Origin: a virus
Direction: 5' to 3' (one strand)
Length of the DNA stretch: 64,000 bases
Virus record (IMG/VR): IMGVR_UViG_3300044614_001845
Coordinates: 1 to 64,000 of that record
Part shown: positions 1 through 64,000 of the stretch, piece by piece
Layout of the letters: every line of letters begins with the position of its first letter
Numbering within the stretch: position 1 is the stretch's first letter
Notes under the pieces: model-generated
Told to the model about the DNA's origin: nothing
Databases searched by the model: none
Seen by the model: the letters and a program-made list of their open reading frames with translations, nothing else
Translations under genes and position numbers: made by a program

Positions 1-174
1 GGGGGCGCGGGGGTTATGCGGGCCGGAGCCGTTTTCAAGGTTCAGCGAGACCTTCGGCTCGCTTGCTTTTGATCTTAAAGGATGCGCGAACGGCTTTGCA
101 CGTTTCGACTGATCAGTTCTCTTTATACGTTAGCGGTGCGCTTCCAGTTTGTATCAATCTTACAACTAACTAAG

Positions 175-212
175 TGCAAACTATAAAACAGGAATTGCAA
201 ACTATAAAACAG
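175..212. repeat. 17-bp direct repeat pair, 21 bp period
   Basis: TGCAAACTATAAAACAG occurs identically at 175-191 and 196-212. The 21-bp register is the same as that of the downstream GCTAATTAA repeats, so both sets present sites on the same helix face. Confidence 0.85.
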
Positions 213-267
213 CAGATTCTAAAATATCTTAAACACCAGGAAAATATAAAATATAAAATAACAAAAT

Positions 268-330
268 GCTAATTAACAAACAGCAATCGCTAATTAATAA
301 ATAGCATTTGCTAATTAATTCTTTGCATTT
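268..330. repeat. Three imperfect 21-bp tandem iterons
   Basis: Units begin at 268, 289 and 310 with the identical 9-mer GCTAATTAA, and the unit tails are similar (for instance ATAGCATTT in unit 2 and TTTGCATTT in unit 3). A period of two helical turns is typical of initiator-binding iterons in plasmids. Which protein binds is not shown; the RepL-like gene at 758-1195 is the nearest candidate. Confidence 0.7.
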
Positions 331-609
331 AACAAAAAAGATCGATTTTCAAATGTTGCCAGGTAAAATATAAAATACCGAATTCGTAAAATATTTTTTC
401 AAAAAAATCTAAAATATAAAAAATCGAATTTTTCACGATAAAATAACGCCAGGAATTTTTCAGGTTTTAAAATTTAGCGAAAAAATTTTTTCGATCACTA
501 TACGTTAGCTGCAAAAAATAAGCGATCACTACCAGTGCCAGAAAAAATTTTTCTTTAACGTGAATGTCTCCGCAGATTTTGAAATTTAACCGCAGAAAAA
601 AATCGACCT

Positions 610-765
610 CGTGAATGCAAATTATGAATGCAAATTATGAATGAATGCGTGAATGAATGTTATGAATGAATGAATGCGATGAATGAATGAATGAATGTTA
701 TGAATGTAAACTATGAATGCGTAAATGAATGCCATGAATGAATGCGATGAATGCAAATTATTTGT
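610..765. repeat. GAATG-type low-complexity tandem repeats
   Basis: A run of GAATG, GAATGAATG and GAATGCAAATTAT-like units fills this stretch. It overlaps the last codons of the RepL-like gene. Frames through it encode only monotonous repeat peptides, so I treat it as a DNA element or slippage-prone satellite and not as a gene. Confidence 0.75.
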
Positions 766-1195
766 TAACTCTTCTAACCCAAGCAAATCTACCATTTCTC
801 GCAGATTTGATTGCAGCGTTTTTGAATGTTTGTTGTGAATGAATGGGCGGCCCATAAAATCTACCCGGCACTGCATTTGTATAAATTTTCTCCTCTTTCC
901 ATAATCTTATCCTGAATCGCTTAAGTTTCAAATCACCTTGATAGCAATAAATAGGGTTTATCATGAATCCAATTCTACCATTATATTCAACTTTTTTGAT
1001 AACATCTAGCTTTTTTAATTTTGCAATTCTTCTGTATGTATTGCTTAAATCTACATCAAAGAACGCTGAAATTGTTTTTTCACACTGCGTCGTAAATCCC
1101 CATTCATTGCACATATCTGTTAAATAAAACAAAATTAACAGCTCGGAACTTGTTAATTTAGAGCGCAAAAGTGAATGAAAATCACCGCGAGACAC
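758..1195 (-). CDS. RepL-like winged-helix replication initiator (putative)
   Basis: A 145-residue protein, probable GTG start. Residues about 15-85 read as a winged helix: a helix-rich LTSSELLILFYLTDM segment, then DLSNTYRRIAKLKKLDVIKK as turn and recognition helix, then a wing leading into MINPIYCYQGD. That order, and the NP..(Y)..G(D/N) sequence after the wing, resemble the RepL family of plasmid initiators (family knowledge; similarity judged by eye). It sits beside 21-bp iterons and has its own promoter-like sequence at 1224-1251. It could instead be a MarR-like transcription regulator. Confidence 0.45.
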   Translation of the reverse strand: MSRGDFHSLLRSKLTSSELLILFYLTDMCNEWGFTTQCEKTISAFFDVDLSNTYRRIAKLKKLDVIKKVEYNGRIGFMINPIYCYQGDLKLKRFRIRLWKEEKIYTNAVPGRFYGPPIHSQQTFKNAAIKSARNGRFAWVRRVNK

Positions 1196-1223
1196 GAGAG
1201 AATCGACCCCGAAACTGGTGTAA

Positions 1224-1251
1224 ATTTTACCACGAATCTAATGAGTCTCAA
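1224..1251 (-). promoter_or_regulatory. Promoter-like sequence for the RepL-like gene
   Basis: On the minus strand TTGAGA (1246-1251) is followed after 16 nt by TAAAAT (1224-1229), which places a start site about 20 nt before the GTG at 1195. A perfect 11-bp palindrome CCCTGTCAGGG (1260-1270) lies just upstream of the -35, and ATCTCA/TGAGAT arms (1298-1314) lie further up. These could be operators. Confidence 0.5.
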
Positions 1252-1454
1252 AACAAGAACCCTGTCAGGGACTGAATTTCTTTTTTTGCGTCTCACAATC
1301 TCAGAAAATGAGATCCCTTGCGCTGGAATGAATCTCAGCCCCTTTTGAGTTTTCTCCTTTAGGGGTATGGGGAGAGGAGTCATGAATCGCCAGCGGAAAG
1401 AAATCACAGGCGCCAGATACAAATATCCAGCGCCAGATAATTTATCAATTACAG

Positions 1455-2099
1455 CTATTCATCAAAATCCGCCTCCTCTAATGCAACAAGTAATTGCTCA
1501 ACACCTAATGCGCCAGATTGTAAATTCTTGCCCACTTCAGCAATTTTTGCAGCGCTGTTGAGTATCGACGGAATATCACGAATATCTACTGCGCGATTAG
1601 AATCTAAATACTCGTCTAATGTACGCTGCGACAGTGCAGCTAATTTAGCAGCGTTAATTGATAAGTTGCGCCCTAAATATTCTTGCTGTAGTCTGTAATC
1701 TTCTAGTCGCTTTTTATGTTCTTCAGCTCTAGCATCTTGCTCTAATTTAAGCTTCTCATGCAAAATATCAATGTCGTAATCACTTGTACGAGTCGCCCAA
1801 TTATTCTTTTTTGCAAGCGAATGTAACCTGGTTTCTTGTAAATTAAATATATTTGCTAGATAAGGGATTGACCTTCCCGATCCACAATTCAGCCAAAACT
1901 TAAAAATTTCAAATTCTTTTTCCGTCTCAGAATCAGCGCCGCCTTCTCTAATGAAATACGACTTAGTACTAATTGCGCGAGAATTCAAAATTGCATCTGC
2001 GTCAAAATGCGCGATTTCCTCATCGTGTGAAATTAATGATGATTCGTTATCTACTACGTGATCATTAGAATCAAACTGCGACGAATGAATTTCTTGCAT
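1455..2099 (-). CDS. Terminase small subunit-like DNA-binding protein (putative)
   Basis: About 214 residues from the ATG at 2099; a longer TTG start at 2153 is less likely. The middle reads FKFWLNCGSGRSIPYLANIF followed by a helix-turn-helix and KNNWATRTSDYD. This matches the usual phage small-terminase pattern (helix-turn-helix, then W..R...YD) and is followed by a long charged coiled-coil-like stretch (EKLKLEQDARAEEHKKRLED). Small terminases choose the DNA to package and feed the large subunit. It is far from the capsid genes in this window, so either the genome is circular and this is near the packaging start, or it is another DNA-binding protein. Confidence 0.5.
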   Translation of the reverse strand: MQEIHSSQFDSNDHVVDNESSLISHDEEIAHFDADAILNSRAISTKSYFIREGGADSETEKEFEIFKFWLNCGSGRSIPYLANIFNLQETRLHSLAKKNNWATRTSDYDIDILHEKLKLEQDARAEEHKKRLEDYRLQQEYLGRNLSINAAKLAALSQRTLDEYLDSNRAVDIRDIPSILNSAAKIAEVGKNLQSGALGVEQLLVALEEADFDE

Positions 2100-2151
2100 T
2101 AGAGAAATTGCAACGACGAAAGAATAGCACGCTGCGTAGAAATAAACAAAC

Positions 2152-2252
2152 AATAACAGCCTGAATCAAATGCTCCTGCGAGCAAATAGCTCTGGGCTAT
2201 TTGCGTAGCATTGCGCCAGCGATTAAATAACAGCCGCAATCAAATGCTCCTG
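2152..2252. repeat. 27-bp direct repeat pair flanking a hairpin
   Basis: Copies at 2152-2178 and 2226-2252 differ at only two positions; both end in AATCAAATGCTCCTG. Between them is a perfect hairpin with 9-bp arms GCAAATAGC (2182-2190) and GCTATTTGC (2196-2204). A second hairpin, arms CGCTTGC and GCAAGCG, lies at 2269-2286. The position directly upstream of the terminase-like gene suggests a packaging or regulatory site (inference). Confidence 0.75.
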
Positions 2253-2326
2253 TTCAGTCGCATTTGAGCGCTTGCTAGAGCAAGCGAAATAAATAAATAA
2301 TTACTAATTAAAATAATAGCTATAGA

Positions 2327-2363
2327 CAATAAAAAACCCTCAGCTGCGTGAGCAACTAAGGGC
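2327..2363 (-). terminator. Intrinsic terminator closing the first early operon
   Basis: The minus-strand RNA forms an 11-bp stem (GU pairs included) with a 4-nt loop between 2337 and 2362, followed by six U. It lies 30 nt after the stop of the 57-residue gene and ends the transcript that begins at the promoter at 3418-3491. Confidence 0.85.
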
Positions 2364-2392
2364 GAGTGAATAAAAGTAACACTACATGCAAA

Positions 2393-2566
2393 TTAACGCA
2401 CGCAGTTGGGTTCTAAATTATCCAGCTCAGCAGTAACTAAACAAGCTTTGTATTCCAGGTATTTTTCAACCTCTACTACATACAAATTTGTTGCACTTGC
2501 AACTAATAGAGGGGCGCCAATAATAACTGCTGTGCAAGCACAAATCTTTGCAAATGACGCAATCAT
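2393..2566 (-). CDS. Small membrane or exported protein
   Basis: A 57-residue protein (MIASFAKICACTAVII...). Residues 8-30 form one hydrophobic segment that could be a transmembrane anchor or an uncleaved signal. The rest is acidic and ends LEPNCVR. Last gene of the first early operon, two bases after the 54-residue gene and just before the terminator. No family recognised. Confidence 0.65.
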   Translation of the reverse strand: MIASFAKICACTAVIIGAPLLVASATNLYVVEVEKYLEYKACLVTAELDNLEPNCVR

Positions 2567-2567
2567 T

Positions 2568-2732
2568 TCAGTTGCTCCAATTTGATTTACAGACTTGCGA
2601 AACGTAATAATACGCTCGCCCGTGTTCAGAAAATTGATACTCGTCTTTCATTTTCAACGCATCAGCTTTGTTTTCAAATTCATCAACAGTCTCATCGTAA
2701 TTTCCAGATTGACGATTAACAAAGTAAGTCAT
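2568..2732 (-). CDS. Small conserved-looking phage protein
   Basis: A 54-residue protein with the order TVDEFENKADALKMKDEYQF then YYYVSQVCKSNW. The pattern (short beta strand, helix with A..M..EY, terminal Y..S..CK.W) is one I associate with small proteins scattered through phage genomes, without known function. Same operon as its neighbours. Confidence 0.65.
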   Translation of the reverse strand: MTYFVNRQSGNYDETVDEFENKADALKMKDEYQFSEHGRAYYYVSQVCKSNWSN

Positions 2733-2767
2733 GAGAAAAAATGCGAGTGAGTCAATAACGTATCTTA

Positions 2768-2959
2768 TTAAGTTAATTGTTCAATAAGTTCATCACGCAT
2801 TTTCTCAAGATTATCTCCTGCCCAAATGTCAAGAGTCTTATCTGCAAATTTAATCGCCTCCCAAAGTTTAGCATGATCCCTCCAGTCCACAATATCTTTG
2901 TCAATCGCAATTAACAAATCAAGAACGCAAAGCTTTAAGCGTTTTTCTTGTTCAGTCAT
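2768..2959 (-). CDS. Hypothetical early protein
   Basis: 63 residues, all-helical appearance, strongly charged, no motif recognised. Begins MTEQEKRLKLCVLDLLIAID. Spaced like its neighbours in the first early operon. Confidence 0.6.
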   Translation of the reverse strand: MTEQEKRLKLCVLDLLIAIDKDIVDWRDHAKLWEAIKFADKTLDIWAGDNLEKMRDELIEQLT

Positions 2960-2992
2960 AACTAAAAATGCGAATGAGTAAAAATAAACAAA

Positions 2993-3187
2993 TCAGCAAA
3001 CTAACGGATTTGCGTCCTCCACATAAACAACTTTTGCCATCGCCAAAATATCTTCATTCAAAATCCTTTTGTTGCGTCGCATAATGTTTTGCGCTTTTTT
3101 AATCGCAAGCGATTCGCAATCATCAACCTCTGTCACAACAACTTCCCCGCAGCCGTAAGGAAATCGAACTGTGTAACGAGTAAACAT
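2993..3187 (-). CDS. Hypothetical early protein
   Basis: 64 residues. An N-terminal beta-rich part (YTVRFPYGCGEVVVTEVDD) precedes a basic helix (AIKKAQNIMRRNKRI). No known family. Member of the operon driven from 3418-3491. Confidence 0.6.
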   Translation of the reverse strand: MFTRYTVRFPYGCGEVVVTEVDDCESLAIKKAQNIMRRNKRILNEDILAMAKVVYVEDANPLVC

Positions 3188-3221
3188 GAGCTTTTTGAAA
3201 TGAACGTGTAAATTAAATTAG

Positions 3222-3386
3222 TCAGTCATCGAATTTTGTGATCTCCCATCCAAGTTCTTCAATTAAGAAATCTTCTGCTCCTGCTTCTGCATCTTCCAAG
3301 AACTCAAGGAAGAAATCGAGCACCTCCATCAATCTATGTACGATGAACAACATTGCGACGATGCAGTAGGAAATGAATTCGCGCAT
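3222..3386 (-). CDS. Small membrane protein, acidic tail
   Basis: 54 residues from the ATG at 3386; a TTG 14 codons upstream is possible but unlikely. A hydrophobic helix at about residues 6-18 (YCIVAMLFIVHRL) is followed by an acidic amphipathic stretch. First gene after the promoter at 3418-3491. Confidence 0.6.
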   Translation of the reverse strand: MREFISYCIVAMLFIVHRLMEVLDFFLEFLEDAEAGAEDFLIEELGWEITKFDD

Positions 3387-3417
3387 GAATCTTTTGTTGA
3401 AATTAAATAAACAACAC

Positions 3418-3491
3418 GAACAAAACAAGCACTCCTTGCCCTGTTCATAACACCATTATAGCACTTATCACGCTATGTGTCAAGTACTAAT
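3418..3491 (-). promoter_or_regulatory. Early promoter cassette 1 with +1 hairpin
   Basis: Minus strand: conserved ATTAGTAC, then TTGACA (3478-3483), 17-nt spacer ending GTGC (extended -10), TATAAT (3455-3460). The predicted +1 is near 3448. A 12-bp stem including GU pairs runs from 3446 to 3418 with a 5-nt loop, so the RNA would start with a hairpin. Drives the genes 3386 down to 2393. Confidence 0.93.
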
Positions 3492-3502
3492 CAAAACGAG
3501 TT

Positions 3503-3988
3503 TCATTGCAAATCATCATACGCAACCAATCTTTCATACAAATACTTTCCTTGTCGATTACGATAAAACAATCTCGGCGCATGATGTAAACTCCCTAGGC
3601 AAACAACTACCTTGAAATCAATCTGCTCGTACTTATTAATCAAACACATGCACGTCAAACTAAACAATCTGCGTAGTGAACAATAATAATCATCAACGTA
3701 ACTCGTCGTATGATAAAACTTATAATTGCTACTATCAACAAATAACTCTCGATTGCTTCTTACACATTCTCGCACGTACTCTTCTTTTAATTCAACTGCG
3801 CTAACAAAATTATACTCATCATCGCAATCATAATTCTGCAAAGAAATCCAGGGCAACGAACAAACATCGTCAGGGGCGAGAAATAAAACTCTCTGTGCTT
3901 TGAATCTTTGCAAATACTCTTTCGCGCACTTTAATCTACGTTTGACTTCAATCAAACTAAATTCATCAGTGCGTGCAACTCTGCTCAT
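3503..3988 (-). CDS. Hypothetical protein
   Basis: 161 residues, rich in Cys and Tyr (for example SLTCMCLINKYEQIDFKVVVCLGSL). No family recognised. It ends 12 nt before the conserved start of promoter cassette 1. It lies downstream of the 4105-4138 terminator, and no consensus promoter precedes it in the 180-nt gap, so how it is expressed is unclear. Confidence 0.65.
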   Translation of the reverse strand: MSRVARTDEFSLIEVKRRLKCAKEYLQRFKAQRVLFLAPDDVCSLPWISLQNYDCDDEYNFVSAVELKEEYVRECVRSNRELFVDSSNYKFYHTTSYVDDYYCSLRRLFSLTCMCLINKYEQIDFKVVVCLGSLHHAPRLFYRNRQGKYLYERLVAYDDLQ

Positions 3989-4104
3989 AACAAATCTGTT
4001 TTGCGTGCAAATCTATTCGACTGAGCGCATGAATCCATCCCTCGCGCAAATGCCCCTGTAAGCCCTCTCAAATCTCTCCCCGCATGAATCCCTCTCAGCG
4101 CAAA
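3989..4104. other. Non-coding spacer with GCGCA..GAATC motifs
   Basis: No gene seen. The stretch repeats short GCGCATGAATCC-like words (around 4025, 4076 and 4098) that recur in the spacer at 10221-10361. Confidence 0.5.
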
Positions 4105-4138
4105 TAAAAACCCCCTTCCAGAGGCTTCTGGAGGGGGC
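4105..4138 (-). terminator. Intrinsic terminator after the exported-protein gene
   Basis: The minus-strand RNA forms a GC-rich stem (CCCCCTCCAG paired with CTGGAAGGGGG) followed by five U, 30 nt after the stop at 4168. Closes the operon begun at promoter cassette 2. Confidence 0.9.
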
Positions 4139-4167
4139 TCACGAATCTTCTCGTCGCAGGAATCAAC

Positions 4168-4437
4168 TCACTTCATGTATTTCGGGCAGAGTTTTGAAAT
4201 CGCAATCATTGCTTGCAAAATATCCGAGTCAACTAATTTGCCGTGCCATGTAACTTTTACAGCTTCTCCAGAAGAAATGTATGCTTCTTCTGTCGCAACT
4301 CTCATTGAATCTTGAACGGATAATCCTGCTGCACGCATTTTACAAAATTCAAATGCGTACAAATTAGGAAGCAGTTGTCCTGCATTAACAGCGCAGGGCG
4401 CAAGAATAAAAGTCAGTGCGAAAATGAACTTTTTCAT
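4168..4437 (-). CDS. Small secreted protein with signal peptide
   Basis: 89 residues from the ATG at 4437. The N-terminus MKKFIFALTFILAPCAVNA is a textbook signal peptide with a predicted cut after VNA. The mature part has two Cys (FCKMRAAGLS..., LCPKY near the C-terminus) that could form a disulfide in the periplasm. An exported protein in the early block could alter the host envelope, for example superinfection exclusion (inference). Last gene before a terminator. Confidence 0.75.
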   Translation of the reverse strand: MKKFIFALTFILAPCAVNAGQLLPNLYAFEFCKMRAAGLSVQDSMRVATEEAYISSGEAVKVTWHGKLVDSDILQAMIAISKLCPKYMK

Positions 4438-4438
4438 G

Positions 4439-4633
4439 TCAGTCCTTAATTTGTGAGATTTGAATAATTTCCTTTGTCGGGAAATTCTTTTTGAAGTAAT
4501 TGAGTGCATCGTCACGATCAACGCACTCTTCAATAGTTGTCCAACCAATAAATCCTCTTGCTTTGATGTCCTCAAATAAGATGCGATACTTTTGTAATCG
4601 CTGCTTGCGATAATTCTCAGTCAAATGATTCAT
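4439..4633 (-). CDS. Hypothetical early protein
   Basis: 64 residues, basic N-terminal helix (NYRKQRLQKYRILFEDIKARG), then a mixed fold. Overlaps the upstream gene by four bases (ATGA-type coupling), which supports translation. No family recognised. Confidence 0.65.
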   Translation of the reverse strand: MNHLTENYRKQRLQKYRILFEDIKARGFIGWTTIEECVDRDDALNYFKKNFPTKEIIQISQIKD

Positions 4634-4818
4634 TTGAGAACGTGAACGTAATTCAACGACTTAATACAATACCCTATTGCGCATGTAATCTCTTCAACCA
4701 AATCATCTTCGTCATCCGCCTCCCAGAAAGAAAACAAAACATTGTCATAAATCTCGTCTTGTGTTTCAGTGTCGAGATCATCAAAATCAAATTCGACTTC
4801 AGTAACTTGATAATTCAT
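4630..4818 (-). CDS. Acidic hypothetical early protein
   Basis: 62 residues and very acidic (EFDFDDLDTETQDEIYDN, then EADDEDDLVEEITCAIGYCI). Phages often carry small proteins of this composition; no function is known to me. A DNA mimic is conceivable from charge alone but untested. Confidence 0.65.
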   Translation of the reverse strand: MNYQVTEVEFDFDDLDTETQDEIYDNVLFSFWEADDEDDLVEEITCAIGYCIKSLNYVHVLK

Positions 4819-4821
4819 GAT

Positions 4822-5199
4822 TCAATCAATAATTTCTGAAAAGGGCAAACGAGAAAGATTCCCGTATTTTGTGATTGACTCTACGACGTACTCGCAGAAA
4901 TCTTGCGCGTAATTTGCACGCGCATAATCTTTACCAATTAAATACTGTCGCTCAATTTTGTATTCAGGCTCACGAATGTCCGTTAGCGTTAAAATAATTT
5001 CCCACTTAGGGCAAGCAACTCCGAGGAAATCTTCCTCGTCGCTTGTGTATTCTTGAACGGCAAATTGAACAATTTGTTTTTCGCCTCCTTCACTTTCCTC
5101 GTCCTCAAAAACACAAATCTCATCGCTTTCAATTCTCCCGCCGTGAAATCCACGAGAAAAATCCTCCCAGGTAATTTTTTGAACAAGTGAAGTTGTCAT
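4822..5199 (-). CDS. Acidic hypothetical early protein
   Basis: 125 residues, strongly acidic, beta-rich in appearance (QIVQFAVQEYTSDEEDF, KWEIILTLTDI). No motif recognised. Ten bases after the preceding gene's stop in the operon of promoter cassette 2. Confidence 0.65.
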   Translation of the reverse strand: MTTSLVQKITWEDFSRGFHGGRIESDEICVFEDEESEGGEKQIVQFAVQEYTSDEEDFLGVACPKWEIILTLTDIREPEYKIERQYLIGKDYARANYAQDFCEYVVESITKYGNLSRLPFSEIID

Positions 5200-5208
5200 G
5201 ATTAAAAA

Positions 5209-5508
5209 TCAGAAGCGAACGTAATTTTCTGCGGCAATAAAGCGCAGTGTGAAAATCTCTTCGTCTTTGTCATTAACTTTGTAGCTTGCTTGAAATCCTC
5301 CTGACGAAACTACGTCGTGATCGCGCTCTGCAGAAAATAATAAGCCGATGCACTTATCACGCATCTCATCAATCGTTGCAAATCGCAGTCCGTCATACAT
5401 CGCCCACTTCCAATCAACAGCGTGCATTAATTTTTCGACGCGCTCGAAATTAAAGTTGTCGAGCAGTTGAAAAATCGCGTCAGTGGTTTTGTCGGTTGAA
5501 ACAATCAT
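5209..5508 (-). CDS. Hypothetical early protein
   Basis: 99 residues. Contains VDWKWAMYDG and a C-terminal beta segment (EEIFTLRFIAAENYVRF). First gene after promoter cassette 2; GAGAG lies just before the ATG. No family recognised. Confidence 0.65.
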   Translation of the reverse strand: MIVSTDKTTDAIFQLLDNFNFERVEKLMHAVDWKWAMYDGLRFATIDEMRDKCIGLLFSAERDHDVVSSGGFQASYKVNDKDEEIFTLRFIAAENYVRF

Positions 5509-5543
5509 CTCTCTGAAAAATAAACAACGGTGAAAGAAATAAA

Positions 5544-5623
5544 TCAGCGAGAAAAAGAAGTTACTCTCTCCCCCGCTGACTTCTTCATTATAGCATGTAT
5601 CACATGCTATGTCAAGTAGTAAT
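5544..5623 (-). promoter_or_regulatory. Early promoter cassette 2 with +1 hairpin
   Basis: TTGACA (5610-5615), 17-nt spacer, TATAAT (5587-5592), with extended -10 GC. Predicted +1 near 5580; hairpin arms TCAGC and GCTGA span 5579 to 5544, with internal GAGA/TCTC pairing. The -35 lies inside the last codons of the upstream gene, whose final Leu-Thr is encoded by TTGACA. Confidence 0.92.
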
Positions 5624-5888
5624 CTGTTCGCTTGTCTTTGTAAATACCCTCTCTAATCAAAATCTGTTTAGCAGCAAGAATAACAATGTCGCATAACGTC
5701 TTCTGTGTGAACAAATACTTTTTTCTGTACTTGTTTTTTAAGTAGCATAAAACATTTGTTGAACATGCGGACAAAGAAACATCAGATAGATTCTCGTGAT
5801 CCTTTGACTTTTTAATGTGCTTGTAACTCATTGACGTGCGAATAATGCGAATGACATCTTCATCAACGAATTTGCTCAGATCATTCAT
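5607..5888 (-). CDS. Hypothetical protein overlapping a promoter
   Basis: 93 residues from the ATG at 5888. Helical and basic (MSYKHIKKSKDHENLS, KYRKKYLFTQKTLCDIVILA). Its last three codons and stop form the -35 and the start of the spacer of promoter cassette 2. The ATG overlaps the upstream gene's end. No family recognised. Confidence 0.65.
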   Translation of the reverse strand: MNDLSKFVDEDVIRIIRTSMSYKHIKKSKDHENLSDVSLSACSTNVLCYLKNKYRKKYLFTQKTLCDIVILAAKQILIREGIYKDKRTDYYLT

Positions 5889-6085
5889 TTTTTCAGACAA
5901 ATGAACCTACCTCCGACGATTGCGTCTCTGGTGAAAATAAGTCGTTCTGCTGGGCAATTATAAAAAGCATGATTGCTCAGCTTTTCGTTAATAAGTCTAG
6001 CACCAACAAAACCTAGTGTGGCGCCAATAAAAATAGCACCGCAAGCACCAATAAACTCTTTGTGCTCAAGATAAAAGTCTTTCAT
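5885..6085 (-). CDS. Small single-pass membrane protein
   Basis: 66 residues from the ATG at 6085, which overlaps the upstream stop (ATGA). A glycine-rich hydrophobic helix (FIGACGAIFIGATLGFVGA) covers about residues 10-30. Function unknown. Confidence 0.65.
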   Translation of the reverse strand: MKDFYLEHKEFIGACGAIFIGATLGFVGARLINEKLSNHAFYNCPAERLIFTRDAIVGGRFICLKK

Positions 6086-6372
6086 TTGAGATAGAATCCT
6101 CCAGATTCCCAAGAAATTACGCTGTCGGGTGGATTGAAATCCGTCTTGATGCTTGCAAAGTATTCGCCTTCCATTCCGTAAAGAATGGGCAAATCAACTT
6201 CAACATCATCGCCAAATTGTTCTTTGGCCCAATGAATCACTTGAGTTTCTAAATCAAGCAAATCATCATCTTTGATCTCTCTGAAATAATGATCACCTGA
6301 AGGACAGTGATAAACATACAAATAAGTCTCGTGGGGCGCGACTTTCAAAAGATCTTTCATTGAAATTAACAT
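6082..6372 (-). CDS. Hypothetical early protein
   Basis: 96 residues, acidic; an alternative ATG lies four codons in (6360). Contains YLYVYHCPSGDHYFREIKDD. Two bases after the upstream gene. No family recognised. Confidence 0.65.
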   Translation of the reverse strand: MLISMKDLLKVAPHETYLYVYHCPSGDHYFREIKDDDLLDLETQVIHWAKEQFGDDVEVDLPILYGMEGEYFASIKTDFNPPDSVISWESGGFYLK

Positions 6373-6374
6373 GT

Positions 6375-6689
6375 CTAATTGAAAAGAACCTTGAGATTCT
6401 CAATCCAAGAACGTCGTGCAAAATCAAATACGACGCCCTTAAAGTATCTGCTGAACGCGATTCGCAAATGAATCGGCGGCAGCCAGTAATTCATTGCAAA
6501 GTTAATTTGCAATCGAACTCGCCCCAGATACAAATAAAATCGGGGCTGTATGCACCAAGGCTGCCATGAATCAATGAAAAACAAAAATTGCCATTCTTGA
6601 TTCGTGAACAAGGAAATACGCCGAAAGATTGAATAATCTTCTTTATTGAAGACTAAATCAATCATGTACTCGTCTGAGTAGTTAAGCAT
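6375..6689 (-). CDS. Aromatic-rich hypothetical protein
   Basis: 104 residues from the ATG at 6689. Unusually rich in Phe, Tyr and Trp (EWQFLFFIDSWQPW, RFYLYLGRVRLQINFAMNYW). No family recognised. Transcribed from promoter cassette 3. Confidence 0.6.
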   Translation of the reverse strand: MLNYSDEYMIDLVFNKEDYSIFRRISLFTNQEWQFLFFIDSWQPWCIQPRFYLYLGRVRLQINFAMNYWLPPIHLRIAFSRYFKGVVFDFARRSWIENLKVLFN

Positions 6690-6700
6690 TGCAGGACAAA

Positions 6701-7108
6701 TCAAAGAGTGGAAACATAGTCAATAACGTCTTGCGGCAATTCTTCTTTCAGCCACGCGGATCCATATTTATGTCCATCATCAATAAGAGAATCAAGCCCA
6801 TGCAAATAATCGCAAGCTTTCTCATAAGTAGAAACATCAGAGCCTTTATTTTTTGCCTGTCGCAGAATTTCCTCTTGCACAAATGTTCCAGCTCGCATGT
6901 CATTCAAATGCCAACGCTTCCAAATATCATACAAACGCGCAGGAATGAAATCTTTTACGCTTTCACGAATCTGCCCAAAACCAGTCTCTTCGCCGTCTTC
7001 AAAAATAATCCCGGAAATGCTTAGCCTCTTAAATGAATTGCGCTCAGCAATTTCAATGCTAATCTCGCAGTCAAAATCTGAACCGCTGTAGTAAAGAACT
7101 TTTTTCAT
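6701..7108 (-). CDS. Hypothetical early protein
   Basis: 135 residues. Starts with a beta hairpin-like part (VLYYSGSDFDCEISIEIAER) and continues helical. First gene after promoter cassette 3. No family recognised. Confidence 0.65.
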   Translation of the reverse strand: MKKVLYYSGSDFDCEISIEIAERNSFKRLSISGIIFEDGEETGFGQIRESVKDFIPARLYDIWKRWHLNDMRAGTFVQEEILRQAKNKGSDVSTYEKACDYLHGLDSLIDDGHKYGSAWLKEELPQDVIDYVSTL

Positions 7109-7144
7109 GAATCTGTGAAATTAAACGAGCAGTGAACAAATAAA

Positions 7145-7221
7145 CAAGCGAGAAAAAAACTACTTCTCTCGCCTGTTCCCTACTATTATAGCACGTATCA
7201 CCTTACGTGTCAAGTACTAAT
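7145..7221 (-). promoter_or_regulatory. Early promoter cassette 3 with +1 hairpin
   Basis: ATTAGTAC followed by TTGACA (7208-7213), 17-nt spacer, TATAAT (7185-7190), extended -10 TGC. Predicted +1 near 7178; a 9-bp stem (CAGGCGAGA with TCTCGCTTG) spans 7175 to 7145, with a U-rich loop. The upstream gene's TAG stop lies within the conserved ATTAG. Confidence 0.93.
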
Positions 7222-7714
7222 TTGCCTCCTTTCTAAAATAACCATCCCACCAAGTCTTTGATTCTTCAATCTGCGCTAACATTTGATTGCAGAAATTCCT
7301 GGCATCTTTCTCGTCTTCGTAAATGTACGGGTATTGATCAAATTCATAAACACCGTGATAATCTACAAGCGCTAAATAAGCACTTGCCCGTGTTACGACA
7401 TTCGTACTAACTAATTTACTAACAAAATCATCAAAATCTATCTCATTGAATTCTGCAACTTCGCTCAACGAATCACTAAACCATTCAGTATGCGTCGCAT
7501 GAAATTTATTCGTGCCAACAAAAGTATTCTCCTCAATAATACGATGACACGGCTCTAGTGTAATTTCACTGCGCTTTTTGAAATCCTGATCGTAAATCAA
7601 CATGATCGAATCATAAATACCACGGCGATCAATGCAAACAAATGCGCCGCCATGCTCAAATGGGTCAGCATCACCAAGATTTGCGATGCAAAAATAAGAA
7701 GGCTGTACAGTCAT
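7217..7714 (-). CDS. Acidic hypothetical protein
   Basis: 165 residues, acidic, beta-rich N-terminus (YFCIANLGDADPFEHGGAFV). Overlaps the upstream gene by one base. Its stop codon is part of promoter cassette 3. No family recognised. Confidence 0.65.
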   Translation of the reverse strand: MTVQPSYFCIANLGDADPFEHGGAFVCIDRRGIYDSIMLIYDQDFKKRSEITLEPCHRIIEENTFVGTNKFHATHTEWFSDSLSEVAEFNEIDFDDFVSKLVSTNVVTRASAYLALVDYHGVYEFDQYPYIYEDEKDARNFCNQMLAQIEESKTWWDGYFRKEAN

Positions 7715-7980
7715 TAGTTTGTTAATGCAATGTAACGAAAATGCGAGTATTCACCAGAAGCAATTGATTTGTTAATTTCTTCTAATGAATCAATGGCAGT
7801 AATTGCCATCCAAGTTGTATCAGAAATTTTTACGTCAATAGTTTCGTAATCATGATGACAAATGTGAAAAGTCTTGTCGCAAATAAATTCGTAGTAAATT
7901 ACGTCATCTTTTAGATCAAAGAATCCATCACGCGGTAAACCTGAAACCTCTTCGCGTAGTTCCTCAAGCGTGAAATTCAT
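7714..7980 (-). CDS. Hypothetical early protein
   Basis: 88 residues, acidic, mixed secondary structure (DDVIYYEFICDKTFHICHHD). Coupled tightly to the gene below. No family recognised. Confidence 0.65.
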   Translation of the reverse strand: MNFTLEELREEVSGLPRDGFFDLKDDVIYYEFICDKTFHICHHDYETIDVKISDTTWMAITAIDSLEEINKSIASGEYSHFRYIALTN

Positions 7981-7982
7981 GA

Positions 7983-8147
7983 TTAAACCTCTGGAATTCC
8001 TGAAAATTTACTGTCGCTGATTTCAAAGTATTCGTAATAAAAACCCTTTGGAATTGATTTAATTGCAGCCTCCAGTGATGGTGCCGTGACTCTGTAAATA
8101 TCGTTGAATTTATTAAAAAAGATGTAAGTTCGCTTTGTTAAGCTCAT
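7983..8147 (-). CDS. Small hypothetical early protein
   Basis: 54 residues (MSLTKRTYIFFNKFNDIYRV...), filling the gap between two tightly spaced genes with two- and three-base spacers. The spacing and frame are the main evidence. No family recognised. Confidence 0.6.
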   Translation of the reverse strand: MSLTKRTYIFFNKFNDIYRVTAPSLEAAIKSIPKGFYYEYFEISDSKFSGIPEV

Positions 8148-8150
8148 AGA

Positions 8151-8432
8151 TCAAATATGCGGGGTGGGATAATTAAACTCTGTGCCCGTAGAAAGCTTTG
8201 TAATTTCAATGTCTTCTTTGGGCAAACAAATCAAAGCCTGATCAAGAACCATTTTTGCAAATTCTTCTGATGCAGGCTTTGCATCAATCATCTTGCCGTC
8301 TTGCGTTGTTTTCTCCATACGAAAACAATTTTCAAATGCGCCCCAATGAATTCGATGAAAGCGCACAATAAATAACTGTTTCGCATCTCGTCTGTCAAAG
8401 AGACGAAACTCTTGAATTTGTCGAATGTTCAT
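8151..8432 (-). CDS. Hypothetical early protein
   Basis: 93 residues. FIVRFHRIHWGAFENCFRME suggests beta strands; the middle is helical. Three-base spacing on both sides in the cassette 4 operon. No family recognised. Confidence 0.65.
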   Translation of the reverse strand: MNIRQIQEFRLFDRRDAKQLFIVRFHRIHWGAFENCFRMEKTTQDGKMIDAKPASEEFAKMVLDQALICLPKEDIEITKLSTGTEFNYPTPHI

Positions 8433-8435
8433 GAA

Positions 8436-8690
8436 TCAAGCCTGTTCGTAGAAGTTAACAAATGCGACTGTGCAGCTGCCAATCGGGCGCAGTTCAAAAT
8501 AGTCTCCGTTGTCAAATGTTTTGCAACGAACACCAGTCAGCCCGAGTTCTTTTTTTGCAGCAGTAACAATTTGTCGCTGCGTTGCATTTTCTTGTGTGAA
8601 AAATGTACCGCGACGCACCCACGAATAATTTGCTTCACCAGCAAATGTATCTGTGTACTCGCATGTCCACTTGAAAACTTTGTCGCTCAT
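8436..8690 (-). CDS. Conserved-type small phage protein
   Basis: 84 residues: FKWTCEYTDTFAGEANYSWV, then KKELGLTGVRCKTFDNGDYF and RPIGSCTVAFV. I recognise this order as a small protein recurring in phage genomes, function unknown. First gene after promoter cassette 4. Confidence 0.7.
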   Translation of the reverse strand: MSDKVFKWTCEYTDTFAGEANYSWVRRGTFFTQENATQRQIVTAAKKELGLTGVRCKTFDNGDYFELRPIGSCTVAFVNFYEQA

Positions 8691-8718
8691 GATTTTCTGT
8701 GAAATAAAAAAGAAACAA

Positions 8719-8798
8719 ATGCGACGAAAAAGAAAGTAGTTCTCTCCCGTCGCATGTCTACATTATAGCACGTATCAGCTTACGTGTCAAGTATTAAT
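8719..8798 (-). promoter_or_regulatory. Early promoter cassette 4 with +1 hairpin
   Basis: TTGACA (8785-8790), 17 nt, TATAAT (8762-8767), extended -10. Predicted +1 about 8755, exactly where a perfect 8-bp stem (ATGCGACG with CGTCGCAT) begins; the hairpin spans 8755 to 8719. Confidence 0.94.
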
Positions 8799-9055
8799 CA
8801 ATCCGCATAGGCAAAAGAATAACGCTCGTTATACAAATCGCAGGCGTATTTTTCTTCATTGCTAATTTCATCTTCGCCACACCTTGAATCAATCCAGTCG
8901 GGCGACAATTCATTGCAGTCGAGCATGTCACGAATTTGATCGTGACTCATGAATTTAAGACACGCGAGAAGTAAATCGTTTTCCGTCGTATGTTCTTCCT
9001 CAAGTAACTGCATCGCGTAATCGCGTGGATCGTCTTGAAAATTGTCGAAGTCCAT
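8798..9055 (-). CDS. Acidic conserved-type phage protein
   Basis: 85 residues, very acidic. LLLACLKFMSHDQIRDMLDC followed by NELSPDWI is a pattern I associate with small phage proteins of unknown role. Second gene of the cassette 5 operon; its stop directly adjoins cassette 4. Confidence 0.65.
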   Translation of the reverse strand: MDFDNFQDDPRDYAMQLLEEEHTTENDLLLACLKFMSHDQIRDMLDCNELSPDWIDSRCGEDEISNEEKYACDLYNERYSFAYAD

Positions 9056-9064
9056 TTTCTGAAA

Positions 9065-9250
9065 TTAAAAGGGGTTTGTCCAGGAATTTGCTTGGCGATC
9101 AGTTATCTCGCCGTCTCTATGCAATGTGTCGATGAAATCAACAAATGCTTGTCGTTTTGCAACAACATCATTCTTTTGTTCTGGGCATTGGAACTTAATG
9201 TAATGCGCCCATTCATCATTAAACATTGAAACGGCTTGTTTGTTTGTCAC
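9065..9250 (-). CDS. Hypothetical early protein
   Basis: 61 residues with a GTG start at 9250. Contains FNDEWAHYIKFQCPEQKNDV. First gene after promoter cassette 5. No family recognised. Confidence 0.55.
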   Translation of the reverse strand: MTNKQAVSMFNDEWAHYIKFQCPEQKNDVVAKRQAFVDFIDTLHRDGEITDRQANSWTNPF

Positions 9251-9275
9251 GGAAATAAATGCAAATGAACAAAAG

Positions 9276-9348
9276 TGCGATAAAAACTAATGCTCTCATC
9301 GCAACAAGTGCATTGTAGCAGTTATCATGTTATTTGTCAAGTATTAAC
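9276..9348 (-). promoter_or_regulatory. Early promoter cassette 5 with +1 hairpin
   Basis: TTGACA (9335-9340), 17 nt, TACAAT (9312-9317), TGC extended -10. Predicted +1 near 9305; arms TGCGAT and ATCGCA span 9303 to 9276. The upstream stop TAA lies in the conserved block before the -35. Confidence 0.9.
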
Positions 9349-9631
9349 CTTCCACCTCCGAATAACTAACGCCGGGCATACCGCAAAGAAAGTTAGGACG
9401 ATTTAATTTTTTATGCACATAGTTAACGTATTCGTTGAATGTTGCCGCAGGAACATTGCCAAACAAATACATGTGAAGCTTCAATGCTTCTCCCTTCGCA
9501 TACAAATTAATAATGTCTTTATCTTGATCGTCTGCGATCTCTTTGTTGATTTCTAGTGCGTAATCAAGAATGTCCTGTTTGCAGGAAAATTGAGCACGAA
9601 AGTTCATGATGTCCTGATTTGTGAGTTGCAT
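9344..9631 (-). CDS. Hypothetical early protein
   Basis: 95 residues, helical (QDILDYALEINKEIADDQDK) with a C-terminal FLCGMPGVSYSE. Seven-base gap from the upstream gene. No family recognised. Confidence 0.65.
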   Translation of the reverse strand: MQLTNQDIMNFRAQFSCKQDILDYALEINKEIADDQDKDIINLYAKGEALKLHMYLFGNVPAATFNEYVNYVHKKLNRPNFLCGMPGVSYSEVEG

Positions 9632-9638
9632 AATTGAA

Positions 9639-9854
9639 TCAACCGTTTACAATTTGCTGAAATTGATCAAAAACTTTTTGCTTTGAACCCTTCAGATTAA
9701 ATTGATTTTTGATTACCGAATAAGCAGATTGCCCTCTAGAAATCTTCATGCCTTTAATTTCCAGGGCCAGTGCTCGCAGTAAAACTTTCATTCGATAAAT
9801 CTGAATGTCGTCACCTGAAATAACAGTGCCGCCGTCAAAATTTTCAATTGCCAT
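9639..9854 (-). CDS. Conserved-type small phage protein
   Basis: 71 residues with SGDDIQIYRMKVLLRALALE then GMKISRGQSAYSVIKNQFNL. This order recurs in many phage genomes without assigned function; the basic helical C-terminal half could contact nucleic acid (inference). First gene after promoter cassette 6. Confidence 0.7.
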   Translation of the reverse strand: MAIENFDGGTVISGDDIQIYRMKVLLRALALEIKGMKISRGQSAYSVIKNQFNLKGSKQKVFDQFQQIVNG

Positions 9855-9874
9855 GAAATTAAAAAAGAAACAAC

Positions 9875-9951
9875 TGCGACAAAAGAGATCAGATCTCTCT
9901 CATCGCATGTGACTATTATAGCACTTATCACGTTCCTTGTCAAGTACTAAT
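9875..9951 (-). promoter_or_regulatory. Early promoter cassette 6 with +1 hairpin
   Basis: ATTAGTAC and TTGACA (9938-9943), 17 nt, TATAAT (9915-9920), TGC extended -10. Predicted +1 near 9908; stem TGCGA/TCGCA plus inner AGAGATC/GATCTCT spans 9907 to 9875. The whole core promoter lies inside the 3' end of the upstream gene; TATAAT falls in its Cys-Tyr-Asn-Ser codons. Confidence 0.93.
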
Positions 9952-10220
9952 TTGATGACTTCTTTAGCAAATATCTTTTGATCACAAACATTGCACGTTA
10001 GAAATCTATCATTTTTATTCACGCAGTCTGTCTTAATGATCCAGGAATCAAGCGTCGCAAATCTTTCACGAAATACGTGACAGCATTGTGCGCAAGCAAT
10101 AAAATTGCCATGAGTCAAAACGTATCTAGTCTTTGAGTGTCTTCTATTTGTCAGAAACTGCGCTGCAAGAATGTCCGCCGTGCGTAGTGAATAGCTCTTT
10201 GAACTCATCAAATCAATCAT
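9900..10220 (-). CDS. Zinc-binding-type protein ending in a promoter
   Basis: 106 residues. Two CxxC pairs (CAQC near residue 43, CNVC near 76) suggest a zinc ribbon. The last 20 or so codons contain promoter cassette 6, so the protein ends DKCYNSHMR. No consensus promoter precedes it. Function unknown. Confidence 0.6.
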   Translation of the reverse strand: MIDLMSSKSYSLRTADILAAQFLTNRRHSKTRYVLTHGNFIACAQCCHVFRERFATLDSWIIKTDCVNKNDRFLTCNVCDQKIFAKEVIKLVLDKERDKCYNSHMR

Positions 10221-10361
10221 CCATAAGTAAATCTACCTAGCCCTTAAAAGCCCCTGCAGTGCTCACGAATCTGACTGGCGCAGAAATACCCGTGACGGGC
10301 GCAGAAAGCTGCTACTGGGGCAGGAATCAAGGGCTGAGGGCGCAGAAATCAACCAGCTGAA
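10221..10361. other. Non-coding spacer with GCGCAGAAATC motifs
   Basis: No gene seen. Words of the form GGCGCAGAAAT occur at about 10277, 10298 and 10338, and GCTCACGAATCT (10261-10272) is identical to 4137-4148. Arms AGCCCTT near 10239 and AAGGGCT near 10328 could pair, but no U-run follows. Confidence 0.5.
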
Positions 10362-10547
10362 TCAAGAATCCAGCGTTTTCTTGATACGAGCGTGAAGATC
10401 TTTGTAAAGAATACGAACTTCTTTCCACGCCCGCTCATTTTCTTCTTTTGTGCCGCCCTTAATCAAAGGGACAAAGTTTTCACCAAAATTGTGCATAAAT
10501 GAAATTGCGGACAACAAAGCAAGTTTTTCTTTTTTACTCAGTGACAT
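10362..10547 (-). CDS. Hypothetical early protein
   Basis: 61 residues, helical and basic (SLSKKEKLALLSAISFMHNF). Overlaps the upstream gene by 14 bases. Last gene of the cassette 7 operon. No family recognised. Confidence 0.6.
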   Translation of the reverse strand: MSLSKKEKLALLSAISFMHNFGENFVPLIKGGTKEENERAWKEVRILYKDLHARIKKTLDS

Positions 10548-10860
10548 CGTTCATTTCACGAATGATCCTGTTCGCCTGTGCAACTGTGCTTTGTGCAAAT
10601 ATCTCGCACAGCATCGAAAGTTGCTCGTCGTCAAATGCCTCAATAATCTTTAGGGGCGAACAAAATACTTGCATTTCATTGAAGTTGCCACTATTCATTT
10701 CTTGATAAAAAAGCAGAACTGCTGTAGTAAGCAGCTCCGCCTCAAGAACATAACAATGCAAAATCTCTTCTGCTGTTAGCTTGGATGAATCTCTGTCGCC
10801 ATTTTTAAGCGACATGTAATTCATCACAAGTCTGTCAGAATCTGCAATTCCTTGCATCAT
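10534..10860 (-). CDS. Hypothetical early protein
   Basis: 108 residues, all-helical appearance (KLTAEEILHCYVLEAELLTT). Overlaps the upstream gene by four bases, ATGA coupling. No family recognised. Confidence 0.65.
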   Translation of the reverse strand: MMQGIADSDRLVMNYMSLKNGDRDSSKLTAEEILHCYVLEAELLTTAVLLFYQEMNSGNFNEMQVFCSPLKIIEAFDDEQLSMLCEIFAQSTVAQANRIIREMNDVTE

Positions 10861-11405
10861 CCCTTCGCCTCCATTTTTTCTTGAAACGCACGAGCATAAA
10901 TCTCATTAGCGGTTACAGGTGCCTCCCCGCCGCTGTTGTCATAAAGAAACTGCGGGGTTGGGTCAATAGTGCCAAACTCAATCGCAAATTGACGCTGTTC
11001 GTTCATCAAGTATTCTGCTGTCGCAAAAAACTCGTCGGGATCCGTGCCCGAATCAACTAACTCGCCGCCTTCTTTAATCTCCCAGTAAACATCGTGACCA
11101 TCATGATAATTAACTTGATAGTAAACGGGCTGAGCTACTTCTGAACGTGGAATAATCTGCGTAGCATCAATGAAAATCTCGCAATTTTCAGGCTGATCGC
11201 CGCTGTGAATCTCTGCAATCATTTGCAGCACGTCTTTCATAGCGTCCTCCCCGCTTTTTTGTGAAACATTTTTCGTGAATTTTTTGGTCTCTTTATCGTA
11301 ACCAAGCTTGTAGCGATTGACAAGCCAGAGAGCAGTATTTGACATTTCTTGATCGAAATAATCTGGTGGATCGAGAGGGCGAGGGTCGTAAATAAAGTCA
11401 GACAT
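10857..11405 (-). CDS. Acidic hypothetical protein
   Basis: 182 residues. Proline-rich N-terminus (YDPRPLDPPDYFDQEMS), helical middle, beta-rich section (QPVYYQVNYHDGHDVYWEIK). Overlaps the upstream gene by eight bases. No family recognised. Confidence 0.65.
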   Translation of the reverse strand: MSDFIYDPRPLDPPDYFDQEMSNTALWLVNRYKLGYDKETKKFTKNVSQKSGEDAMKDVLQMIAEIHSGDQPENCEIFIDATQIIPRSEVAQPVYYQVNYHDGHDVYWEIKEGGELVDSGTDPDEFFATAEYLMNEQRQFAIEFGTIDPTPQFLYDNSGGEAPVTANEIYARAFQEKMEAKG

Positions 11406-11601
11406 TTACTTTGTGAGCGAAAATGGATTGTGCAAAACGTGAGCCCGGTCCGTAAGCTTCAACAAGCTCAGGGAACGCTTTAATAATCTTTTGCTTGTTT
11501 GTACTGTCTGCCGCGCAAATTGCATCAGCCAGCTTTGTGCAGAAACTGCCGCCATAGCGACGCATGGTTTCTGTGAGAATGTAAAAATCGTCTGAAGTCA
11601 T
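11398..11601 (-). CDS. Hypothetical early protein, start corrected
   Basis: 67 residues from the ATG at 11601 (MTSDDFYILTETMRRYGGSF...). An open frame extends to an ATG at 11682, but that codon overlaps the -35 hexamer of cassette 7 and lies upstream of the predicted transcription start near 11652, so it cannot be used by that transcript. The sequence before 11601 (TTTCACAGA) matches the leader before other first genes of these operons. Confidence 0.65.
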   Translation of the reverse strand: MTSDDFYILTETMRRYGGSFCTKLADAICAADSTNKQKIIKAFPELVEAYGPGSRFAQSIFAHKVNV

Positions 11602-11630
11602 TTCTCTGTGAAAAGAATTTGCTTGTGAGA

Positions 11631-11695
11631 AGAGCGACTCGATTGCCGCTCTCAGTGCATTGTAAGCGACGACGCGGCACATGTCAAGTACTAAT
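11631..11695 (-). promoter_or_regulatory. Early promoter cassette 7 with +1 hairpin
   Basis: ATTAGTAC and TTGACA (11682-11687), 17 nt, TACAAT (11659-11664); no TGN extension here. Predicted +1 about 11652, where the arm AGAGCG begins; its partner CGCTCT ends at 11631. Confidence 0.88.
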
Positions 11696-11699
11696 CAAT

Positions 11700-12113
11700 T
11701 CAGCTTAAATAAATTTTGCCGTCATCGCCAACGCAGGTAAAGATTTCATACTGACTACGCGCCGCATCTGTAAGAATTTCTGAAACCTCAGAAGCCCAGT
11801 CGCCGTCCCAAAATCCAGCGCCATGATGATTCCTGGTAAGTATGTAATCGTATTCGGTTTGATTTTCGCTTGGTTGCATTAAATCATAAAAGTCATCAAT
11901 GCTGTCCCAAGTGTCGCCAACTTTTTCCATTATCTTGGGTTCAACAATCTCAATAAATTGCTGAAACTCGTTGTAAAGACTTTCTAGTGACTTTTGATCA
12001 AAGTCATTGATGCTGTAATTTTTATCAAGCGGCACGCCGTCAAAATCGCACTCCGTATAGAGAATTGTTTCTGCGAGTGCCTGAGCCGTTGGGTTCACAG
12101 TAATCATCGTCAT
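11700..12113 (-). CDS. Conserved-type phage protein
   Basis: 137 residues from the ATG at 12113. The signature LTRNHHGAGFWDGDW followed by VGDDGKIYLS is one I recognise from a small phage protein family of unknown function. The stop lies just before the conserved block of cassette 7. Confidence 0.7.
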   Translation of the reverse strand: MTMITVNPTAQALAETILYTECDFDGVPLDKNYSINDFDQKSLESLYNEFQQFIEIVEPKIMEKVGDTWDSIDDFYDLMQPSENQTEYDYILTRNHHGAGFWDGDWASEVSEILTDAARSQYEIFTCVGDDGKIYLS

Positions 12114-12115
12114 CT

Positions 12116-12433
12116 TCAATAAAGATTACCAAGTTCAAATTCTTTTAATGCTGAAATTGCTAATTCAGTCGAAACAAATGCAATAATCTCCGGTTTGTTT
12201 GTAAAAAAGAAATCTTTGTCACTCGCAAACTTCGCCCAATAAAGCGAGAAATGCGAGCCAGCAAAAGTTGTGGCGCGACTAACAGAGCTGGGCAGATAAT
12301 CAAAATGACCCTCCTGGGAAAGCGCGTAAATCTGACATAGATCACGCATCAACTGATTAAATGTTTTGCCGTCGTGATTTTCCAAAAACAGCAAATACTT
12401 GCCGCTTTCTTCACGTAATTTAAGTGATGACAT
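12116..12433 (-). CDS. Hypothetical early protein
   Basis: 105 residues; first gene after promoter cassette 8. Contains HFDYLPSSVSRATTFAGSHF and a C-terminal helix. No family recognised. Confidence 0.65.
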   Translation of the reverse strand: MSSLKLREESGKYLLFLENHDGKTFNQLMRDLCQIYALSQEGHFDYLPSSVSRATTFAGSHFSLYWAKFASDKDFFFTNKPEIIAFVSTELAISALKEFELGNLY

Positions 12434-12448
12434 TTTTCTGACGATAAA

Positions 12449-12515
12449 AAAGACCGCTCTGTGTTGAACGGTCTTTGTATTATAGCATCAATCGCAAGAC
12501 TTGTCAAGTACTAAT
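12449..12515 (-). promoter_or_regulatory. Early promoter cassette 8 with terminator-like hairpin
   Basis: ATTAGTAC and TTGACA (12502-12507), 17 nt, TATAAT (12479-12484), TGC extended -10. A perfect 8-bp stem (AAAGACCG with CGGTCTTT) spans 12476 to 12449 and runs into six T. The hairpin begins within a few nt of +1 and looks like a complete intrinsic terminator, which would also stop read-through from cassette 9. The upstream stop TAG is inside ATTAG. Confidence 0.93.
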
Positions 12516-12816
12516 CTTGACTGGCTCTTTCACACATTTGCTGAAATGTAATAAATCCAAGATCGTCATCCATTCCCTCCGCCTGCATAATTTTTTCTCG
12601 CAGTTCAGATATTTGATTGACGTGCCTCATGATCACATCAGCCTTAACGGCGAGAGTTGTATAAATCTCACGACTTAACCAAGGCGTCAAAAAAGCAGCA
12701 ATTTGTGCTTTTGTTTTTTCTCGCTTGAGTGTTTTAATGCAATCCTCAAGCTGTAAATGCAATCCCAGTAGGAGCGCGTTTAACTCGTAAGTGTAAAGCT
12801 CTGATTTTAGTTTCAT
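12511..12816 (-). CDS. Hypothetical early protein
   Basis: 101 residues, entirely helical in appearance (YELNALLLGLHLQLEDCIKT, AEGMDDDLGFITFQ). Its stop is part of cassette 8. Three bases after the upstream gene. No family recognised. Confidence 0.65.
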   Translation of the reverse strand: MKLKSELYTYELNALLLGLHLQLEDCIKTLKREKTKAQIAAFLTPWLSREIYTTLAVKADVIMRHVNQISELREKIMQAEGMDDDLGFITFQQMCERASQD

Positions 12817-12819
12817 GAT

Positions 12820-13281
12820 TCAATCAAGATAGCGGGAAGCTTTGCCACAGAAAACAAGATCCATGACACCGTGAAAATCAGTGGGAGCAACACTGTAATC
12901 ATAATCACCATTGCCCTTAGTGATGAAATAAAACCTTGCAGTTTCACGAATAATTTTGTTTTGAACGCTGGCGAGACGATCATCTTTCATCAAGCGCAGC
13001 ATGTGAATCTCGACCGATGAGAAATCATACTCAGATTCTTCTTGTTTGCGCTTTTCATAAAGCTTGCAATACATGGGAAGAAACAAACTGCCCAGCTCGC
13101 TAATCATCCACAAGCGTGTATCGCCTTCACGCATTTTATTCAAAATCTTTCGATCATGAATAGCAACGTCAGTCCAGTTGTGTCTGACAACATCTTCTGC
13201 TTCAAAACACATCCACTCGTGAAGCGTTTTATTTCGCAGAATACGTTTAACAGGCTCTTGCCTGCTAATAATTTGTGTCAT
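12820..13281 (-). CDS. Hypothetical early protein
   Basis: 153 residues from the ATG at 13281 (MTQIISRQEPVKRILRN...); a longer TTG start at 13296 is less likely. Helical, many charged residues. First gene after promoter cassette 9. No family recognised. Confidence 0.65.
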   Translation of the reverse strand: MTQIISRQEPVKRILRNKTLHEWMCFEAEDVVRHNWTDVAIHDRKILNKMREGDTRLWMISELGSLFLPMYCKLYEKRKQEESEYDFSSVEIHMLRLMKDDRLASVQNKIIRETARFYFITKGNGDYDYSVAPTDFHGVMDLVFCGKASRYLD

Positions 13282-13354
13282 TTGCACTGTACGCAAAGTT
13301 GAATGAAGAACGATGCCATTGTAACAGGTTTCAGCTTACTTGTCAAGTACTAAT
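13281..13354 (-). promoter_or_regulatory. Early promoter cassette 9
   Basis: ATTAGTAC and TTGACA (13341-13346), 17 nt, TACAAT (13318-13323), TGT extended -10. This copy lacks the +1 hairpin. Instead a short stem (TTTGC/GCAAA, 13297 to 13281) abuts the start codon of the first gene. It is the outermost copy. Confidence 0.9.
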
Positions 13355-13365
13355 CTGATTGCGCT

Positions 13366-13911
13366 TTACAAGAAAGAAACCTGGAGATCAGGGTAAATAA
13401 CTTTGTTCATCAAACGTGGCAAGATTTTTCTTGCTTCGCTGATTGGCAGAAATGGCTCCGTGCGAACAAACCCGCACTTTGAATAAGGACATACCCATTT
13501 CGCAATGTTGTTGTGAACATAAATCAATGGGTACTCACTCTTGTTGCCAATCCAAATACAACCTTCATCAACTGCAACATGCGAATTAAAGCGAGTGCGA
13601 ACAAATGGAAAGAAAGCGCCCTCAGCAGCTGCAAAATTATTGTAATCAAAGTAAATTCCACCCCACGCCCGCTGCTGTAACTGAAAGTATCTATCAGTAA
13701 AAAGCCCAGGTATTTGAAATTCTTTCATTGCATTGCGCTCAATATCCAACTGATCTTCATAAATACTTTTAAGCCTCAATGAATAAGATTTATTGTTTGT
13801 CAGCGCCTCTTTACAAAGCGCGAATCTTTTCTTCGTTTGCGTTTCTGTAAATAGCAGTGCTCCAGTCTCCGAATATTTGAAGTGCAATTTCTTCACTCGC
13901 CTTTGTGTCAT
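13366..13911 (-). CDS. Hypothetical protein
   Basis: 181 residues. Basic N-terminus (MTQRRVKKLHFKYSE), aromatic-rich middle (QRAWGGIYFDYNNFAAAEGA), and WVCPYSKCGFV near residue 140, a possible half zinc site. Overlaps the upstream frame by about 100 bases. No family recognised. Confidence 0.55.
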   Translation of the reverse strand: MTQRRVKKLHFKYSETGALLFTETQTKKRFALCKEALTNNKSYSLRLKSIYEDQLDIERNAMKEFQIPGLFTDRYFQLQQRAWGGIYFDYNNFAAAEGAFFPFVRTRFNSHVAVDEGCIWIGNKSEYPLIYVHNNIAKWVCPYSKCGFVRTEPFLPISEARKILPRLMNKVIYPDLQVSFL

Positions 13912-14359
13912 ACCTTTCGACTTCCGACAAAATTGGACGCTTTGTTACTATAAAGCCTTTCAGGTATTGATGAAGCTTCCATCCATAATCTTTTGCATCT
14001 AAATTCCAAAGCCATTCAAGTATTTGAAAAGAGCGCAGACGGCACCAATACCAGTAAGAACGAAACTTAACCGCGTCTGTTGGCAAAGAAATCTGCGCGA
14101 CATAAAAAGTCTCTGAGCAAAGAAACTCTCCAACTTCGGGAGCACCAATACGATTTATGAAATAATTATTCCACCATCGCTGTTTTAATTTGACGTTTGC
14201 TTTCAAAACCTGAAAATAGTATCTGCGTCGCATGACGTACAAAGCTTTCTCCTTCCAGTCAAGAGAAGCGTGCTTTCTAGCTTTTCCACTGCGCGGAGAA
14301 AAGTCGTGAGGAGCTAACTGAATCCGATGCTTGAAGGCTTTTTTTGTAGCGCTACTCAC
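13811..14359 (-). CDS. Hypothetical basic protein
   Basis: 182 residues with a GTG start. Highly basic first half (SSATKKAFKHRIQLAPHDFS, KQRWWNNYFINRIG) and many Trp and Tyr. First leftward gene of the divergent region at 14360-14423, where no consensus promoter could be fixed. No family recognised. Confidence 0.55.
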   Translation of the reverse strand: MSSATKKAFKHRIQLAPHDFSPRSGKARKHASLDWKEKALYVMRRRYYFQVLKANVKLKQRWWNNYFINRIGAPEVGEFLCSETFYVAQISLPTDAVKFRSYWYWCRLRSFQILEWLWNLDAKDYGWKLHQYLKGFIVTKRPILSEVERYDTKASEEIALQIFGDWSTAIYRNANEEKIRAL

Positions 14360-14423
14360 AAATCCATTGCGTGCGCGAAAGATTGTAGGTTACAGTCGAT
14401 GAAAGCTTTTGAGGGCTCATGTC

Positions 14424-14615
14424 GTGTCTCGCTTCCTCTACGCCGTAATTGTGCCTGATGGCGCAAATGAAATCGGGAAGACAAAAATTCTTTCCGGGCG
14501 CCTTCTTGAACAAGACACGCTGGAAGCGATTAAAACGGTAGAGCGCCTACATCCAGATGCGCTAGAGCTTCACGTCTACCGGGAGAAGGCTCATGCAATT
14601 TCCAGCGTCAGATGA
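14424..14615 (+). CDS. Hypothetical small protein, first rightward gene
   Basis: 63 residues from a GTG at 14424, preceded by GAGGG eight bases upstream; the frame also opens at a TTG at 14409. FLYAVIVPDGANEIGKTKIL suggests two strands and a helix. Overlaps the next gene by 23 bases. No family recognised. Confidence 0.55.
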   Translation: MSRFLYAVIVPDGANEIGKTKILSGRLLEQDTLEAIKTVERLHPDALELHVYREKAHAISSVR

Positions 14616-14865
14616 AGAAAAGCGGCTCGTGCATGAATCTGTACGCGAGTTAATCGAGTCGCTTTCTAAATCAGCGAGCCTTGCAAGTAATCTCGTTGCG
14701 TTCTTAAACGAAAACTTTCTGGCAATAAGCAAAGACTATAGAAAAGAACTTCTTGCAAGCGTCACGGAAATTGATGCTTCTTTATGGCACTTGAGCCTGC
14801 AGGTTTACAACATGAATAAAGCGAAAGAAAGAATCATTAGCAAGCCTGAGCAAAAACGCTGTTGA
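14593..14865 (+). CDS. Hypothetical helical protein
   Basis: 90 residues, almost entirely helical (EKRLVHESVRELIESLSKSA, RKELLASVTEIDASLWHLSL). No family recognised. Starts inside the end of the preceding gene. Confidence 0.6.
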   Translation: MQFPASDEEKRLVHESVRELIESLSKSASLASNLVAFLNENFLAISKDYRKELLASVTEIDASLWHLSLQVYNMNKAKERIISKPEQKRC

Positions 14866-14879
14866 TACGCTGACTTGTA

Positions 14880-14915
14880 TTGACAGGATGCCCCTAAGAC
14901 TTTACACTTAAGGGG
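14880..14915 (+). promoter_or_regulatory. Promoter with operator-like palindrome
   Basis: TTGACA (14880-14885), 17 nt, TACACT (14903-14908). Arms CCCCTAAG (14891-14898) and CTTAAGGGG (14907-14915) form an inverted repeat that covers the spacer, the -10 and the predicted +1. This is the arrangement of a repressor site. It opens the main rightward block. Confidence 0.75.
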
Positions 14916-14935
14916 TTCTATGCAAAAACCTTGCT

Positions 14936-15178
14936 ATGACAAGGCGTGAGAGGCTCAAGTTCAGGCCCGGCGAGACAGTCTTCGCTCGCTGGCACGGCAC
15001 CAGCGAGTTTGAGATCGTTGAAGAAGTAGCCTGTAATTCTTTTTTGCCGCATTACAAATGTAAGACATGGGGCGGCAGAAAGTATGACTACTGGGTTTTT
15101 CCTCAAATTCATCTTTCCCGCACTGCGATTGAAACCCTGATTGGGGAAGCAAATCGCAAGCAACTTTCTCTCATCTGA
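14936..15178 (+). CDS. Hypothetical protein
   Basis: 80 residues, begins 21 nt after the predicted +1. Beta-rich (PGETVFARWHGTSEFEIVEE, DYWVFPQIHLS), in the style of a small SH3-like barrel, which is a guess from the pattern only. No family recognised. Confidence 0.6.
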   Translation: MTRRERLKFRPGETVFARWHGTSEFEIVEEVACNSFLPHYKCKTWGGRKYDYWVFPQIHLSRTAIETLIGEANRKQLSLI

Positions 15179-15201
15179 TTAATTTCTTTTCCTCAGAAAA
15201 A

Positions 15202-15582
15202 ATGGCAACCTTTCTTTCTCGTCGAGAAGCGCAAGAGCGTGCGCGTAAAGAAAAAGAACAAAAGCGTCAAGATAAGCTGCGGCATAAAGATTTGCTCTGG
15301 GCGGCAAATCGTCGCTACCTAGACGATCAGGAATGGTACGAACTCTTCGTTCTTGATCGCACGTTTGGAAAATGGGGGCCAGAGCAAGCAGAGTACGAGT
15401 TCGGCAAACTAGGAGAACTGCGCGAATTCTTTGCACGTCACGCAGTTGGTAGCAAGTGCCCGCATCTCAATGCCCTAGAAAAGCATCTTGCTCTTCACGC
15501 AGAAAAAGAAGAAACCCAGGCAAAGCAAAAATCAAAGAAAATCGTCAAGGCCCACCCCAGTGAGAAGCTGGTTGCAAAGTAA
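15202..15582 (+). CDS. Hypothetical basic protein
   Basis: 126 residues. Lysine/arginine-rich N-terminus (RREAQERARKEKEQKRQDKL), structured middle, lysine-rich tail. May bind nucleic acid by charge (inference). No family recognised. Confidence 0.6.
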   Translation: MATFLSRREAQERARKEKEQKRQDKLRHKDLLWAANRRYLDDQEWYELFVLDRTFGKWGPEQAEYEFGKLGELREFFARHAVGSKCPHLNALEKHLALHAEKEETQAKQKSKKIVKAHPSEKLVAK

Positions 15583-15589
15583 AGGCTAT

Positions 15590-15619
15590 GTGCCACTTGT
15601 ACTACGTGGCACTAGTACA
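15590..15619. promoter_or_regulatory. Interlocking inverted repeats, operator-like
   Basis: Two perfect inverted repeats interlock: GTGCCAC (15590-15596) with GTGGCAC (15606-15612), and TGTACTA (15598-15604) with TAGTACA (15613-15619). No U-run follows, so it is more like a protein site than a terminator. The TAGTAC word also occurs in the block upstream of the -35 in six early cassettes. Confidence 0.65.
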
Positions 15620-15648
15620 CCTTAGCTACAAAAACGACATCCCATCCC

Positions 15649-15996
15649 ATGCTGGAAGAACTGGAACGCGCAGTGCGTATGCAAGAGATTCTAACAAGCT
15701 CTCGCAAAAAATTCAAAGAACGCACAGAAAAAATCAAAGAAGAACGCAATGAGTTATTGCTTTTGATGACCACATGCGAAGATGGATCAGTTCAGTACGA
15801 AAACTTTGAAAGACAAATTGACGTACTTGATCAACAAGAGTTTGAGATTTACTCAAAGTACAAAAAAGTTCTTCAAGCTGCTGACAAAGAAATCAGTGAA
15901 TCAATTACAAGAGTTGTTCAGCGACGCTTTGGATCCAGTGTCCATAGCAGTTCAGCTGCAGGAAATGCGTCCAATTATGACGACGGAGCAACTTAA
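15649..15996 (+). CDS. Coiled-coil hypothetical protein
   Basis: 115 residues. Residues 1-85 look like a long charged helix pair (SSRKKFKERTEKIKEERNEL, QQEFEIYSKYKKVLQAADKE). The tail is Ser/Asn-rich. Overlaps the next gene. No family recognised. Confidence 0.6.
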   Translation: MLEELERAVRMQEILTSSRKKFKERTEKIKEERNELLLLMTTCEDGSVQYENFERQIDVLDQQEFEIYSKYKKVLQAADKEISESITRVVQRRFGSSVHSSSAAGNASNYDDGAT

Positions 15997-16153
15997 AAGA
16001 TCAGAGGCGATAACGCAAATTATTGTTTCACTCGCAGCTCTAAAACTTGAACTTGCTGCGAAGCAAGATTCGCACGGTTTTGCACGCATCTACAGACAGC
16101 AAGTAGAAGCGGCGAAACGAGGCTTGCTTATTTTGCAAGAGCTGCTAGACTAA
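15977..16153 (+). CDS. Small helical protein
   Basis: 58 residues from the ATG at 15977 (an ATG at 15965 adds four); the frame is open further upstream, but that part lies inside the preceding gene. Two helices (EAITQIIVSLAALKLELAAK, RQQVEAAKRGLLILQELLD). No family recognised. Confidence 0.55.
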   Translation: MTTEQLKRSEAITQIIVSLAALKLELAAKQDSHGFARIYRQQVEAAKRGLLILQELLD

Positions 16154-16173
16154 ACCGCTCATTCTTTTTGCAG

Positions 16174-17028
16174 ATGACTGACGAACCTTCACAGTACGCA
16201 AAAGCTGAAAACGAATCAGCTCGCTTCACAATGATTTTGAACGATGCGATCAGAGATGATCGTATCAGTTGGCGTGCAAAAGGAATACTTGCAGGCTGCA
16301 TGAGCCATGCAAATAGTTTTCAGTTTAGCAAGAGCTGGATTATTGAACACGGAACAGAGGGGCGAGACGCAGTAAATAACGCATTGAACGAACTTCGCAA
16401 ATACGGATACTTAGAAGATCGTATTAGCAAATGCTCCAAAACGGGCAAAATACTTGGCTGGGGCCTTATTTTCAAAGATCGCCCAAGTGAGCCGAAGGAG
16501 GACCGTCTCCCTGAAAACCCGTCAGACGGAGAAACCGTCTCACTGAAAACCCGTCAGACGGGTAAGCCGTCAGACGGAAAACCAGTGACTATAAGAAGAC
16601 CAATAAATCCAGAAGACCAATCTCAAGAAAACCAAGTAGCCCAGCGCCCGGCGACGCCAGAGACGGCAGCACGGGGCAGCGCACGCTTCACCGCCGAGAC
16701 GAAACACATTCCATTCGACTTGCAAAATGTCGCTGCGATGATCTGTGAATTTTTCAACGAACACAAGGCGGGCGCAAAAACAAAGCGAGCTTTCGACGGA
16801 TTAATCAAAGAGCTGCTGCAAATCAAACTTGACAAAAGCGGCGGGATCAAAGCTGTGCAAAATCAGCTATCGACAGCGATCAAGCGATCTGCAATGGGCG
16901 AAAAGAAATGGGCATCCATTACTTACGAAAACTGGCAGCGGTTTGGGCAGGGCAATCAAAGTAATGCTAAATTGCAAACTCCGCAGCTCCCGATGATCTC
17001 TGTTGCTTTTGCAGAGGACATGGTGTAG
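16174..17028 (+). CDS. O-like replication initiator (helix-turn-helix)
   Basis: 284 residues. Residues 1-100 form a winged-helix domain of the kind found in phage replication proteins (RFTMILNDAIRDDRISWRAK, then SKSWIIEHG and NNALNELRKYGYLEDR). A polar linker (about 105-170) is encoded by five 16-bp iterons. The C-terminal 110 residues are helical and may hold the helicase-loading part. Its position directly before the helicase, with repeats inside the gene, matches the lambda O/P arrangement (family knowledge). Function is inferred from these points. Confidence 0.7.
   Translation: MTDEPSQYAKAENESARFTMILNDAIRDDRISWRAKGILAGCMSHANSFQFSKSWIIEHGTEGRDAVNNALNELRKYGYLEDRISKCSKTGKILGWGLIFKDRPSEPKEDRLPENPSDGETVSLKTRQTGKPSDGKPVTIRRPINPEDQSQENQVAQRPATPETAARGSARFTAETKHIPFDLQNVAAMICEFFNEHKAGAKTKRAFDGLIKELLQIKLDKSGGIKAVQNQLSTAIKRSAMGEKKWASITYENWQRFGQGNQSNAKLQTPQLPMISVAFAEDMV
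16503..16582. repeat. Five 16-bp iterons, probable lytic origin
   Basis: CCGTC recurs at 16503, 16519, 16535, 16551 and 16567, exactly 16 bp apart. Units 2, 4 and 5 carry the perfect 11-bp palindrome CCGTCAGACGG; units 1 and 3 carry CCGTCTC followed by ACTGAAAAC or CCTGAAAAC. The alternation gives a 32-bp super-repeat. Since 16 is not a multiple of three, selection on the protein does not explain the register. AT-rich sequence follows at 16585-16640. Confidence 0.85.
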
Positions 17029-17061
17029 GATCTGCAAACTCAACCTCAACCCTCAGAAAAC

Positions 17062-18489
17062 ATGACAGTGCTCGACATCAGCAAGTTTGAAACTGCTGAA
17101 GACTCTTCGACGATAGAAAAACATTTTCTTGCTGCCGCCTACAATCATCTTTCTTTTGATGTCGGCAATAATGAGTGGATCTGTGAATTCATGGATCTAC
17201 CAAAATCTGACGATCTATTCAGCGACGCATTTAACAGATACGCATACAGTTGCCTGTATGAAGAGTTCACCAACTTTTCACATGCGCCGATCAATGACAT
17301 TACGTTTTCGACGCGACTAAAGAACGCAGCTTCTTGCGAACTAAGAACTGCTGAAGAGTATGTGCAAAAGATTGCAAGCCTGCCGATTGAAAATGATTTA
17401 GATACCTGGCGTTTTCAAATTCTGCCCATTTGGAAATTTCATCGTTCACGCCGCCTCATCAAAGATTACCTTGCAACTTCACTTGATCTTGTAAATAAAA
17501 GCTGCAGCCAAACTGAATCAAAAATTGCTCTTGCGAATGTTCTTCATGCCGCCGAGCTGCTCGATGGCAACGACCTCGCTCAGGAGGCCCTGCACCCCCT
17601 TCTCGCCTCACGAGAGATACTCCTGGGGCCAAAGCTGCTCAACAGGGTCTTACAGACCCGTTTCAGCGGGCTGAACAGCTGCCTGGGCGGAGGCATCCGT
17701 CACCCCGACAGCGCCGACAAGGGAAGACTGATCGTTGTGGCAGGACGACCGGGTTCTGGCAAATCAACCTGGGCAATGAATCTTGCACTTGATGTTGCAA
17801 TGAAGAATTGCAAAGTATTGTTCTATACGCTTGAGATGTCAGAAAAAGAAGTGTGCGATAGAATGATAAGTTGCATGGACTATCTTAATTGCATAGAAAA
17901 CAATGCACGTAATCCCTTGTCTTATGCACACATCATTCGACAAGCAAATGACAAGATGCAGGCGGATCGAATCAGAGAAATGCAATTAGATGAGATTGCG
18001 AAGAACTTAATCTTTGCAAAAACTTACGACGTTACACCAGATCAAGTAGTATCTAAGATCAAGACAGAAAAGCGCAAAAATAAAGATCTGGGCTTAGTTG
18101 TAATTGATTATCTTACTTTGCTCGATCTTGATTCGGAGAAAGTCTCAAGTGAAAACAGGGCACTGGCTGTTGGCAAGGCAACACGACGCCTGAAAACAGT
18201 TGCGCTGCAGACAGGAGTTGACATTCTCGCCGTCTGTCAGCTCAACAGGGGCGTTGAAATGCGCGACAACAAACGCCCAATGCTTTCGGATCTTCGTGAA
18301 TCAGGGCGCATCGAAGAAGATGCTGACGTTGTAATTATGAATTACTGGCCTTACTACTACAACAAAGAAGAAGACCCGCTTTGTTATGAATACGCCGTTG
18401 TGAAAAATAGACAAGGTGCGACGGGAACGTGCAATGCAACATTCGCCGCCGAGTTCTATGCAATGCTTGATTCGATGAGCCAATTATGA
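17062..18489 (+). CDS. Replicative DNA helicase, DnaB type
   Basis: 475 residues. An N-terminal helical domain (about 1-140) precedes a RecA-type ATPase with Walker A GRPGSGKS (228-235, Lys234), Walker B in LGLVVIDYL near 350, and VCQLNRGVEMRDNKRPMLSD, the DnaB/RadA-like H3-H4 segment. It unwinds DNA ahead of the phage fork as a hexamer. It follows the initiator by 33 bases and overlaps the zinc-ribbon gene by four (ATGA), which fits a replisome operon. Confidence 0.93.
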   Translation: MTVLDISKFETAEDSSTIEKHFLAAAYNHLSFDVGNNEWICEFMDLPKSDDLFSDAFNRYAYSCLYEEFTNFSHAPINDITFSTRLKNAASCELRTAEEYVQKIASLPIENDLDTWRFQILPIWKFHRSRRLIKDYLATSLDLVNKSCSQTESKIALANVLHAAELLDGNDLAQEALHPLLASREILLGPKLLNRVLQTRFSGLNSCLGGGIRHPDSADKGRLIVVAGRPGSGKSTWAMNLALDVAMKNCKVLFYTLEMSEKEVCDRMISCMDYLNCIENNARNPLSYAHIIRQANDKMQADRIREMQLDEIAKNLIFAKTYDVTPDQVVSKIKTEKRKNKDLGLVVIDYLTLLDLDSEKVSSENRALAVGKATRRLKTVALQTGVDILAVCQLNRGVEMRDNKRPMLSDLRESGRIEEDADVVIMNYWPYYYNKEEDPLCYEYAVVKNRQGATGTCNATFAAEFYAMLDSMSQL

Positions 18490-19127
18490 AACATTCATCA
18501 CGTCGAGAGCCCTGCCCAGTTTGCAGTCGCAACAAAGATGACAAATGTAGGTGGAATGATGAAATGATATTTTGCTATGATGGCACATCTTTTGCGCCGC
18601 CTCAGCATTTGAAGGTCGGCGACAAGGTGAAAGTCGGCTCAAACATTTACGCTTTATTTTCGCATCAATGTGGATTTGCAAATAACTCTTTTGGTTTTGC
18701 GTTAATAGATGACTTTGATTACAGGTTTTTGCCATACGAAGACAAGAGAGCTTACAGAAGAAAGTGCGTAAGCATAACTCGCACGTTCATCAAAAAGCGC
18801 GACGCCTTGAATGCGTTTTTGTATCTAATCAAGCAAGAAGAATCTTTTCATGACATGACACTAGAGCTATTCAGGGTGAATAAAGGATTCACGGTAAAAG
18901 CTAATTCCTTGCTCGCCCTTCTTTATCAATACATAACTGCGAACAAAAGATACATCATCGACTATCTAAAAGAGATTGAGAAAATTCAAGGATTGATGCG
19001 GGTGATGGATGAGAATATCAAATTGATGTATGCTTTTGAAGTGTTGCACTTCGGCGTGAATGGAGCTTCCGAAGACAAAGATCTCTCCAGCGCCCGATTG
19101 GACAGCAATCTTCACACTGCACCCTGA
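18486..19127 (+). CDS. Zinc-ribbon protein, primase-associated type (putative)
   Basis: 213 residues. The N-terminus EPCPVCSRNKDDKCRWNDEM ... FCYDG places Cys at 10, 13, 21 and 30, like the CHC2-type zinc ribbon at the start of phage primases. No TOPRIM motif is visible, so if it primes DNA another protein must supply the active site. The middle is basic and aromatic; residues 120-190 are helical. Translationally coupled to the helicase gene. Confidence 0.55.
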   Translation: MKHSSRREPCPVCSRNKDDKCRWNDEMIFCYDGTSFAPPQHLKVGDKVKVGSNIYALFSHQCGFANNSFGFALIDDFDYRFLPYEDKRAYRRKCVSITRTFIKKRDALNAFLYLIKQEESFHDMTLELFRVNKGFTVKANSLLALLYQYITANKRYIIDYLKEIEKIQGLMRVMDENIKLMYAFEVLHFGVNGASEDKDLSSARLDSNLHTAP

Positions 19128-19263
19128 ACTCGATCCACCAGGATTTGCAGAGGTGTTTATCGACATTCACGAGAATCCTTACGTCAAACCCAAGGAGGCG
19201 GATAAAGAAAAAACAGCGGCGAAAAAGAAAAAGAAAAAGCTGGGGCGCAACGAGAAAGCTTAG
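19060..19263 (+). CDS. Small lysine-rich protein
   Basis: 67 residues. A structured N-terminal half (PDWTAIFTLHPELDPPGFAE) and a highly basic tail (KEKTAAKKKKKKLGRNEKA). Overlaps the previous gene by 68 bases in another frame. No family recognised. Confidence 0.6.
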   Translation: MELPKTKISPAPDWTAIFTLHPELDPPGFAEVFIDIHENPYVKPKEADKEKTAAKKKKKKLGRNEKA

Positions 19264-19268
19264 AAGCG

Positions 19269-19562
19269 TCAGAACTCATCCCAGTTGCTGTCCTTTCGCT
19301 TTTCAAATTCATCCAGCGTCACCTTCTCAAAATCAATCGGCGCAACAGGAATCTTTCTTGTTAGATGCCTATTGTCAGAGTTTTCTTCTGTTGCAATTCC
19401 ATTGATCTCGCAGTATTTCTCATACCACTCCTGAATCATTCTTCTATCAACAAACCCCTGCATCAAATTTGATACCGCTTGAACGCTCTCGCCCTTTTCA
19501 AAAAGCAGGTTGACGCACACACGCAGAATGCGATTAAGAGAAGTTGACGCTCGTGTGGGCAT
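19269..19562 (-). CDS. Hypothetical protein on the opposite strand
   Basis: 97 residues, minus strand within an otherwise plus-strand operon and not covered by any plus gene. Helical (LNRILRVCVNLLFEKGESVQ, AVSNLMQGFVDRRMIQEWYE), acidic C-terminus. Placed immediately beside the promoter-like site upstream of the Erf gene, divergent from it. Could be a regulator; no family recognised. Confidence 0.55.
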   Translation of the reverse strand: MPTRASTSLNRILRVCVNLLFEKGESVQAVSNLMQGFVDRRMIQEWYEKYCEINGIATEENSDNRHLTRKIPVAPIDFEKVTLDEFEKRKDSNWDEF

Positions 19563-19576
19563 TTTGCAACTAAGGC

Positions 19577-19606
19577 TTGACGGGTCGTGCTACGTGATGT
19601 TACCTT
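19577..19606 (+). promoter_or_regulatory. Weak promoter-like site upstream of Erf
   Basis: TTGACG (19577-19582), then 17 or 18 nt to TTACCT or TACCTT. If used, transcription would begin after the upstream ATG at 19607 and favour the start at 19658. Confidence 0.4.
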
Positions 19607-19657
19607 ATGCTTTGTCCACTCGACCACTCAGAAAACGTGTCGGTTCATCAGAAGCTC

Positions 19658-20386
19658 ATGCAGGCACGCATCGCACTGCAGGGCACAAAGCTCACGAAAA
19701 GCGGTAAAAACAAATTCGCTGGATACAACTACTTTGAACTTGGCGATTTCCTGCCAACCGTTCAAGAAATCTTTTTGAAGCTTGGTATTTGTGGTGTCGT
19801 TAGCTATGGCACAGAGCAGGCTGTCCTGACGATTTACGACTGCGAGAAGCCAGATAACAAGATCATGATCTCGTCGCCCATGTCGTCTGCAGCGCTCAAA
19901 GGCGCACACGAAATTCAGAATCTCGGCGCAGTGCAAACCTATCTGCGTCGTTACCTGTGGGTGACGGCAATGGAGATCGTTGAGCACGATGCCCTTGATG
20001 CCGTGTTGGGCAGCGATTCCAACGCTCCCGCCCCTGTTCAGAAACGCGCTGCAGCTCCTGCACCTACTCCAGCCCCAGCCCCTGCCGCCTCTGAACCTTC
20101 CCTGCAGGACAAGCTGGAGGCCAAGCTGACTGATCTGGGCATCACGCCCTATGGCATCAAAACAGTGCTGGCGATCACAGAGGCTACAACAGTTTCTGAA
20201 ATTGCAGAAAACAAAGCAACTGCTTTGCTGAAAGCTGTTGGCCCTGATCACATCAAGATGTTCAATCTTGGCAAGAACAGCAAGGGGGCGCAAATTATCC
20301 CTGAGCCCGTGAAGGATCAAGTTAGCGCGGCAAATTCTATTGACGAGCTTGCAAAAGCAGCTGAGGAGGCTTTTGGTGATGACTGA
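19658..20386 (+). CDS. erf: ERF-family single-strand annealing recombinase
   Basis: 242 residues from the ATG at 19658, which has AGAAG seven bases upstream; an ATG at 19607 adds 17. The ERF core is clear: GKNKFAGYNYFELGDFLP, then QNLGAVQTYLRRYLWVTAME, the conserved Q.G...TY.RRY signature. A Pro/Ala linker (about 125-150) joins a C-terminal helical part. It anneals complementary single strands in phage recombination, with the nuclease at 23265 and SSB at 24029 as likely partners. Confidence 0.9.
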   Translation: MQARIALQGTKLTKSGKNKFAGYNYFELGDFLPTVQEIFLKLGICGVVSYGTEQAVLTIYDCEKPDNKIMISSPMSSAALKGAHEIQNLGAVQTYLRRYLWVTAMEIVEHDALDAVLGSDSNAPAPVQKRAAAPAPTPAPAPAASEPSLQDKLEAKLTDLGITPYGIKTVLAITEATTVSEIAENKATALLKAVGPDHIKMFNLGKNSKGAQIIPEPVKDQVSAANSIDELAKAAEEAFGDD

Positions 20387-20543
20387 ACCAATTCAATGGA
20401 AGGTCACGCGCCTTCCCTCTCGTGGTCCTAAACCTGGACAATCTCAAGAGTCATTCCTGCGTGGTAAAGCGCAGGGTGACAAAAAATGGGATAAGCAACG
20501 AGAGGTCAATTTCAACAAGTTGCTCAACAACAAAAAGCCATGA
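20379..20543 (+). CDS. Small basic hypothetical protein
   Basis: 54 residues from the ATG at 20379, which overlaps the Erf stop. Basic and Gly/Pro-rich (TRLPSRGPKPGQSQESFLRG). No family recognised. Confidence 0.6.
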   Translation: MTEPIQWKVTRLPSRGPKPGQSQESFLRGKAQGDKKWDKQREVNFNKLLNNKKP

Positions 20544-20752
20544 CACAACAACTTTCACCTGCCGCAAATGCAATTCTCAAAGCGTTCTGTGAGCGCTATG
20601 ACGAAATCTGCGATAGCGGAGTGCTTCATAAAAACTGGAAAGAACACTGCATAGCAGCTACTCTTACGGCGCTTGTAATGCGAATTAAAGGCGCTAACGG
20701 CATCCGACAAGACATCATCGACATTGTTTACGAACTGGAGGATTGCGATTGA
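20540..20752 (+). CDS. Hypothetical helical protein
   Basis: 70 residues (AANAILKAFCERYDEICDSG, LTALVMRIKGANG). Overlaps neighbours by four bases at each end. The shape resembles small cyanophage proteins of unknown role. Confidence 0.6.
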   Translation: MTQQLSPAANAILKAFCERYDEICDSGVLHKNWKEHCIAATLTALVMRIKGANGIRQDIIDIVYELEDCD

Positions 20753-20913
20753 AGCACTGGTGGCGAATCATCGCTAAAGCTCTTGGTGAGAAAGCGCACT
20801 ATCACAATCGGATCGCAGATCAAGTTGCAATGGTGCGCTTCTCCATCCTGCTTGCATATATGATCACGAATGTTTTTATATGTGCAGGCGTTATTCGGCA
20901 CTGGAACAACTGA
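20749..20913 (+). CDS. Small membrane protein
   Basis: 54 residues with a TTG start that overlaps the preceding stop (TTGA). KHWWRIIAKALGEKAHYHNR then a hydrophobic helix (MVRFSILLAYMITNVFICAG). The pattern is one I associate with small cyanophage membrane proteins; function unknown. Confidence 0.55.
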   Translation: MKHWWRIIAKALGEKAHYHNRIADQVAMVRFSILLAYMITNVFICAGVIRHWNN

Positions 20914-20922
20914 TTCTTTGTC

Positions 20923-21252
20923 ATGAAGCGAGACACTTTTCAAGTAACTGGCCTGCGAATTGAAAGGCAGTACGACAGGTGGAATGGCGCTTTGTTTGTT
21001 GCCTGGAAGCCCAACGTATCTATGTGCTTTCGCACACGCAAAGAGCTATTGAAATTTTGCTCTTGGCCAGCTAAAACACCAACCGGCGACAAGCTCAGGG
21101 AATGGTTGAACAGCTTTGAGGTCAACGAAACTCAGGTTGATGATCCACAACCTCAGTCATCGCTAACAGAAGAACACCTAACCACTGGTTTTGGCCCAGA
21201 ATGTCATCTAGACGAAACAGACCCGAATCATCAAACGCGAACGATCATTTGA
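20923..21252 (+). CDS. Hypothetical protein
   Basis: 109 residues. N-terminal half structured and basic (RIERQYDRWNGALFVAWKPN), C-terminal third polar and acidic. No family recognised. Confidence 0.6.
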   Translation: MKRDTFQVTGLRIERQYDRWNGALFVAWKPNVSMCFRTRKELLKFCSWPAKTPTGDKLREWLNSFEVNETQVDDPQPQSSLTEEHLTTGFGPECHLDETDPNHQTRTII

Positions 21253-21335
21253 TGGAGAATATCGTCACGCTATCAATTTGCATTTTTAGTGCAGTGTCCA
21301 TTGGAATTTTTTACATCGCCACCATTCACAATTAG
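21252..21335 (+). CDS. 27-residue membrane peptide
   Basis: MENIVTLSICIFSAVSIG and nine further residues: a single hydrophobic helix. Starts on the last base of the preceding stop and ends directly before the next ATG. Tight coupling is the main evidence. Confidence 0.45.
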   Translation: MENIVTLSICIFSAVSIGIFYIATIHN

Positions 21336-21584
21336 ATGCCAGAACTGCCACTTCAATCGGATCGGCGACCCAAAGGAAAGGGGCGTAACTTCACGGTAAA
21401 CATTCGCATGAGTCGTGAAGAAATCGAACAGGCTAGGCAACTCGGCGGAGGCAATGTCTCCATGGGTTTTCGCTGGGCGCTGCGCTATGCAACAGAACGC
21501 AGAATGAAGCCGATTACACTTTCAACTTTGCTAAGATCAGCAGCAGTTCTAGCCAGTGAGCTTGAATCAAAAAACCATGGCTGA
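21336..21584 (+). CDS. Hypothetical protein, possible DNA-binding
   Basis: 82 residues. SDRRPKGKGRNFTVNIRMSR followed by EEIEQARQLGGGNVSMGFRW resembles a short strand plus two helices as in ribbon-helix-helix proteins (inference). Overlaps the next gene. Confidence 0.55.
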   Translation: MPELPLQSDRRPKGKGRNFTVNIRMSREEIEQARQLGGGNVSMGFRWALRYATERRMKPITLSTLLRSAAVLASELESKNHG

Positions 21585-22083
21585 CCCTTATTTCAGAGAG
21601 CTTAGCTATCAGCCTGATTGGCTCCTTGATGAGATCAACTCAATCGACAAGGAGAAGCAAGTTTGGTCTGATCACTTTGGCTTTCATGCCATTGAACTTG
21701 ACCCAAATCTGATTCAATCAGATGCTGCGCTGAAACTCGTGCATCATGTTCAGCCAATCGCAAGGCTTGGGCTTTTGATGATACGCCCATCGAATTTCTA
21801 CAAATGGCACAGGGACAGCATTAGACAGTGCTGTCTGAACATGCTGATCAGCCAAGATCACAACAGCCATACTTTATTTGGCCAAGATCTTGACTTTCAA
21901 AACATGAGCATCGTTGAACTGAAGTATAAACCAGAAACGCTTTACTTGTTCAATAATCAAGAGCAACACTGCGTTGTTAATCTTGATGGCCCACGCTATT
22001 TATTCAGTCTTTACTTCCGCGACGAAACGCCATATCAAATAGTAAGAGATAGGCTTGCAACTGCTGGTTTGCTGAAGCCCTGA
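21577..22083 (+). CDS. 2-oxoglutarate/Fe(II) oxygenase-like protein
   Basis: 168 residues from the ATG at 21577. The jelly-roll metal motif is visible: WHRD supplies the His-x-Asp, and NNQEQHCVVN the distal His, followed by GPRYLFSLYF with the Arg expected to bind 2-oxoglutarate. Aspartyl/asparaginyl hydroxylase-like relatives modify proteins; others act on DNA bases. Several cyanophages carry such enzymes (family knowledge). Substrate unknown. Lies in the replication/nucleotide block. Confidence 0.65.
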   Translation: MADPYFRELSYQPDWLLDEINSIDKEKQVWSDHFGFHAIELDPNLIQSDAALKLVHHVQPIARLGLLMIRPSNFYKWHRDSIRQCCLNMLISQDHNSHTLFGQDLDFQNMSIVELKYKPETLYLFNNQEQHCVVNLDGPRYLFSLYFRDETPYQIVRDRLATAGLLKP

Positions 22084-22292
22084 TGAGATGCGCTAACTGC
22101 GATCACGAGCGAATCAACGTTGACAGAACATGCCGTGATACATCTGAGTCAATCCTGCGAAAACGCAAATGCCCTGAGTGTGGCTACACGGTATTCACTC
22201 TTGAGGTTGAACTTCCAGACGGGCTTGTCAAGCATGATCACAACTTTATTATGCGTCGCTTACCTGGCTGTCTTCGTGTTCACTTCTCATAA
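22083..22292 (+). CDS. NrdR-like zinc-ribbon protein
   Basis: 69 residues. CANC at the N-terminus, then SESILRKRKCPECGYTVFTL, closely resembles the zinc-ribbon domain of NrdR (CPxC...IRRRRxCxxCxxRFTTxE), the repressor of ribonucleotide reductase genes. The ATP-cone domain is absent. It could interfere with host NrdR or bind the same sites (inference). Overlaps the previous stop. Confidence 0.65.
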   Translation: MRCANCDHERINVDRTCRDTSESILRKRKCPECGYTVFTLEVELPDGLVKHDHNFIMRRLPGCLRVHFS

Positions 22293-22305
22293 TCACTAAT
22301 CACCC

Positions 22306-22659
22306 ATGACACAACAACACCCCGTCACCCCACCACCGCACCTAATAGAGCGATGGATGCAAGATCACCCCACTAAGTACGCCCTAGCCCGCCGAGCCGC
22401 CCAATGGGGCGCAAACGAAGAACTCGAAGCGTGTCGAATGGAAATTATTGATGGAGCAGGACTTTTCTACATCGACGAAACCAGCGACCGTGTTCGTTTA
22501 GCCGAAGACATCTGGACTGCTCGCCGCCCCAAGCCGCCAAGCTTGAAGAGGCAGGCGCTAGAGGCGTTAGCTCACATTCTCAATAACAGCTCTACTCAAC
22601 TTGGTGCAGACACCATCCGCCGCGCTCTTGAACAACTTCCCGATCAAGAAAACTCCTGA
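22306..22659 (+). CDS. Hypothetical protein
   Basis: 117 residues. TPPPHLIERWMQDH at the start and a C-terminal helical part (KRQALEALAHILNN, ADTIRRALEQLPD). A similar layout occurs in small cyanophage/cyanobacterial proteins; no function. Confidence 0.65.
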   Translation: MTQQHPVTPPPHLIERWMQDHPTKYALARRAAQWGANEELEACRMEIIDGAGLFYIDETSDRVRLAEDIWTARRPKPPSLKRQALEALAHILNNSSTQLGADTIRRALEQLPDQENS

Positions 22660-22664
22660 TAGCC

Positions 22665-22817
22665 ATGTCATTTTATTTTGCCTTTTTATTTTGCGCGGCC
22701 TGCGGTGCTCTTGTCATTGCTCTTACTGGCTTCGCAGTTTTTGTGTGGCTGCAGGTTCTTAATGAGCTAGAAGAGCGTCGTGTTCACAAGAGGCGGCAAC
22801 GTGAATCGCGCTTCTGA
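22665..22817 (+). CDS. Small membrane protein
   Basis: 50 residues: a hydrophobic helix (AFLFCAACGALVIALTGFAV) and a basic tail (ELEERRVHKRRQRESRF), typical inner-membrane topology with cytoplasmic C-terminus. Function unknown. Confidence 0.6.
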   Translation: MSFYFAFLFCAACGALVIALTGFAVFVWLQVLNELEERRVHKRRQRESRF

Positions 22818-22850
22818 TGTTTCAGCATCCTTGTGGTCGCTTTTACTTCT

Positions 22851-23060
22851 ATGCCCAAAAGAATTGATCTCACGGACGAGTACGCGCACAGCGGTATCGA
22901 CATCACCTGGACGCCTTCAGCTCAGCGTCTTGACTTTGGCGGGTGGTACGACTCGTTTGTCGGTCTTGAAAGCCACAGTTTCAAACTGCGCGAGTTTTTC
23001 GATGCACTTGGCATCACGGAAAAAGACTGCGCCAAAGCGTTTAAGTCTCAAGCCCAATAG
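22851..23060 (+). CDS. Hypothetical protein
   Basis: 69 residues from the ATG at 22851 (MPKRIDLTDEYAHSGIDITW...). Helical C-terminus (KLREFFDALGITEKDCAKAF). No family recognised. Confidence 0.6.
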   Translation: MPKRIDLTDEYAHSGIDITWTPSAQRLDFGGWYDSFVGLESHSFKLREFFDALGITEKDCAKAFKSQAQ

Positions 23061-23079
23061 TCGCCGTTGCTAATCCTTC

Positions 23080-23256
23080 ATGACAGAACTAGACACAAAG
23101 CTTTGCTGCGCTATTTCTCCCAACATGAAAGAACCTGTGCCAGAGGAATGGGCGCCTGAAGCGAAACGTGCATTACTTGCAATTATTGGCGACTTGAGGG
23201 ATAATGGGTATTGGCAGGCGGCTGACTACCTTCTGTCAAGCACGTCACTTCTCTAA
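23080..23256 (+). CDS. Small hypothetical protein
   Basis: 58 residues, VPEEWAPEAKRALLAIIGDL then NGYWQAADYLLSS. Intact frame filling the gap between two genes. No family recognised. Confidence 0.55.
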   Translation: MTELDTKLCCAISPNMKEPVPEEWAPEAKRALLAIIGDLRDNGYWQAADYLLSSTSLL

Positions 23257-23264
23257 TTCAGCTA

Positions 23265-24026
23265 ATGGCGCATCCTGGATCTGGCTTTTACATAAAAGAT
23301 GACAAGCAATATGCTTCAGTGAGCACTGTCCTGGGGCGCACGTCTGAATTATTCAATCCCAACAAAATGAAGGGCTTGGATATTTGGCGGCAAATGGAGC
23401 CAAACTGGCAAGAGATCATGGAGAGAGCCCAGCGTCGGGGGACAATCATTCACGCCGAAGCCGAATTATTTTTTACCGGCGATGCAGATAAACATAAATT
23501 GGATCACGCCACTATGGATGAGATCATGGAATACAACATCCATGAGTACATCTCATACTTATCGCCTGTTTTGGAACTGATTAAGTCTCAAAACTTCAAG
23601 AACGAAGTCAGCGCTCCATCATTCCTCATGGAAGAAGAGCTGTTCTGTGATCTTGGTTATGCAGGTACTGCTGACCTTCGCTTGAACTGGGACGGAAAGT
23701 ACACAATTTGGGACTGGAAAACGGTGCGCTCGTACAAAGAAGAGGGCGTCAAGAAAAAACCCAAATCCATGTCGCATTACAAAGAAGCTGAGGTTCAGAT
23801 TGCTGCATATGCACTTGCTCACAATCTTGCTGTAAAGAAAGGTGAGCTTGACAATCAGATAACTCAAGGTGTAATCTGTGTTTGCTATGACTGGCGTGAA
23901 CCACACATTCACGTTCTAGACAAGCAAGAGCTGAAAGCAAAGGCGCAAGAGTTCATCGAACGTCTTAACGCTTACTGCTCTCTTGAGAACACCTCACTCC
24001 CTAAGGCGATTAACTTCGCAATCTGA
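23265..24026 (+). CDS. PD-(D/E)XK exonuclease (RecB/Cas4-like)
   Basis: 253 residues. Motifs in order: RGTIIHAEAE (H and E of motif I), GYAGTADLRLNWDGKYTIWD with WDWKT (the D...D-x-K core near residue 140), and QIAAYALA (the QxxxY helix). This is the RecB-type nuclease fold. Beside an Erf annealing protein and SSB it probably resects ends for recombination and replication, as lambda exonuclease does. Confidence 0.85.
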   Translation: MAHPGSGFYIKDDKQYASVSTVLGRTSELFNPNKMKGLDIWRQMEPNWQEIMERAQRRGTIIHAEAELFFTGDADKHKLDHATMDEIMEYNIHEYISYLSPVLELIKSQNFKNEVSAPSFLMEEELFCDLGYAGTADLRLNWDGKYTIWDWKTVRSYKEEGVKKKPKSMSHYKEAEVQIAAYALAHNLAVKKGELDNQITQGVICVCYDWREPHIHVLDKQELKAKAQEFIERLNAYCSLENTSLPKAINFAI

Positions 24027-24028
24027 AC

Positions 24029-24379
24029 ATGCTTTCGATCACTGCCAGCGGCTACATCACAGGCGAACCAAAAGTCGAAGACACCGAGTACGGCAAACGT
24101 GCCACTATCACCATCCGTGCTAAAACCAGCAACGGCAAACAAACCCATTACATCAACGCCGTTTTCTACGGAAAGCGAATTGAGACTGTTTGCAAATATA
24201 TGGCAGATGGGCGCCAGGTATCAATTATCGGGTCCGTAAGGCAAATGAGTGGCAAAAAGAAAAATGATGGCACAGAGTATTCCTCTATTTACATGGATGC
24301 CAGTGATTTCAGCCTGCCAGAGCTGAACGGTGGAGATCCTGATCGCCGCAAACCTATTGATGAGGAGGTTGCGTTCTGA
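24029..24379 (+). CDS. ssb: Single-stranded DNA-binding protein
   Basis: 116 residues. OB-fold pattern of SSB: SITASGYITGEPKVEDTEYG, HYINAVFYGKRIETVCKYMA, then GRQVSIIGSVRQMSG. The acidic-tail tip differs from the bacterial DIPF, ending IDEEVAF. Binds single strands at the fork and during Erf annealing. Two bases after the nuclease gene, before a terminator. Confidence 0.9.
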   Translation: MLSITASGYITGEPKVEDTEYGKRATITIRAKTSNGKQTHYINAVFYGKRIETVCKYMADGRQVSIIGSVRQMSGKKKNDGTEYSSIYMDASDFSLPELNGGDPDRRKPIDEEVAF

Positions 24380-24394
24380 TTCACTTGGCATGAT

Positions 24395-24426
24395 GGCTGG
24401 GTTTGATGGTTTTTTCCCAGCCTTTT
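24395..24426 (+). terminator. Intrinsic terminator after ssb
   Basis: Arms GGCTGGG (24395-24401) and CCCAGCC (24416-24422), followed by TTTT, 16 nt after the ssb stop. Confidence 0.85.
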
Positions 24427-24581
24427 ACCTCCCTTGCGTTGACACTGCTACTGCTCGGGCCAAGTGGTAGAACAACGGTAATGCGCTGTAAGAGTTGGGT
24501 CTTGTCTAAGAGCAAGGCGGTACCAGCCAGTCATGGCTTCTGGGCCTTGTCAAGGTAAAATGTCAGTAAGTCCAAGACTTG
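24427..24581 (+). other. Structured spacer between two terminators
   Basis: No gene seen. It starts with TTGACA (24439-24444) but has no good -10 at 17 nt. It contains hairpins GTCTTG/CAAGGC and CCAGCC/GGC..CTGG and a stretch reminiscent of a tRNA D-arm, then ends at a terminator-like hairpin at 24582-24603. It could give a small RNA of about 130-150 nt; evidence is structural only. Confidence 0.3.
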
Positions 24582-24608
24582 AAAGCTCCCGAAAGGGGGC
24601 TTTCTTGT
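24582..24608 (+). terminator. Terminator-like hairpin upstream of dNMP kinase
   Basis: A 9-bp stem (AAAGCTCCC with GGGGGCTTT), GAAA loop, then a short TTTCTT tail. Lies 27 nt before the kinase start. Confidence 0.65.
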
Positions 24609-24634
24609 ATCATGCAGTCGTCAGTGTTTTTGTT

Positions 24635-25189
24635 ATGGCACGCCTGATCGGACTTTACAGTCCCGCCCCTCAATCAGGAAAAACATTTACAGCGAATGTC
24701 CTAACTCAGTACGGCTATCGCTCAATGAGCTTTGCCGAGCCAATCAAGCGAATGGCAGCTGAGTTCATCATGTCTTTCGGCTACACAAAAGACCAAGCGC
24801 TTCGGTTTGTGTGGGCTGACAAGGAAAAAGAAATCGCAGAGATCAAAACAACAGCACGTTATATTCTTCAAACACTTGGAACGGAGTGGGGGCGCAAGTG
24901 CATATCGAATGAGCTGTGGACTGAGTGCATGATGTATCGAATTGCGTCTTGCTTGAGAGACAAAGATTGCAGTATCGTGATTGACGATGTTCGATTTGTT
25001 AACGAAGCCGAAACAATCAAAGGAATGGGCGGCGAGATGTGGATGATTATTCGCCCGTCAGCAACAAATTCAACAAAGCACGAATCAGAAGGCGGACTTG
25101 ATAAGTGGGAGCACTTTGATCATGTCATCATTAACGATGGAACCATCGCTGACATGCGTAAAAAGGTTGACGAGTGCGCTAAATGCTAA
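24635..25189 (+). CDS. Deoxynucleoside monophosphate kinase-like
   Basis: 184 residues from the ATG at 24635; an in-frame ATG at 24533 lies before a terminator hairpin and is unlikely. LIGLYSPAPQSGKTFTANVL holds a P-loop variant (SPAPQSGKT). RYILQTLGTEWGRK and SIVIDDVRFVNEAETIKGMG match the phage dNMP kinase family that turns dNMPs into dNDPs. Fits the MazG and dCTP deaminase-like genes downstream. Confidence 0.75.
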   Translation: MARLIGLYSPAPQSGKTFTANVLTQYGYRSMSFAEPIKRMAAEFIMSFGYTKDQALRFVWADKEKEIAEIKTTARYILQTLGTEWGRKCISNELWTECMMYRIASCLRDKDCSIVIDDVRFVNEAETIKGMGGEMWMIIRPSATNSTKHESEGGLDKWEHFDHVIINDGTIADMRKKVDECAKC

Positions 25190-25920
25190 AAGACAGAAGT
25201 GACGAATTTTATGGGGCGCGACTTGTAGCTGACGCTCGATTGCACCTAGGCGCCATCGTCAACAACGAAAGCTCAGAAGCTTTCTTCGTTACAATGTGCA
25301 AAATAATCAAGAATGAATTTTATCTTGGCTACAAGACTTTCACGGGTAAAGAGATAAAGCTGTCTGGGATGAAGGATTTCATCTTTAATTCAAATTATGG
25401 CCTGGGCATAAAACGAGAAACGATGCCAACTTTCTTGGCGAATTGCGCAAAAGCGGCAGTCAAAGACAAGACTCAGGCGCAGTGTGCAAAAAGATTTGTT
25501 AAGTGGCTGGGCGAACAGCACGATAAATACGATCTTCCGCACGAGTATCTTGAATATAGAAGAATTGACGCTTACATCAATGCAAAATACAAGGCAAACA
25601 AGCAGGAGAAATGGAGAAGAATAAACCTGCTCACTAGGATTTACAATCAGTACCCAGGGTATTTACAGGAAATAGGCGCAGAAAGAAAGTACAAGGATAT
25701 TACAGATTGCGCACAAGACCTTGGCTTTTGGGAAAAGAAAGAACGACTCAAGCCACTTTCCCTCTACAAGCATCCAACTATTTTGCAAGTAGAGGATCTA
25801 GCGAAAGCGCTCAGCAAACGCCTTGACAGAAAGAAGCGTCGTGTTTTAATCGCTAAGCTAATTGAAATCTACAAACAGGAGCCACCTGTAAGTGACGGCG
25901 AATTTGGTGACGACACTTGA
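25183..25920 (+). CDS. Hypothetical basic protein
   Basis: 245 residues, overlaps the kinase by seven bases. Highly basic and helical (NAKYKANKQEKWRRINLLTR, ALSKRLDRKKRRVLIAKLIE). It may bind DNA given its place before RusA; no family recognised. Confidence 0.6.
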   Translation: MLKDRSDEFYGARLVADARLHLGAIVNNESSEAFFVTMCKIIKNEFYLGYKTFTGKEIKLSGMKDFIFNSNYGLGIKRETMPTFLANCAKAAVKDKTQAQCAKRFVKWLGEQHDKYDLPHEYLEYRRIDAYINAKYKANKQEKWRRINLLTRIYNQYPGYLQEIGAERKYKDITDCAQDLGFWEKKERLKPLSLYKHPTILQVEDLAKALSKRLDRKKRRVLIAKLIEIYKQEPPVSDGEFGDDT

Positions 25921-26431
25921 ACAGTGCTCCATTCAGTCCTATTCCTTCTTTGTCGCAGGCAAACCTGAAACGCAGGGCTCCAAAAGCGCTTTTGGGCGTG
26001 CCTACACGGACCGGGAAGGGCGTCAGAAAGTCGCAGTTGCAATGGTGGAGCAGTCGAAAGGACTCTATGCCTGGAGGGCCTCTATCGGGCGAATGGCAAC
26101 GCTGATGCGCCCAAGAGACTGGCAGACAGATGGCATCTATCTACTGTCAGCATTATTTTGTATGCCCCGCCCCAAAATTCATTTTAATAGTAAGGGCGAA
26201 TTGAAACAAAACGCCCCAGTCTTTCATTCCGTGAAGGGCGATGCAGACAAGCTGTTGAGAGCCTGTGGTGACGCATTGACAAAAATATGTTACGATGACG
26301 ACGCTTTGATTGTCGCCGCCACGTCCATGAAGGTTTTTTGTGACCCACAGGACGGCCCCGGCGCACACATCAAGATCTGTCGTCTGGATCAAACAGCAGC
26401 GTCAGCAATGATGCTTGCTCTTAAACCCTGA
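25892..26431 (+). CDS. rusA: RusA-like Holliday junction resolvase
   Basis: 179 residues from a GTG; another GTG at 25907 is possible. SFFVAGKPETQGSK at the start and KGDADKLLRACGDALTKICY followed by DDDALIV carry the family's acidic residues (D.D....K...DAL......DD). RusA cuts branched DNA made by phage recombination and before packaging. Overlaps the previous gene by 29 bases. Confidence 0.87.
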   Translation: MTANLVTTLEQCSIQSYSFFVAGKPETQGSKSAFGRAYTDREGRQKVAVAMVEQSKGLYAWRASIGRMATLMRPRDWQTDGIYLLSALFCMPRPKIHFNSKGELKQNAPVFHSVKGDADKLLRACGDALTKICYDDDALIVAATSMKVFCDPQDGPGAHIKICRLDQTAASAMMLALKP

Positions 26432-26436
26432 CGACG

Positions 26437-26478
26437 ACTTGTTGCAAGATTGCGCTTCGTGTGCTAACTTGCACAAGT
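26437..26478 (+). promoter_or_regulatory. cyAbrB promoter with two palindromic boxes
   Basis: TTGCAA (26442-26447), 17 nt, TAACTT (26465-26470). Two similar palindromes, ACTTGTTGCAAG (26437-26448) and ACTTGCACAAGT (26467-26478), cover the -35 and -10 exactly 30 bp apart, as expected for a dimeric regulator binding one face. Autoregulation is the simplest reading (inference). Confidence 0.6.
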
Positions 26479-26493
26479 CATCACCACGCCTTC

Positions 26494-27042
26494 ATGGCAC
26501 GCAAAAAACAGGACGCGCAAGCTGTCCTAGACCACACCGAACTAGACGCCACCCAAATGCCTACCGAAGCTGCTGTCCTGGAAACTGAAACCAGCGAAGC
26601 CACCAAGTCAAACAAAGTGAAAGTAAGCGGCGAACGCAAAGTCGGCCAAGAGCTGCTTGATTTCGTGCAAGCCAATCAGAGCCTGCCCCCTGAGGATCTG
26701 GCTTTTGGCGCTGGCTACTACACCAAGGAGACCGACTCCGAGACCGGCGAAACCAGCACCCGCCTGCACAAGAACGAGTTCTTCAAGGCCGTTACCGAAG
26801 CCAGCACCGGCATCGCTTTTGTTCCTACAAAGCGTGCCTTCACTGCTCGTCGTGGTCGCGCCCCGATCATCACTGTCGGCAAGACCGGCAACTGTGTTGT
26901 TGGCGCTCGTCATGCAACCATCGCTGGCTTTGCTCCTGGCAGCAAAGTGACCGTGACTGCAGAAGAGGGCAAGATTGTTCTGACTCCCTGCGGCGACAGC
27001 GATTCTGCTGACGAAGGCGCTGACGAAGATCTCGACATCTGA
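26494..27042 (+). CDS. cyAbrB-type transcription regulator
   Basis: 182 residues from the ATG at 26494. Acidic N-terminal tail, then a conserved helical domain (QELLDFVQANQSLPPEDLAF, GAGYYT, LHKNEFFKAVTEA). The swapped-hairpin AbrB domain follows: ARRGRAPIITVGKTGNCVVG ... GFAPGSKVTVTAEEGKIVL. This two-part layout is that of cyAbrB, global regulators of nitrogen and carbon genes in cyanobacteria (family knowledge). It has its own promoter and terminator, so it is expressed as a single-gene unit. A phage copy could reprogramme host metabolism or control phage genes (inference). Confidence 0.8.
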   Translation: MARKKQDAQAVLDHTELDATQMPTEAAVLETETSEATKSNKVKVSGERKVGQELLDFVQANQSLPPEDLAFGAGYYTKETDSETGETSTRLHKNEFFKAVTEASTGIAFVPTKRAFTARRGRAPIITVGKTGNCVVGARHATIAGFAPGSKVTVTAEEGKIVLTPCGDSDSADEGADEDLDI

Positions 27043-27063
27043 TCCTTCCTTCAACACGCAACG

Positions 27064-27090
27064 GCCTCGCCTCGGCGGGGCTTTTCTTTT
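27064..27090 (+). terminator. Intrinsic terminator after the cyAbrB gene
   Basis: A 7-bp GC-rich stem (GCCTCGC with GCGGGGC), CTCG loop, then CTTTTCTTTT. Confidence 0.9.
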
Positions 27091-27102
27091 AACTTCACTC
27101 GC

Positions 27103-27513
27103 ATGTCTAACCAAGAAGACACAGCTGGCGTCATTCTCGCTGGCGGAATTGCAATCATTGGTATTGCAATCATTGGCCTAGGAATTTGGGCCTTGCCGCA
27201 AATCGGTGTTTATAACCGCACACTGGCAGGCAAGGCAGCGTTGATGGAAGCCGAAAGCACCAGACAGGTGCGAGTTCTGGAAGCAAAGGCGAAGAAAGAT
27301 TCAGCCTCTCTTGAGGCAGAGGCGGAGGTTGAACGCGCCAAAGGTGTCGCAGAGGCTAACAAAATCATTGGCGACTCCCTCAAAGACAATCCACGTTACC
27401 TTCAATATCTTTACATCACTGGTCTGCAGGAGGGAAGCGAAAAAGGCAATCGCACCATTTATGTCCCCACCGAAGGCGGCCTTCCTATTCCTACTCTTGG
27501 CATTGAAAAATGA
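27103..27513 (+). CDS. Membrane-anchored band-7-like protein
   Basis: 136 residues. A hydrophobic helix at 9-34 (VILAGGIAIIGIAIIGLGIW), then an Ala/Glu-rich coiled coil (EAESTRQVRVLEAKAKKDSA, AEVERAKGVAEANKIIGD). The end, with NRTIYVPTEGGLPIP, resembles the C-terminal part of stomatin/prohibitin proteins. The core SPFH domain is absent. Role unknown. Four-base overlap with mazG. Confidence 0.65.
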   Translation: MSNQEDTAGVILAGGIAIIGIAIIGLGIWALPQIGVYNRTLAGKAALMEAESTRQVRVLEAKAKKDSASLEAEAEVERAKGVAEANKIIGDSLKDNPRYLQYLYITGLQEGSEKGNRTIYVPTEGGLPIPTLGIEK

Positions 27514-27911
27514 CATCGCTACAGAAACAGGCGCAACAGTGGAGAGAGGCTTTTGAAGTCAAAAGCGACAACAAAAAGGGCAGCGCTCAATACAATCTGC
27601 AGCTCAACTTAATTGCAGAGGAGTTCACAGAAGTATTTGAGGCGTTCAATCAATTAATACAGGACGACCTTGACACGCATGTGGATTTACTGAAAGAACT
27701 TGCTGACCTTGTTTTTGTCTGCTATCAGGCGGCTGAAAACATGGGCTGGGATCTTGATGAAACAATGCAACGAGTGTTTGACAGCAATATGAGCAAGCTT
27801 GACAATGAAGGCCGTCCGATTCGCAATGAGTCGGGCAAGGTTCTAAAAGGGCCAAATTATCAGCCGCCCAATCTACTCGATTTGGTTCAAAATGAACAGA
27901 TCGCCAGCTGA
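27510..27911 (+). CDS. mazG: MazG-like nucleotide pyrophosphohydrolase
   Basis: 133 residues. EEFTEVFEAFNQL and KELADLVFVCYQAAENMGW give the EExxE...ExxD metal-binding helices of the all-alpha NTP pyrophosphatases. A C-terminal extension (NEGRPIRNESGKVLKGPNYQ, PPNL) is typical of phage MazG. Hydrolyses (d)NTPs; in cyanophages proposed to tune ppGpp or recycle host nucleotides. Next to other nucleotide-pool genes. Confidence 0.85.
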   Translation: MTSLQKQAQQWREAFEVKSDNKKGSAQYNLQLNLIAEEFTEVFEAFNQLIQDDLDTHVDLLKELADLVFVCYQAAENMGWDLDETMQRVFDSNMSKLDNEGRPIRNESGKVLKGPNYQPPNLLDLVQNEQIAS

Positions 27912-28035
27912 TCTTCTTTGTTTTTTGATTACAGCATTTACCATCGCATTAATTTCTCGTGAGATCGTTGTCTATTCAACCAACACCAAAAACACGGAAG
28001 TTCTTCTTCCACTTTCCACTACTCAACATAATTGA
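27892..28035 (+). CDS. Small membrane protein
   Basis: 47 residues: hydrophobic helix (LLCFLITAFTIALIS) then a polar C-terminus. Overlaps the mazG end by 20 bases. No family recognised. Confidence 0.5.
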   Translation: MNRSPADLLCFLITAFTIALISREIVVYSTNTKNTEVLLPLSTTQHN

Positions 28036-28130
28036 GTGTTTCAACGCCCTGTCAGAGGTGGATGCTCGACATCAATTGATCAACAGTCGCTTCGCTCCCT
28101 ACTACGGTCAAGCCGTTCTGCTCACGGCGG

Positions 28131-28286
28131 ATGACGGACGCTGAAGCCGATGCCATCATTGATCGGGTCTGGCAGTCGGAGGCTTCTCTGACGGCTAACC
28201 TCAGAGCCCTAGTGCGTGCTGCCGCCTGTTATGGATGGCGGTGCGCCCAGGCTGCTCGCTGGATCGAAAAACACTCAACTCGCTGA
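28131..28286 (+). CDS. Small hypothetical protein
   Basis: 51 residues (DAEADAIIDRVWQSEASLTA, NLRALVRAA then CYGWRCAQAARWIEKH). Two-helix appearance. A frame running 27959-28144 just upstream is probably chance. No family recognised. Confidence 0.5.
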   Translation: MTDAEADAIIDRVWQSEASLTANLRALVRAAACYGWRCAQAARWIEKHSTR

Positions 28287-28288
28287 TC

Positions 28289-28438
28289 ATGGTTAATCCG
28301 ATTGAAGAGCAAAAGCGACAAGATCGCTTAGAAGCCTGGTACGAAAACGACGGGCGGAACGATAAAAATCACCCCATGTACTCTCTTTATACGGGACTCG
28401 CGGCTAAGTACATGAACAAGGAGCAAGCAGATGCCTGA
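28289..28438 (+). CDS. Small acidic protein
   Basis: 49 residues from the ATG at 28289 (MVNPIEEQKRQDRLEAWYEN...). Overlaps the next gene by eight bases. I associate the sequence style with cyanophage small proteins; no function. Confidence 0.55.
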   Translation: MVNPIEEQKRQDRLEAWYENDGRNDKNHPMYSLYTGLAAKYMNKEQADA

Positions 28439-28589
28439 TTCAATCAACCTGGAAGAACTCTTTCAGCAGTACTGGAAAGATTCTTTCCCATTTGCGCCCG
28501 CGAATAAGCAAAGCGCAGCCTCACACGTCGCTTTTGCTCAGTACGCAATCATGCAAGTAGAGGCATTGCGAAAAGAGAAAGATCAATGA
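28431..28589 (+). CDS. Small conserved-type phage protein
   Basis: 52 residues: LEELFQQYWKDSFPFAPANK then SHVAFAQYAIMQVEALRKEK. The order (L..LF..YW...P.AP.N.Q....H.AF...) is one I recognise from phage genomes, function unknown. ATGA overlap with the dCTP deaminase-like gene. Confidence 0.65.
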   Translation: MPDSINLEELFQQYWKDSFPFAPANKQSAASHVAFAQYAIMQVEALRKEKDQ

Positions 28590-29113
28590 TTTTACATGAC
28601 GCTGAGATCGAGCGGCTATGCAAAGAAGAGGCAATGATCTTGCCTTATGAGCCAGAGCAGCTCAATCCTGCTAGCTACGACGTGCGATTGAGCGATCAGC
28701 TCATGATTGAATCAGTCGCAACTCAAGAGTTCATTCGGACGCCTATATCTGGATTCACCAAAGAGAATCCATGGTTGCTGCGTCCAGGGCAGTTTTGTCT
28801 TGGATGCACAGAGGAGCTATTGAACATGCCGGAGGACGTTGCTGGGCAGTTTGCGTTGAAGTCCAGCAGAGGGAGAGAGGGCTACTCTCATGCTCTCAGC
28901 GCCTTCATTGATCCTGGCTTTCACGGAAGCCGTCTAACGCTTGAGTTGCACAACATCAGGCAGGTACATCCGATTCCCTTGTATCCGGGAATGCTTATCG
29001 GGCAGATTGTATTTCAAAAGATGCTCGACACCCCACTTGTTAGCTACAAGCAAAAGGGGCACTATAACTTTAATGCAACTGTAATGCCTAGTATTTGGGC
29101 GCAGTCAAGCTAA
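28586..29113 (+). CDS. dcd: dCTP deaminase-like protein
   Basis: 175 residues. PEQLNPASYDVRLSDQL, RPGQFCLGCTEELLNMPEDV, ALKSSRGREGYSHALSAFID followed by PGFHGSRLTLELHN follow the Dcd/dUTPase trimer fold closely. The SSxxR and (A)xxxDPGF motifs are present. It makes dUTP from dCTP as a step to dTTP. Completes a set with the dNMP kinase and MazG. Confidence 0.85.
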   Translation: MILHDAEIERLCKEEAMILPYEPEQLNPASYDVRLSDQLMIESVATQEFIRTPISGFTKENPWLLRPGQFCLGCTEELLNMPEDVAGQFALKSSRGREGYSHALSAFIDPGFHGSRLTLELHNIRQVHPIPLYPGMLIGQIVFQKMLDTPLVSYKQKGHYNFNATVMPSIWAQSS

Positions 29114-29344
29114 GTCTTCAAGTATATTCTTGTACTTATCAATAGAGAACTCCTCGCTCATATTTTTGCACGCTTCCATAATTGCCCAGTGAGCCCTGCT
29201 GTTATTAAAAGATGACTGATGATTAAGCAATAAAGCTAAATCAAGAAGTCCTTGGTAGTCTCTGCTCCTGAATAATTCCTTAAGGCGCTCTGCGTTAAGC
29301 CGCTCCTGGAATTGATCTTCGGCGCGATAGCTTGGAGATGACAT
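29105..29344 (-). CDS. Hypothetical protein on the opposite strand
   Basis: 79 residues, minus strand, overlapping the previous gene's end by nine bases. LKELFRSRDYQGLLDLALLL followed by RAHWAIMEACKNMSEEF looks like a helical-repeat-type small protein seen in cyanophages. It faces away from the sigma-factor gene. Confidence 0.6.
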   Translation of the reverse strand: MSSPSYRAEDQFQERLNAERLKELFRSRDYQGLLDLALLLNHQSSFNNSRAHWAIMEACKNMSEEFSIDKYKNILEDLA

Positions 29345-29363
29345 TGACGTTCAAGAAATGATT

Positions 29364-29558
29364 ATGACTGAGATTACCGAGCCTTACCTTGAGGCGCCAT
29401 GTAAAGAAAATGAGTGGAAGTGGCGCGTTTACGGAATCGGGATGGTGTGGGATCATGCGCAAGAGTGGCAGGCTCGATGGAAGCTCCACTACTTACAGGT
29501 TTCACGAGGCACAACCACCGACAATGGCCCGCGACGCGACACAGGCTTACCTCAATGA
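29364..29558 (+). CDS. Possible small protein overlapping the sigma gene
   Basis: 64 residues from the ATG at 29364. EWKWRVYGIGMVWDHAQEWQ looks protein-like, but the last 35 bases are the sigma gene in another frame. Could be a leader peptide or chance. Confidence 0.4.
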   Translation: MTEITEPYLEAPCKENEWKWRVYGIGMVWDHAQEWQARWKLHYLQVSRGTTTDNGPRRDTGLPQ

Positions 29559-30411
29559 GATAGGGCGATACCCCCTCCTGACGAAAACTCAAGAGGTAAT
29601 TCTTGGTACGCAGGTGCAGGCTTGGATGAACATAAAAGACAAAGATGAAAATCAATACACAGAAGAAGAGAAGCGCATAGCAAGAATTGGCAGGCGAGCA
29701 AGAGATAAATTCATCAAATGCAATCTTCGTTTAGTTGTAAATGTTGCACGCAAGTATGTCCCAAGATGCAACAGTCTTGACTTGATGGATTTAGTGCAGG
29801 AAGGAAATGTTGGACTTGCAAGAGCTGTAGAAAAGTTTGACCCAACACGCGGGTATGCGATGAGCACATACGCATACTGGTGGATCAGGCAGGCGATACA
29901 AAGATCAATGCAATTCAGCGATGCAACAATTCGCCTACCAATTGGAATTCACGAATCAGTCATCAAGATCACAAAAACAACAGAGCGACTGACAAAAGAG
30001 CTTGGGCGCGAGCCAACACTTGAAGAAATATCTATCGAGCTGGAAATTGCCATACCAGAGATCAAAGCAATACTTGATGCGCCAAGAGCCTCAACGAGCC
30101 TGGACAAACAGGCGAACGAATCTGATGGGAGTAGTCCGCTGATAGAACTAATCTCAGACTCCAAGCACTCCAACACGATAGAAGATGCAGAGCAAAGAAT
30201 TGCAATTGAGGATGCGTATGCAGCGATAGAAAGTTATCTAGACGAAACCACGCAGTATGTGATCTTTGAACGCATGAAAGATCCGCCGACGCCCTGGAAA
30301 GAGATCTGCGAGATTACAAAGATGACACGCGGAAGATTGCAACTAATGGAAAAGACTGGTCTACAACGCTGCGCACTCTTGCTGCGCATCAAAAATAGAT
30401 TCGATCTTTAA
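29524..30411 (+). CDS. Phage-encoded sigma-70 family factor
   Basis: 295 residues from the ATG at 29524. Region 1.2 (ATQAYLNEIGRYPLLTKTQE), regions 2.1-2.2 (FIKCNLRLVVNVARKYV, LMDLVQEGNVGLARAVEKFD), and region 2.3-2.4 (TYAYWWIRQAIQRSMQFSDA) are all well kept. Region 3 follows (RLTKELGREPTLEEISIELE). Region 4, which reads the -35, is poorly conserved: the last 60 residues keep only a loose helix-turn-helix. It resembles cyanobacterial group 2 factors. Likely redirects host polymerase to late promoters that rely on the -10 (inference). Confidence 0.88.
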   Translation: MARDATQAYLNEIGRYPLLTKTQEVILGTQVQAWMNIKDKDENQYTEEEKRIARIGRRARDKFIKCNLRLVVNVARKYVPRCNSLDLMDLVQEGNVGLARAVEKFDPTRGYAMSTYAYWWIRQAIQRSMQFSDATIRLPIGIHESVIKITKTTERLTKELGREPTLEEISIELEIAIPEIKAILDAPRASTSLDKQANESDGSSPLIELISDSKHSNTIEDAEQRIAIEDAYAAIESYLDETTQYVIFERMKDPPTPWKEICEITKMTRGRLQLMEKTGLQRCALLLRIKNRFDL

Positions 30412-31533
30412 TTACTTTGGCTGCGGGCAAGTACCAAGTTTGTAATCAACAAATAAATCATGCGGATCTGAATCTCTCAGCCAGCTGACAAGCTTTCGAT
30501 AGTCCGCTTCATTTGCAATTCCAATGCAACCTGCGGTGCCAGGTGAAGTTCTTGCATTGCTATCAATGTGAATCTCGATAGCACTGCGTTCAGTCCCCCC
30601 AGGCCCCAAATACCTCAGTGGTGTACTCACAGGCCCAAGGCCAGGCCCCCAGCTCCCCGAGTAGTTGTCCTTCCCACTCGCCCACTCAATATCTTCAATG
30701 CCCCAGCGGCCCTCTGGAAGCGGTTCAAGGCTGCCAGCTCGACTGCGTGCCCCAACTCTGAATTGCTGCGCCCCAGGAGCCCCGGAAACCACCAGTAGCG
30801 ACCCGATTGATTCGCCGCCCTTGATGTACTCAAGCTTGAGTTGCTCAAGCCCACGTGCATCCAGCTTTCCCGTGCGAGTCAGCAGCAGATGTGGCTTGGG
30901 GGCATTGGCAGGAATCGGACGTGCGCCAACAAAAAGATCAATTTCGTCTTTCCTGCGATTAACAAGTCCCTGTAAGATTTTGCCATCCGCCTTATTCCAA
31001 CGTGGCAGCTCTTCAATAACAACTTTTACGGGATCTTCTTTGTTGAACAGTCTTTTGCGCAGAGTGCTTTCTTCTAATGCCCCAAGTCCAACATTGTAGG
31101 CGAAGGAAATAATTGCAGCAGTTTGCTCAGGGCGCCAAGTTTTTGCCATTGGCAGCAAAGCAAAAACACCCGGCGCAAAGAGATTCTCTACTTCATTTTG
31201 AAGCAGCTCTTCTGCCATGTCTTGTGTAATCTTGTCCCCCATTCGCACGGCGCGATCAATGAATCGAGTTGCGCCATATCCAATTGTCGGAACACCAGCT
31301 GGGCACTTATACGCCTCCAGTCTGCAGCCCTCCCATTTCCTGATAAGTCTGAGTGCAGGTGCAAGCCATGCAGGCGCAAGTGGTTGTTTCTGCAGTGGAT
31401 CAGCCCGATACAACTCCGCAAACTCCTTCAGCACTTCATCAGAAAGCTTCCCCTGCAGCCAATCCCAAGCTGCAAGTTGATGCGGTAGTTCCTTGAAATG
31501 CTTTGCAGCACTGCGCAGTTGAATTGCACTCAT
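30412..31533 (-). CDS. Endolysin: lysozyme fused to L,D-transpeptidase-like domain
   Basis: 373 residues. Residues about 60-205 are a GH24 lysozyme: LIRKWEGCRLEAYKCPAGVP then TIGYGA, catalytic Glu68, with Cys where T4 lysozyme has Asp, a known variant. Residues about 220-373 resemble YkuD-type L,D-transpeptidases: EIHIDSN (His322) and TSPGTAGCIGI (Cys336) give the His...S/G-x-GC signature. The first domain cuts glycan strands; the second may cleave or exchange cross-links. No signal peptide, so a holin is needed. Last gene of the late operon. Confidence 0.82.
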   Translation of the reverse strand: MSAIQLRSAAKHFKELPHQLAAWDWLQGKLSDEVLKEFAELYRADPLQKQPLAPAWLAPALRLIRKWEGCRLEAYKCPAGVPTIGYGATRFIDRAVRMGDKITQDMAEELLQNEVENLFAPGVFALLPMAKTWRPEQTAAIISFAYNVGLGALEESTLRKRLFNKEDPVKVVIEELPRWNKADGKILQGLVNRRKDEIDLFVGARPIPANAPKPHLLLTRTGKLDARGLEQLKLEYIKGGESIGSLLVVSGAPGAQQFRVGARSRAGSLEPLPEGRWGIEDIEWASGKDNYSGSWGPGLGPVSTPLRYLGPGGTERSAIEIHIDSNARTSPGTAGCIGIANEADYRKLVSWLRDSDPHDLFVDYKLGTCPQPK

Positions 31534-31838
31534 TTGTCGCTCCAGGGTGCTTTGATTTGCATTGCGCCGCCCAATTTGCGACTTTCGCCCGTCTGCAGAG
31601 TGTCGTCGGGCGCTTCATGCAAGACGACTGGCTTCTCTTGTTGTGGTTGAGCTGCCAACCAGTCGGCTTCAGCGCGATCTAAGCGAGGCTTGAGAGTGGC
31701 GTAAAACTTGTGATCCTGTGCTGCCTTGCGCAGGTGATCACGCCATGTCTTGTCGCCGAATCGCGCCAGCCAGACGGTTTCGGCGTTCAGCGCTTTGGGA
31801 AAAGAATCTTGAGCGCTTTTACGATCAACTGCACCCAA
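31530..31838 (-). CDS. Hypothetical lysis-cassette protein
   Basis: About 102 residues, start uncertain (TTG at 31838; no ATG in frame before it). Basic and Trp-containing (WLARFGDKTWRDHLRKAAQD). Four-base overlap with the endolysin gene and 52-base overlap with the holin-like gene. No family recognised. Confidence 0.5.
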   Translation of the reverse strand: MGAVDRKSAQDSFPKALNAETVWLARFGDKTWRDHLRKAAQDHKFYATLKPRLDRAEADWLAAQPQQEKPVVLHEAPDDTLQTGESRKLGGAMQIKAPWSDK

Positions 31839-31924
31839 GAATTTTCTTTAACAGGAAGCAGCGCGATAATTTCAGAGCCAGCTGCAATGATAATTGCGAT
31901 AACGGCTGCGGTGGTGGGGTCCAT
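31787..31924 (-). CDS. Small holin-like membrane protein (putative)
   Basis: 45 residues. TTAAVIAIIIAAGSEIIALL is one hydrophobic helix, followed by NSWVQLIVKALKILFPKR, an amphipathic basic end. Size, topology and position two genes before the endolysin suggest the holin or a partner (inference). Confidence 0.55.
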   Translation of the reverse strand: MDPTTAAVIAIIIAAGSEIIALLPVKENSWVQLIVKALKILFPKR

Positions 31925-31926
31925 GA

Positions 31927-32178
31927 TTAGCAGGAAGGTGGCCTTGCTTCCAGCTTAGAGACTCTTTGCTCAACTGTGTTAAGCCTTTGAAAAGTTTCTT
32001 TTCTGTCTTCTTTAATATCTTGATGAAGGACTTCAAGTTGAGTTGCAATATGCTCTACTGCACTTGTAAGACGAATAACTGCATCTCGTGCTTCATCGCT
32101 TCTACGTGAGAAGCCCATTGCCCCCATCGCTGCAACGGAGATAGACGCGCCAGCCACTGCGGCAAGGACTTCGATCAT
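31927..32178 (-). CDS. Membrane-anchored coiled-coil protein in lysis cassette
   Basis: 83 residues. N-terminal hydrophobic helix (LAAVAGASISVAAMGAMGF), then a long coiled coil (AVIRLTSAVEHIATQLEVLH, QDIKEDRKETFQRLNTVEQR). It may be a second holin component or spanin-like factor. No lipobox is visible. Confidence 0.6.
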   Translation of the reverse strand: MIEVLAAVAGASISVAAMGAMGFSRRSDEARDAVIRLTSAVEHIATQLEVLHQDIKEDRKETFQRLNTVEQRVSKLEARPPSC

Positions 32179-32235
32179 GGCAGCAATGGCTACCCAAGAA
32201 GCATAGCGACCAAAAGGCTTAAGAGATAATTGCAG

Positions 32236-34653
32236 TTATGCAAACCTCAGCGAGAATTGATGTAGACCTTGATTGGCGGCATCAGATAGAACAAACATGC
32301 GGGTGCCGTCAGGAGACACGCGAACGCCCCAAGGTGTACTTACTGCTCCTGTTAAGCCATACAGAGGGATTAGCTCAACAGTGCTCAGCGTTGCAGTGGA
32401 GAGGTCGCTTGGAGAGGTCATTGCAATTTGCCTGACTTGACGCCCGCCATTCGCGGCACTGTTGTCAACAGTGGCGTAGATTCGCAAGCCATCAGCCATA
32501 ACATGAACGCCAAATGATCCAGTCAAAGCAAGGCTCTGCGAAAGTGTGGCCGTGCCCAGTTCATAAGCAGTGCTTAATGTGTATTTGCGAATGTTGTCCG
32601 CGTCGCCCGCAAGAAACAACAACGTACCATCATTATTAACGTGAATACCACGCGGGGCTGATTCCGTGCCGCCTACATAAATAAATCCCTTAGCTGTGCT
32701 GATGTCCCAAGCTGTGCCAAGCTGGATTTCATATACAACATCGTTTGTAGATCCAACAAGATAAATTTCTGTGCCGTCATTTTTGAAGGTCACTCCTAGA
32801 GGAGAAGTTTCAAATCCAACAGATAATGCTTGTACAAATGAAATTGTTGATACGTTCCAGGCTGTAGATAGTGAAAACTCCCTAACTGTGTCATTCGTTG
32901 GGCCGGTAACGTACATCTTTGTACCGTCATCTTTGAACCATAATCCTGTAGGAGTTGCTTCGCCAATCGTTGCAGATACACGCACAAAAGATGCAGTGCT
33001 GATATTCCAAGCGGTGCTCAGATCGTATTCGTTTACATCATCGCCAGTAGCACCAGTAACATACATCTTGGTGCCGTCTGGCTTAAAGAATAAAGCGCTA
33101 GGAACGGTTTCTTGTTCATGGACCAAGTATCGACCCGTAACCGAACGTGGTTCCCAAGCAGTCGTAAGAGAATACTGGATAATACGATCTGCGGTGTCTC
33201 CAACAATGTACATCTCCGTGCCATCATTCTTAAAGGTCATCCCTTGAGGTGTTGCATCGCCTGCAAAATAATATCCAAGGAATGAAATTGTAGACACATC
33301 CCATGCTGTACTTAAACTAAAAACTCTTACAGTATCTGAACCTGTCCCAACCACAAACATTTTGTCGCCGGAAGATGAAAAGAAAACTGCACTTGGAGCT
33401 GTGTCGCCAGTGCCAGCAGATGCTCTCACGAATGATGCAGTTGAAATATCCCATGCTGTAGAAAGTGCATACTGATTAACGTCATCGCCAACAGTGCCAA
33501 TGACGTACATCTTGGTGCCACTATCACCAAAGAATAAACCAGTGGGAACAGTTTCTTGACCTGCTACGCTAAATGAAACGGTATCATAAGTTGCAGTTGA
33601 GACATCCCATGCCGTTGACAGGCTGTATTGAAAGATCGAATCGGTGATATTGTTTAAGATATACATCTTGGTGCCATCATCCTTAAAAAATAAATCTGTA
33701 CTCTCAGTTGCTTGAGCGTTGACACTTACACTTTTATTTGCATAGCTAGCTGTTGTGACATCCCAAGCTGTGCTTAATGTATATTGAAAGACAATATCGG
33801 TGGTTGCTCCAGGACTCATGACATACATTTTGGTGCCGCTATCATCAAAAGCAACGCCACTGATAGTGGTCGTTTGCCCTGACACAAGGAACGACTTGGC
33901 TACATAATCAGCAGTTGCAGTTGAAATATCCCATGCGGTAGACAATGTATACGAAAGGATGACGACGTTTGTACCACCAATTACATACAGCTTTGTTCCG
34001 TTATCTCGAAAAAATAAAGCAAACGGAGTTGCGTCTAGCGTAGTTACGCTTAAACTTTTATTAGCATAAGAAGCGGTGCTTACGTCCCAAGCCGTGCTTA
34101 GTGTGTACTGATATACGGTATCATTCGTGCCACCCATGATGTACATTTTGGTGCCACTGTCACCAAAGAACGGTGTGCGTGGTGTGGCATCTTGCGTGCC
34201 TACATAAAACTTTTTAACGTCAACCGTAGCTGTAGCTAGATCGTAAGGCGTGGAAAGCGTGCAGGACCACACAGTGTCTACAGCGTAGCCCGTAAAAAAC
34301 AAACGAGTGCCGTCATCGCTAATTGCAATTCCGTTACAGTTAAGGTCGTAGTCACCGACTACCAAACTCTTACTGGAGTAAACAATGGTTGAGAGATCCC
34401 AGGGCGTTGTGCATTCGTACTGAAAAATGGTTGCAGTCAGTCGCGTGCCGCGCACAGCAACGTAAACGTAGCGACCATCGCGGCTAACATCAAAACCCTC
34501 TTCAATACCAGAACTACTCAGGGCATTGAAAACACCGTCATAGCTAAAGCGGCTGATGTATTTTTTGGCGTCTTGTAGCGCTACTGCGTCCTCGGGCTGA
34601 TACACCCCGCTGGTGCGCTTGTTATCTGTGCCGCCGATCAGTCCGAGCCTCAT
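32236..34653 (-). CDS. Tail adhesin with 14 beta-propeller repeats
   Basis: 805 residues. I count 14 repeats of about 50 residues, each with a DDGTKMYV(I/V)G-like strand pair followed by YTLSTAWDVSTASY. Fourteen blades would fit two seven-bladed propellers (inference). The N-terminus (MRLGLIGGTDNKRTSGVYQP) is probably the virion attachment part. The gene lies between fibre genes and the lysis cassette, so it is a candidate receptor-binding protein. Its ATG overlaps the upstream stop. Confidence 0.75.
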   Translation of the reverse strand: MRLGLIGGTDNKRTSGVYQPEDAVALQDAKKYISRFSYDGVFNALSSSGIEEGFDVSRDGRYVYVAVRGTRLTATIFQYECTTPWDLSTIVYSSKSLVVGDYDLNCNGIAISDDGTRLFFTGYAVDTVWSCTLSTPYDLATATVDVKKFYVGTQDATPRTPFFGDSGTKMYIMGGTNDTVYQYTLSTAWDVSTASYANKSLSVTTLDATPFALFFRDNGTKLYVIGGTNVVILSYTLSTAWDISTATADYVAKSFLVSGQTTTISGVAFDDSGTKMYVMSPGATTDIVFQYTLSTAWDVTTASYANKSVSVNAQATESTDLFFKDDGTKMYILNNITDSIFQYSLSTAWDVSTATYDTVSFSVAGQETVPTGLFFGDSGTKMYVIGTVGDDVNQYALSTAWDISTASFVRASAGTGDTAPSAVFFSSSGDKMFVVGTGSDTVRVFSLSTAWDVSTISFLGYYFAGDATPQGMTFKNDGTEMYIVGDTADRIIQYSLTTAWEPRSVTGRYLVHEQETVPSALFFKPDGTKMYVTGATGDDVNEYDLSTAWNISTASFVRVSATIGEATPTGLWFKDDGTKMYVTGPTNDTVREFSLSTAWNVSTISFVQALSVGFETSPLGVTFKNDGTEIYLVGSTNDVVYEIQLGTAWDISTAKGFIYVGGTESAPRGIHVNNDGTLLFLAGDADNIRKYTLSTAYELGTATLSQSLALTGSFGVHVMADGLRIYATVDNSAANGGRQVRQIAMTSPSDLSTATLSTVELIPLYGLTGAVSTPWGVRVSPDGTRMFVLSDAANQGLHQFSLRFA

Positions 34654-35012
34654 CAGGAGATCTCCTCGTAACCGATCACCAGCTCTAGGTCGCTAGCTGC
34701 ACTTGCCAAGGCACGGATACTGTCGCCTTCCTCCAGATAGAAGTAGGTCTCCTTGGTGCTGAGCACCTGCGTGGCGTCAGCAGGCACCGTGATGGTTTTG
34801 GCGATGTGGCGATCCGTCGTGCCGTCGTAAATGCTCACGCTGATATCAGCGGCGTTCACGCCATCCACGTTGGCGCAAAAGATGCTGTTGATCTTGAGCA
34901 CCTTGCCACTGGAGGCGCCGTTACTCAGAGCAGCGGCCAAGCTAGTAGTGACGGCGTAACGAGCTGTGCGCCCCAGGATTGTCGTCGGTGACTTGAGATT
35001 TGGGGCGGCCAT
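34653..35012 (-). CDS. Virion protein, paralog of 38800-39159
   Basis: 119 residues. VLKINSIFCANVDGVNAADI, then TITVPADATQVLSTKETYFY and GDSIRALASAASDLELVIGY align without gaps over most of their length to the gene at 38800-39159. Beta-sandwich-like. Probably a small tail or fibre component placed before each adhesin gene (inference). Confidence 0.7.
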   Translation of the reverse strand: MAAPNLKSPTTILGRTARYAVTTSLAAALSNGASSGKVLKINSIFCANVDGVNAADISVSIYDGTTDRHIAKTITVPADATQVLSTKETYFYLEEGDSIRALASAASDLELVIGYEEIS

Positions 35013-35203
35013 CAGAAGATCATCCCAGAAACAACTGGATCGACGCCAGCTGCGCTAGCCCCGACCTCAACCATTGCCCCAGCAGCATTTTTCACATAAA
35101 GCTTTCCGGCTGTTTTATCCCAGCCGGGCTCAGCAACATCAAAGTCGGCTGGATTCGGAGTGGTTGTACCCTGCCGAATAACAATCTTATTATTACGAGG
35201 CAT
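35012..35203 (-). CDS. Short fibre attachment-type protein
   Basis: 63 residues. VIRQGTTTPNPADFDVAEPG then WDKTAGKLYVKN matches the N-terminal attachment unit of many phage fibres. It stands alone here, as if a fibre had been reduced to its anchor. Coupled (one-base overlaps) on both sides. Confidence 0.65.
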   Translation of the reverse strand: MPRNNKIVIRQGTTTPNPADFDVAEPGWDKTAGKLYVKNAAGAMVEVGASAAGVDPVVSGMIF

Positions 35204-36471
35204 CAGTATGTTCCTCCATCAATATCAAAACCACTTACTGCACCATTTTCAAGGAAAGTGACCAAATCGCTAAAAGCAACTTGAACCATCGTTCCGTTGT
35301 CGTTAACCACCATTCGATCTGCAAGAGCCAGCGTGGTAGCAGTAGCAGATGTGGAGCCATCAATAATGGCGACTTCACTTGAAGTCAGCAGGGACAGCGC
35401 AGTAGCAGCGCCGGTTTGCATCCCAGAGAGCGTGTCAAGATCGGCGTCCCAAGCCTGAACATTCGTCCCAATCGCCAAGCCAAGACTGGTGCGAGCCGAC
35501 CCAGCATCAGTTGCCCCAGTGCCACCATCGGCGATAGCAAGAGTGCCTGTGATCGCAGATGCGCTGAGATCAAGAGCAAGCTCGGTGCTTTCGATCACCA
35601 AGCCGCCATTTGCTTTCAGGTCAACGCTGACCACGCCTGCAGTGAAGTCAATTCCATCGCCAGCACTCAGAGTCTCCTGGGCGTTGATGGTGATAGAACC
35701 ACTGGCGTTGGTAATGCTGATGCCAGTTCCAGCAGTCAGGGTGGCTTTAGTCAAAGACCCGCTGGAATTACCAATCAGCAATTCGCCGTTTGCGTAGCCA
35801 TTTGCATAACCAGTTCCACCAAGCGCAGTAGAAACTGTCGTAAATCCAGTTCCAAGGGCGCCGCTTGTCAGAGTTCCAACCGAAGTTAGCGAAGAACTAA
35901 CAACAGTAGACCCAAGCGCTGTTTTTGAAAGAACGCCAGCGCCATCAATGCGATATGAAAGCCCAGCAGTTAGCTCTACGTTTTGATTGAACGTCCAGCT
36001 ATCTGTTGAGTCATACCAAAGAATTGACTTATCAGTTGTACCTTTGAGAATGATCCCGCCCGAATCAGCGCCCGCATCTGTTGGAGTTGCGGTAGAACCA
36101 AGCTCAATATTTTTATCGTCTGTTGATACGGTCGTTGAGTTAATAGTTGTAGTTGTACCATTAACTGTTAAATCACCACCAATCGTAACGGCGCCAGTTG
36201 TAGTAAAACCACTTACTGTTGCGCCGGAAATATCAAATCCACCCGTAAAAGTCTTGGCACCACTGACTGTTTGAGTACCAGTTAGATTCAGATATGCGCC
36301 ATCGCCGCCAATTGCAATAATTGAAGTTGCTGTACCACCAGCGCCCCCGGTACCTTTTCCATACCAAAGGACATCGTTGATTTCGTTAAATGCAAGTTCT
36401 GCATTCTCAAGGGAAGACGGTGCGCCAGTAGCGCCAGAAACCCGCCGCCTAATACGAATCGTGTTGGCCAC
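35203..36471 (-). CDS. Tail fibre protein
   Basis: 422 residues. N-terminal attachment motif (IRIRRRVSGATGAPSSLENA, ELAFNEINDVLWYG), then Thr/Gly-rich beta repeats (GDLTVNGTTTTINSTTVSTD). Typical trimeric fibre composition. The C-terminus (VSGFDIDGGTY) matches the end style of its neighbours. No chaperone domain seen. Confidence 0.75.
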   Translation of the reverse strand: MANTIRIRRRVSGATGAPSSLENAELAFNEINDVLWYGKGTGGAGGTATSIIAIGGDGAYLNLTGTQTVSGAKTFTGGFDISGATVSGFTTTGAVTIGGDLTVNGTTTTINSTTVSTDDKNIELGSTATPTDAGADSGGIILKGTTDKSILWYDSTDSWTFNQNVELTAGLSYRIDGAGVLSKTALGSTVVSSSLTSVGTLTSGALGTGFTTVSTALGGTGYANGYANGELLIGNSSGSLTKATLTAGTGISITNASGSITINAQETLSAGDGIDFTAGVVSVDLKANGGLVIESTELALDLSASAITGTLAIADGGTGATDAGSARTSLGLAIGTNVQAWDADLDTLSGMQTGAATALSLLTSSEVAIIDGSTSATATTLALADRMVVNDNGTMVQVAFSDLVTFLENGAVSGFDIDGGTY

Positions 36472-36773
36472 TAAAAATTACCTCCATCGGTAAGTGTTGT
36501 TTTTGTGATTGTGGCGTCAAGACGAAAACTGTCAGAGGCCACGTCGTAATAGAGCAGGCTCCTATCTACCTTAGCGCTCGCATCTACATCCGACATTCCG
36601 GCGAGTGAAGATACGCCAGACGGTCCCGGTGGCCCTTGTATTCCAGGAGGCCCCTGAGGCCCTTGAACAACAGTCGAAATAACAGTTGACTGCGGTACAG
36701 TAACAACTGTCGTCTTGCTATTTTCTGTTACTACGACAGTATTTTCAACAGATGTGATATTTACGGAAGTCAT
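36471..36773 (-). CDS. Collagen-like virion protein
   Basis: 100 residues. A Val/Thr-rich start, then GPQGPPGIQGPPGPSG, five Gly-X-Y triplets able to form a collagen triple helix, then a short C-terminal domain. Similar proteins are found in cyanophage tails. Four-base overlap with the upstream gene. Confidence 0.75.
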   Translation of the reverse strand: MTSVNITSVENTVVVTENSKTTVVTVPQSTVISTVVQGPQGPPGIQGPPGPSGVSSLAGMSDVDASAKVDRSLLYYDVASDSFRLDATITKTTLTDGGNF

Positions 36774-37108
36774 GCCGAATACCCTTGAGAGACGTAGATA
36801 ATCCCCTCAAGATAGTATTCACGAAGCCCGCCAGCATTTACAAGCAAAACATCGTAGTAAACTTCATCTGGCAAGGTTGCCGTTTGCGTATTCGTCAGCA
36901 GAAGATCAACAGTGCCATTCGGGCGATCAGTGTAAGTTACTCCAAAGTCAGCATATTTTGTTGTTCGCCCACGATCCCAAACTTGAGCGATAACTGTCCA
37001 GCCAGTTAAATTGATTGCGACGTTAGAGCCGTCCTTAAATTGCAGGCGAACGGGATGATCCGCTCGCCTTTGCAAGGAGAAGTTGTATGTCCCAGGTGTG
37101 ACTGCCAT
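36770..37108 (-). CDS. Baseplate/tail fibre-associated protein
   Basis: 112 residues. QRRADHPVRLQFKDGSNVAI, LTGWTVIAQVWD and YYDVLLVNAGGLREYYLEGI fit an immunoglobulin-like N-terminal domain of the BppU kind (pattern-based). It begins the small-gene run before the fibres. Confidence 0.65.
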   Translation of the reverse strand: MAVTPGTYNFSLQRRADHPVRLQFKDGSNVAINLTGWTVIAQVWDRGRTTKYADFGVTYTDRPNGTVDLLLTNTQTATLPDEVYYDVLLVNAGGLREYYLEGIIYVSQGYSA

Positions 37109-37117
37109 AAGGCAAGT

Positions 37118-37255
37118 CTACCGGCCTTGACCACGCAAGGGTTTTTTGCCTCTGCGACGAGGGCGACTGTGCTGACCGAATCCCTGTGAAGTTGTTTTCG
37201 GGGGACCAGCTTTGTGCTCAACGCGAGCGGTGCCGACCTTACTTTTAACAGCCAT
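37118..37255 (-). CDS. Small very basic virion-cluster protein
   Basis: 45 residues: MAVKSKVGTARVEHKAGPPK then RPRRRGKKPLRGQGR. ATGA overlap with the upstream gene. I recognise this composition and the KAGPPK segment from small proteins in cyanophage tail clusters; function unknown. Confidence 0.7.
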   Translation of the reverse strand: MAVKSKVGTARVEHKAGPPKTTSQGFGQHSRPRRRGKKPLRGQGR

Positions 37256-37782
37256 CAGCCTTCCTCCTGAGCAGCGTCATCAAGCGACGGGAACAGCTCA
37301 TCAATAAATGCCTGCGGGAGGTTGAACTGATTAGCAAGCTCTCCGACACTTTCAATTACTGCGTCAGAAATAAGATTAGCTGCAAAAGCAGCTTTCCAGC
37401 TATTCACAAAAATCCTGCTGTCGCCAACACTTGCATCCTTCAACCCGACAATCATCCCGCCGTAGAGACCGGGTGCAGCACTGATCAAGCCACCGAGCAT
37501 CTCATTGATTGCCGCATCGCTCATTGCTGCAGCAGAGAACTCAACCCAGTGTGGAGTCGGCGGCGCAGGAGGAATCTCTACAACGTCAAACGACGTGCCA
37601 TTCCAATTCAACGCTTGAGTCGCAGGATCATACTCAGGCTGCTCGATCAGAACGTAACCGGCTTCTGCAATCTCATCCTCGGTAAAGGTGCTGGGATCAG
37701 TGCGTGTAAATCCATTCGCAAGCGTAATGCGAAAAGGAAGTGGGGCAGGTGCTGCGCCGTTGAAAGAGTAAAGAACTGACAT
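37255..37782 (-). CDS. Tail-cluster hypothetical protein
   Basis: 175 residues from the ATG at 37782. N-terminal beta part (MSVLYSFNGAAPAPLPFRIT), Pro-rich hinge (IPPAPPTPHWVEF), then a helical C-terminus. Could be a fibre assembly factor by layout. Confidence 0.55.
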   Translation of the reverse strand: MSVLYSFNGAAPAPLPFRITLANGFTRTDPSTFTEDEIAEAGYVLIEQPEYDPATQALNWNGTSFDVVEIPPAPPTPHWVEFSAAAMSDAAINEMLGGLISAAPGLYGGMIVGLKDASVGDSRIFVNSWKAAFAANLISDAVIESVGELANQFNLPQAFIDELFPSLDDAAQEEG

Positions 37783-37798
37783 GGCAATCAAGAAAAAG

Positions 37799-38800
37799 TT
37801 AAGGCACTGCGTACCTAATGATTACAATCCCGGAGCCGCCAGCACCCGAAATGAGGGTGCCGGGTTGGCTCAAGGTTGCGCCTCCGCCGCCACTGCCTGT
37901 ATTTGGCGCTCCATTCATTGGCGTGCGACCAGCCGGAAGAGCGTAATTTCCAACTGCAATACCACCCTGTCCTCCTCCCCCTAAGCCACCAAGCCCTGTC
38001 GAAGAACCAACATTGTTGTTGCTCAAGGCGCCACCACCACCACCGCCCGCATAATACAAGCCGATCCCATTAATTGATACCAAAACACCATTGCCGCCAT
38101 TTCCGGGAGCGCTGATAGTTGCATTTGCGCCAATGCCTCCAGCGCCACCACCGCCACCAGATCCGTATGAGCTGCCAGAAGAAAGAGCCGGAGCGCTTCC
38201 GCCATTATTTCCCTGACCAGCCGTTCCTTGGCCGCCCAATTTTATACCGGTAGATGGAGGGTAACAGCCACCACCGCCAGAGCCGCCATTTAAGCCAACT
38301 CCAGCACTCACGCCATTTCCAGAACCGCCGCCGCCCCCTAGGGCTACCAGGGAACTGAATGAACTATTCCCTCCGTTTAGCCCATCCTGCGTTCCAGGCA
38401 GAGCACCCGCCCCAACAACAACCGTATAACTTCCAGAGGCGAGCGATGTCAGAGTTCCAGTCAGAAGACCGCCTGCGCCACCACCACCGCCACCACCGCT
38501 GGCATTAATGCCGCCAGAACCGCCGCCGCCAACAATCAAATACTCAACTGTTTTTGCACTTGGCAAAACGAATGATGATGTTCCAACCGTTGTAAATTGA
38601 TGCACGGCATAAAGCTGCGCACCAACTTGTATGTTGTAAACATCTTGGCCGCCAGTTGCAATTGAAACAACGGTGGTACTGGGCCACTTCTGCGTAGCCC
38701 TTCCCTTATAGACCTCTTGGAGGCTCCAGATTCCAGGCTGTTTCTGACTCTTTGTAGGGGAAAAGTCCCCATTAATAAAACCACCGTTGAATCCAGCCAT
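37799..38800 (-). CDS. Glycine-rich adhesin
   Basis: 333 residues. Residues 1-90 begin with a short attachment-like part (NGGFINGDFSPTKSQKQPGI). The rest holds many poly-Gly runs (for example GGGGGGGAGG). Such poly-Gly II sandwich domains occur in phage tip adhesins such as gp38 of T-even phages, where the loops between Gly runs bind receptors (family knowledge). Confidence 0.75.
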   Translation of the reverse strand: MAGFNGGFINGDFSPTKSQKQPGIWSLQEVYKGRATQKWPSTTVVSIATGGQDVYNIQVGAQLYAVHQFTTVGTSSFVLPSAKTVEYLIVGGGGSGGINASGGGGGGGAGGLLTGTLTSLASGSYTVVVGAGALPGTQDGLNGGNSSFSSLVALGGGGGSGNGVSAGVGLNGGSGGGGCYPPSTGIKLGGQGTAGQGNNGGSAPALSSGSSYGSGGGGGAGGIGANATISAPGNGGNGVLVSINGIGLYYAGGGGGGALSNNNVGSSTGLGGLGGGGQGGIAVGNYALPAGRTPMNGAPNTGSGGGGATLSQPGTLISGAGGSGIVIIRYAVP

Positions 38801-39159
38801 TACGCAATCTCCTCATAGGAAATAGTCAGAGTCAAATTGCTACTAGCGGAAGCAAGGGCGCGAATCAAATCACCCTCAAGCAGATAAACGTAGGTCTCTT
38901 TTGTTCCAATCATCAAAGTAGACGAACCAGGAACAGTAATATTCCTTGCAATGTAGTAATCAACACCAGAGCGTTGAATTGCAACAGAAATGTCCGCAGG
39001 AGTAGCAGCAGTGATATTCGAGCAAAAGATCGAATTCACCTTAAAAACCTTGTTGCTTGCAGCTGCATTTGTTAGTGCAGTGCCAAGGTTTGTAGTGGGT
39101 GCGTAATAAACGGTGTTACCAACAATGGAATTGGCGTACCTGAGGTTAGGATTCGTCAT
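38800..39159 (-). CDS. Virion protein, paralog of 34653-35012
   Basis: 119 residues, same length and fold pattern as its paralog: VFKVNSIFCSNITAATPADI, NITVPGSSTLMIGTKETYVY, GDLIRALASASSNLTLTISY. One-base overlap with the Gly-rich adhesin, four-base overlap with the 1032-residue protein. Confidence 0.7.
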   Translation of the reverse strand: MTNPNLRYANSIVGNTVYYAPTTNLGTALTNAAASNKVFKVNSIFCSNITAATPADISVAIQRSGVDYYIARNITVPGSSTLMIGTKETYVYLLEGDLIRALASASSNLTLTISYEEIA

Positions 39160-42100
39160 GAGAAAAGCATTCCGAAGATGGGGTTGTCAGGAGCCTGTTG
39201 GGATCTCCAATAGTTTAGCCCTTGTACCGTCACAACTTGAGGAGCAGGATCGGCATCAATTGCTGCATTGATTTGAGTGTCAGTTCCGGTTGGAGTTGTT
39301 GTGTTTCGCAATGCCTGAGCACTTGCGAGACGAACAGGACCAGTGCGAGTTGTTTGTGCGTTGTTGACCTCGGGCAAGCCAGTGATGGTACCCGTCACAT
39401 TCAATGAATTAACCGTCAGTGTGTCGGTAACATTCAAGAACGGGAAGGTCGTATTTTGGAAGTCATCAACAGAGCTGCTTCCAATATTTTCAACGCTTAG
39501 CGTTGTACCTGTTTCAACATCCTCAAGGCCCCTAGGCGAAACATTGAAGCCATCCTCGTTGCTACCTTGCGGAACAACACGACCACCAAGATCATTCGTA
39601 AAGTAATACGTGAACTTGTTTTGATCGCTCAGATCCTTCTGCGCAGCTGGGAACGACTTGGAGTAGTTCAGGTAGCCAGCCCACTCCCAAGCGTGCCCAT
39701 AGAGCCGTAGGACCGATGGACGACGCATCTCCACTGCCCAGTTAGCCCGACCCGTTGCAGCCCCACCAGACGGCGCCGTGGGGAAGTCCACAGTGCTGGT
39801 TGGATCAAGCAGGCGAGCAGTGGAAAGTCTCGGTGTCAATGCCGTATGAGCGGCTGCGGTAGTAAAACCAAGCTCAACCAAGAAGAAATGAAGGCCCTTG
39901 TAGTCCGTTGAAGACCTATAAATGTCTTGAACGGCTTTATAAGCAAGATCTTCTTGCGTTGTACCAGTTGTAGTCCAGATCGTTGTCCAGTTAATGCCAA
40001 GAGTCGTGCTATAGGGATTGGTGTCACGATCCCAGTCAATCTTCAGGATCTGGCCCTCTTCATCAATTCTGTCCTCTGCGTTGTAATCAGAACGCATGTG
40101 GACATAAATCTCCTTCCATACGCTGATATCGGGCGATGTAGAAGAAGTCCTGTTTGATTTAATTGCTTGATAGTGCTTGTTGTTGTGCTTAACAACTGTG
40201 CCGACAGGATAGTAAGTGTTATTTGCATATGTAATGCTTGGCGCACCACGGCGAATGGTGATCTCTGCCGTGCTCACAACGCCATCACCGGCCAGCAAGC
40301 CAACGCCTGTCTGGCTGACAAGAACAATCTCATCGGTCGTGCTAAGAGTCCGCGAAATACCACCACCTGCGCCACGGTTAGGATCGGTCTGAAGTACGAA
40401 GTTGCGCTGGGGCAAGCGAGCGACTGCCGTGTTGTTCAGATAGATAGAAGCGCGACGTTCAGCCGGTGTGCGCGTATCAACTACACGGCGAACATAAACA
40501 CGTTTGCCAGGTGCAAGGTTGACGCCATCTGGATCAGTAATTGAATCCTGTCCAGTCAGGGCGGCGGTAATGTTAATGACCGTTGGAGCAGTAGAACTCC
40601 AAGCAGAAGTAGCTAGTGGGGCATACCAAGGCTTACCAGCTGGATTTTCAACCCAGAGGTAAGTGGTCGGCATGAAACTATAGCCATCCTTATAAAGAAT
40701 GTCAGGTACAGTCGATGACTCGCTGTTAATTGCGAGCCCAGTCGTCAACGTGATAGTTGTGCTAGTAACAGAATCAATTGTGCCAAGATAGATGTAACGA
40801 ACGTTGCCTGTTTTTTCGCTGAGATTCAGCGGAACACGCAAAGAGCCAACCGACCAGTTTTTGTCAGATGGGAACGCGAAGCTCTTGTAGCCCTTGCTAA
40901 TTGCAGCGCAGCCACCAAAAGAGCTGTTGCTGTTGGTGATCGTGATTTCACCGCCGTTATCGGTGAAGTGATGAACACCATGCCCAATGGCAAAAACAGA
41001 AACTTCTTGGATGAAGCAATCGTTGACAGCAGTGATATGCCGACTCATGCGAGCCGGATTCATGCGAATGTCGTTGGGGCTAGTGGAAATGTAAGTAGCG
41101 TAGTTGGCGTCAACAGTTGTGGTACTGATCGCAGACCAAGTATTTGTCACATAACGCTGCCAGCAGCGCATGTCTTTCTGAAGTGAGACGCCGGTAAAGT
41201 TGGCGCACACCATCGACTTCAGACCAGTGACCTTAGCGCCATCCATAAAGGCGCCAGACATTCCATAGTCAGATCGAATAGAGCAGTTAAAAATATAAGG
41301 AGAGGCACTGGCAGTTGTATCCCACGCAGAAGTGGGATTTTGAGTTGTATCAATCGGTCCTACGATTTCATACTCAGTAGTTTTCGTTGTTGCGAGAACA
41401 GAACTAAGGTCTGCGCCAGTGCCAACGGTGTTACGGCACTTGGTGTAGAAGTCGTCAAGTTCAGTCTTACCGCCAAACTGGAAAAGATCAAGCAGGTGGT
41501 GGCTTTGGGCAAGGTTCACCTTGTCCATCGCGGTGAATCCAAAGAAGTACCCCGTACCGGTAATCTTGAAGATTGCGCAGCGATTGCTGTAGTTAGCAGT
41601 CTCGTCGGCAAGGGACGGGACATAGTTCGGGCGAATCGTGGTCTTCCTAAGGTCAGGACCACACAGCGAGCAACCACGAGGCAGCAGCAGACCGCCGACA
41701 ACAGGGTTGAAGGCGATCAATTCAGCTGTAGTCGGGGTTTTGTCGGTACCCCAGCTGGCCAGCGCGGTTGAAGCGCTACCGGGATCGTTGTAAACGGTGT
41801 GAGTACCAGGCGAAAGAACAATGCTTACAGCATCAATATTCGCCCTTACATCCGTGTAGGTGTACCAGTTCTTAGATGTAATAATTGCTGCTTCGATGAC
41901 AGCCCTGTTGATTGTTTTGAACGGGCGCTGAGGCGTATAGCCACAAGTCATCCGTTGCTTCTCAAGTCGCTTCAGCTTTTGGGCAATCTTTTCCTCGTCC
42001 GTGCCAGAAGCAAGCTCGTAGCTGTTATATGCACCACCAACAAACCTATCGCTACCCGTGTAAGGATTCACATACAAAACAAAGGGTGCGCTCAGCGGAT

Positions 42101-42254
42101 CAAGGCTGGCTGCGCTACCTGCAACTACATTTGCGTCGCCGCCGACTTGACGAAACAGATCAACGAGGGTGGCCAGCTGCTGCCTTAGCTGCGCCTGCGT
42201 TACGTTGATGTCATCAAGAGCACCAGATGCGCCTGCTTGAGTTAACTGGGGCAC
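39156..42254 (-). CDS. Large virion structural protein / tailspike-type
   Basis: 1032 residues. APFVLYVNPYTGSDRFVGGA, then QRMTCGYTPQRPFKTINRAV and VSIVLSPGTHTVYND have the look of a right-handed beta-helix start and of a large structural protein of cyanophages, including contractile-tailed ones. The C-terminal third contains SLNVTGTITGLPEVNNAQTT, a fibre-like end. Likely part of the tail tip complex. Confidence 0.75.
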   Translation of the reverse strand: MPQLTQAGASGALDDINVTQAQLRQQLATLVDLFRQVGGDANVVAGSAASLDPLSAPFVLYVNPYTGSDRFVGGAYNSYELASGTDEEKIAQKLKRLEKQRMTCGYTPQRPFKTINRAVIEAAIITSKNWYTYTDVRANIDAVSIVLSPGTHTVYNDPGSASTALASWGTDKTPTTAELIAFNPVVGGLLLPRGCSLCGPDLRKTTIRPNYVPSLADETANYSNRCAIFKITGTGYFFGFTAMDKVNLAQSHHLLDLFQFGGKTELDDFYTKCRNTVGTGADLSSVLATTKTTEYEIVGPIDTTQNPTSAWDTTASASPYIFNCSIRSDYGMSGAFMDGAKVTGLKSMVCANFTGVSLQKDMRCWQRYVTNTWSAISTTTVDANYATYISTSPNDIRMNPARMSRHITAVNDCFIQEVSVFAIGHGVHHFTDNGGEITITNSNSSFGGCAAISKGYKSFAFPSDKNWSVGSLRVPLNLSEKTGNVRYIYLGTIDSVTSTTITLTTGLAINSESSTVPDILYKDGYSFMPTTYLWVENPAGKPWYAPLATSAWSSTAPTVINITAALTGQDSITDPDGVNLAPGKRVYVRRVVDTRTPAERRASIYLNNTAVARLPQRNFVLQTDPNRGAGGGISRTLSTTDEIVLVSQTGVGLLAGDGVVSTAEITIRRGAPSITYANNTYYPVGTVVKHNNKHYQAIKSNRTSSTSPDISVWKEIYVHMRSDYNAEDRIDEEGQILKIDWDRDTNPYSTTLGINWTTIWTTTGTTQEDLAYKAVQDIYRSSTDYKGLHFFLVELGFTTAAAHTALTPRLSTARLLDPTSTVDFPTAPSGGAATGRANWAVEMRRPSVLRLYGHAWEWAGYLNYSKSFPAAQKDLSDQNKFTYYFTNDLGGRVVPQGSNEDGFNVSPRGLEDVETGTTLSVENIGSSSVDDFQNTTFPFLNVTDTLTVNSLNVTGTITGLPEVNNAQTTRTGPVRLASAQALRNTTTPTGTDTQINAAIDADPAPQVVTVQGLNYWRSQQAPDNPIFGMLFS

Positions 42255-42305
42255 GGATGACGACCTTAATCACTTGCCCCATTATACGGAGACAAGGAAG
42301 CGTGG

Positions 42306-43217
42306 CTAGTTTGTCCCCATCCTCAGAGCAATTTCACCAACCGTCACAAAATTCAAAGAGCCTGCGATGATCTCGTCTGGTCTTGTATTAATTGCTATCG
42401 AAGTGACCATTAGCTGAGTTTCATAGTAAAGGTCACCCGGCAAAAGGGTGCCGCCTTCTGCGGGGCGATTCTGAATCATCCAGAATTCAGCATCAGCCTT
42501 GCATCCCTTCTCTGTCATGAGCAGCAGGTTGAGAAGAGCGGTCGGATCTTGCGAGTCAGCCTCTTCGTTCCTATCTACAATAAAGTCAAGACTGCCGCCA
42601 CCGGAAACAATGCTCTTAACTGCATCACCGAATTTTTCACCAACACCAGTTGTGTCAACTTCGGGCGCAGTCAGATTCAGTGACCACTCCCTGAGAAGCG
42701 ACTGAATCTTCCAGTCAGACTCACTGACACTTAGTGCTATTTCTAGATCGCTTGAGTTGACCTTGAAAATAGAGACGCGATTGTTTGTCGCCCCACGCAG
42801 GGCATCCGCTCGCGTCGTATAGAAAGTAAGGCGACCGAGCTGATCTACATAAACGTAGAAAGTTGCTGTAGTTGTCTGCCCAACGTCAGCGGCTCTCACA
42901 TAAAACTGAGAGGCATCCGAGACTTTGTAAAAGGCGGAAGACTCACTTGTGATGTGACTTCTATTTGAACCAAGAAGCCACTGGCCGCCAAAATAAGTCC
43001 CATGCCCATCCGGGCAATCAGGCCCAGCGAGCGCCGAATTGATGTTAAAAGGAAGTCCGACAGCGCTGGTAAGCGTAACTCGATCTCCACTCCAGAATGA
43101 ACTGGAGCCCAAGTAGATCGAATTGCTGGTTGTGTTAATGCTGGAGGCATCCAGCTCAACCGGATCGGGAGCTTCTCTCTTTAACTTAAGCTGGCCTCCT
43201 ATGCCTAGGATTGCCAT
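42306..43217 (-). CDS. Tail-tip protein with tail-tube-like C-terminus
   Basis: 303 residues. The last 150 (LREWSLNLTAPEVDTTGVGE, GGGSLDFIVDRNEEADSQDP, LYYETQLMVTSIAINT) follow the strand order of the major tail protein. The N-terminal half has loops rich in Ser/Gly. Probably a ring in the tail tip (inference). Confidence 0.65.
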   Translation of the reverse strand: MAILGIGGQLKLKREAPDPVELDASSINTTSNSIYLGSSSFWSGDRVTLTSAVGLPFNINSALAGPDCPDGHGTYFGGQWLLGSNRSHITSESSAFYKVSDASQFYVRAADVGQTTTATFYVYVDQLGRLTFYTTRADALRGATNNRVSIFKVNSSDLEIALSVSESDWKIQSLLREWSLNLTAPEVDTTGVGEKFGDAVKSIVSGGGSLDFIVDRNEEADSQDPTALLNLLLMTEKGCKADAEFWMIQNRPAEGGTLLPGDLYYETQLMVTSIAINTRPDEIIAGSLNFVTVGEIALRMGTN

Positions 43218-43609
43218 TAGAAGGTACCGCTAAGAGATCCAGTGATTTGGAAGTTAATGCTGCAGGCGGTAACTTCGCCAACAGAAACAGGTGTGCTGAC
43301 CTGAGTAACAATCGCAGTGCAGGTCAAAGAAGCACCACCAGAAGCGGTATTCAGAACCATCTGGATGCTGCTTGTGCCGCTGCTCAGAATGCTGTTCAGG
43401 AAGCTCTTTGTCGTAACGTCGTCGGGATCATAAAGAACGGTCGCCGAACCAGTTGCACCACGCAGACCTTCAACATAGGTGCGATCAACGCCGCCCAGAA
43501 CAGTGGTTTCTAGGGCGTCACGGGAGATGTCAACTGAAAAGTTTCGGCACTTTCCAACAGCGCTACCCCCAAAGCGGATCTCACCGCTATTGCCGGTCAG
43601 GACGGCCAT
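43217..43609 (-). CDS. Tail-tube-like protein, second copy
   Basis: 130 residues. CRNFSVDISRDALETTVLGG, GLRGATGSATVLYDPDDVTT and a C-terminal VGEVTACSINFQITG match, in order, the corresponding parts of the major tail protein at 58324-59118. One-base overlap with the gene below. Probably a tail-tip ring derived from the tube. Confidence 0.7.
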   Translation of the reverse strand: MAVLTGNSGEIRFGGSAVGKCRNFSVDISRDALETTVLGGVDRTYVEGLRGATGSATVLYDPDDVTTKSFLNSILSSGTSSIQMVLNTASGGASLTCTAIVTQVSTPVSVGEVTACSINFQITGSLSGTF

Positions 43610-43629
43610 GAGCTGTTAAGCCAACGCTA

Positions 43630-44037
43630 CTACTGCAGTCTAATCTCGGCGAGAAGAATCACGCGAACACTAGAGCGCCCATTAACTACACTTTCAATGC
43701 TCGGTGGTTGATTGTCGTCAAAGTACCACTTAAGCCCCGCCGACATTGAACTCGCATCAAGCCATCCTTTTAGATTGGTAGATGCGCCAGCAAAAATGCT
43801 ACTTGGCAGTGTCAGGTCAACGAGAGAGCCTTGCGCACTGTTGTACGCTTGCATAATTAACGCAGCGTTGTCATCTGAGATATTGTCAAATGACAATGTG
43901 AGTTGGCCTTTTCTTGGCAGACTTCCCCAAAGCCTAAAAGAGCTAACACCAGATTGACTGTCAATTTTTGTGCTAGCCCACTGCGGAGCAGAAAAACTTC
44001 TGCTCGTGGGCGTTAGCGATGGGAAAGTAACTGCCAT
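43630..44037 (-). CDS. Distal tail-type protein
   Basis: 135 residues. FPSLTPTSRSFSAPQWAS, LPRKGQLTLSFDNISDDNAA, GSLVDLTLPSSIFAG and a terminal VRVILLAEIRL suggest a small beta-barrel tail protein. One-base overlap with the tip attachment protein gene. Confidence 0.65.
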   Translation of the reverse strand: MAVTFPSLTPTSRSFSAPQWASTKIDSQSGVSSFRLWGSLPRKGQLTLSFDNISDDNAALIMQAYNSAQGSLVDLTLPSSIFAGASTNLKGWLDASSMSAGLKWYFDDNQPPSIESVVNGRSSVRVILLAEIRLQ

Positions 44038-47000
44038 TAGCCCTGTATGCTCCAGTTTGCAGAATCAGTGAAGCCCTCTGCCATTTTAAGAATGCCAGAA
44101 GAGTTGACAGGCATGTGAACAGCTTCAATGCTAAACCCGCCCTCTTGAACTGGGCTAATGCGCTCAATTTGATAAGTACGTGATCGTGTCTCGGAATTTA
44201 TTAGCGTAAAGATAATTCCACTTGGGCTAGCAGTCTTGCCGTTATTTGAAACAGTTAGCGTGGTCTGAGCTGGAACATTTTGACTCGTCGGATCCCAAGC
44301 AAGAACTGTGTAGCTTCCGTTTGCAAATGGTTGCGTACTAACGAGAGAACCATCTTGCAAAACCACGCCATTACGCAGCTCGTCATAGTAATTCAGGTCA
44401 AGGGCAACTCTGATGTAATCGCCAGGCTGAATTGCAGCAACAATGCCTTCGTGCGTAGTTTCAAACTTGACTGCGTGCTCAGGAATTCTCCTCATCCTGA
44501 TAATAAACTTCGCTGCATCAATTGCGTGCTGCCTATTTGTTACATAGTCAGACAGATCAACAGATTCAATCGGGGCGGTATCAGATCCATATGGAGATAC
44601 CTCCCTGACCAGCACTTCTTTTTCAACTGCAAACATGCCAGGGTTTGCCAAATTGCTAGAGAGCCTCTCCTCTCTGTACCTGACACTCACCTGAATTGGC
44701 CTGCGATCTTCCGGTTCCATGAACTCCATCGCAAACGTGCCTTCCTTGATATTCCCTGCCGTGAAAATGCCTTTGATTGAAACGGCGGTGGGGGAAGAAA
44801 CGGTTCCAGGCCATGCGGGGCGCAGCCAGAATTTCCCGCCAGCTTCGCCAAAAAGCAAAAGATGAGCAGCTGCTGCATCTGCTGCCCATTGACGCAAATT
44901 CGTATTTGATGTAATAGCGCCATCAAAGAAGTACTTATGCGTCTGACACCAACTACTAGCAGCGGTAAAACTTGCCAGATCAATTTGCTGATCTGTTACC
45001 TGATCGCCCTTGCCGTATCTTGTATTTGTCAGTAGATCCTTGAGAACCTCGGGGAAAAGATGCGTGTTGGCGAGGCCGGAAGTCACGTAAACAGAAAACT
45101 GTCCAAACTGCTGCCACTCACTTCCAGACCTCATGTTGAGGCCAAGAATTGCAAGATTGTCATAAAGCGGCGCCTCGCTGTTATCTATGTATTCATTAAT
45201 TGCAACTATTTCATGCTCTGGGCCGCTATCAGCACTTGACTTGACTTCTTCATAAACAAAGGACTCAGCAAGCTTGCCCCAGTAGTCAAGATAAGAATCA
45301 ACATCGGCGTATCCAATGCCGATCTCTGCAAGCCCACCCCTCTGCGCTGATGCGATCCTGAATTCGTTCGGTCCCTGCGATGCACGATTGGCGCTAGATA
45401 TAAGCTGCTTGCCATAGAAGCTGACACTGACTCCACCAGAACTGACGGTGCGAGTCGTCTTCATTCCAGAATCAACTAATTCAAGATCACCAGTTGCAAC
45501 GCCAGACCTGATCTCCCAACCGCTGAGCGGCTCAACCTGGAACTCCCATCTCTTTGTAGATGGCATCACAAACTTGATGCTGTTAAATACGCTTTGCTGG
45601 GTGATTCCGCGAATACCAAAACACTGCGGAAGCTTGGTGTATTCGCCAGAAGTTCCAGACTCTCTGTAGCCAATTCTGAAGAAGCTGTAGCGCTCTTCAG
45701 AGCTGCTCATTTGTCCACTGTTGAAAATATCAACAACTAACGTATCGCCAGGGCTAAGCTTGTCGCCCTTTTTGCTGAGACAAGCTTTATTGTCGATCTG
45801 AGTGTAGCTAAGGCTGTCCTTGAAATTACACAAGCCATTAATTCTTATGCCCAGAGCACTGCGAATGCAGAAAGATACAATCCGGCACTCGCGCAGGGTT
45901 GAAAAGTTAGCAATTGCAACCCTGAAAATATGAGATTGATTTGTCGCTGTGTAGAAAGCTGGGGCGGGACTATCCTCGTCTCCGTTCGCCTCAATATTGG
46001 CGAGTGGAATCGTGCTTCCAATTGAGCCAGACCTGATGATCCTGAAGTCAGCAGTCAGTGGATTGCCACCACTGGTCGGCGGCTCAAATGCAGCGTTGGA
46101 GTTGAAGTTGTTATCAGTCGGAGTGCGATTTGTGCATATCGCTAAGGCCGAACCTATTTTGTATAGCTGCCCAATCTGAAGAGCGTCATCATAAGAATTT
46201 TGCCTACCAGCCACAGCGGAAGCAACATCGCCACACCTTTCTTCGTGAGAAGAGTTAGCCGCGAAGTCGCGTGTTTTTGTAACGCTGATCGGACTAAAGG
46301 TGTAATTTCTTGTAGTTACAGGCGGGGTGCCTGATGTGGTTTCGGAGATAACGGCGGTCACTGAGTGCCTTGCCGAAACCTGCTTGCCAGTATTTGCCTC
46401 AGCCCATGTAAAATATTTAATTACATAGGTACCAGTCGAAACCGAACCAAGTGCGGACTGTGCCGACGAGCTATTAAAAGTCCAAGTAACACTTATGTTA
46501 TTGTTATTGACGACGATATTACTTCCGGTTAGCCAACTTTTAACAGTAGTATCACTTATTCCGGGGAATGGGTTTTCCGATACAGTTCTCTTTGCTTCCC
46601 ACGAATAAGGCTCTGCACTTGCAACAAATTCAGTGCTGGCGTCAGAAGTGTTAGAAAGATAGTAGGACCACTGACTGCCTGCTGCGCTAATTAGTCCGCT
46701 TCTACCAGAGAACTTGGCTTTGTATTTTTCACGCTGAGCCAATGAAACGTAGTCAAGCTCACAAACGACTCTTGCTTCTGCGTCTCCGCCCCCGCCTTTC
46801 TTGCCACCTCCACTCTCAACATCAACTGTCAGCTGTGCGTTAACGCCAGGGCGAAGACTTGGATTGACTCGGTAGCCAAGTCCATTGCCAATCATTGAAT
46901 AAACGCCAAATTGCGTTTGAGTGTTGGGGCGATGAGAGTGACAGAAATTGGAAGCAAGAGCGCCGGAGCTATTTTGCACTGCATAAACATTGCTTGGCGA

Positions 47001-47672
47001 TAGCGCTCCGTCATCATTTGAAGTGCCCGCAACTCTGTCAGAAGTGGTAATTCTTCCGCCATTGGGCCTGTAGTAAACAGTAAAGCGAGCGGCATCGTTT
47101 CCGCCAAGCAAGTAGGAGCCAAGGGTGTTATTACCAATTGCAATATTATTAATGTCAATCGAATAGGTGCTTACTCCTTCGCCAATTAAGAACATTGCAC
47201 GCAGCAACTGCCCTTTGTCAAGCGTTAAAATCTCGCTCCAAATCAAAGGGACATTGATCCTGATTCCGCCGTAATATTCACCACCTATCAGCTCACGTTT
47301 TGCGTAAACAAGTGGAACTGCGCTGCCAATTGTTGCAATGTCTTGGACCGAATCAAAACCCTGCCTTGGTGCATACTTTCTAATATTTGATGTTGTTTCG
47401 CCCTGAGTTTGTACTTGACGCAGCTGCGGTTGCTGCTGCTGCGACATTCGCGGCTTCAGAAAAGCAGAAGCAATCGAAAAGCCAGTCGAAAGCAGTGTTG
47501 TAATGACAAGCGCATAGATCCACCAGTCAGGACCAATTGCTACAACACTCGGCTGAGGGCCTTCTGCTGCACGCCTTCTAACCTCTGCGATGTAATACCG
47601 ATACTGTTCGTCTGTCAGCCCAAGCAGGTCAGCAATGTAACGATCAGACGGAAGCAGAGGGTAGTCACTCAT
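44037..47672 (-). CDS. Tail tip attachment protein (gpJ-like)
   Basis: 1211 residues. A hydrophobic helix near 52-71 (ALVITTLLSTGFSIASAFLK) precedes the central part, as when gpI- and gpJ-like pieces are fused (LVYAKRELIGGEYYGGIRIN, LTLDKGQLLRAMFLIGEG). Near residue 890 GSEWQQFGQFSVYVTSGLAN then LTNTRYGKGDQVTD is characteristic of host-specificity protein J. It forms the central tip and contacts the host. Confidence 0.8.
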   Translation of the reverse strand: MSDYPLLPSDRYIADLLGLTDEQYRYYIAEVRRRAAEGPQPSVVAIGPDWWIYALVITTLLSTGFSIASAFLKPRMSQQQQPQLRQVQTQGETTSNIRKYAPRQGFDSVQDIATIGSAVPLVYAKRELIGGEYYGGIRINVPLIWSEILTLDKGQLLRAMFLIGEGVSTYSIDINNIAIGNNTLGSYLLGGNDAARFTVYYRPNGGRITTSDRVAGTSNDDGALSPSNVYAVQNSSGALASNFCHSHRPNTQTQFGVYSMIGNGLGYRVNPSLRPGVNAQLTVDVESGGGKKGGGGDAEARVVCELDYVSLAQREKYKAKFSGRSGLISAAGSQWSYYLSNTSDASTEFVASAEPYSWEAKRTVSENPFPGISDTTVKSWLTGSNIVVNNNNISVTWTFNSSSAQSALGSVSTGTYVIKYFTWAEANTGKQVSARHSVTAVISETTSGTPPVTTRNYTFSPISVTKTRDFAANSSHEERCGDVASAVAGRQNSYDDALQIGQLYKIGSALAICTNRTPTDNNFNSNAAFEPPTSGGNPLTADFRIIRSGSIGSTIPLANIEANGDEDSPAPAFYTATNQSHIFRVAIANFSTLRECRIVSFCIRSALGIRINGLCNFKDSLSYTQIDNKACLSKKGDKLSPGDTLVVDIFNSGQMSSSEERYSFFRIGYRESGTSGEYTKLPQCFGIRGITQQSVFNSIKFVMPSTKRWEFQVEPLSGWEIRSGVATGDLELVDSGMKTTRTVSSGGVSVSFYGKQLISSANRASQGPNEFRIASAQRGGLAEIGIGYADVDSYLDYWGKLAESFVYEEVKSSADSGPEHEIVAINEYIDNSEAPLYDNLAILGLNMRSGSEWQQFGQFSVYVTSGLANTHLFPEVLKDLLTNTRYGKGDQVTDQQIDLASFTAASSWCQTHKYFFDGAITSNTNLRQWAADAAAAHLLLFGEAGGKFWLRPAWPGTVSSPTAVSIKGIFTAGNIKEGTFAMEFMEPEDRRPIQVSVRYREERLSSNLANPGMFAVEKEVLVREVSPYGSDTAPIESVDLSDYVTNRQHAIDAAKFIIRMRRIPEHAVKFETTHEGIVAAIQPGDYIRVALDLNYYDELRNGVVLQDGSLVSTQPFANGSYTVLAWDPTSQNVPAQTTLTVSNNGKTASPSGIIFTLINSETRSRTYQIERISPVQEGGFSIEAVHMPVNSSGILKMAEGFTDSANWSIQG

Positions 47673-48051
47673 GGCAGAAGCGGCGATAGTTCATGGGCTT
47701 AAGGCTTTCCGCTGGAGTCCATGTAACTCCAACATTAGGGCGAACTGAAAGCAAGCCGTTGTCAACGAATACAGCAATAGCAAAATCAGATGTTCTAGAA
47801 AGAAGTGTCATCGCATAGTCTTCGGGTCCAAACGTCTGCTCTGTTAAATTGTACCAGTCATCCATAATTATATTCATTTCATTTCTTGCCATATGAAGAT
47901 ACCATTCTTTCTTAAGCTCTGGAACGTACTTTCCGCCACTTTCTATGACGCGAAAAACTAGGTGGATGCAATCTGTTGCATTTGTTTTTTCTGGGTCGGC
48001 GCACAATCTATAGGGAAGTCCAACATATTTCATCCAGCGCTGATTCGTCAT
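47665..48051 (-). CDS. NlpC/P60-like tail assembly protein (gpK-like)
   Basis: 128 residues. VGLPYRLCADPEKTNATDCI then HLVFRVIE keeps the Cys28 region of NlpC/P60 peptidases. The downstream His is not evident; the segment reads VDNGLLSVRPNVGVTW, so catalysis may be lost. Order tape measure, minor tail, gpK, gpJ is kept. Confidence 0.6.
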   Translation of the reverse strand: MTNQRWMKYVGLPYRLCADPEKTNATDCIHLVFRVIESGGKYVPELKKEWYLHMARNEMNIIMDDWYNLTEQTFGPEDYAMTLLSRTSDFAIAVFVDNGLLSVRPNVGVTWTPAESLKPMNYRRFCHE

Positions 48052-48521
48052 GACACTGTGATTGATCCAGTCGTGGGAAGATTTCCAACAAGCTTAGTAC
48101 TCAATGCCCTTTTTGGCACATGCGAATCAACGGCATCAAGCGGCGAAGAAAGTCTTAGCGTCGCTCGCTCTGTATTGACTTCAGGGCGCGAACAAACCCA
48201 AGTCTCTTGTGTGATTTGCTGAACAGTTGCGTAGGTTTGTGGATCAAGTAAAACCATCGTTATTTCGCACAACCAGTTCGACTGACAAGCTTCAACGAAA
48301 AGATTGATTGACAGTGGGTAAGGTGGCGCGATAAGGACAGCATCACTCCTGTCTCCACCCTTTGTGCCAGCGCCCGTCGTAACACCAATCGGCGCAAAAT
48401 TGTAAGAAACGCTTTGATACGTCCTCAATTCATTAACGTAAAAATTCTGATAGTTATAACCAGAAACATATGCACCTGCACTGGTCTTAAATCTGACAAA
48501 GTGGCAAATTGCAATCGTCAT
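48048..48521 (-). CDS. Minor tail protein
   Basis: 157 residues, directly after the tape measure. Beta-rich (YVSGYNYQNFYVNELRTYQS, CEITMVLLDPQTYATVQQIT). Fits the place of lambda gpM/gpL by order and size; family not certain. Confidence 0.6.
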   Translation of the reverse strand: MTIAICHFVRFKTSAGAYVSGYNYQNFYVNELRTYQSVSYNFAPIGVTTGAGTKGGDRSDAVLIAPPYPLSINLFVEACQSNWLCEITMVLLDPQTYATVQQITQETWVCSRPEVNTERATLRLSSPLDAVDSHVPKRALSTKLVGNLPTTGSITVS

Positions 48522-48522
48522 G

Positions 48523-51500
48523 TCAGATACCTATTTGACGGCGAGCTTTGACGCTGTTCTTGAGTGAGCTGAGTGTGAGGGCGCGTCCACGCTCCGCAGC
48601 TTCGGCAAGTCCACGCTGGTACTGATCAACAGTAACATACTCGACATTGTTTATCATCTGAGATTCATACTTAATATCAAGCGGCTTGGTGATCGCAGTT
48701 ACGTTGCTTTCCATGACACGCTCCATGTTCTTTTCCTTATTCATGCTTGACACAGAGCTGAGCACTTCTCGTGTCTGACTGATTGCGCTGCTCGTCTCCC
48801 TGCTATCACGCGCTTGCATGAGAGCGGAGATCGTCTCCTTCGTGGAAATAGCCGACTGAGAACCAGAAGACTTGCCAACTGCATTGCGTGAATCGCCAAA
48901 AGCAGAAGCCTCGGCTTTCTTAGAAGAATCAGGCGAGGAGATACGATCTGTGATTTTCTCAATGAACTCACGAGAGTTGGTAATCGCACCAGCCTCGCCC
49001 ACCTGTTGCATCTGATCTGGCTCGCCGCCACTGATTTCAGAAGCAAGAACGCCACGCGCAGCGGAAATGGCATCACCGTATGCAAGCTGCTGCTGAGAAC
49101 CAGCGGCAAATTGATCAGTACCATCAGCGCTGCCAGTCTGATTATTTGTAATTTCACGAATCGTATTGCTATCTTTAGTTGCAAGCAGCTTGTAAAGCTC
49201 TCGTGTTTCAGGAGAGGCAGAAGCTGCAGCAGCAGCAGCTTTTGCATCATTCTCCTGAGTGATGCGCTTGATCATTTCAACGGCGCCCCTGGAATCGGAG
49301 ATCGCCATTGCAGTAGCCCGCGACATCTTGCCTTGGGCTTCACCTGACTTGAGGCCCATAGCGCCATAGCCATCAGATGCGCTACCAGACAGCTCCAGCC
49401 CTGTCGTTCCATCGCCCTGAGCCATTGCATCAGAAGCCTCATCAAGGGCATCCCTGGCTTCAGAGATGGCGTCAGAGAAGCCTGTTGCGTCAACGCCAAG
49501 ACGACCATCGGCGCCACGGCTAAGGGGGATGATCGCTTCTGGGCCAGCCTCACCCATGAGGCCAGTCTTGCGAATTCCACCATCGGCAAACCTGAAGAGA
49601 GTCGGCGAGGAGACAATGGAATTCGTAAACATTCCACCGCTACCGAAAGAGGCAATTCCGCCGTTGAAATAAGCACCTTTCGCGGCAAGACCGCCGAGCA
49701 TATCTGTAATATTCCCTGCCCCCGTATCAAGACCGGTATTAGTAGCCTGTCCCATCGAGCCAGGCAGCGATGTAGCGCCAGCGCTTCCAATAGAAGCAAA
49801 AAGACCAAGCGCTTTAATTGCTGAACCCCAAACAAACATCAGTATTTGATCTGCAACAATTTTTGCCGCCATTTCAGCAAAAGCATCTGCAATTCCTTGC
49901 ATCATTCTTGATAAAGCATCTTTAACCTGTACACCAGTATTTGAAAGCTCATTCATCTTAAGCTTGGCTTGATTGATTTGATCTGTGTATCTCTTGTACT
50001 CATCTGTGCCTTCTTCTGTCTTGGCGCGAAGTTTTTCAAACTGAGAAATTTCGCGTTGCAGATCAAAGCGCTCCTGCATGGTCCCTAGGCCAGTTGCACC
50101 AAGAAACACGTCTTGAATGCCTTGCTCAAGGGCACCACGCACACTTTCTGCGGTTGACCGTATCTGCTGCGCAGCCTCAAGTTTTCTTGCTAACTCGTCA
50201 GCAGCAGCAGCCTCTCTCAGCAATGCTTGGCCATGTTGATCGGAAAGATCAATTCCACGCACCTGAGCCTCTGCTTGAAGTTTCTGAACTTCAGTTAGGC
50301 GGCCAAAAACATTCATCTGAGCCTCAAGCTCAAGCTTCAGCTCGTTGTTACCTTGGGTAAATTCAATTAATTTATCAGACTTAAATGTTTCGTCTTGCGC
50401 TTGGCGAATTTTATTGATAATTGCAGGTCTTCCGTTTTCTAGATTAAGTAAGGCTTGGAGCCTTTTCACTAGCTCATCATTTTTGCCGATCTGGCTCTGT
50501 ATTTGTTGATTAATCGCATCAACAAGAACCTGCTCAGCCGCTAAATCCTTAGACCTGACACCACCGCCTTGTCGGTACTGCTCAAACAGCTTGCTAGAAG
50601 AAATAATCTGCTTGTCAAGCTGATCAGTAATTGAGCTAAGAGCAGTTTCGCTATCAATTTGCGATATAAGACCCGCAATATCTTGCAATGCAACTTTTAA
50701 GTTATTGCCAGCCTGCAGGGCTTCTGAGATGCCACGAGTCGAAACGCTGGAGCCACCCACAGCGCCGACACCTTTAAGTTTCCCTGGGGCAGAAATAGCT
50801 TTAATTTCCCCCTCGCCTTTTTTGATTGCATCAAGCTGCGCCCTGTAAACATCAATTGCATTTTGAATTCCTTGTGCTGCATCAGTTTCGCCCAAGGCTT
50901 TCGACTGCTTAAGTGCAACCTCAAATCCTTTAATTTTTGACTCAAAGCTAATTCGCTCCTGGGAAAGCTTGAACTGTGCAATTTTCTTTTCAAGGGTGAA
51001 GCGAGTGCTATCGTACTCTTCATTTCTTTGACGCACTTGCTCGTTAATATCGCTAACTTTTTGCGCTGTATCTAGGTTTAGCTTGCTAACTTGATCTGCG
51101 ATTTGAATTTTGTATTTTTCTGTATCTACAACGCTATTCTGAATATCAAGCTCAAGCTTGGCTCTTTGTGTAGCTGAGTCATTTTGAATCTGAGCAACTG
51201 TTTCAACGGCGTTGAGCAGCTGATCCGTGACCTGACCCGCCGTGGTGTCAGCAAAAAGACCACGAAATTCTTGATTTGCTTGTTTGATTTTTGCAAGTTC
51301 AAGCTCTGCAGATCTTGCTCTTAGATCAATTTCAGTCTCCGCATTTTCGCGCCTTTGTTGAAGAATCCTGCTTTCAACATCTTGGCGTATTTGTGAAATA
51401 CTTTCTTCGTAGGAGCGAACAAGATCCGCTCGCTGTTTGTCAAGATCCCGTTGCTCACGTGCGGCCTGCCTGACTTGATCCTTTAATGATTTGCCAATAT

Positions 51501-54500
51501 CAGTAGTTTCAAGCTTTTTTGTTAAAATAGCAATTTCTTGTTCTGTTTTCTGTGTTGCATCAGCTGCGGGCTTGAGCTTGACAGGAACCGAGAAGTCCTT
51601 GAATTCATCTACAAGTTGAGCCCTAAGGTTATTCGCTTCTTCGTCAGAAAGAAAGTTACCGATGCCCAAATCACGTAAAATGCTTGCGCCGATGCCGCCA
51701 CGACGCATCTCAATATCAATGCGTCTTTGCTCAAATTCTTGTTTTTTTGTACCCGATAGACCGGCTCCAATATCAGCTACTGCCGCCCTAGAGCGAGACT
51801 CCTGATTTGCCAGATTAAGAACTTTTGATACCCACTCCAGCAAGCCCGCCATTGGCCCAGCAAGTGCCGTTTGAAGCTGAAGACTAAATTCAGCCCAAGC
51901 ACGATTCAATCTGTCAGACGAACCTGCTAGCTGCTGCAGGGACTGAACGCCGGTTCTGCCAATCTTGCTAATAATCTCTTGTTGAGAAATTACAGCCGCA
52001 GAAGCGACCAAACCAGCCTCTTGAAGCTTGCCTGCAAATTTTTCTGTTTGCGTTGAGCTAAATAATGCTCGTTCTTTTACTTTGTCAAATGTTGCAGTTG
52101 TATCAGTTAAAGCTGCACCCAGCTCCGTTGCTCCTTGAACCGCAGTGTCAAAAGCAGTGCCAAGCGCCGTGCCAACCAAAGACAAACCAAAGCCAAGCCC
52201 GCCACCGGCAAAACCGCCAGCTGCACCACCAAGGCCGCCAAGCACAGACGCGCCCAAGCCCTGCCCAAACAGCAACGGGAAGGCGCCACCAACTAGGCCC
52301 TCACTGACTGCACGACCGCCTCTAGAACCAAAGCGGCGGGTCAGAAAATCAGCATCAGGAGCACGGCGCTCAAGCTGACGATCAAGATTGGCGGCAGTTT
52401 CACGAAGCTGCTTTTCAAGGCGATCAAAACCCTCAGATGTTGGATCAAGAATTGCCCTGAATTCCTTGAGAACCGCGCTGAGTGCCTCAAGCTCCTTAAT
52501 AGATGCAGTCGCTGGCTTGGCCAGTTCCTTGAGTCCAAGCACAGCCTCTGGACCTTGGGCTACAGCTTCCTCAAAGCGACGACCAAAATCTCCTGCTCCA
52601 CCACCCGCTCCAGCGCGACCTCCACCGCCAAAACCACCAGGCGGCAACATGCCCCCAATGCTGTCAAATAGAGACGGAATAGCGTTACGAACTCGATCTA
52701 TTGCATTTTCAAACTTGTCAGCAATTGTAAAACCAAGAGCCTCAAGCGAATTCAGCAATGAGTCGGAGACGCGCTGAGATACATTCGCAACAGCAGAAGA
52801 TGCACCAAGCCTTTTTTCTCCAGTAATAACATCCGTCACACTAGAAAGACCGGCGCCTCTGCCGGACTCTGTTAGTTTTCTTGCAAGTTTTGCTCCTCCA
52901 AGCTGAGCGCTTGATTTAACAATATTAGAAATAGCGCTAAATTGAGAATCTTCGCCTTCCCAGAAATTATTAACAGCGTCCCGATACTTCTTGATTGACT
53001 CAGATACGGCCCTGCTTGCATCGCTTCTTGTGCCAAGCCCACCAAGAGCAGAAATCGGCCCATCAACAGGGAACTGCTGAGCGCCACCCATCTGATAGCG
53101 CTGGAACGGAAAAGCTGAACCAGGCGCACCAATGGCAGCCTGCGGACGAATTGAGAACAATCCAGTTCCACCAAGGCCAACAGGGCCTTGCGAAAGCGGC
53201 GCAAACAAAGAAGAAGAGATTGCGCCTTGAGAACGAATAACAGAAGAAAGAGGACCAGTGAACGCACCAGTTTTAGAAACAGCGCGGATAGCAGCATCCG
53301 TAATCGCCTGTTCAAGTCCGCCACCTGGAGCTGCAGCATTTCCACGCAACAACCTTCTTTCGTCAAGCGGCAACAATCTTGTCTCTGGAAGAATTTTTCC
53401 AGCCTCAAATGCCTTCCTTTGCATTGCTTGAGGAAGAACATTGCTAGATAAAATTTCTGGACCGGCAAGCTGCGCTAGCTGACGGAACAATGACGGCTTT
53501 GCTGATGTTCTTCCAGCAAAGTTGGCAAGCTTTTCAATTAAATCTTGACCACCAGCAACAGAACCAGAAAGCGGCGCCTTTAGCACATTTCCAAGTTTGG
53601 GCGCGAATAAATCTTCAACAGCAGCGCGAACAGCAGCTTTTCCAGCTCTTGCTGTATTGACCGCCGTATCAATAACATTCTCCATTGCCCTAATGGCAAC
53701 ACGAGAAGGGCTTTGAATTTCAAGTCCCTTGTTGAGGCCGTCTTCAACAGCTTCTCCGAGCGCTTCTCCAGCTCCAACAGCTTTTGGAATTCCGGCACGC
53801 GCCTCGGAAACAAGAGCGCTAACTACATTGGCGCCAGCTCCTTTGCCAGGCTTGCCTGTATTGAACTCACGAACGATCTTGTCAATTCCCTGCGCAGGAG
53901 AAACACCACCAAGGAACTTTTCGCGTGCTGCGCGAGCGTTTCCAAGACTTTCAATTGCTTGCTCTAAGCCTGAGCCAGCTTCGCCGGAGCGTCGCCCAGA
54001 ACCACCTTGACCAGCAAGTATTTGCTTCTGAAGAGATACATATCTTCCAGCAAGCCCAACTTGCTCAGTCAGAGCATCTAAATTATTCTGGGTAATTACA
54101 TAATCTTCTCTCTTGGCATTATTTAATGCTTGCTGAAGGCTATTTAACTCAGAGGTTACGTCAACTCCCTTGCGCTGAAGATTTATCAGTCCCTGCTCAA
54201 TGACTGCGCCAGAAGCAAGGGTGTAACGAAGACGACGAGGAGCATCAAGTCCAAGGGCTTCACCGCCTCTGATTGTTGTGCCACGAATCGACTTTGGTTG
54301 CTGAGCTTCACTAATGAGCTTTTCTAGTCTTAAACGCTTAGCGGCTATCTCGTTTACGTCAAGTAAAGTATTAAGGGTCTTTTTAGTATTTTGATAATCA
54401 TCAGAACCAGCGTTAGCAATTGCATCCCTAACAGCAGAAAGCTCACGAGCAACATCAAGTCCTTCTTTTTGCGCAGAAAGAAGCTGCCTTTCAAGAATCT

Positions 54501-56262
54501 GAGAAGATAGAATAGCGCTTTCAACTCTTTTTTTGCCTTCAACCGGCGAAATCTGACCAGTTTTAATTATTTCTGGACGAATCTTGCCTTCCCGACTTTT
54601 TCTTTCTCGGTCTACTTCGGAGGCAATTGTTCTTGCAACAGTGAAACGCTTTTCATCAATAGCAAGACGCGCTTCGTCAAGATCAAGAAGTAGCTTTTTC
54701 TTCTGTAACTCATTGATTAAGCCTTTTTCGGCGGCTATTTGAATTCTCGTCTCGGCGCCAGACACCCTTTCTAGGGCCGAACTAAATCTTTCTCCAGCAA
54801 GGCGATCTTGTTTTTCTGTAATCTGTCTTGCTTTTTCTGCGGCAGCACGAGCCCTTACCTCTGCTCCGCCTCCAAGAACGGTCGCAAATGGACGCTCGCC
54901 CGCTGCGCCACCCTTGCTCAATTCTTTGTTTCTATCTTTAATTTCACGAATCTGCCTCTTCAGTTCAACTGTTTGTTTTTTTGCCGCTTCAATTGAGCCA
55001 ACACTTGTGTCTTGGTAGATTTTATCAATTTTATTTCTTAGCTCAAGCGCTTCATTTTGATCTAATGTTATTTTGGTTAGCTCGTACTCAAGATCAATGA
55101 GCTTGTCTACCTGCTGTTCTTGTTTTTTGCCAAGATTTTCTTGATATTTTGCACGCTTAGCAGCAGATTGGATACTGAACTGCGGCAGCAATTCTGATTT
55201 TCCCTGAGGAGCGGCAATCCCATCAGCAATAGCTTTTGCAAGACCGGAAGACTGTCCACGCAGGCCAGCAAATCTTTGCTCAAGCTGCTGCAGTTCGCCG
55301 TTTACATCATTGATGACTCCTTCAAGAAGATTCCACTCAGAGCTATCAAATGGAACAAGTGACTGAAGACTTGACGCCTGCGAAATGTAATCAGAAAGAG
55401 CAGCTCTTGATTTTGTGATTGCGCCATATGACTCAACAAAGGTTCCAATCAGTGACCTTGCGCCAGCCAAGCTTTCTTGACTGCCAATTCTTTGCGCGGT
55501 CCTAGATCGAGCATTTTGCTCCTGCGGAAGCGCAAGTCCCTCCGCAAGCGCTTTTAACTGCTGCTGGCGTCCCTCAAAAATTTTCTGATTGGCAACCTGT
55601 GAGGCAAGTACAAAGCGATTGAATTGCTTTGATGCGATCTCGGAGTTACTTGCAACAAGAGAAAGCGCCTCCGCCTGGCTTCGCAGTTGAGCAATACTTC
55701 CACTGCCTTGACTTGCTGCTACTTTTCCTGTTACGGGTGTCCTTGTTTGATACCTACCAAGCTTTAGATATTCGTCAGAAAGATCAGTAAGGGCTACCGT
55801 AAGTCTTTGAATTTGCTTGGTTTCGTCTAAATACCTCTGAGCGCCAGGTAATTTACTTTCTTGCCTTTGGAGTCTCTCTTCTAGTTGCCCTCTTTTTTTC
55901 TTTGCCTCAGTTAGCTTACCCTCTAGCTGCAATGACTTAAGCAATGCGTCAATATGTTTTTGACTGCCAACCGTTAGCTGCGATATTGCTTTATTAGCAG
56001 ATATGAAATCTTTTTCAAGATTTTTGACAACTCTGTCATAGCTATTGTAATCTTTCTGTGCTTCGCGTATAGATTTTCTTACTTCTGAAAGCCCATCTGT
56101 TGCTGCATCAAGAGCAATATTTGCTTTGTTTATATCTAACTTAATCGGCGATGAGTTAATGCCATTTACAATTGATTCAAGTCGGCTTACATTTTGAATT
56201 AGCCTTTCAAGCTTGGAACCGCCTTTTACTTCAAGATTAACAGAGGCGCTAATTCCAGCCAC
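48523..56262 (-). CDS. Tail tape measure protein
   Basis: 2579 residues, the largest gene. Long coiled coils dominate the N-terminal and middle thirds (KAISQLTVGSQKHIDALLKS, QTEQEIAILTKKLETT-like). A glycine/alanine-rich hydrophobic stretch lies around 1385-1430 (GGAFPLLFGQGLGASVLGGL). Near 2240 the segment GIRKTGLMGEAGPEAIIPLS precedes RGADGRLGV, the usual C-terminal tape measure motif. At about 0.15 nm per residue the tail would be near 390 nm (family rule). Confidence 0.93.
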   Translation of the reverse strand: MAGISASVNLEVKGGSKLERLIQNVSRLESIVNGINSSPIKLDINKANIALDAATDGLSEVRKSIREAQKDYNSYDRVVKNLEKDFISANKAISQLTVGSQKHIDALLKSLQLEGKLTEAKKKRGQLEERLQRQESKLPGAQRYLDETKQIQRLTVALTDLSDEYLKLGRYQTRTPVTGKVAASQGSGSIAQLRSQAEALSLVASNSEIASKQFNRFVLASQVANQKIFEGRQQQLKALAEGLALPQEQNARSRTAQRIGSQESLAGARSLIGTFVESYGAITKSRAALSDYISQASSLQSLVPFDSSEWNLLEGVINDVNGELQQLEQRFAGLRGQSSGLAKAIADGIAAPQGKSELLPQFSIQSAAKRAKYQENLGKKQEQQVDKLIDLEYELTKITLDQNEALELRNKIDKIYQDTSVGSIEAAKKQTVELKRQIREIKDRNKELSKGGAAGERPFATVLGGGAEVRARAAAEKARQITEKQDRLAGERFSSALERVSGAETRIQIAAEKGLINELQKKKLLLDLDEARLAIDEKRFTVARTIASEVDRERKSREGKIRPEIIKTGQISPVEGKKRVESAILSSQILERQLLSAQKEGLDVARELSAVRDAIANAGSDDYQNTKKTLNTLLDVNEIAAKRLRLEKLISEAQQPKSIRGTTIRGGEALGLDAPRRLRYTLASGAVIEQGLINLQRKGVDVTSELNSLQQALNNAKREDYVITQNNLDALTEQVGLAGRYVSLQKQILAGQGGSGRRSGEAGSGLEQAIESLGNARAAREKFLGGVSPAQGIDKIVREFNTGKPGKGAGANVVSALVSEARAGIPKAVGAGEALGEAVEDGLNKGLEIQSPSRVAIRAMENVIDTAVNTARAGKAAVRAAVEDLFAPKLGNVLKAPLSGSVAGGQDLIEKLANFAGRTSAKPSLFRQLAQLAGPEILSSNVLPQAMQRKAFEAGKILPETRLLPLDERRLLRGNAAAPGGGLEQAITDAAIRAVSKTGAFTGPLSSVIRSQGAISSSLFAPLSQGPVGLGGTGLFSIRPQAAIGAPGSAFPFQRYQMGGAQQFPVDGPISALGGLGTRSDASRAVSESIKKYRDAVNNFWEGEDSQFSAISNIVKSSAQLGGAKLARKLTESGRGAGLSSVTDVITGEKRLGASSAVANVSQRVSDSLLNSLEALGFTIADKFENAIDRVRNAIPSLFDSIGGMLPPGGFGGGGRAGAGGGAGDFGRRFEEAVAQGPEAVLGLKELAKPATASIKELEALSAVLKEFRAILDPTSEGFDRLEKQLRETAANLDRQLERRAPDADFLTRRFGSRGGRAVSEGLVGGAFPLLFGQGLGASVLGGLGGAAGGFAGGGLGFGLSLVGTALGTAFDTAVQGATELGAALTDTTATFDKVKERALFSSTQTEKFAGKLQEAGLVASAAVISQQEIISKIGRTGVQSLQQLAGSSDRLNRAWAEFSLQLQTALAGPMAGLLEWVSKVLNLANQESRSRAAVADIGAGLSGTKKQEFEQRRIDIEMRRGGIGASILRDLGIGNFLSDEEANNLRAQLVDEFKDFSVPVKLKPAADATQKTEQEIAILTKKLETTDIGKSLKDQVRQAAREQRDLDKQRADLVRSYEESISQIRQDVESRILQQRRENAETEIDLRARSAELELAKIKQANQEFRGLFADTTAGQVTDQLLNAVETVAQIQNDSATQRAKLELDIQNSVVDTEKYKIQIADQVSKLNLDTAQKVSDINEQVRQRNEEYDSTRFTLEKKIAQFKLSQERISFESKIKGFEVALKQSKALGETDAAQGIQNAIDVYRAQLDAIKKGEGEIKAISAPGKLKGVGAVGGSSVSTRGISEALQAGNNLKVALQDIAGLISQIDSETALSSITDQLDKQIISSSKLFEQYRQGGGVRSKDLAAEQVLVDAINQQIQSQIGKNDELVKRLQALLNLENGRPAIINKIRQAQDETFKSDKLIEFTQGNNELKLELEAQMNVFGRLTEVQKLQAEAQVRGIDLSDQHGQALLREAAAADELARKLEAAQQIRSTAESVRGALEQGIQDVFLGATGLGTMQERFDLQREISQFEKLRAKTEEGTDEYKRYTDQINQAKLKMNELSNTGVQVKDALSRMMQGIADAFAEMAAKIVADQILMFVWGSAIKALGLFASIGSAGATSLPGSMGQATNTGLDTGAGNITDMLGGLAAKGAYFNGGIASFGSGGMFTNSIVSSPTLFRFADGGIRKTGLMGEAGPEAIIPLSRGADGRLGVDATGFSDAISEARDALDEASDAMAQGDGTTGLELSGSASDGYGAMGLKSGEAQGKMSRATAMAISDSRGAVEMIKRITQENDAKAAAAAASASPETRELYKLLATKDSNTIREITNNQTGSADGTDQFAAGSQQQLAYGDAISAARGVLASEISGGEPDQMQQVGEAGAITNSREFIEKITDRISSPDSSKKAEASAFGDSRNAVGKSSGSQSAISTKETISALMQARDSRETSSAISQTREVLSSVSSMNKEKNMERVMESNVTAITKPLDIKYESQMINNVEYVTVDQYQRGLAEAAERGRALTLSSLKNSVKARRQIGI

Positions 56263-56302
56263 TTTGATCGACCCAGACTTCTCATCAGTCTAGCCAGCAA
56301 GA

Positions 56303-56328
56303 GAAAAGCCGCCCCGATTGGAGCGGCT
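56303..56328 (-). terminator. Hairpin between chaperones and tape measure
   Basis: Minus strand: arms AGCCGC (56328-56323) and GCGGCT (56312-56307), then TTTTC. It overlaps the last codon of the chaperone extension and may reduce tape-measure transcription. Confidence 0.7.
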
Positions 56329-56572
56329 ATCGACGAGACTGACGCTTGATCTTCTCCATCTCTTGCTCTTGTCGCCTATTCTTGATTGCAAAGTAGGCAG
56401 ACCACAAAAGCATTTCTTCGTCTGTGACCTTAGTTTTTAGTTCAGACAAAGTGCAATGAAGAACTTCGGCGAGAGATAGCTGGAAGAACAATCTCCCGTC
56501 CGATTCAAGCTCAGACTCAATCGCTTTTGCTATCAGCTTCTGCTTCGTCCTCGCTATTAGGACGCAGCGCAC
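56327..56572 (-). CDS. Tail assembly chaperone, second part (gpT-like)
   Basis: About 81 residues in the +1 frame relative to the upstream chaperone; independent start would be GTG. AEVLHCTLSELKTKVTDEEM followed by LLWSAYFAIKNRR matches the gpT-type half of lambda G/GT chaperones. Probably made by frameshifting from the upstream gene, with AAAA at 56525-56528 as a possible slip site. Confidence 0.65.
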   Translation of the reverse strand: MRCVLIARTKQKLIAKAIESELESDGRLFFQLSLAEVLHCTLSELKTKVTDEEMLLWSAYFAIKNRRQEQEMEKIKRQSRR

Positions 56573-56891
56573 AAAGGATCAGTTTTTGCAGATCCTCGTC
56601 AAGGATCTCGCGCTTCAGCACAGGAATGTCACCCGGACGGAACAGCTTTTCGCCGTTCTCATCAAGTGCTTTGGAGACAAGTAGCTGCATTGCAAAGTCA
56701 CTAGCGTTGTCAGACCTTGCATCTTTTTGCGCTTTTTCACGTTCGGCTGCTGTCAGCGGCGTAACGTAAAAAACAAACTCATCGCCATTGCTGAGCAGGA
56801 CTTCCTGCTTGATCGGCTCAAAATTTGCTGCTTTACGAAGACGGTCGATAGCCCTGATAGGACCAGTGGCTTGGGCTGGTGCGTTTGCCAT
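56517..56891 (-). CDS. Tail assembly chaperone, first part (gpG-like)
   Basis: 124 residues. NGDEFVFYVTPLTAAEREKA, then KALDENGEKLF and EILDEDLQKLILCALRPNSE, ending in an acidic tail. The position before the tape measure and the 56-base overlap with a second frame are those of lambda gpG. Keeps the tape measure soluble during tube assembly. Confidence 0.75.
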   Translation of the reverse strand: MANAPAQATGPIRAIDRLRKAANFEPIKQEVLLSNGDEFVFYVTPLTAAEREKAQKDARSDNASDFAMQLLVSKALDENGEKLFRPGDIPVLKREILDEDLQKLILCALRPNSEDEAEADSKSD

Positions 56892-56945
56892 AAAGGAAAC
56901 ATGGTCAGCCCGAAGCCTACTGCATTATCATCTAATTGACAATAA

Positions 56946-58265
56946 TCAGCGCGTTACCTCTTCCCAATCAACATTTCCATAGATGCTGCTGGAAGCAGTG
57001 TCACAGGAAACGGCAACAGTAAACGTCTGCGGAACAGAAGTAAAGCTATTCCTCTCAAGCTGAAGCTCAAAGATCTCTTGGCGCAGAATGTTTGCCATTG
57101 AGGTTGACTGGTTAGAAGACGAGAAGTAGCCAGAGGCAACCACGTCACCACCAGTCAAAGAGGTTGAAGTGATGTTGTATTCAACAGAGGAGTCATCTCC
57201 CCCGCTCACCCAAGTACCACCAGTTACGGCACCACCCAAAATAACTTCCCACTTGTAGTTATGGCCATTGCCAACTCCCAAAAGAGATGCGGCGGTGGGA
57301 ATGACGATAGAAGAAAGCTCAGTGGTCTTTAGTCGCAGCGAAACAACTGGATATTTTACACCAGCAGTTGCCAGTGTATAAATTGAATTAATCGCGGTGC
57401 CAATTGTTTTTTGTTGGCCGCGCAACTCGTAGCCACCTTCAGAAAGAACCGTCGAACAGATTTGCTTGAACGTACTGGAGCTAGCAGTAGCTGCAGTATT
57501 TGTAATTTCGTAGCGAATCGGCAGGCAAGCAGTTCCAATATGCGTTGTGCTCAAAATGTTTGCATGATGAAACTCATGGCAAACAACAGGCTCTCCATTA
57601 ATTACAAAACCCATGCGCACAGTTCCAACACCAAGCCACTCGATGTCGGTAAACATAATTTGCGCTGCATCCACATCAAGCGTGATGCGAGAAGCGCCAT
57701 TGCCATCAAGCCTGTCAACGTTCCATCCCGTATCACTTCCGCCGTAAACACCGCCAAAGCGGCTAATTTTTGTTTCTACGACAGAGCCGCTAGTAGAAGT
57801 ACGGCGAACAAAACAAAGGCTGTTTTCATCGGCCCCAAGCTCAAGATAGTAGCCACTGACGGTATCAAAATAGCCAACGCGCTGACGAAGCCCTGTTTTC
57901 GGCGTAGCAAAAACAAAGCTATTCATCACAAGCAACGACTTGCCAGGCTGATAAGCAAATACCCGCTTGGTTTCACGCAGTACCTGAGATCCAGAAGCTG
58001 TCGTTACGGCAAGATCAACGGAACCATGATTCGCATTGAAGCTAGTGGAGCCACTCGTTGCTGTTGAAGTATTCCAAAGCCCGTTATCAGCAAAACGATG
58101 GCTGGAATCAAACAGAGTCAACGGCGCAGAAATGCGCAGTCTTCCAAAAGCATCAACAGACGACCTTGAGAAACTTGCATCAACAGCAAGGCGTCCTTCA
58201 TCAGTAGCGCCAATCTCTTTTGCGGCGCCAGTCGGCAAAGTACCGTGAACAACAGCATCAGGCAT
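56946..58265 (-). CDS. Cyanophage-type virion structural protein
   Basis: 439 residues. VDAFGRLRISAPLTLFDSSH and ETKRVFAYQPGKSLLVMNSF are hallmarks I associate with a structural protein shared by marine and freshwater phages. Unusual spot: between the major tail protein and the tail chaperones. It may decorate the tube or capsid. A terminator precedes it, so it may use its own promoter. Confidence 0.75.
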   Translation of the reverse strand: MPDAVVHGTLPTGAAKEIGATDEGRLAVDASFSRSSVDAFGRLRISAPLTLFDSSHRFADNGLWNTSTATSGSTSFNANHGSVDLAVTTASGSQVLRETKRVFAYQPGKSLLVMNSFVFATPKTGLRQRVGYFDTVSGYYLELGADENSLCFVRRTSTSGSVVETKISRFGGVYGGSDTGWNVDRLDGNGASRITLDVDAAQIMFTDIEWLGVGTVRMGFVINGEPVVCHEFHHANILSTTHIGTACLPIRYEITNTAATASSSTFKQICSTVLSEGGYELRGQQKTIGTAINSIYTLATAGVKYPVVSLRLKTTELSSIVIPTAASLLGVGNGHNYKWEVILGGAVTGGTWVSGGDDSSVEYNITSTSLTGGDVVASGYFSSSNQSTSMANILRQEIFELQLERNSFTSVPQTFTVAVSCDTASSSIYGNVDWEEVTR

Positions 58266-58282
58266 GACGAAACTCCTAAAAG

Positions 58283-58306
58283 AAAAAAGCCCCGCCGAAG
58301 CGGGGC
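58283..58306 (-). terminator. Intrinsic terminator after the major tail protein
   Basis: Perfect 7-bp stem (GCCCCGC with GCGGGGC), 4-nt loop (UUCG on the minus strand), then six U. Confidence 0.93.
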
Positions 58307-58323
58307 ATGGACTTAACTCAAGC

Positions 58324-59118
58324 TCAAGCGACAGCGCTGAGATCGAAGGTCGGCTGATCCACAGGACGGAAGTTGATGCTCACCTGCTGGCCATCATCCG
58401 GGTTAACGGCGAGAGAAGCAGAGGTCAGAGCAACCTGCATGTAGATCGAACGGCTCAGGGCATTGCTGACCGTGCCACCGCTGATCACTTGGTCAACATA
58501 AAGACGGACGCTGGCGCCAACCTGCTTACGCAGCAGCACGTCTTGGATGATCCGGTTTGCAGTGGAGGCATCCTCATCCGTCATGTAAACGGTTGCAGAG
58601 CCAGTGGCTTCAGCAAAGCCAGGGATGAAGGTACGGAAGGGCACGAACTGGCCAGGAGCTTTACCAATGGTGGTAACGTCGATCTCAGTACGAGAGATCT
58701 CAAGGCTCCAGTCACGAACCTCTGCAACAGAGGAGAAATCGGCGTAGTAAACCTCAAACTTGTTAGGAGAGGCAAGGGTGCCGTCATCCGAGAAGTTGAT
58801 GTTTGCACCACCCTGAGTAGCAGCAACAGTCAGGGCGCCAGTTCCATTGTTGTAGGAAGTGACGTAGTAGGTGCTGCTGGTGCTCAGGCTGCCAGAAGAC
58901 AGAGCAGGCATCACGTTGGACGCATCAGGCGTCACGGTTACGCCTGTAGTCGGGTTATAAATACGGAACTTGACAGGATCGCCCGCAAGGAAGTTCAGGG
59001 AGGGGCTGATCGAGATCACATCAGTGGTGGTATTGATGGCAGTTTCGATGAAGCCATCAATCGTACCGGCTGGCTTGTAGTAAAAAGCGCCGGAAATGCC
59101 GGACAGAACGGTTGCCAT
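58324..59118 (-). CDS. Major tail (tube) protein
   Basis: 264 residues. ATVLSGISGAFYYKPAGTID, an inserted Ser/Thr-rich domain (about 40-115), then VRDWSLEISRTEIDVTTIGK, AEATGSATVYMTDEDASTAN and LAVNPDDGQQVSINFRPVDQ. This is the strand order of siphovirus tube proteins. Followed by a strong terminator, consistent with high expression. Confidence 0.82.
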   Translation of the reverse strand: MATVLSGISGAFYYKPAGTIDGFIETAINTTTDVISISPSLNFLAGDPVKFRIYNPTTGVTVTPDASNVMPALSSGSLSTSSTYYVTSYNNGTGALTVAATQGGANINFSDDGTLASPNKFEVYYADFSSVAEVRDWSLEISRTEIDVTTIGKAPGQFVPFRTFIPGFAEATGSATVYMTDEDASTANRIIQDVLLRKQVGASVRLYVDQVISGGTVSNALSRSIYMQVALTSASLAVNPDDGQQVSINFRPVDQPTFDLSAVA

Positions 59119-59176
59119 GACAAAACAGGGGTAGTGGCTTTAGTGGGCACTGCCCAGCTACAGACAGGCTAGCAAT

Positions 59177-59605
59177 TCATTTCACACTTGCCTGCCAACC
59201 TGTATCAAGCCTTCCCATAAAATGAGAGTAGTCATCAAGTGTTTGAAAGAATGGCCCTCTAATTTCACTCGTTCTTACATAAACACCAGAAGATGTTTTC
59301 TTTGATAAATTTATTTCATCAATAACACCTTTCGCAACTTCTAGCATTTTCTGACAGCGAGCCGGTCCGTATCCCTTTTCAGAGAAGCATCGAATAATCA
59401 AAGCACCTCTTGGATAATCCCAAGACCTAGCAAGCGCAGACTCAGTGGTGACACCAAAAGTTAGGTTGACTCGCACGTATTCTTTTGGTGGATCAGGCGG
59501 AACAAAAGTGATATTGTCGAAATAGACAGGGATTGGAGGAGTTTGCGAATTAAAGGCGCTGAGCAGTGGGCCTTCAATTTTGGCGCGAATGGCTTGATAG
59601 TTCAT
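59177..59605 (-). CDS. Tail terminator protein
   Basis: 142 residues from the ATG at 59605, which overlaps the upstream stop; the frame extends further upstream but inside the previous gene. NYQAIRAKIEGPLLSAFNSQ, PVYFDNITFVPPDP and LDDYSHFMGRLDTGWQA fit the lambda gpU-like terminator fold that caps the tube. Confidence 0.75.
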   Translation of the reverse strand: MNYQAIRAKIEGPLLSAFNSQTPPIPVYFDNITFVPPDPPKEYVRVNLTFGVTTESALARSWDYPRGALIIRCFSEKGYGPARCQKMLEVAKGVIDEINLSKKTSSGVYVRTSEIRGPFFQTLDDYSHFMGRLDTGWQASVK

Positions 59606-60222
59606 CAGAAAGCTGCTTCGTATCCAAACTTGAATCCGACCTTCAGGTCCCTTTGCAATCCTCCGCCCTCCATATAAGTCTGAAACCAATCCTTCGGAGC
59701 GGTTCTACTTGAATTTGCGTCTGGATCATTTTCATCAACAATTCCACCAATTGAATATCTAATCCCAGGACGCGGCTGCGCATCTCCATGGACCCATTTA
59801 CTTTCGTCAATAGGTCTTGAAGGATTACCGGGCCTTATAAACTTGGCCTCTTCTTCATCAATAGCAATTGAAGCGTGAGGCGACGTATTGACTATATTGA
59901 ACTTTGTGACGCCATTTTTTATAAATCTCTCGATATCTCTTACAGGAACATCGCTTTTTGTGTATCTGTAGATCTGCCCAGTTACGCCAGGCGTATCAGG
60001 GGTTACTCCAGCTGGTGCAAATCCCCACGATGCTGAAAATTCACCCGTCCAAGCAGGACCAATTTCGGCAAGAGTATTCATTGACTCGATGGCAAAACCT
60101 TGAATGCCGCGAGCAAGCTCCTTATCTAACTGCCTCCTAAGATCTGCCGCTGCTCCTTTTTCTGCAGCAGCAGAATAAGAAGCAAGTTGCCTTGAAGTTG
60201 CACGCCGAGCCCTTCTTACCAT
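59605..60222 (-). CDS. Neck / tail completion protein
   Basis: 205 residues from the ATG at 60222 (MVRRARRATSRQLASYSAAA...); a TTG six codons upstream overlaps the previous gene. The place before the terminator protein matches HK97 gp10-like neck proteins. Contains GPAWTGEFSASWGFAPAG. Confidence 0.65.
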   Translation of the reverse strand: MVRRARRATSRQLASYSAAAEKGAAADLRRQLDKELARGIQGFAIESMNTLAEIGPAWTGEFSASWGFAPAGVTPDTPGVTGQIYRYTKSDVPVRDIERFIKNGVTKFNIVNTSPHASIAIDEEEAKFIRPGNPSRPIDESKWVHGDAQPRPGIRYSIGGIVDENDPDANSSRTAPKDWFQTYMEGGGLQRDLKVGFKFGYEAAF

Positions 60223-60223
60223 T

Positions 60224-60601
60224 TCAACCAAGCCTCGCAACTACTGAGTGCATTATAGGATTGTCGCCACGGTACGAAAACATGCCAATAATTTTTGCAG
60301 TGCGAGTAGAGCCATTTTGCAAATACTTAATTGAATCAGTCGTCTGCGGATAATACCCAGACAGAGCATCGGCAGCAAAAATAATTTTTACATCAGTCTG
60401 CTGATAAAGCCCCTGCATCTCTTCTGGCTTTAATTCAGAAATGACAATCTTGATCGGAATCTCCGAGGAGTATCCCATCACAGTCCCGGTCTCAGGATTG
60501 TATGTTTGATTCTGAGATGCTTTTACATAAGTCGCATTGATTCCAAACTGACTAATCAGTGGCCCTGGAATCGAAGAAAAAATGCTGTCAACAAGTGCCA
60601 T
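60224..60601 (-). CDS. Head closure (stopper) protein
   Basis: 125 residues. KIVISELKPEEMQGLYQQTD, then KIIFAADALSGYYPQTTDSI and GSTRTAKIIGMFSYRG, a beta-rich small connector. Identified mainly by order and size. Confidence 0.6.
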   Translation of the reverse strand: MALVDSIFSSIPGPLISQFGINATYVKASQNQTYNPETGTVMGYSSEIPIKIVISELKPEEMQGLYQQTDVKIIFAADALSGYYPQTTDSIKYLQNGSTRTAKIIGMFSYRGDNPIMHSVVARLG

Positions 60602-60607
60602 GGCTCA

Positions 60608-61267
60608 TCACAGCGGATTGCTGTACCACCCGCCACGAGCAGGGAACACCTGCCCACCAGCAAAGCGAATGCGATTGGGCCTAAATGCAGCGTTTCCGTA
60701 GTAAGGATCAATCCTTGCAGTGCTACTGCGACTCACGTAAGGCTGGTTTAAGCTGGGATCAATCATGTAACGATACAAAATATCCATCGCAAACGGCGGA
60801 ATGTAATCAACGCCGGTCTGCGGCATATCGCCTTGCTTGAACTTTACGCGCAGCGCCCCATCGCCAAGTTCGACTTCTTCGTATTGATTCGTACCGAGAA
60901 GATTTGCGCCGCCATCATTCACAGCAACTGCTGTATAACCACCACCACTTCCAAGAAACGCAGCCATGTAAGCAACTGCAATTTCAAAATCAATGGGAAG
61001 AGTCTCAGTTGTAAGCTGTCGCCCATCAATTTTGATCAGTCGCGGCCAAGACAACGATTGCGTTTCATCAAGAATTCGCCCCTTCCACTTCAAGGGGTTG
61101 ATTGTCATCGTTGCAGCAACAAGCGTCTGCTCTTTTTGCGTATTATTCAACGCAAGCCAAGCTGTAATACCGGCGCTTGCTGGCAATTCACCAAGTAGCG
61201 ACGTGGCCCTCGCAACGCTCAGGAAGGAGTTGGCATTAGCAGCTCCCAGTGTCGATACGAAGGCCAT
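60608..61267 (-). CDS. Head-tail adaptor (DnaT-like family)
   Basis: 219 residues. ANANSFLSVARATSLLGELP, NNTQKEQTLVAATMTINPLK then WKGRILDETQSLSWPR follow the family annotated as putative DnaT-like, which in phages acts as the head-tail adaptor (family knowledge). Ends with a basic, Pro/Gly-rich tail. Confidence 0.75.
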   Translation of the reverse strand: MAFVSTLGAANANSFLSVARATSLLGELPASAGITAWLALNNTQKEQTLVAATMTINPLKWKGRILDETQSLSWPRLIKIDGRQLTTETLPIDFEIAVAYMAAFLGSGGGYTAVAVNDGGANLLGTNQYEEVELGDGALRVKFKQGDMPQTGVDYIPPFAMDILYRYMIDPSLNQPYVSRSSTARIDPYYGNAAFRPNRIRFAGGQVFPARGGWYSNPL

Positions 61268-61286
61268 GTGCGTGCCTCTCTAGGGC

Positions 61287-61454
61287 TCAGCCCTTGACAG
61301 TAGTGGTCTTGGACTTGGCAGTGCTCACAGGTGCCTTCTTGGGCTCCTCAGCGGGCACTGGTGCAGGACAAGCGGCAGGAGCTTCGGCCTCAGCCTCTAC
61401 TTGCAGCTTTGCCTCTTCTTGCTCACGAGCAAGTCGGAAAGTGGTAATCGACAT
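61287..61454 (-). CDS. Small Ala/Pro/Glu-rich protein
   Basis: 55 residues (MSITTFRLAREQEEAKLQVE, then EAPAACPAPVPAEEPKKAPV). Low complexity, basic end. Lies between the capsid terminator and the adaptor gene. Likely disordered head-associated protein. Confidence 0.6.
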   Translation of the reverse strand: MSITTFRLAREQEEAKLQVEAEAEAPAACPAPVPAEEPKKAPVSTAKSKTTTVKG

Positions 61455-61474
61455 GGCAGTTACTTGATAGTTGA

Positions 61475-61494
61475 AAGCCCCTCCGAAGAGGGGC
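61475..61494 (-). terminator. Intrinsic terminator after the major capsid gene
   Basis: 7-bp stem (GCCCCTC with GAGGGGC), 4-nt loop (UUCG on the minus strand), then UUUC. Short U-run, so perhaps partial. Confidence 0.8.
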
Positions 61495-61511
61495 CGTTAC
61501 TACAGCAACGA

Positions 61512-62495
61512 TCAGATGTAGCAGCGCAGCTGCGTGATCCGAATGTTGCGGTTGTCGGTGAACACCTTGCTCCAGTTGGAACCAGTAGCAAGCTCGGCAT
61601 TGGAAGGCGAGTTGCCAGCGGCATTACCAACCCAGCTGATACCGTTGGGATGCACCAGATAGTGCGTCCGGTTGATCAGGTAGTCGATACCCTTCAGGGA
61701 ATCGCGGTCGGTTTCCAGAGGAGACTTGGCAGGAGCAGTTGCAAAAGCAAATGCGCCAGGGCCAAAGAAGTAGGTGTGCAGCACGTCAGCACCACCAGTG
61801 CCAGCGCCAGCATCGACAGGCAGGGTGTCATCAACGAACACCGGGCGACCCAGATAGGTACCCAGCTCAAGACGTTGAGCGGACAGGCGGGTGTCGAGCT
61901 GAGAGGTACTGGAAGCAGGAACAATCAGATCCAGCTTCATCAGGGCGTAATACACACGGGAGTGCATCAGAACGCCAGTCAGCTCCTGACCTGCATCACC
62001 CAGCTTGGCGATAGCATCAACCATCACGCTCTGAGAGAGCTGAGTGGAAGTGCCGCCAGCAGCGTGAGAAGAGGTCAGAGGACCGCCAGTTGCAAACAGA
62101 CCCTTGATCACGTTGATCAGGGAAGTTTGCATGTCACGCACCCAGTACTGACCGGTGCGACGAGCAATGGCCTGCATGGGATCCGAACCAGCCAGTTCAC
62201 CAGCCAGGTCCGAGGCTTTCCAAGCCTTACCACGCATGTTGCGAACGCCGGTCTGCACATCACCAGCCAGAGTGGCGGCGGTCAGACCAACGGTGTCGTC
62301 AAGGATCTCCGAATCGCCGGAGAGGTCACCGAAGAAAGGCAGATCAATCGTCTTGCCGCCTTTGGCGAACTCAGCCTGAATAGCGGAGTTAGTAACCATC
62401 AGGCCAGAAGTGACCAGAGCGTTACGGTTTTGCAGCTCCTCCTGCTGGTATTCCAGGAAAAGCTGAGGAATGAAGGGAATGCCAGCGAGGAGCAT
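61512..62495 (-). CDS. Major capsid protein
   Basis: 327 residues. AKGGKTIDLPFFGDLSGDSE, AGDVQTGVRNMRGKAWKASD, then ARRTGQYWVRDMQTSLINVI and MHSRVYYALMKLDLI resemble a coat protein family of HK97 fold. Opposite-strand open frames here are shadows of its codon usage. It stands between strong terminators. Confidence 0.8.
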   Translation of the reverse strand: MLLAGIPFIPQLFLEYQQEELQNRNALVTSGLMVTNSAIQAEFAKGGKTIDLPFFGDLSGDSEILDDTVGLTAATLAGDVQTGVRNMRGKAWKASDLAGELAGSDPMQAIARRTGQYWVRDMQTSLINVIKGLFATGGPLTSSHAAGGTSTQLSQSVMVDAIAKLGDAGQELTGVLMHSRVYYALMKLDLIVPASSTSQLDTRLSAQRLELGTYLGRPVFVDDTLPVDAGAGTGGADVLHTYFFGPGAFAFATAPAKSPLETDRDSLKGIDYLINRTHYLVHPNGISWVGNAAGNSPSNAELATGSNWSKVFTDNRNIRITQLRCYI

Positions 62496-62645
62496 TGTCT
62501 TTGCCTCAAGTGAAAGTATGAACGAGTGCCAGCAGCACTGCTGCTAAGCAAAAGCTTGCGGTACAACCGCGATGCGAGCACTGGGCTCGACTTCACGAGG
62601 CACGGCCTCTAACGATCAAAGAATAGCAAGAAGCCGGAGCAGTGA
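62496..62645. other. Leader of the major capsid gene
   Basis: No gene seen. Arms such as CAGCAG/CTGCTG (about 62533-62548) could fold. No consensus promoter found on the minus strand, which fits use of an alternative sigma factor, but this is weak evidence. Confidence 0.4.
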
Positions 62646-62834
62646 TCACTTTTTCTTGTAGGCAGGCTTGCCTTTTTTCTTGGCTGGCTTTTTAGCCATT
62701 CCACTTTCGCTGGCAGCAATAGCAGCGGCCTGCGCACGAGTCGTTACCTTTTTACCCGAAGACGACTTCAGGGTTCCGGCGTAGAACTCACGCATGACTT
62801 TTGCAAACTTGTCCTGAGACTTGCTCTTTTTCAT
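62646..62834 (-). CDS. Small basic protein (DUF6496-like)
   Basis: 62 residues: KFAKVMREFYAGTLKSSSGK then VTTRAQAAAIAASESGM, followed by a Lys-rich tail. The pattern (VM.EF..G.L.S.SGK.V....QA.AIA.SE.GM) is a small domain widespread in phages and bacteria, function unknown. Confidence 0.75.
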   Translation of the reverse strand: MKKSKSQDKFAKVMREFYAGTLKSSSGKKVTTRAQAAAIAASESGMAKKPAKKKGKPAYKKK

Positions 62835-62854
62835 GACGAGTAAAGCAATTTAAT

Positions 62855-62878
62855 AAAAAAGCCCCACCGAAGTGGGGC
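62855..62878 (-). terminator. Intrinsic terminator after the decoration-type gene
   Basis: Perfect 7-bp stem (GCCCCAC with GTGGGGC), 4-nt loop (UUCG on the minus strand), then six U. Confidence 0.93.
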
Positions 62879-62897
62879 ATTGCACCTGAAAAATAGA

Positions 62898-63188
62898 TCA
62901 GGCGGTGGTATCCAGAGTCCAACCCTTGCCAGTAGCAACGGCTTTTTCTCCAACAGTGACGGTGGCGTTGCCGGTGGTGCCGCTGATGTCCAGGGTTTGA
63001 GTCCCGGTCACAGTGGGCAGACCAGCAAACAGTTCCACCAGGTTGGTACGGGTGAAGGCAGCAGGGATCACATAGATGCTGCCGCTGGCAATACCGGCGT
63101 CGTAAGCAACGCGGATAGCGGTGATGACCTCTTCAACGGCAGTAGTGACCTGACGGCCAATGACGTTGCGATCAGTTTTGAAAGGCAT
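62898..63188 (-). CDS. Head decoration-type protein (putative)
   Basis: 96 residues from the ATG at 63188. FKTDRNVIGRQVTTAVEEVI, then a beta-rich end (QTLDISGTTGNATVTVGEKA). Abundant-gene context (own terminator, next to capsid) suggests a head protein. Family not certain. Confidence 0.55.
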   Translation of the reverse strand: MPFKTDRNVIGRQVTTAVEEVITAIRVAYDAGIASGSIYVIPAAFTRTNLVELFAGLPTVTGTQTLDISGTTGNATVTVGEKAVATGKGWTLDTTA

Positions 63189-63265
63189 GGCGAGTGAGGG
63201 TGAGCGCTCTAACACATGCTAAGAACCCGGCGAAGAATTAGTCTTCATCAGAATTAACTGGAGCC

Positions 63266-63457
63266 GTGTCAGAAAGAAGAACTTGGGACTCTCCAGTGCG
63301 ACAGCCTTGGAATCCCATCATTCATCATTTGCTAAAAGCAGTTGATACGCATAATCAACTTTATTTTCGCACTGGCAATCTATGGCATTTGCAGAAAGCA
63401 AATGAAGCAAGAATTTATGTTAAAGAACTCAAGGATTGGATAAAAAGTCAAGAATAA
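63266..63457 (+). CDS. Small protein on the plus strand within the head cluster
   Basis: 63 residues with a GTG start. PWNPIIHHLLKAVDTHNQLY followed by RTGNLWHLQKANEARIYVKE is strongly protein-like and of a kind seen in cyanophages. Convergent with the gene ending at 63467. Function unknown. Confidence 0.65.
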   Translation: MSERRTWDSPVRQPWNPIIHHLLKAVDTHNQLYFRTGNLWHLQKANEARIYVKELKDWIKSQE

Positions 63458-63466
63458 ACTCTTTAT

Positions 63467-63748
63467 CTACCATTTTACCTTATCGGCCCAATAAGCTGCA
63501 CTTAATTTCCCTTTTGCAATATTTTGGGCGTGTCTTGCCTTAAAAGAGCGACGACGCGCTTTTTCTTTCTCGGTATCAGGACTGCTGCCAGCGCCACTTA
63601 CGCCCTGCTGCCCAAAGCGAATCAACTTAACCTTATCGCCTTCTTTTGCAACAACAACGTGCGACTTGGTTGGATGATTCGGAGTGCGCTTGGGTTTGTT
63701 GTACCCAGAAACACCGGCTCTTTCAAGGCGCGGATCTTTCTTTTTCAT
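63467..63748 (-). CDS. Small conserved-type phage protein
   Basis: 93 residues from the ATG at 63748. KVKLIRFGQQGVSGAGSSPD then RRRSFKARHAQNIAKGKLSA and AYWADKVKW form a pattern I recognise from phage genomes; function unknown. The very basic C-terminal half may contact DNA. ATGA overlap with the upstream gene. Confidence 0.7.
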   Translation of the reverse strand: MKKKDPRLERAGVSGYNKPKRTPNHPTKSHVVVAKEGDKVKLIRFGQQGVSGAGSSPDTEKEKARRRSFKARHAQNIAKGKLSAAYWADKVKW

Positions 63749-63906
63749 CACTTCCTCCTCTTGCGGGAAATAACAAGCTTGCCGTCTTTTTCTTTTACGC
63801 TCATGCCAGCTTGCTCAGTCTGCCGTTTGAGCGAAGCGTACTTTTGAGCAAGTGTCATCTTCCTGCCTTTCTTTTTACTCTTGCCCGGTGGGTAGTACTC
63901 AGCCAT
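63748..63906 (-). CDS. Small basic protein
   Basis: 52 residues: MAEYYPPGKSKKKGRKMTLA, then a helix (QKYASLKRQTEQAG) and an RKRRK end. Probably co-translated with the next gene. Unknown function. Confidence 0.65.
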   Translation of the reverse strand: MAEYYPPGKSKKKGRKMTLAQKYASLKRQTEQAGMSVKEKDGKLVISRKRRK

Positions 63907-63939
63907 TTACGGAAGCCCAGCTACAGGCACCGTAGCAAT

Positions 63940-63972
63940 AAAAAACCTCCTGAAGCGCGAAGCTCAGGAGGC
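63940..63972 (-). terminator. Intrinsic terminator for a transcript from beyond the window
   Basis: Minus strand: arms CCTCCTGA (63971-63964) and TCAGGAGG (63953-63946), followed by six T. It would end leftward transcription arriving from genes right of 64000, probably terminase and portal. Confidence 0.88.
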
Positions 63973-64000
63973 CCGTCCGTCATCATCCAATAGCAGGCTA

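Follow-up and report, generated by a model that had tools for sequence, protein, structure and literature searches.

Hairpins locked to the predicted start sites of a phage early-promoter array: a selected fold that probably marks gene-unit boundaries

In the phage genome analysed here, eight of nine clustered gene units are each preceded by a composite cassette, in which a strong host-type promoter is followed, from the predicted first transcribed base on, by a hairpin and then by a U-rich stretch. Comparison with related phages indicates that the fold of these hairpins is itself under selection, and their job is probably to insulate each gene unit from its neighbour and to mark the border between the two. 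The window, that is, the whole stretch of DNA analysed (64,000 nt, positions 1 to 64,000 of IMGVR_UViG_3300044614_001845), carries on its minus strand nine promoters of the type TTGACA-17-TATAAT/TACAAT, spanning 3455-13346 (Table 1), versus 0.9 matches to the pattern expected by chance in 64 kb. A preliminary description had counted eight such promoters, which holds for those followed by a hairpin, but the series has a ninth, hairpin-free member (slot S9, at the head of the array), and arrays of this kind recur in relatives as well. All eight hairpin promoters are of a near-perfect σ70 type; seven are exact matches to TTGACA-17-TG-N-TATAAT/TACAAT, six of them 12/12, the one at 11659 lacking the TG, and a strong σ70-type early promoter is present in every cassette copy. 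The consensus of the promoter spacer is palindromic as well (CACGTA-N6-TACGTG). An RNA hairpin within the spacer, as in phage RB49, was nevertheless rejected, since both-side changes were found in 3 cells only and 207 of 500 shuffles scored as high, and this palindrome was taken instead for a DNA feature of operator type.

Table 1. Promoters, hairpins and closing terminator of the array in the window, by slot
Feature	Position	Strand	Remarks
S1 promoter	3455..3483	-	TTGACA-17-TATAAT; same slot found in L230, L232, L233, L234, L154
S2 promoter	5587..5615	-	pattern match
S3 promoter	7185..7213	-	pattern match
S4 promoter	8762..8790	-	pattern match
S5 promoter	9312..9340	-	TACAAT
S6 promoter	9915..9943	-	pattern match
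S7 promoter	11659..11687	-	TACAAT, no TG
S8 promoter	12479..12507	-	pattern match
S9 promoter	13318..13346	-	first of array; hairpin at +1 absent
S1 hairpin	3415..3449	-	15 bp, from about +1
S2 hairpin	5541..5582	-	19 bp uninterrupted, 2 pairs upstream of +1 (17 bp from +1); covariance model match
S3 hairpin	7142..7178	-	16 bp + 5-nt loop, from +1; covariance model match
S4 hairpin	8719..8755	-	16 bp + 5-nt loop, from +1; covariance model match
S5 hairpin	9276..9303	-	12 bp, from about +3
S6 hairpin	9875..9907	-	15 bp, from +2
S7 hairpin	11630..11653	-	9 bp; same slot in other phages has entirely different sequences
S8 hairpin	12449..12476	-	canonical intrinsic terminator, stem + T6; G-C core begins at +1
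Plain canonical terminator closing the array	2336..2363	-	U5-6; counterpart in L233, L234, L154

All eight hairpins claimed in the preliminary description are present on the minus strand, with their first paired base at the predicted +1 (a prediction from the spacing to the -10 box) and stems of 12-19 bp, or 7-9 bp in two shorter cases. The stems listed there are indeed paired but too short, since the AGAGA and the T-rich run that had been placed in the loops pair with each other and actually belong to the stem. Folded from the predicted +1, the six long hairpins of the window have z-scores between -3.6 and -6.2, and the short ones, S7 and S8, come to about -2 (200 dinucleotide shuffles each). 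The latter two have nothing in common with S1-S6, and both loops and stems vary freely between slots; within a genome, cassettes can be as much as 93% alike across 76 nt. Rfam returned no match above the gathering score in the window, and no credible one in 2300-14500 at a relaxed threshold. The position of the stem was also evaluated by locating, with +1 not assumed, the best hairpin with an uninterrupted stem among the first 100 nt: such a hairpin was found in 57 of 66 distinct cassettes from clades 1-2, the closest two, and its stem started between -3 and +5 in 54 of those 57. The stem start is, in this sense, locked to the predicted +1.

The relatives compared are viral contigs whose helicase is 58-100% identical and which carry the same arrays; besides the 66 cassettes of clades 1-2, the sample comprised 19 sites in clades 3-4. 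Comparing slot with slot in a single genome is weak evidence for structural selection, because unrelated hairpins would look alike in it; such selection is established by comparing each slot with its counterpart in other clades. In this comparison 377 changes affected both sides of a pair versus 246 that affected one. As regards compensation, 97.6% of cells were paired and 13 of 16 pairs had changed on both sides (41 cells), a score that exceeded all slid partners and that none of 500 shuffles equalled, the kept pairs including G-U. The suggestion that compensating changes reflect selection on RNA structure is thereby supported, covariance lying above the shuffled controls. Since the relatives keep the hairpin while its sequence changes, the fold itself is what these alignments place under selection, and across lineages the architecture is shown to be conserved with the stem sequence turning over. 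For S8 there is one C-G to U-A compensation across eight phages, and its covariation alone is too thin to count (83 of 500 shuffles as high).

Could T-rich leaders behind strong promoters simply fold by accident? The modest z-scores of S7 and S8 are what such an effect of composition would give, but long hairpins reach -3.6 to -7.7, and compensation surpasses all shuffles and all slid partners. Furthermore, unrelated phages with the same promoter motif, gathered by a loose pattern search of viral contigs, mostly lack the hairpin, one and the same hairpin criterion retrieving 48 of 62 clade sites versus 7 of 117 unrelated promoter sites. Chance is thus a negligible explanation for the set as a whole, and as the origin of S1-S6 it is already refuted. 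The matches of the covariance model are almost exclusively cassettes, and the hairpin cassettes appear specific to this phage lineage and rare elsewhere.

What lies past the stem resembles a terminator. T frequency is 0.60-0.85 at positions 2-9 past the stem, declining to about 0.35 at position 18, and the terminator score (formula of d'Aubenton-Carafa) is positive in 39 of 66 cassettes, versus 2 of 150 random minus-strand positions, with about 27 of the 66 not above zero. The likeness to intrinsic (rho-independent) terminators, a hairpin and then a U-rich stretch, is complete at S8, which is canonical in eight phages (U6 in the window) and has an A-tract upstream of +1 that can be paired only by read-through RNA; in relative L236, a canonical terminator is nested inside the S4 hairpin. 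The differences are the position directly downstream of a promoter and the interrupted U-tracts of S1-S7, which lack the uninterrupted U5-U6 run used at S8 and at the array end, for which reason most of them may terminate poorly. Among the cassettes, a hairpin directly followed by at least 5 U occurs only at S8 and inside S4 of L236, whereas plain terminators elsewhere in the array do have it. In clade 3 the U-tracts are weaker still, and both there and at S7 the hairpin is retained where the U-tract is poor. In clades 1-2, as in L291 and L294, the S9 promoter has no hairpin, and no σ70 promoter could be recognised in front of the two genes that lie upstream of it; S9 is a single slot, however, and its missing hairpin may have another cause.

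Judged from these sequence features and from predicted start sites, there is about an even chance that each cassette is a transcription-unit boundary, in which promoter and hairpin together thin read-through and the hairpin also pairs the 5' end of the new transcript. A polymerase arriving from the upstream unit would be released by the hairpin and the U-rich tract, mostly in part and fully at S8, so that each unit would be driven chiefly by its own promoter; upon initiation there, the same hairpin would form the 5' end of the new message, whose paired terminus would leave nothing unpaired for enzymes of the pyrophosphohydrolase or RNase E type. Of the three jobs proposed in the preliminary description, attenuation among them, the arrest of read-through is favoured by the T enrichment past the stem, by the lack of a hairpin at the first promoter only and by the canonical terminator at 12479. 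Protection of the 5' end is favoured by a stem start fixed at +1 and by the breaks in the U-tracts of the remaining hairpins. Against the terminator side of this boundary, an efficient terminator at +1 would also halt the transcripts of its own promoter; these might escape because most U-tracts are interrupted, or because a hairpin is inefficient so near +1.

Would protection of the 5' end suffice, with no role in termination? The 5' stem-loops of ompA and papA stabilise bacterial mRNA by slowing 5'-dependent decay. As in them, the stem lies a few nucleotides from the predicted 5' end and is followed by a single-stranded, AU-rich leader; unlike them, it recurs before eight units and is joined to terminator-like U-rich tracts. 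A pure stabiliser, pairing the first nucleotides of early messages, would account for the lock on the predicted +1, for U-tracts that are interrupted unlike those of the plain terminators in the same genomes, and for hairpins kept despite a poor U-tract, and in E. coli the pairing of 5'-terminal bases is an established means of stabilising messages, according to references cited in PMC3997798. It is rather unlikely on this analysis, given that the T enrichment is concentrated directly past the stem, that S8 has an A-tract of use to read-through RNA only, that the array's first promoter is the only one without a hairpin, and that T4-type phages offer a reported promoter-terminator precedent.

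A timed switch is unlikely, namely an attenuator or antitermination site, where a phage or host factor would override a conditional terminator or a polymerase-modifying leader. Polymerase-modifying leaders do exist (the put RNAs of HK022), terminator-like hairpins here occupy the very leader that their own promoter transcribes, and the hairpin style common to all units would allow one factor to serve them all. However, neither an alternative antiterminator fold nor a conserved protein-binding loop was seen in the cassettes, whose loops and stems differ freely between slots (S7 and S8 being unlike S1-S6), and no candidate antiterminator was identified.

The cassettes lie between gene units, and the genes adjoining conserved cassettes are swapped between relatives, with clear cases at S1, S3, S4 and S6. 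Of 119 alignment breakpoints, 27 lie no more than 40 nt from a cassette versus 16 expected, a modest excess over an expectation that takes no account of intergenic position, so that the cassettes are not claimed to cause the shuffling. Taken with an Erf-like annealing protein in the phage and the likeness of same-genome cassettes, this might suggest an element acting as DNA, through recombination homology or operator sites, with an inverted repeat that is not read as RNA. Stem turnover with pairing kept, G-U included, argues against a role as shared homology or as a fixed binding site, such an element would not need a stem locked to +1, and the shuffling may result from the cassettes rather than be their function, all of which makes a DNA-level element very unlikely.

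Among known systems, the boundary cassettes resemble most the PeSLs (promoter-early stem-loops) of T4-type phages, reportedly named 'composite conserved promoter-terminator motifs' by Arbiol et al. 2010 and Comeau et al. 2014, although the position of the hairpin differs. As reported for PeSLs, the cassettes here join a strong host-type early promoter to a stem-loop and repeat it between small early genes of unknown function, and the two systems may share the exchange of genes around conserved cassettes. In the RB49 sequence inspected, by contrast, GC-rich dyads (e.g., TTGACAGGGGATCGGTGATCCCCTATAAT) lie within the -35/-10 spacer or over the -10, and the promoter's own transcript consequently lacks the full stem, whereas here the stem runs from +1 without overlapping the promoter, so that every transcript would carry it whole. 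Most hairpins here also lack a strong U-run, and the phage is not a T4-type myovirus: its DnaB-type helicase and its major head protein belong to families, and have best matches, that are not T4-like. The nearest relatives of the two proteins do not support the earlier assumption of a cyanophage either; megablast against named phages gave no match, and for a phage σ factor no close relative was found in the genome contigs, comparison with the PDB indicating only a primary-type σ. Cluster K mycobacteriophages similarly have repeated inverted repeats (ESAS/SAS) upstream of many small non-structural genes, with a consensus varying by subcluster, but the ESAS adjoin start codons (PMC3203893) and the hairpins here lie at the +1 of strong promoters. 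The 13-bp SAS (GGGATAGGAGCCC), expected near start codons, is absent here, the single 2-mismatch match, at 43193, being at chance level.

A further proposal, still tentative and rather doubtful, is that of a dual-use RNA boundary, in which a single hairpin would end the message of the upstream unit as its 3'-terminal structure and open that of the downstream unit as its 5'-terminal cap. Selection acting on nothing but the fold would have preserved it in at least four lineages of phages; it would let early genes swap as self-contained units, and would have arisen apart from the T4-type motifs. Where the early regions of phages are tightly packed, many strong promoters must work in tandem without interference, and these arrays would be one solution, with a hairpin locked to the start site at every internal promoter and the first promoter alone without it. 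Their dozens of natural variants, alike in promoter and position but with different stems, make it directly testable what 5'-terminal pairing does and what weak terminators close to a promoter do. The cassettes also behave like plug points for the exchange of genes of unknown function.

The window (the first 64,000 of the 70,688 bases of the virus record) carries a string of small genes on its minus strand, starting at about 14,400 and ending near 2,300, and a search for Pfam families above the cut-off found none for nine of the array genes tested. The array is driven by nine promoters of one type (slots S1 to S9), six of which match TTGACA-17-TATAAT at 12/12 positions; most carry an extended TG, and ATTAGTAC or close variants are common to them immediately upstream. 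We infer that the array is early, because its promoters are of host type and the phage encodes its own sigma factor, which might possibly mediate a switch from TTGACA/TATAAT promoters to later ones.

Features of the window and their coordinates
Feature	Position	Strand	Remark
Slot S1 promoter	3455	-	slot numbering starts here
Slot S9 promoter	13318	-	transcribed first in the array
DnaB-like helicase	17062-18489		used to recruit relatives
Erf-like annealing protein	19607-20386		family assignment
Primary-type sigma factor, phage-encoded (PHROG 351)	29389-30411	+	family assignment

At eight of the nine promoters (S1-S8) a hairpin begins at the predicted +1, placed at the seventh base past the -10 box. 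Folded from this base, S1-S8 have free energies between -9 and -22 kcal/mol. The six long hairpins reach z-scores of -3.6 to -6.2 when compared with dinucleotide shuffles, and those of S7 and S8 about -2. The preliminary description, which reported eight hairpins with covarying stems, gives stem sequences that are right as far as they go but stop before the stems end: the AGAGA purine stretch and the T-rich run that it placed in the loops form the opposite arms of a single stem.

Related contigs were recruited by the promoter pattern and the helicase, and comprise clade 1 (helicase identity 93-100%; L229-L232, L235), clade 2 (about 64%; L233, L234, L236, L237, L154 and others), clade 3 (72-73%; L291-L293) and the single 98-kb relative L294 (58%); L229, L230 and L155, without the helicase gene, were recruited through their cassettes (promoter plus hairpin). 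No such array was seen in other contigs with helicases of around 60%. Taking the strongest uninterrupted hairpin within the first 100 nt, at a threshold of <= -7 kcal/mol, one is present in 57 of 66 distinct clade 1-2 cassettes (many of them closely related copies), beginning exactly at the predicted +1 in 30 and between -3 and +5 in 54; in clades 3-4 it occurs at 12/19 sites, always (12/12) beginning at +1 to +3. Since 48/62 clade sites have the hairpin versus 7/117 in unrelated phages that share the promoter motifs, it is no by-product of such promoters.

Clades 1 and 2 have arrays that are collinear throughout their slots, and hairpins of the same slot differ in sequence between them while keeping their pairing (672 pair comparisons identical, 246 with a one-side change and 377 with both-side changes and pairing, besides 412 positions paired in just one clade). 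S8 stems are clearly different between clades 1-2 and clade 3, and at S7 unrelated hairpins occupy the same place even within clade 1 (GAGAGCGGC..., CAGCAGCGC...). Thirteen hairpins, all exactly 37 nt long and taken from a number of slots and phages, could be aligned gap-free; in this alignment, standard pairs fill 97.6% of the cells of a 16-bp helix (shuffled mean 80.2), 13 pairs show both-side changes (shuffled 7.8) and covariation scores 0.752 (shuffled 0.381). None of 500 shuffles attains any of the three measures, a result that is not to be read as a probability, because shuffles do not preserve relatedness; this is covered in part by the between-clade comparison and by sliding the partners 1 to 3 columns, whereupon pairing falls to 52-68%. 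A covariance model built from the 13 rows matches mainly other cassettes, in sense orientation. There is also a good match (27.5 bits) outside the recognised cassettes, at L237:7310-7383 (-).

Other elements lie in and around the array. The -35/-10 spacers (3455-13346) have the palindromic consensus CACGTA-N6-TACGTG in clades 1-2, and ACCACT-N3-AGTGGT in clade 3; no RNA covariation was found in these palindromes, which look like a putative operator for a dimeric regulator. A 106-aa ORF (9900-10220, -) runs through the S6 promoter and stops within the S6 hairpin, so that promoter and stem bases would double as codons. The first genes of the nine units in the window have no Shine-Dalgarno motif (0/9), their start codons following A/T-rich leaders that end, e.g., in TTTCACAGATTC. 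A promoter-like TTGACA-17-TACACT (14880-14908, +), conserved in clades 1-2, precedes the rightward genes. Dense, imperfect GAATG repeats (600-760, +) adjoin the end of the early region, whose non-coding gaps hold patches of repeated CGCAGAAAT/GAATC-like units (4000-4140, 10245-10370, 1200-1440).

Regarding function, several features speak for termination of upstream read-through: T frequency is 0.60-0.85 at positions 2-9 after the stem and lower beyond, a terminator score (d'Aubenton-Carafa formula) is positive in 39/66 cassettes versus 2/150 random positions, S8 is a canonical terminator with T6, and at L236:13042 (slot S4) a canonical terminator is nested in the hairpin loop, with the outer +1 stem retained. 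Against a strong terminator, the U-tracts of S1-S7 are interrupted (TTTATTTC and GTTGTTTC are examples), in contrast to the runs of at least U5 at plain terminators in these arrays (2363-2336, 10741-10712). The lock of the stem start on the predicted +1 speaks for a cap role, for which the ompA and papA stem-loops at the 5' terminus serve as the model (references listed in PMC3997798); a purely 5'-end role is rather unlikely. Taken together, termination evidence, interrupted U-tracts and the lock on +1 lead us to favour, with about even confidence, a leaky boundary element exerting both terminator and cap (5'-end pairing) effects.

At S9 the +1 hairpin is absent in clades 1 and 2 and at the L291 and L294 counterparts; those of L292 and L293 have at best a weak uninterrupted stem, at another position, with a more stable overall fold, and L231 has a small stem from about +8. 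Despite this absence, the S9-driven gene retains 50-63% identity between lineages. In the eight phages inspected, the stretch of about 450 nt ahead of the two genes that precede S9 holds no promoter of sigma-70 type, save one poor 8/12 match, and S9 is therefore the array's first strong promoter. As the place with least to insulate against, it would match the lack of a hairpin, which, for one slot, is suggestive only.

The closest known kind is the promoter-early stem-loop (PeSL) of T4-type phages. In RB49, which we take to be one of the phages used to define PeSLs, the stem lies within the promoter, whereas here it lies at the predicted +1, and the covariance model finds no match in RB49. It is plausible that the cassettes work like PeSLs, but they are not assigned to them, differing in hairpin position and phage type. 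PeSLs are described, in titles cited in PMC4503421 and PMC5931544, as composite promoter-terminator motifs mediating modular shuffling. Between the window and clade 1 relatives, at S1, S3 and S6, the upstream gene (81-93% identical) and the cassette (81-99%) are shared, but the gene that follows is unrelated, its local scores equalling or barely differing from those of shuffled sequences. With L230, the window has the S4 cassette and its downstream gene in common, the upstream gene being different; with L232, it has the upstream gene and the S4 cassette in common, the downstream gene being different. In L236, the S6 gene shows 93% identity to one from clade 1, while its cassette and the sequence upstream resemble clade 2 more. 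Breakpoints are only mildly enriched near cassettes (27/119 versus 16 expected), so the cassettes are compatible with plug points for gene exchange and might possibly cause it.
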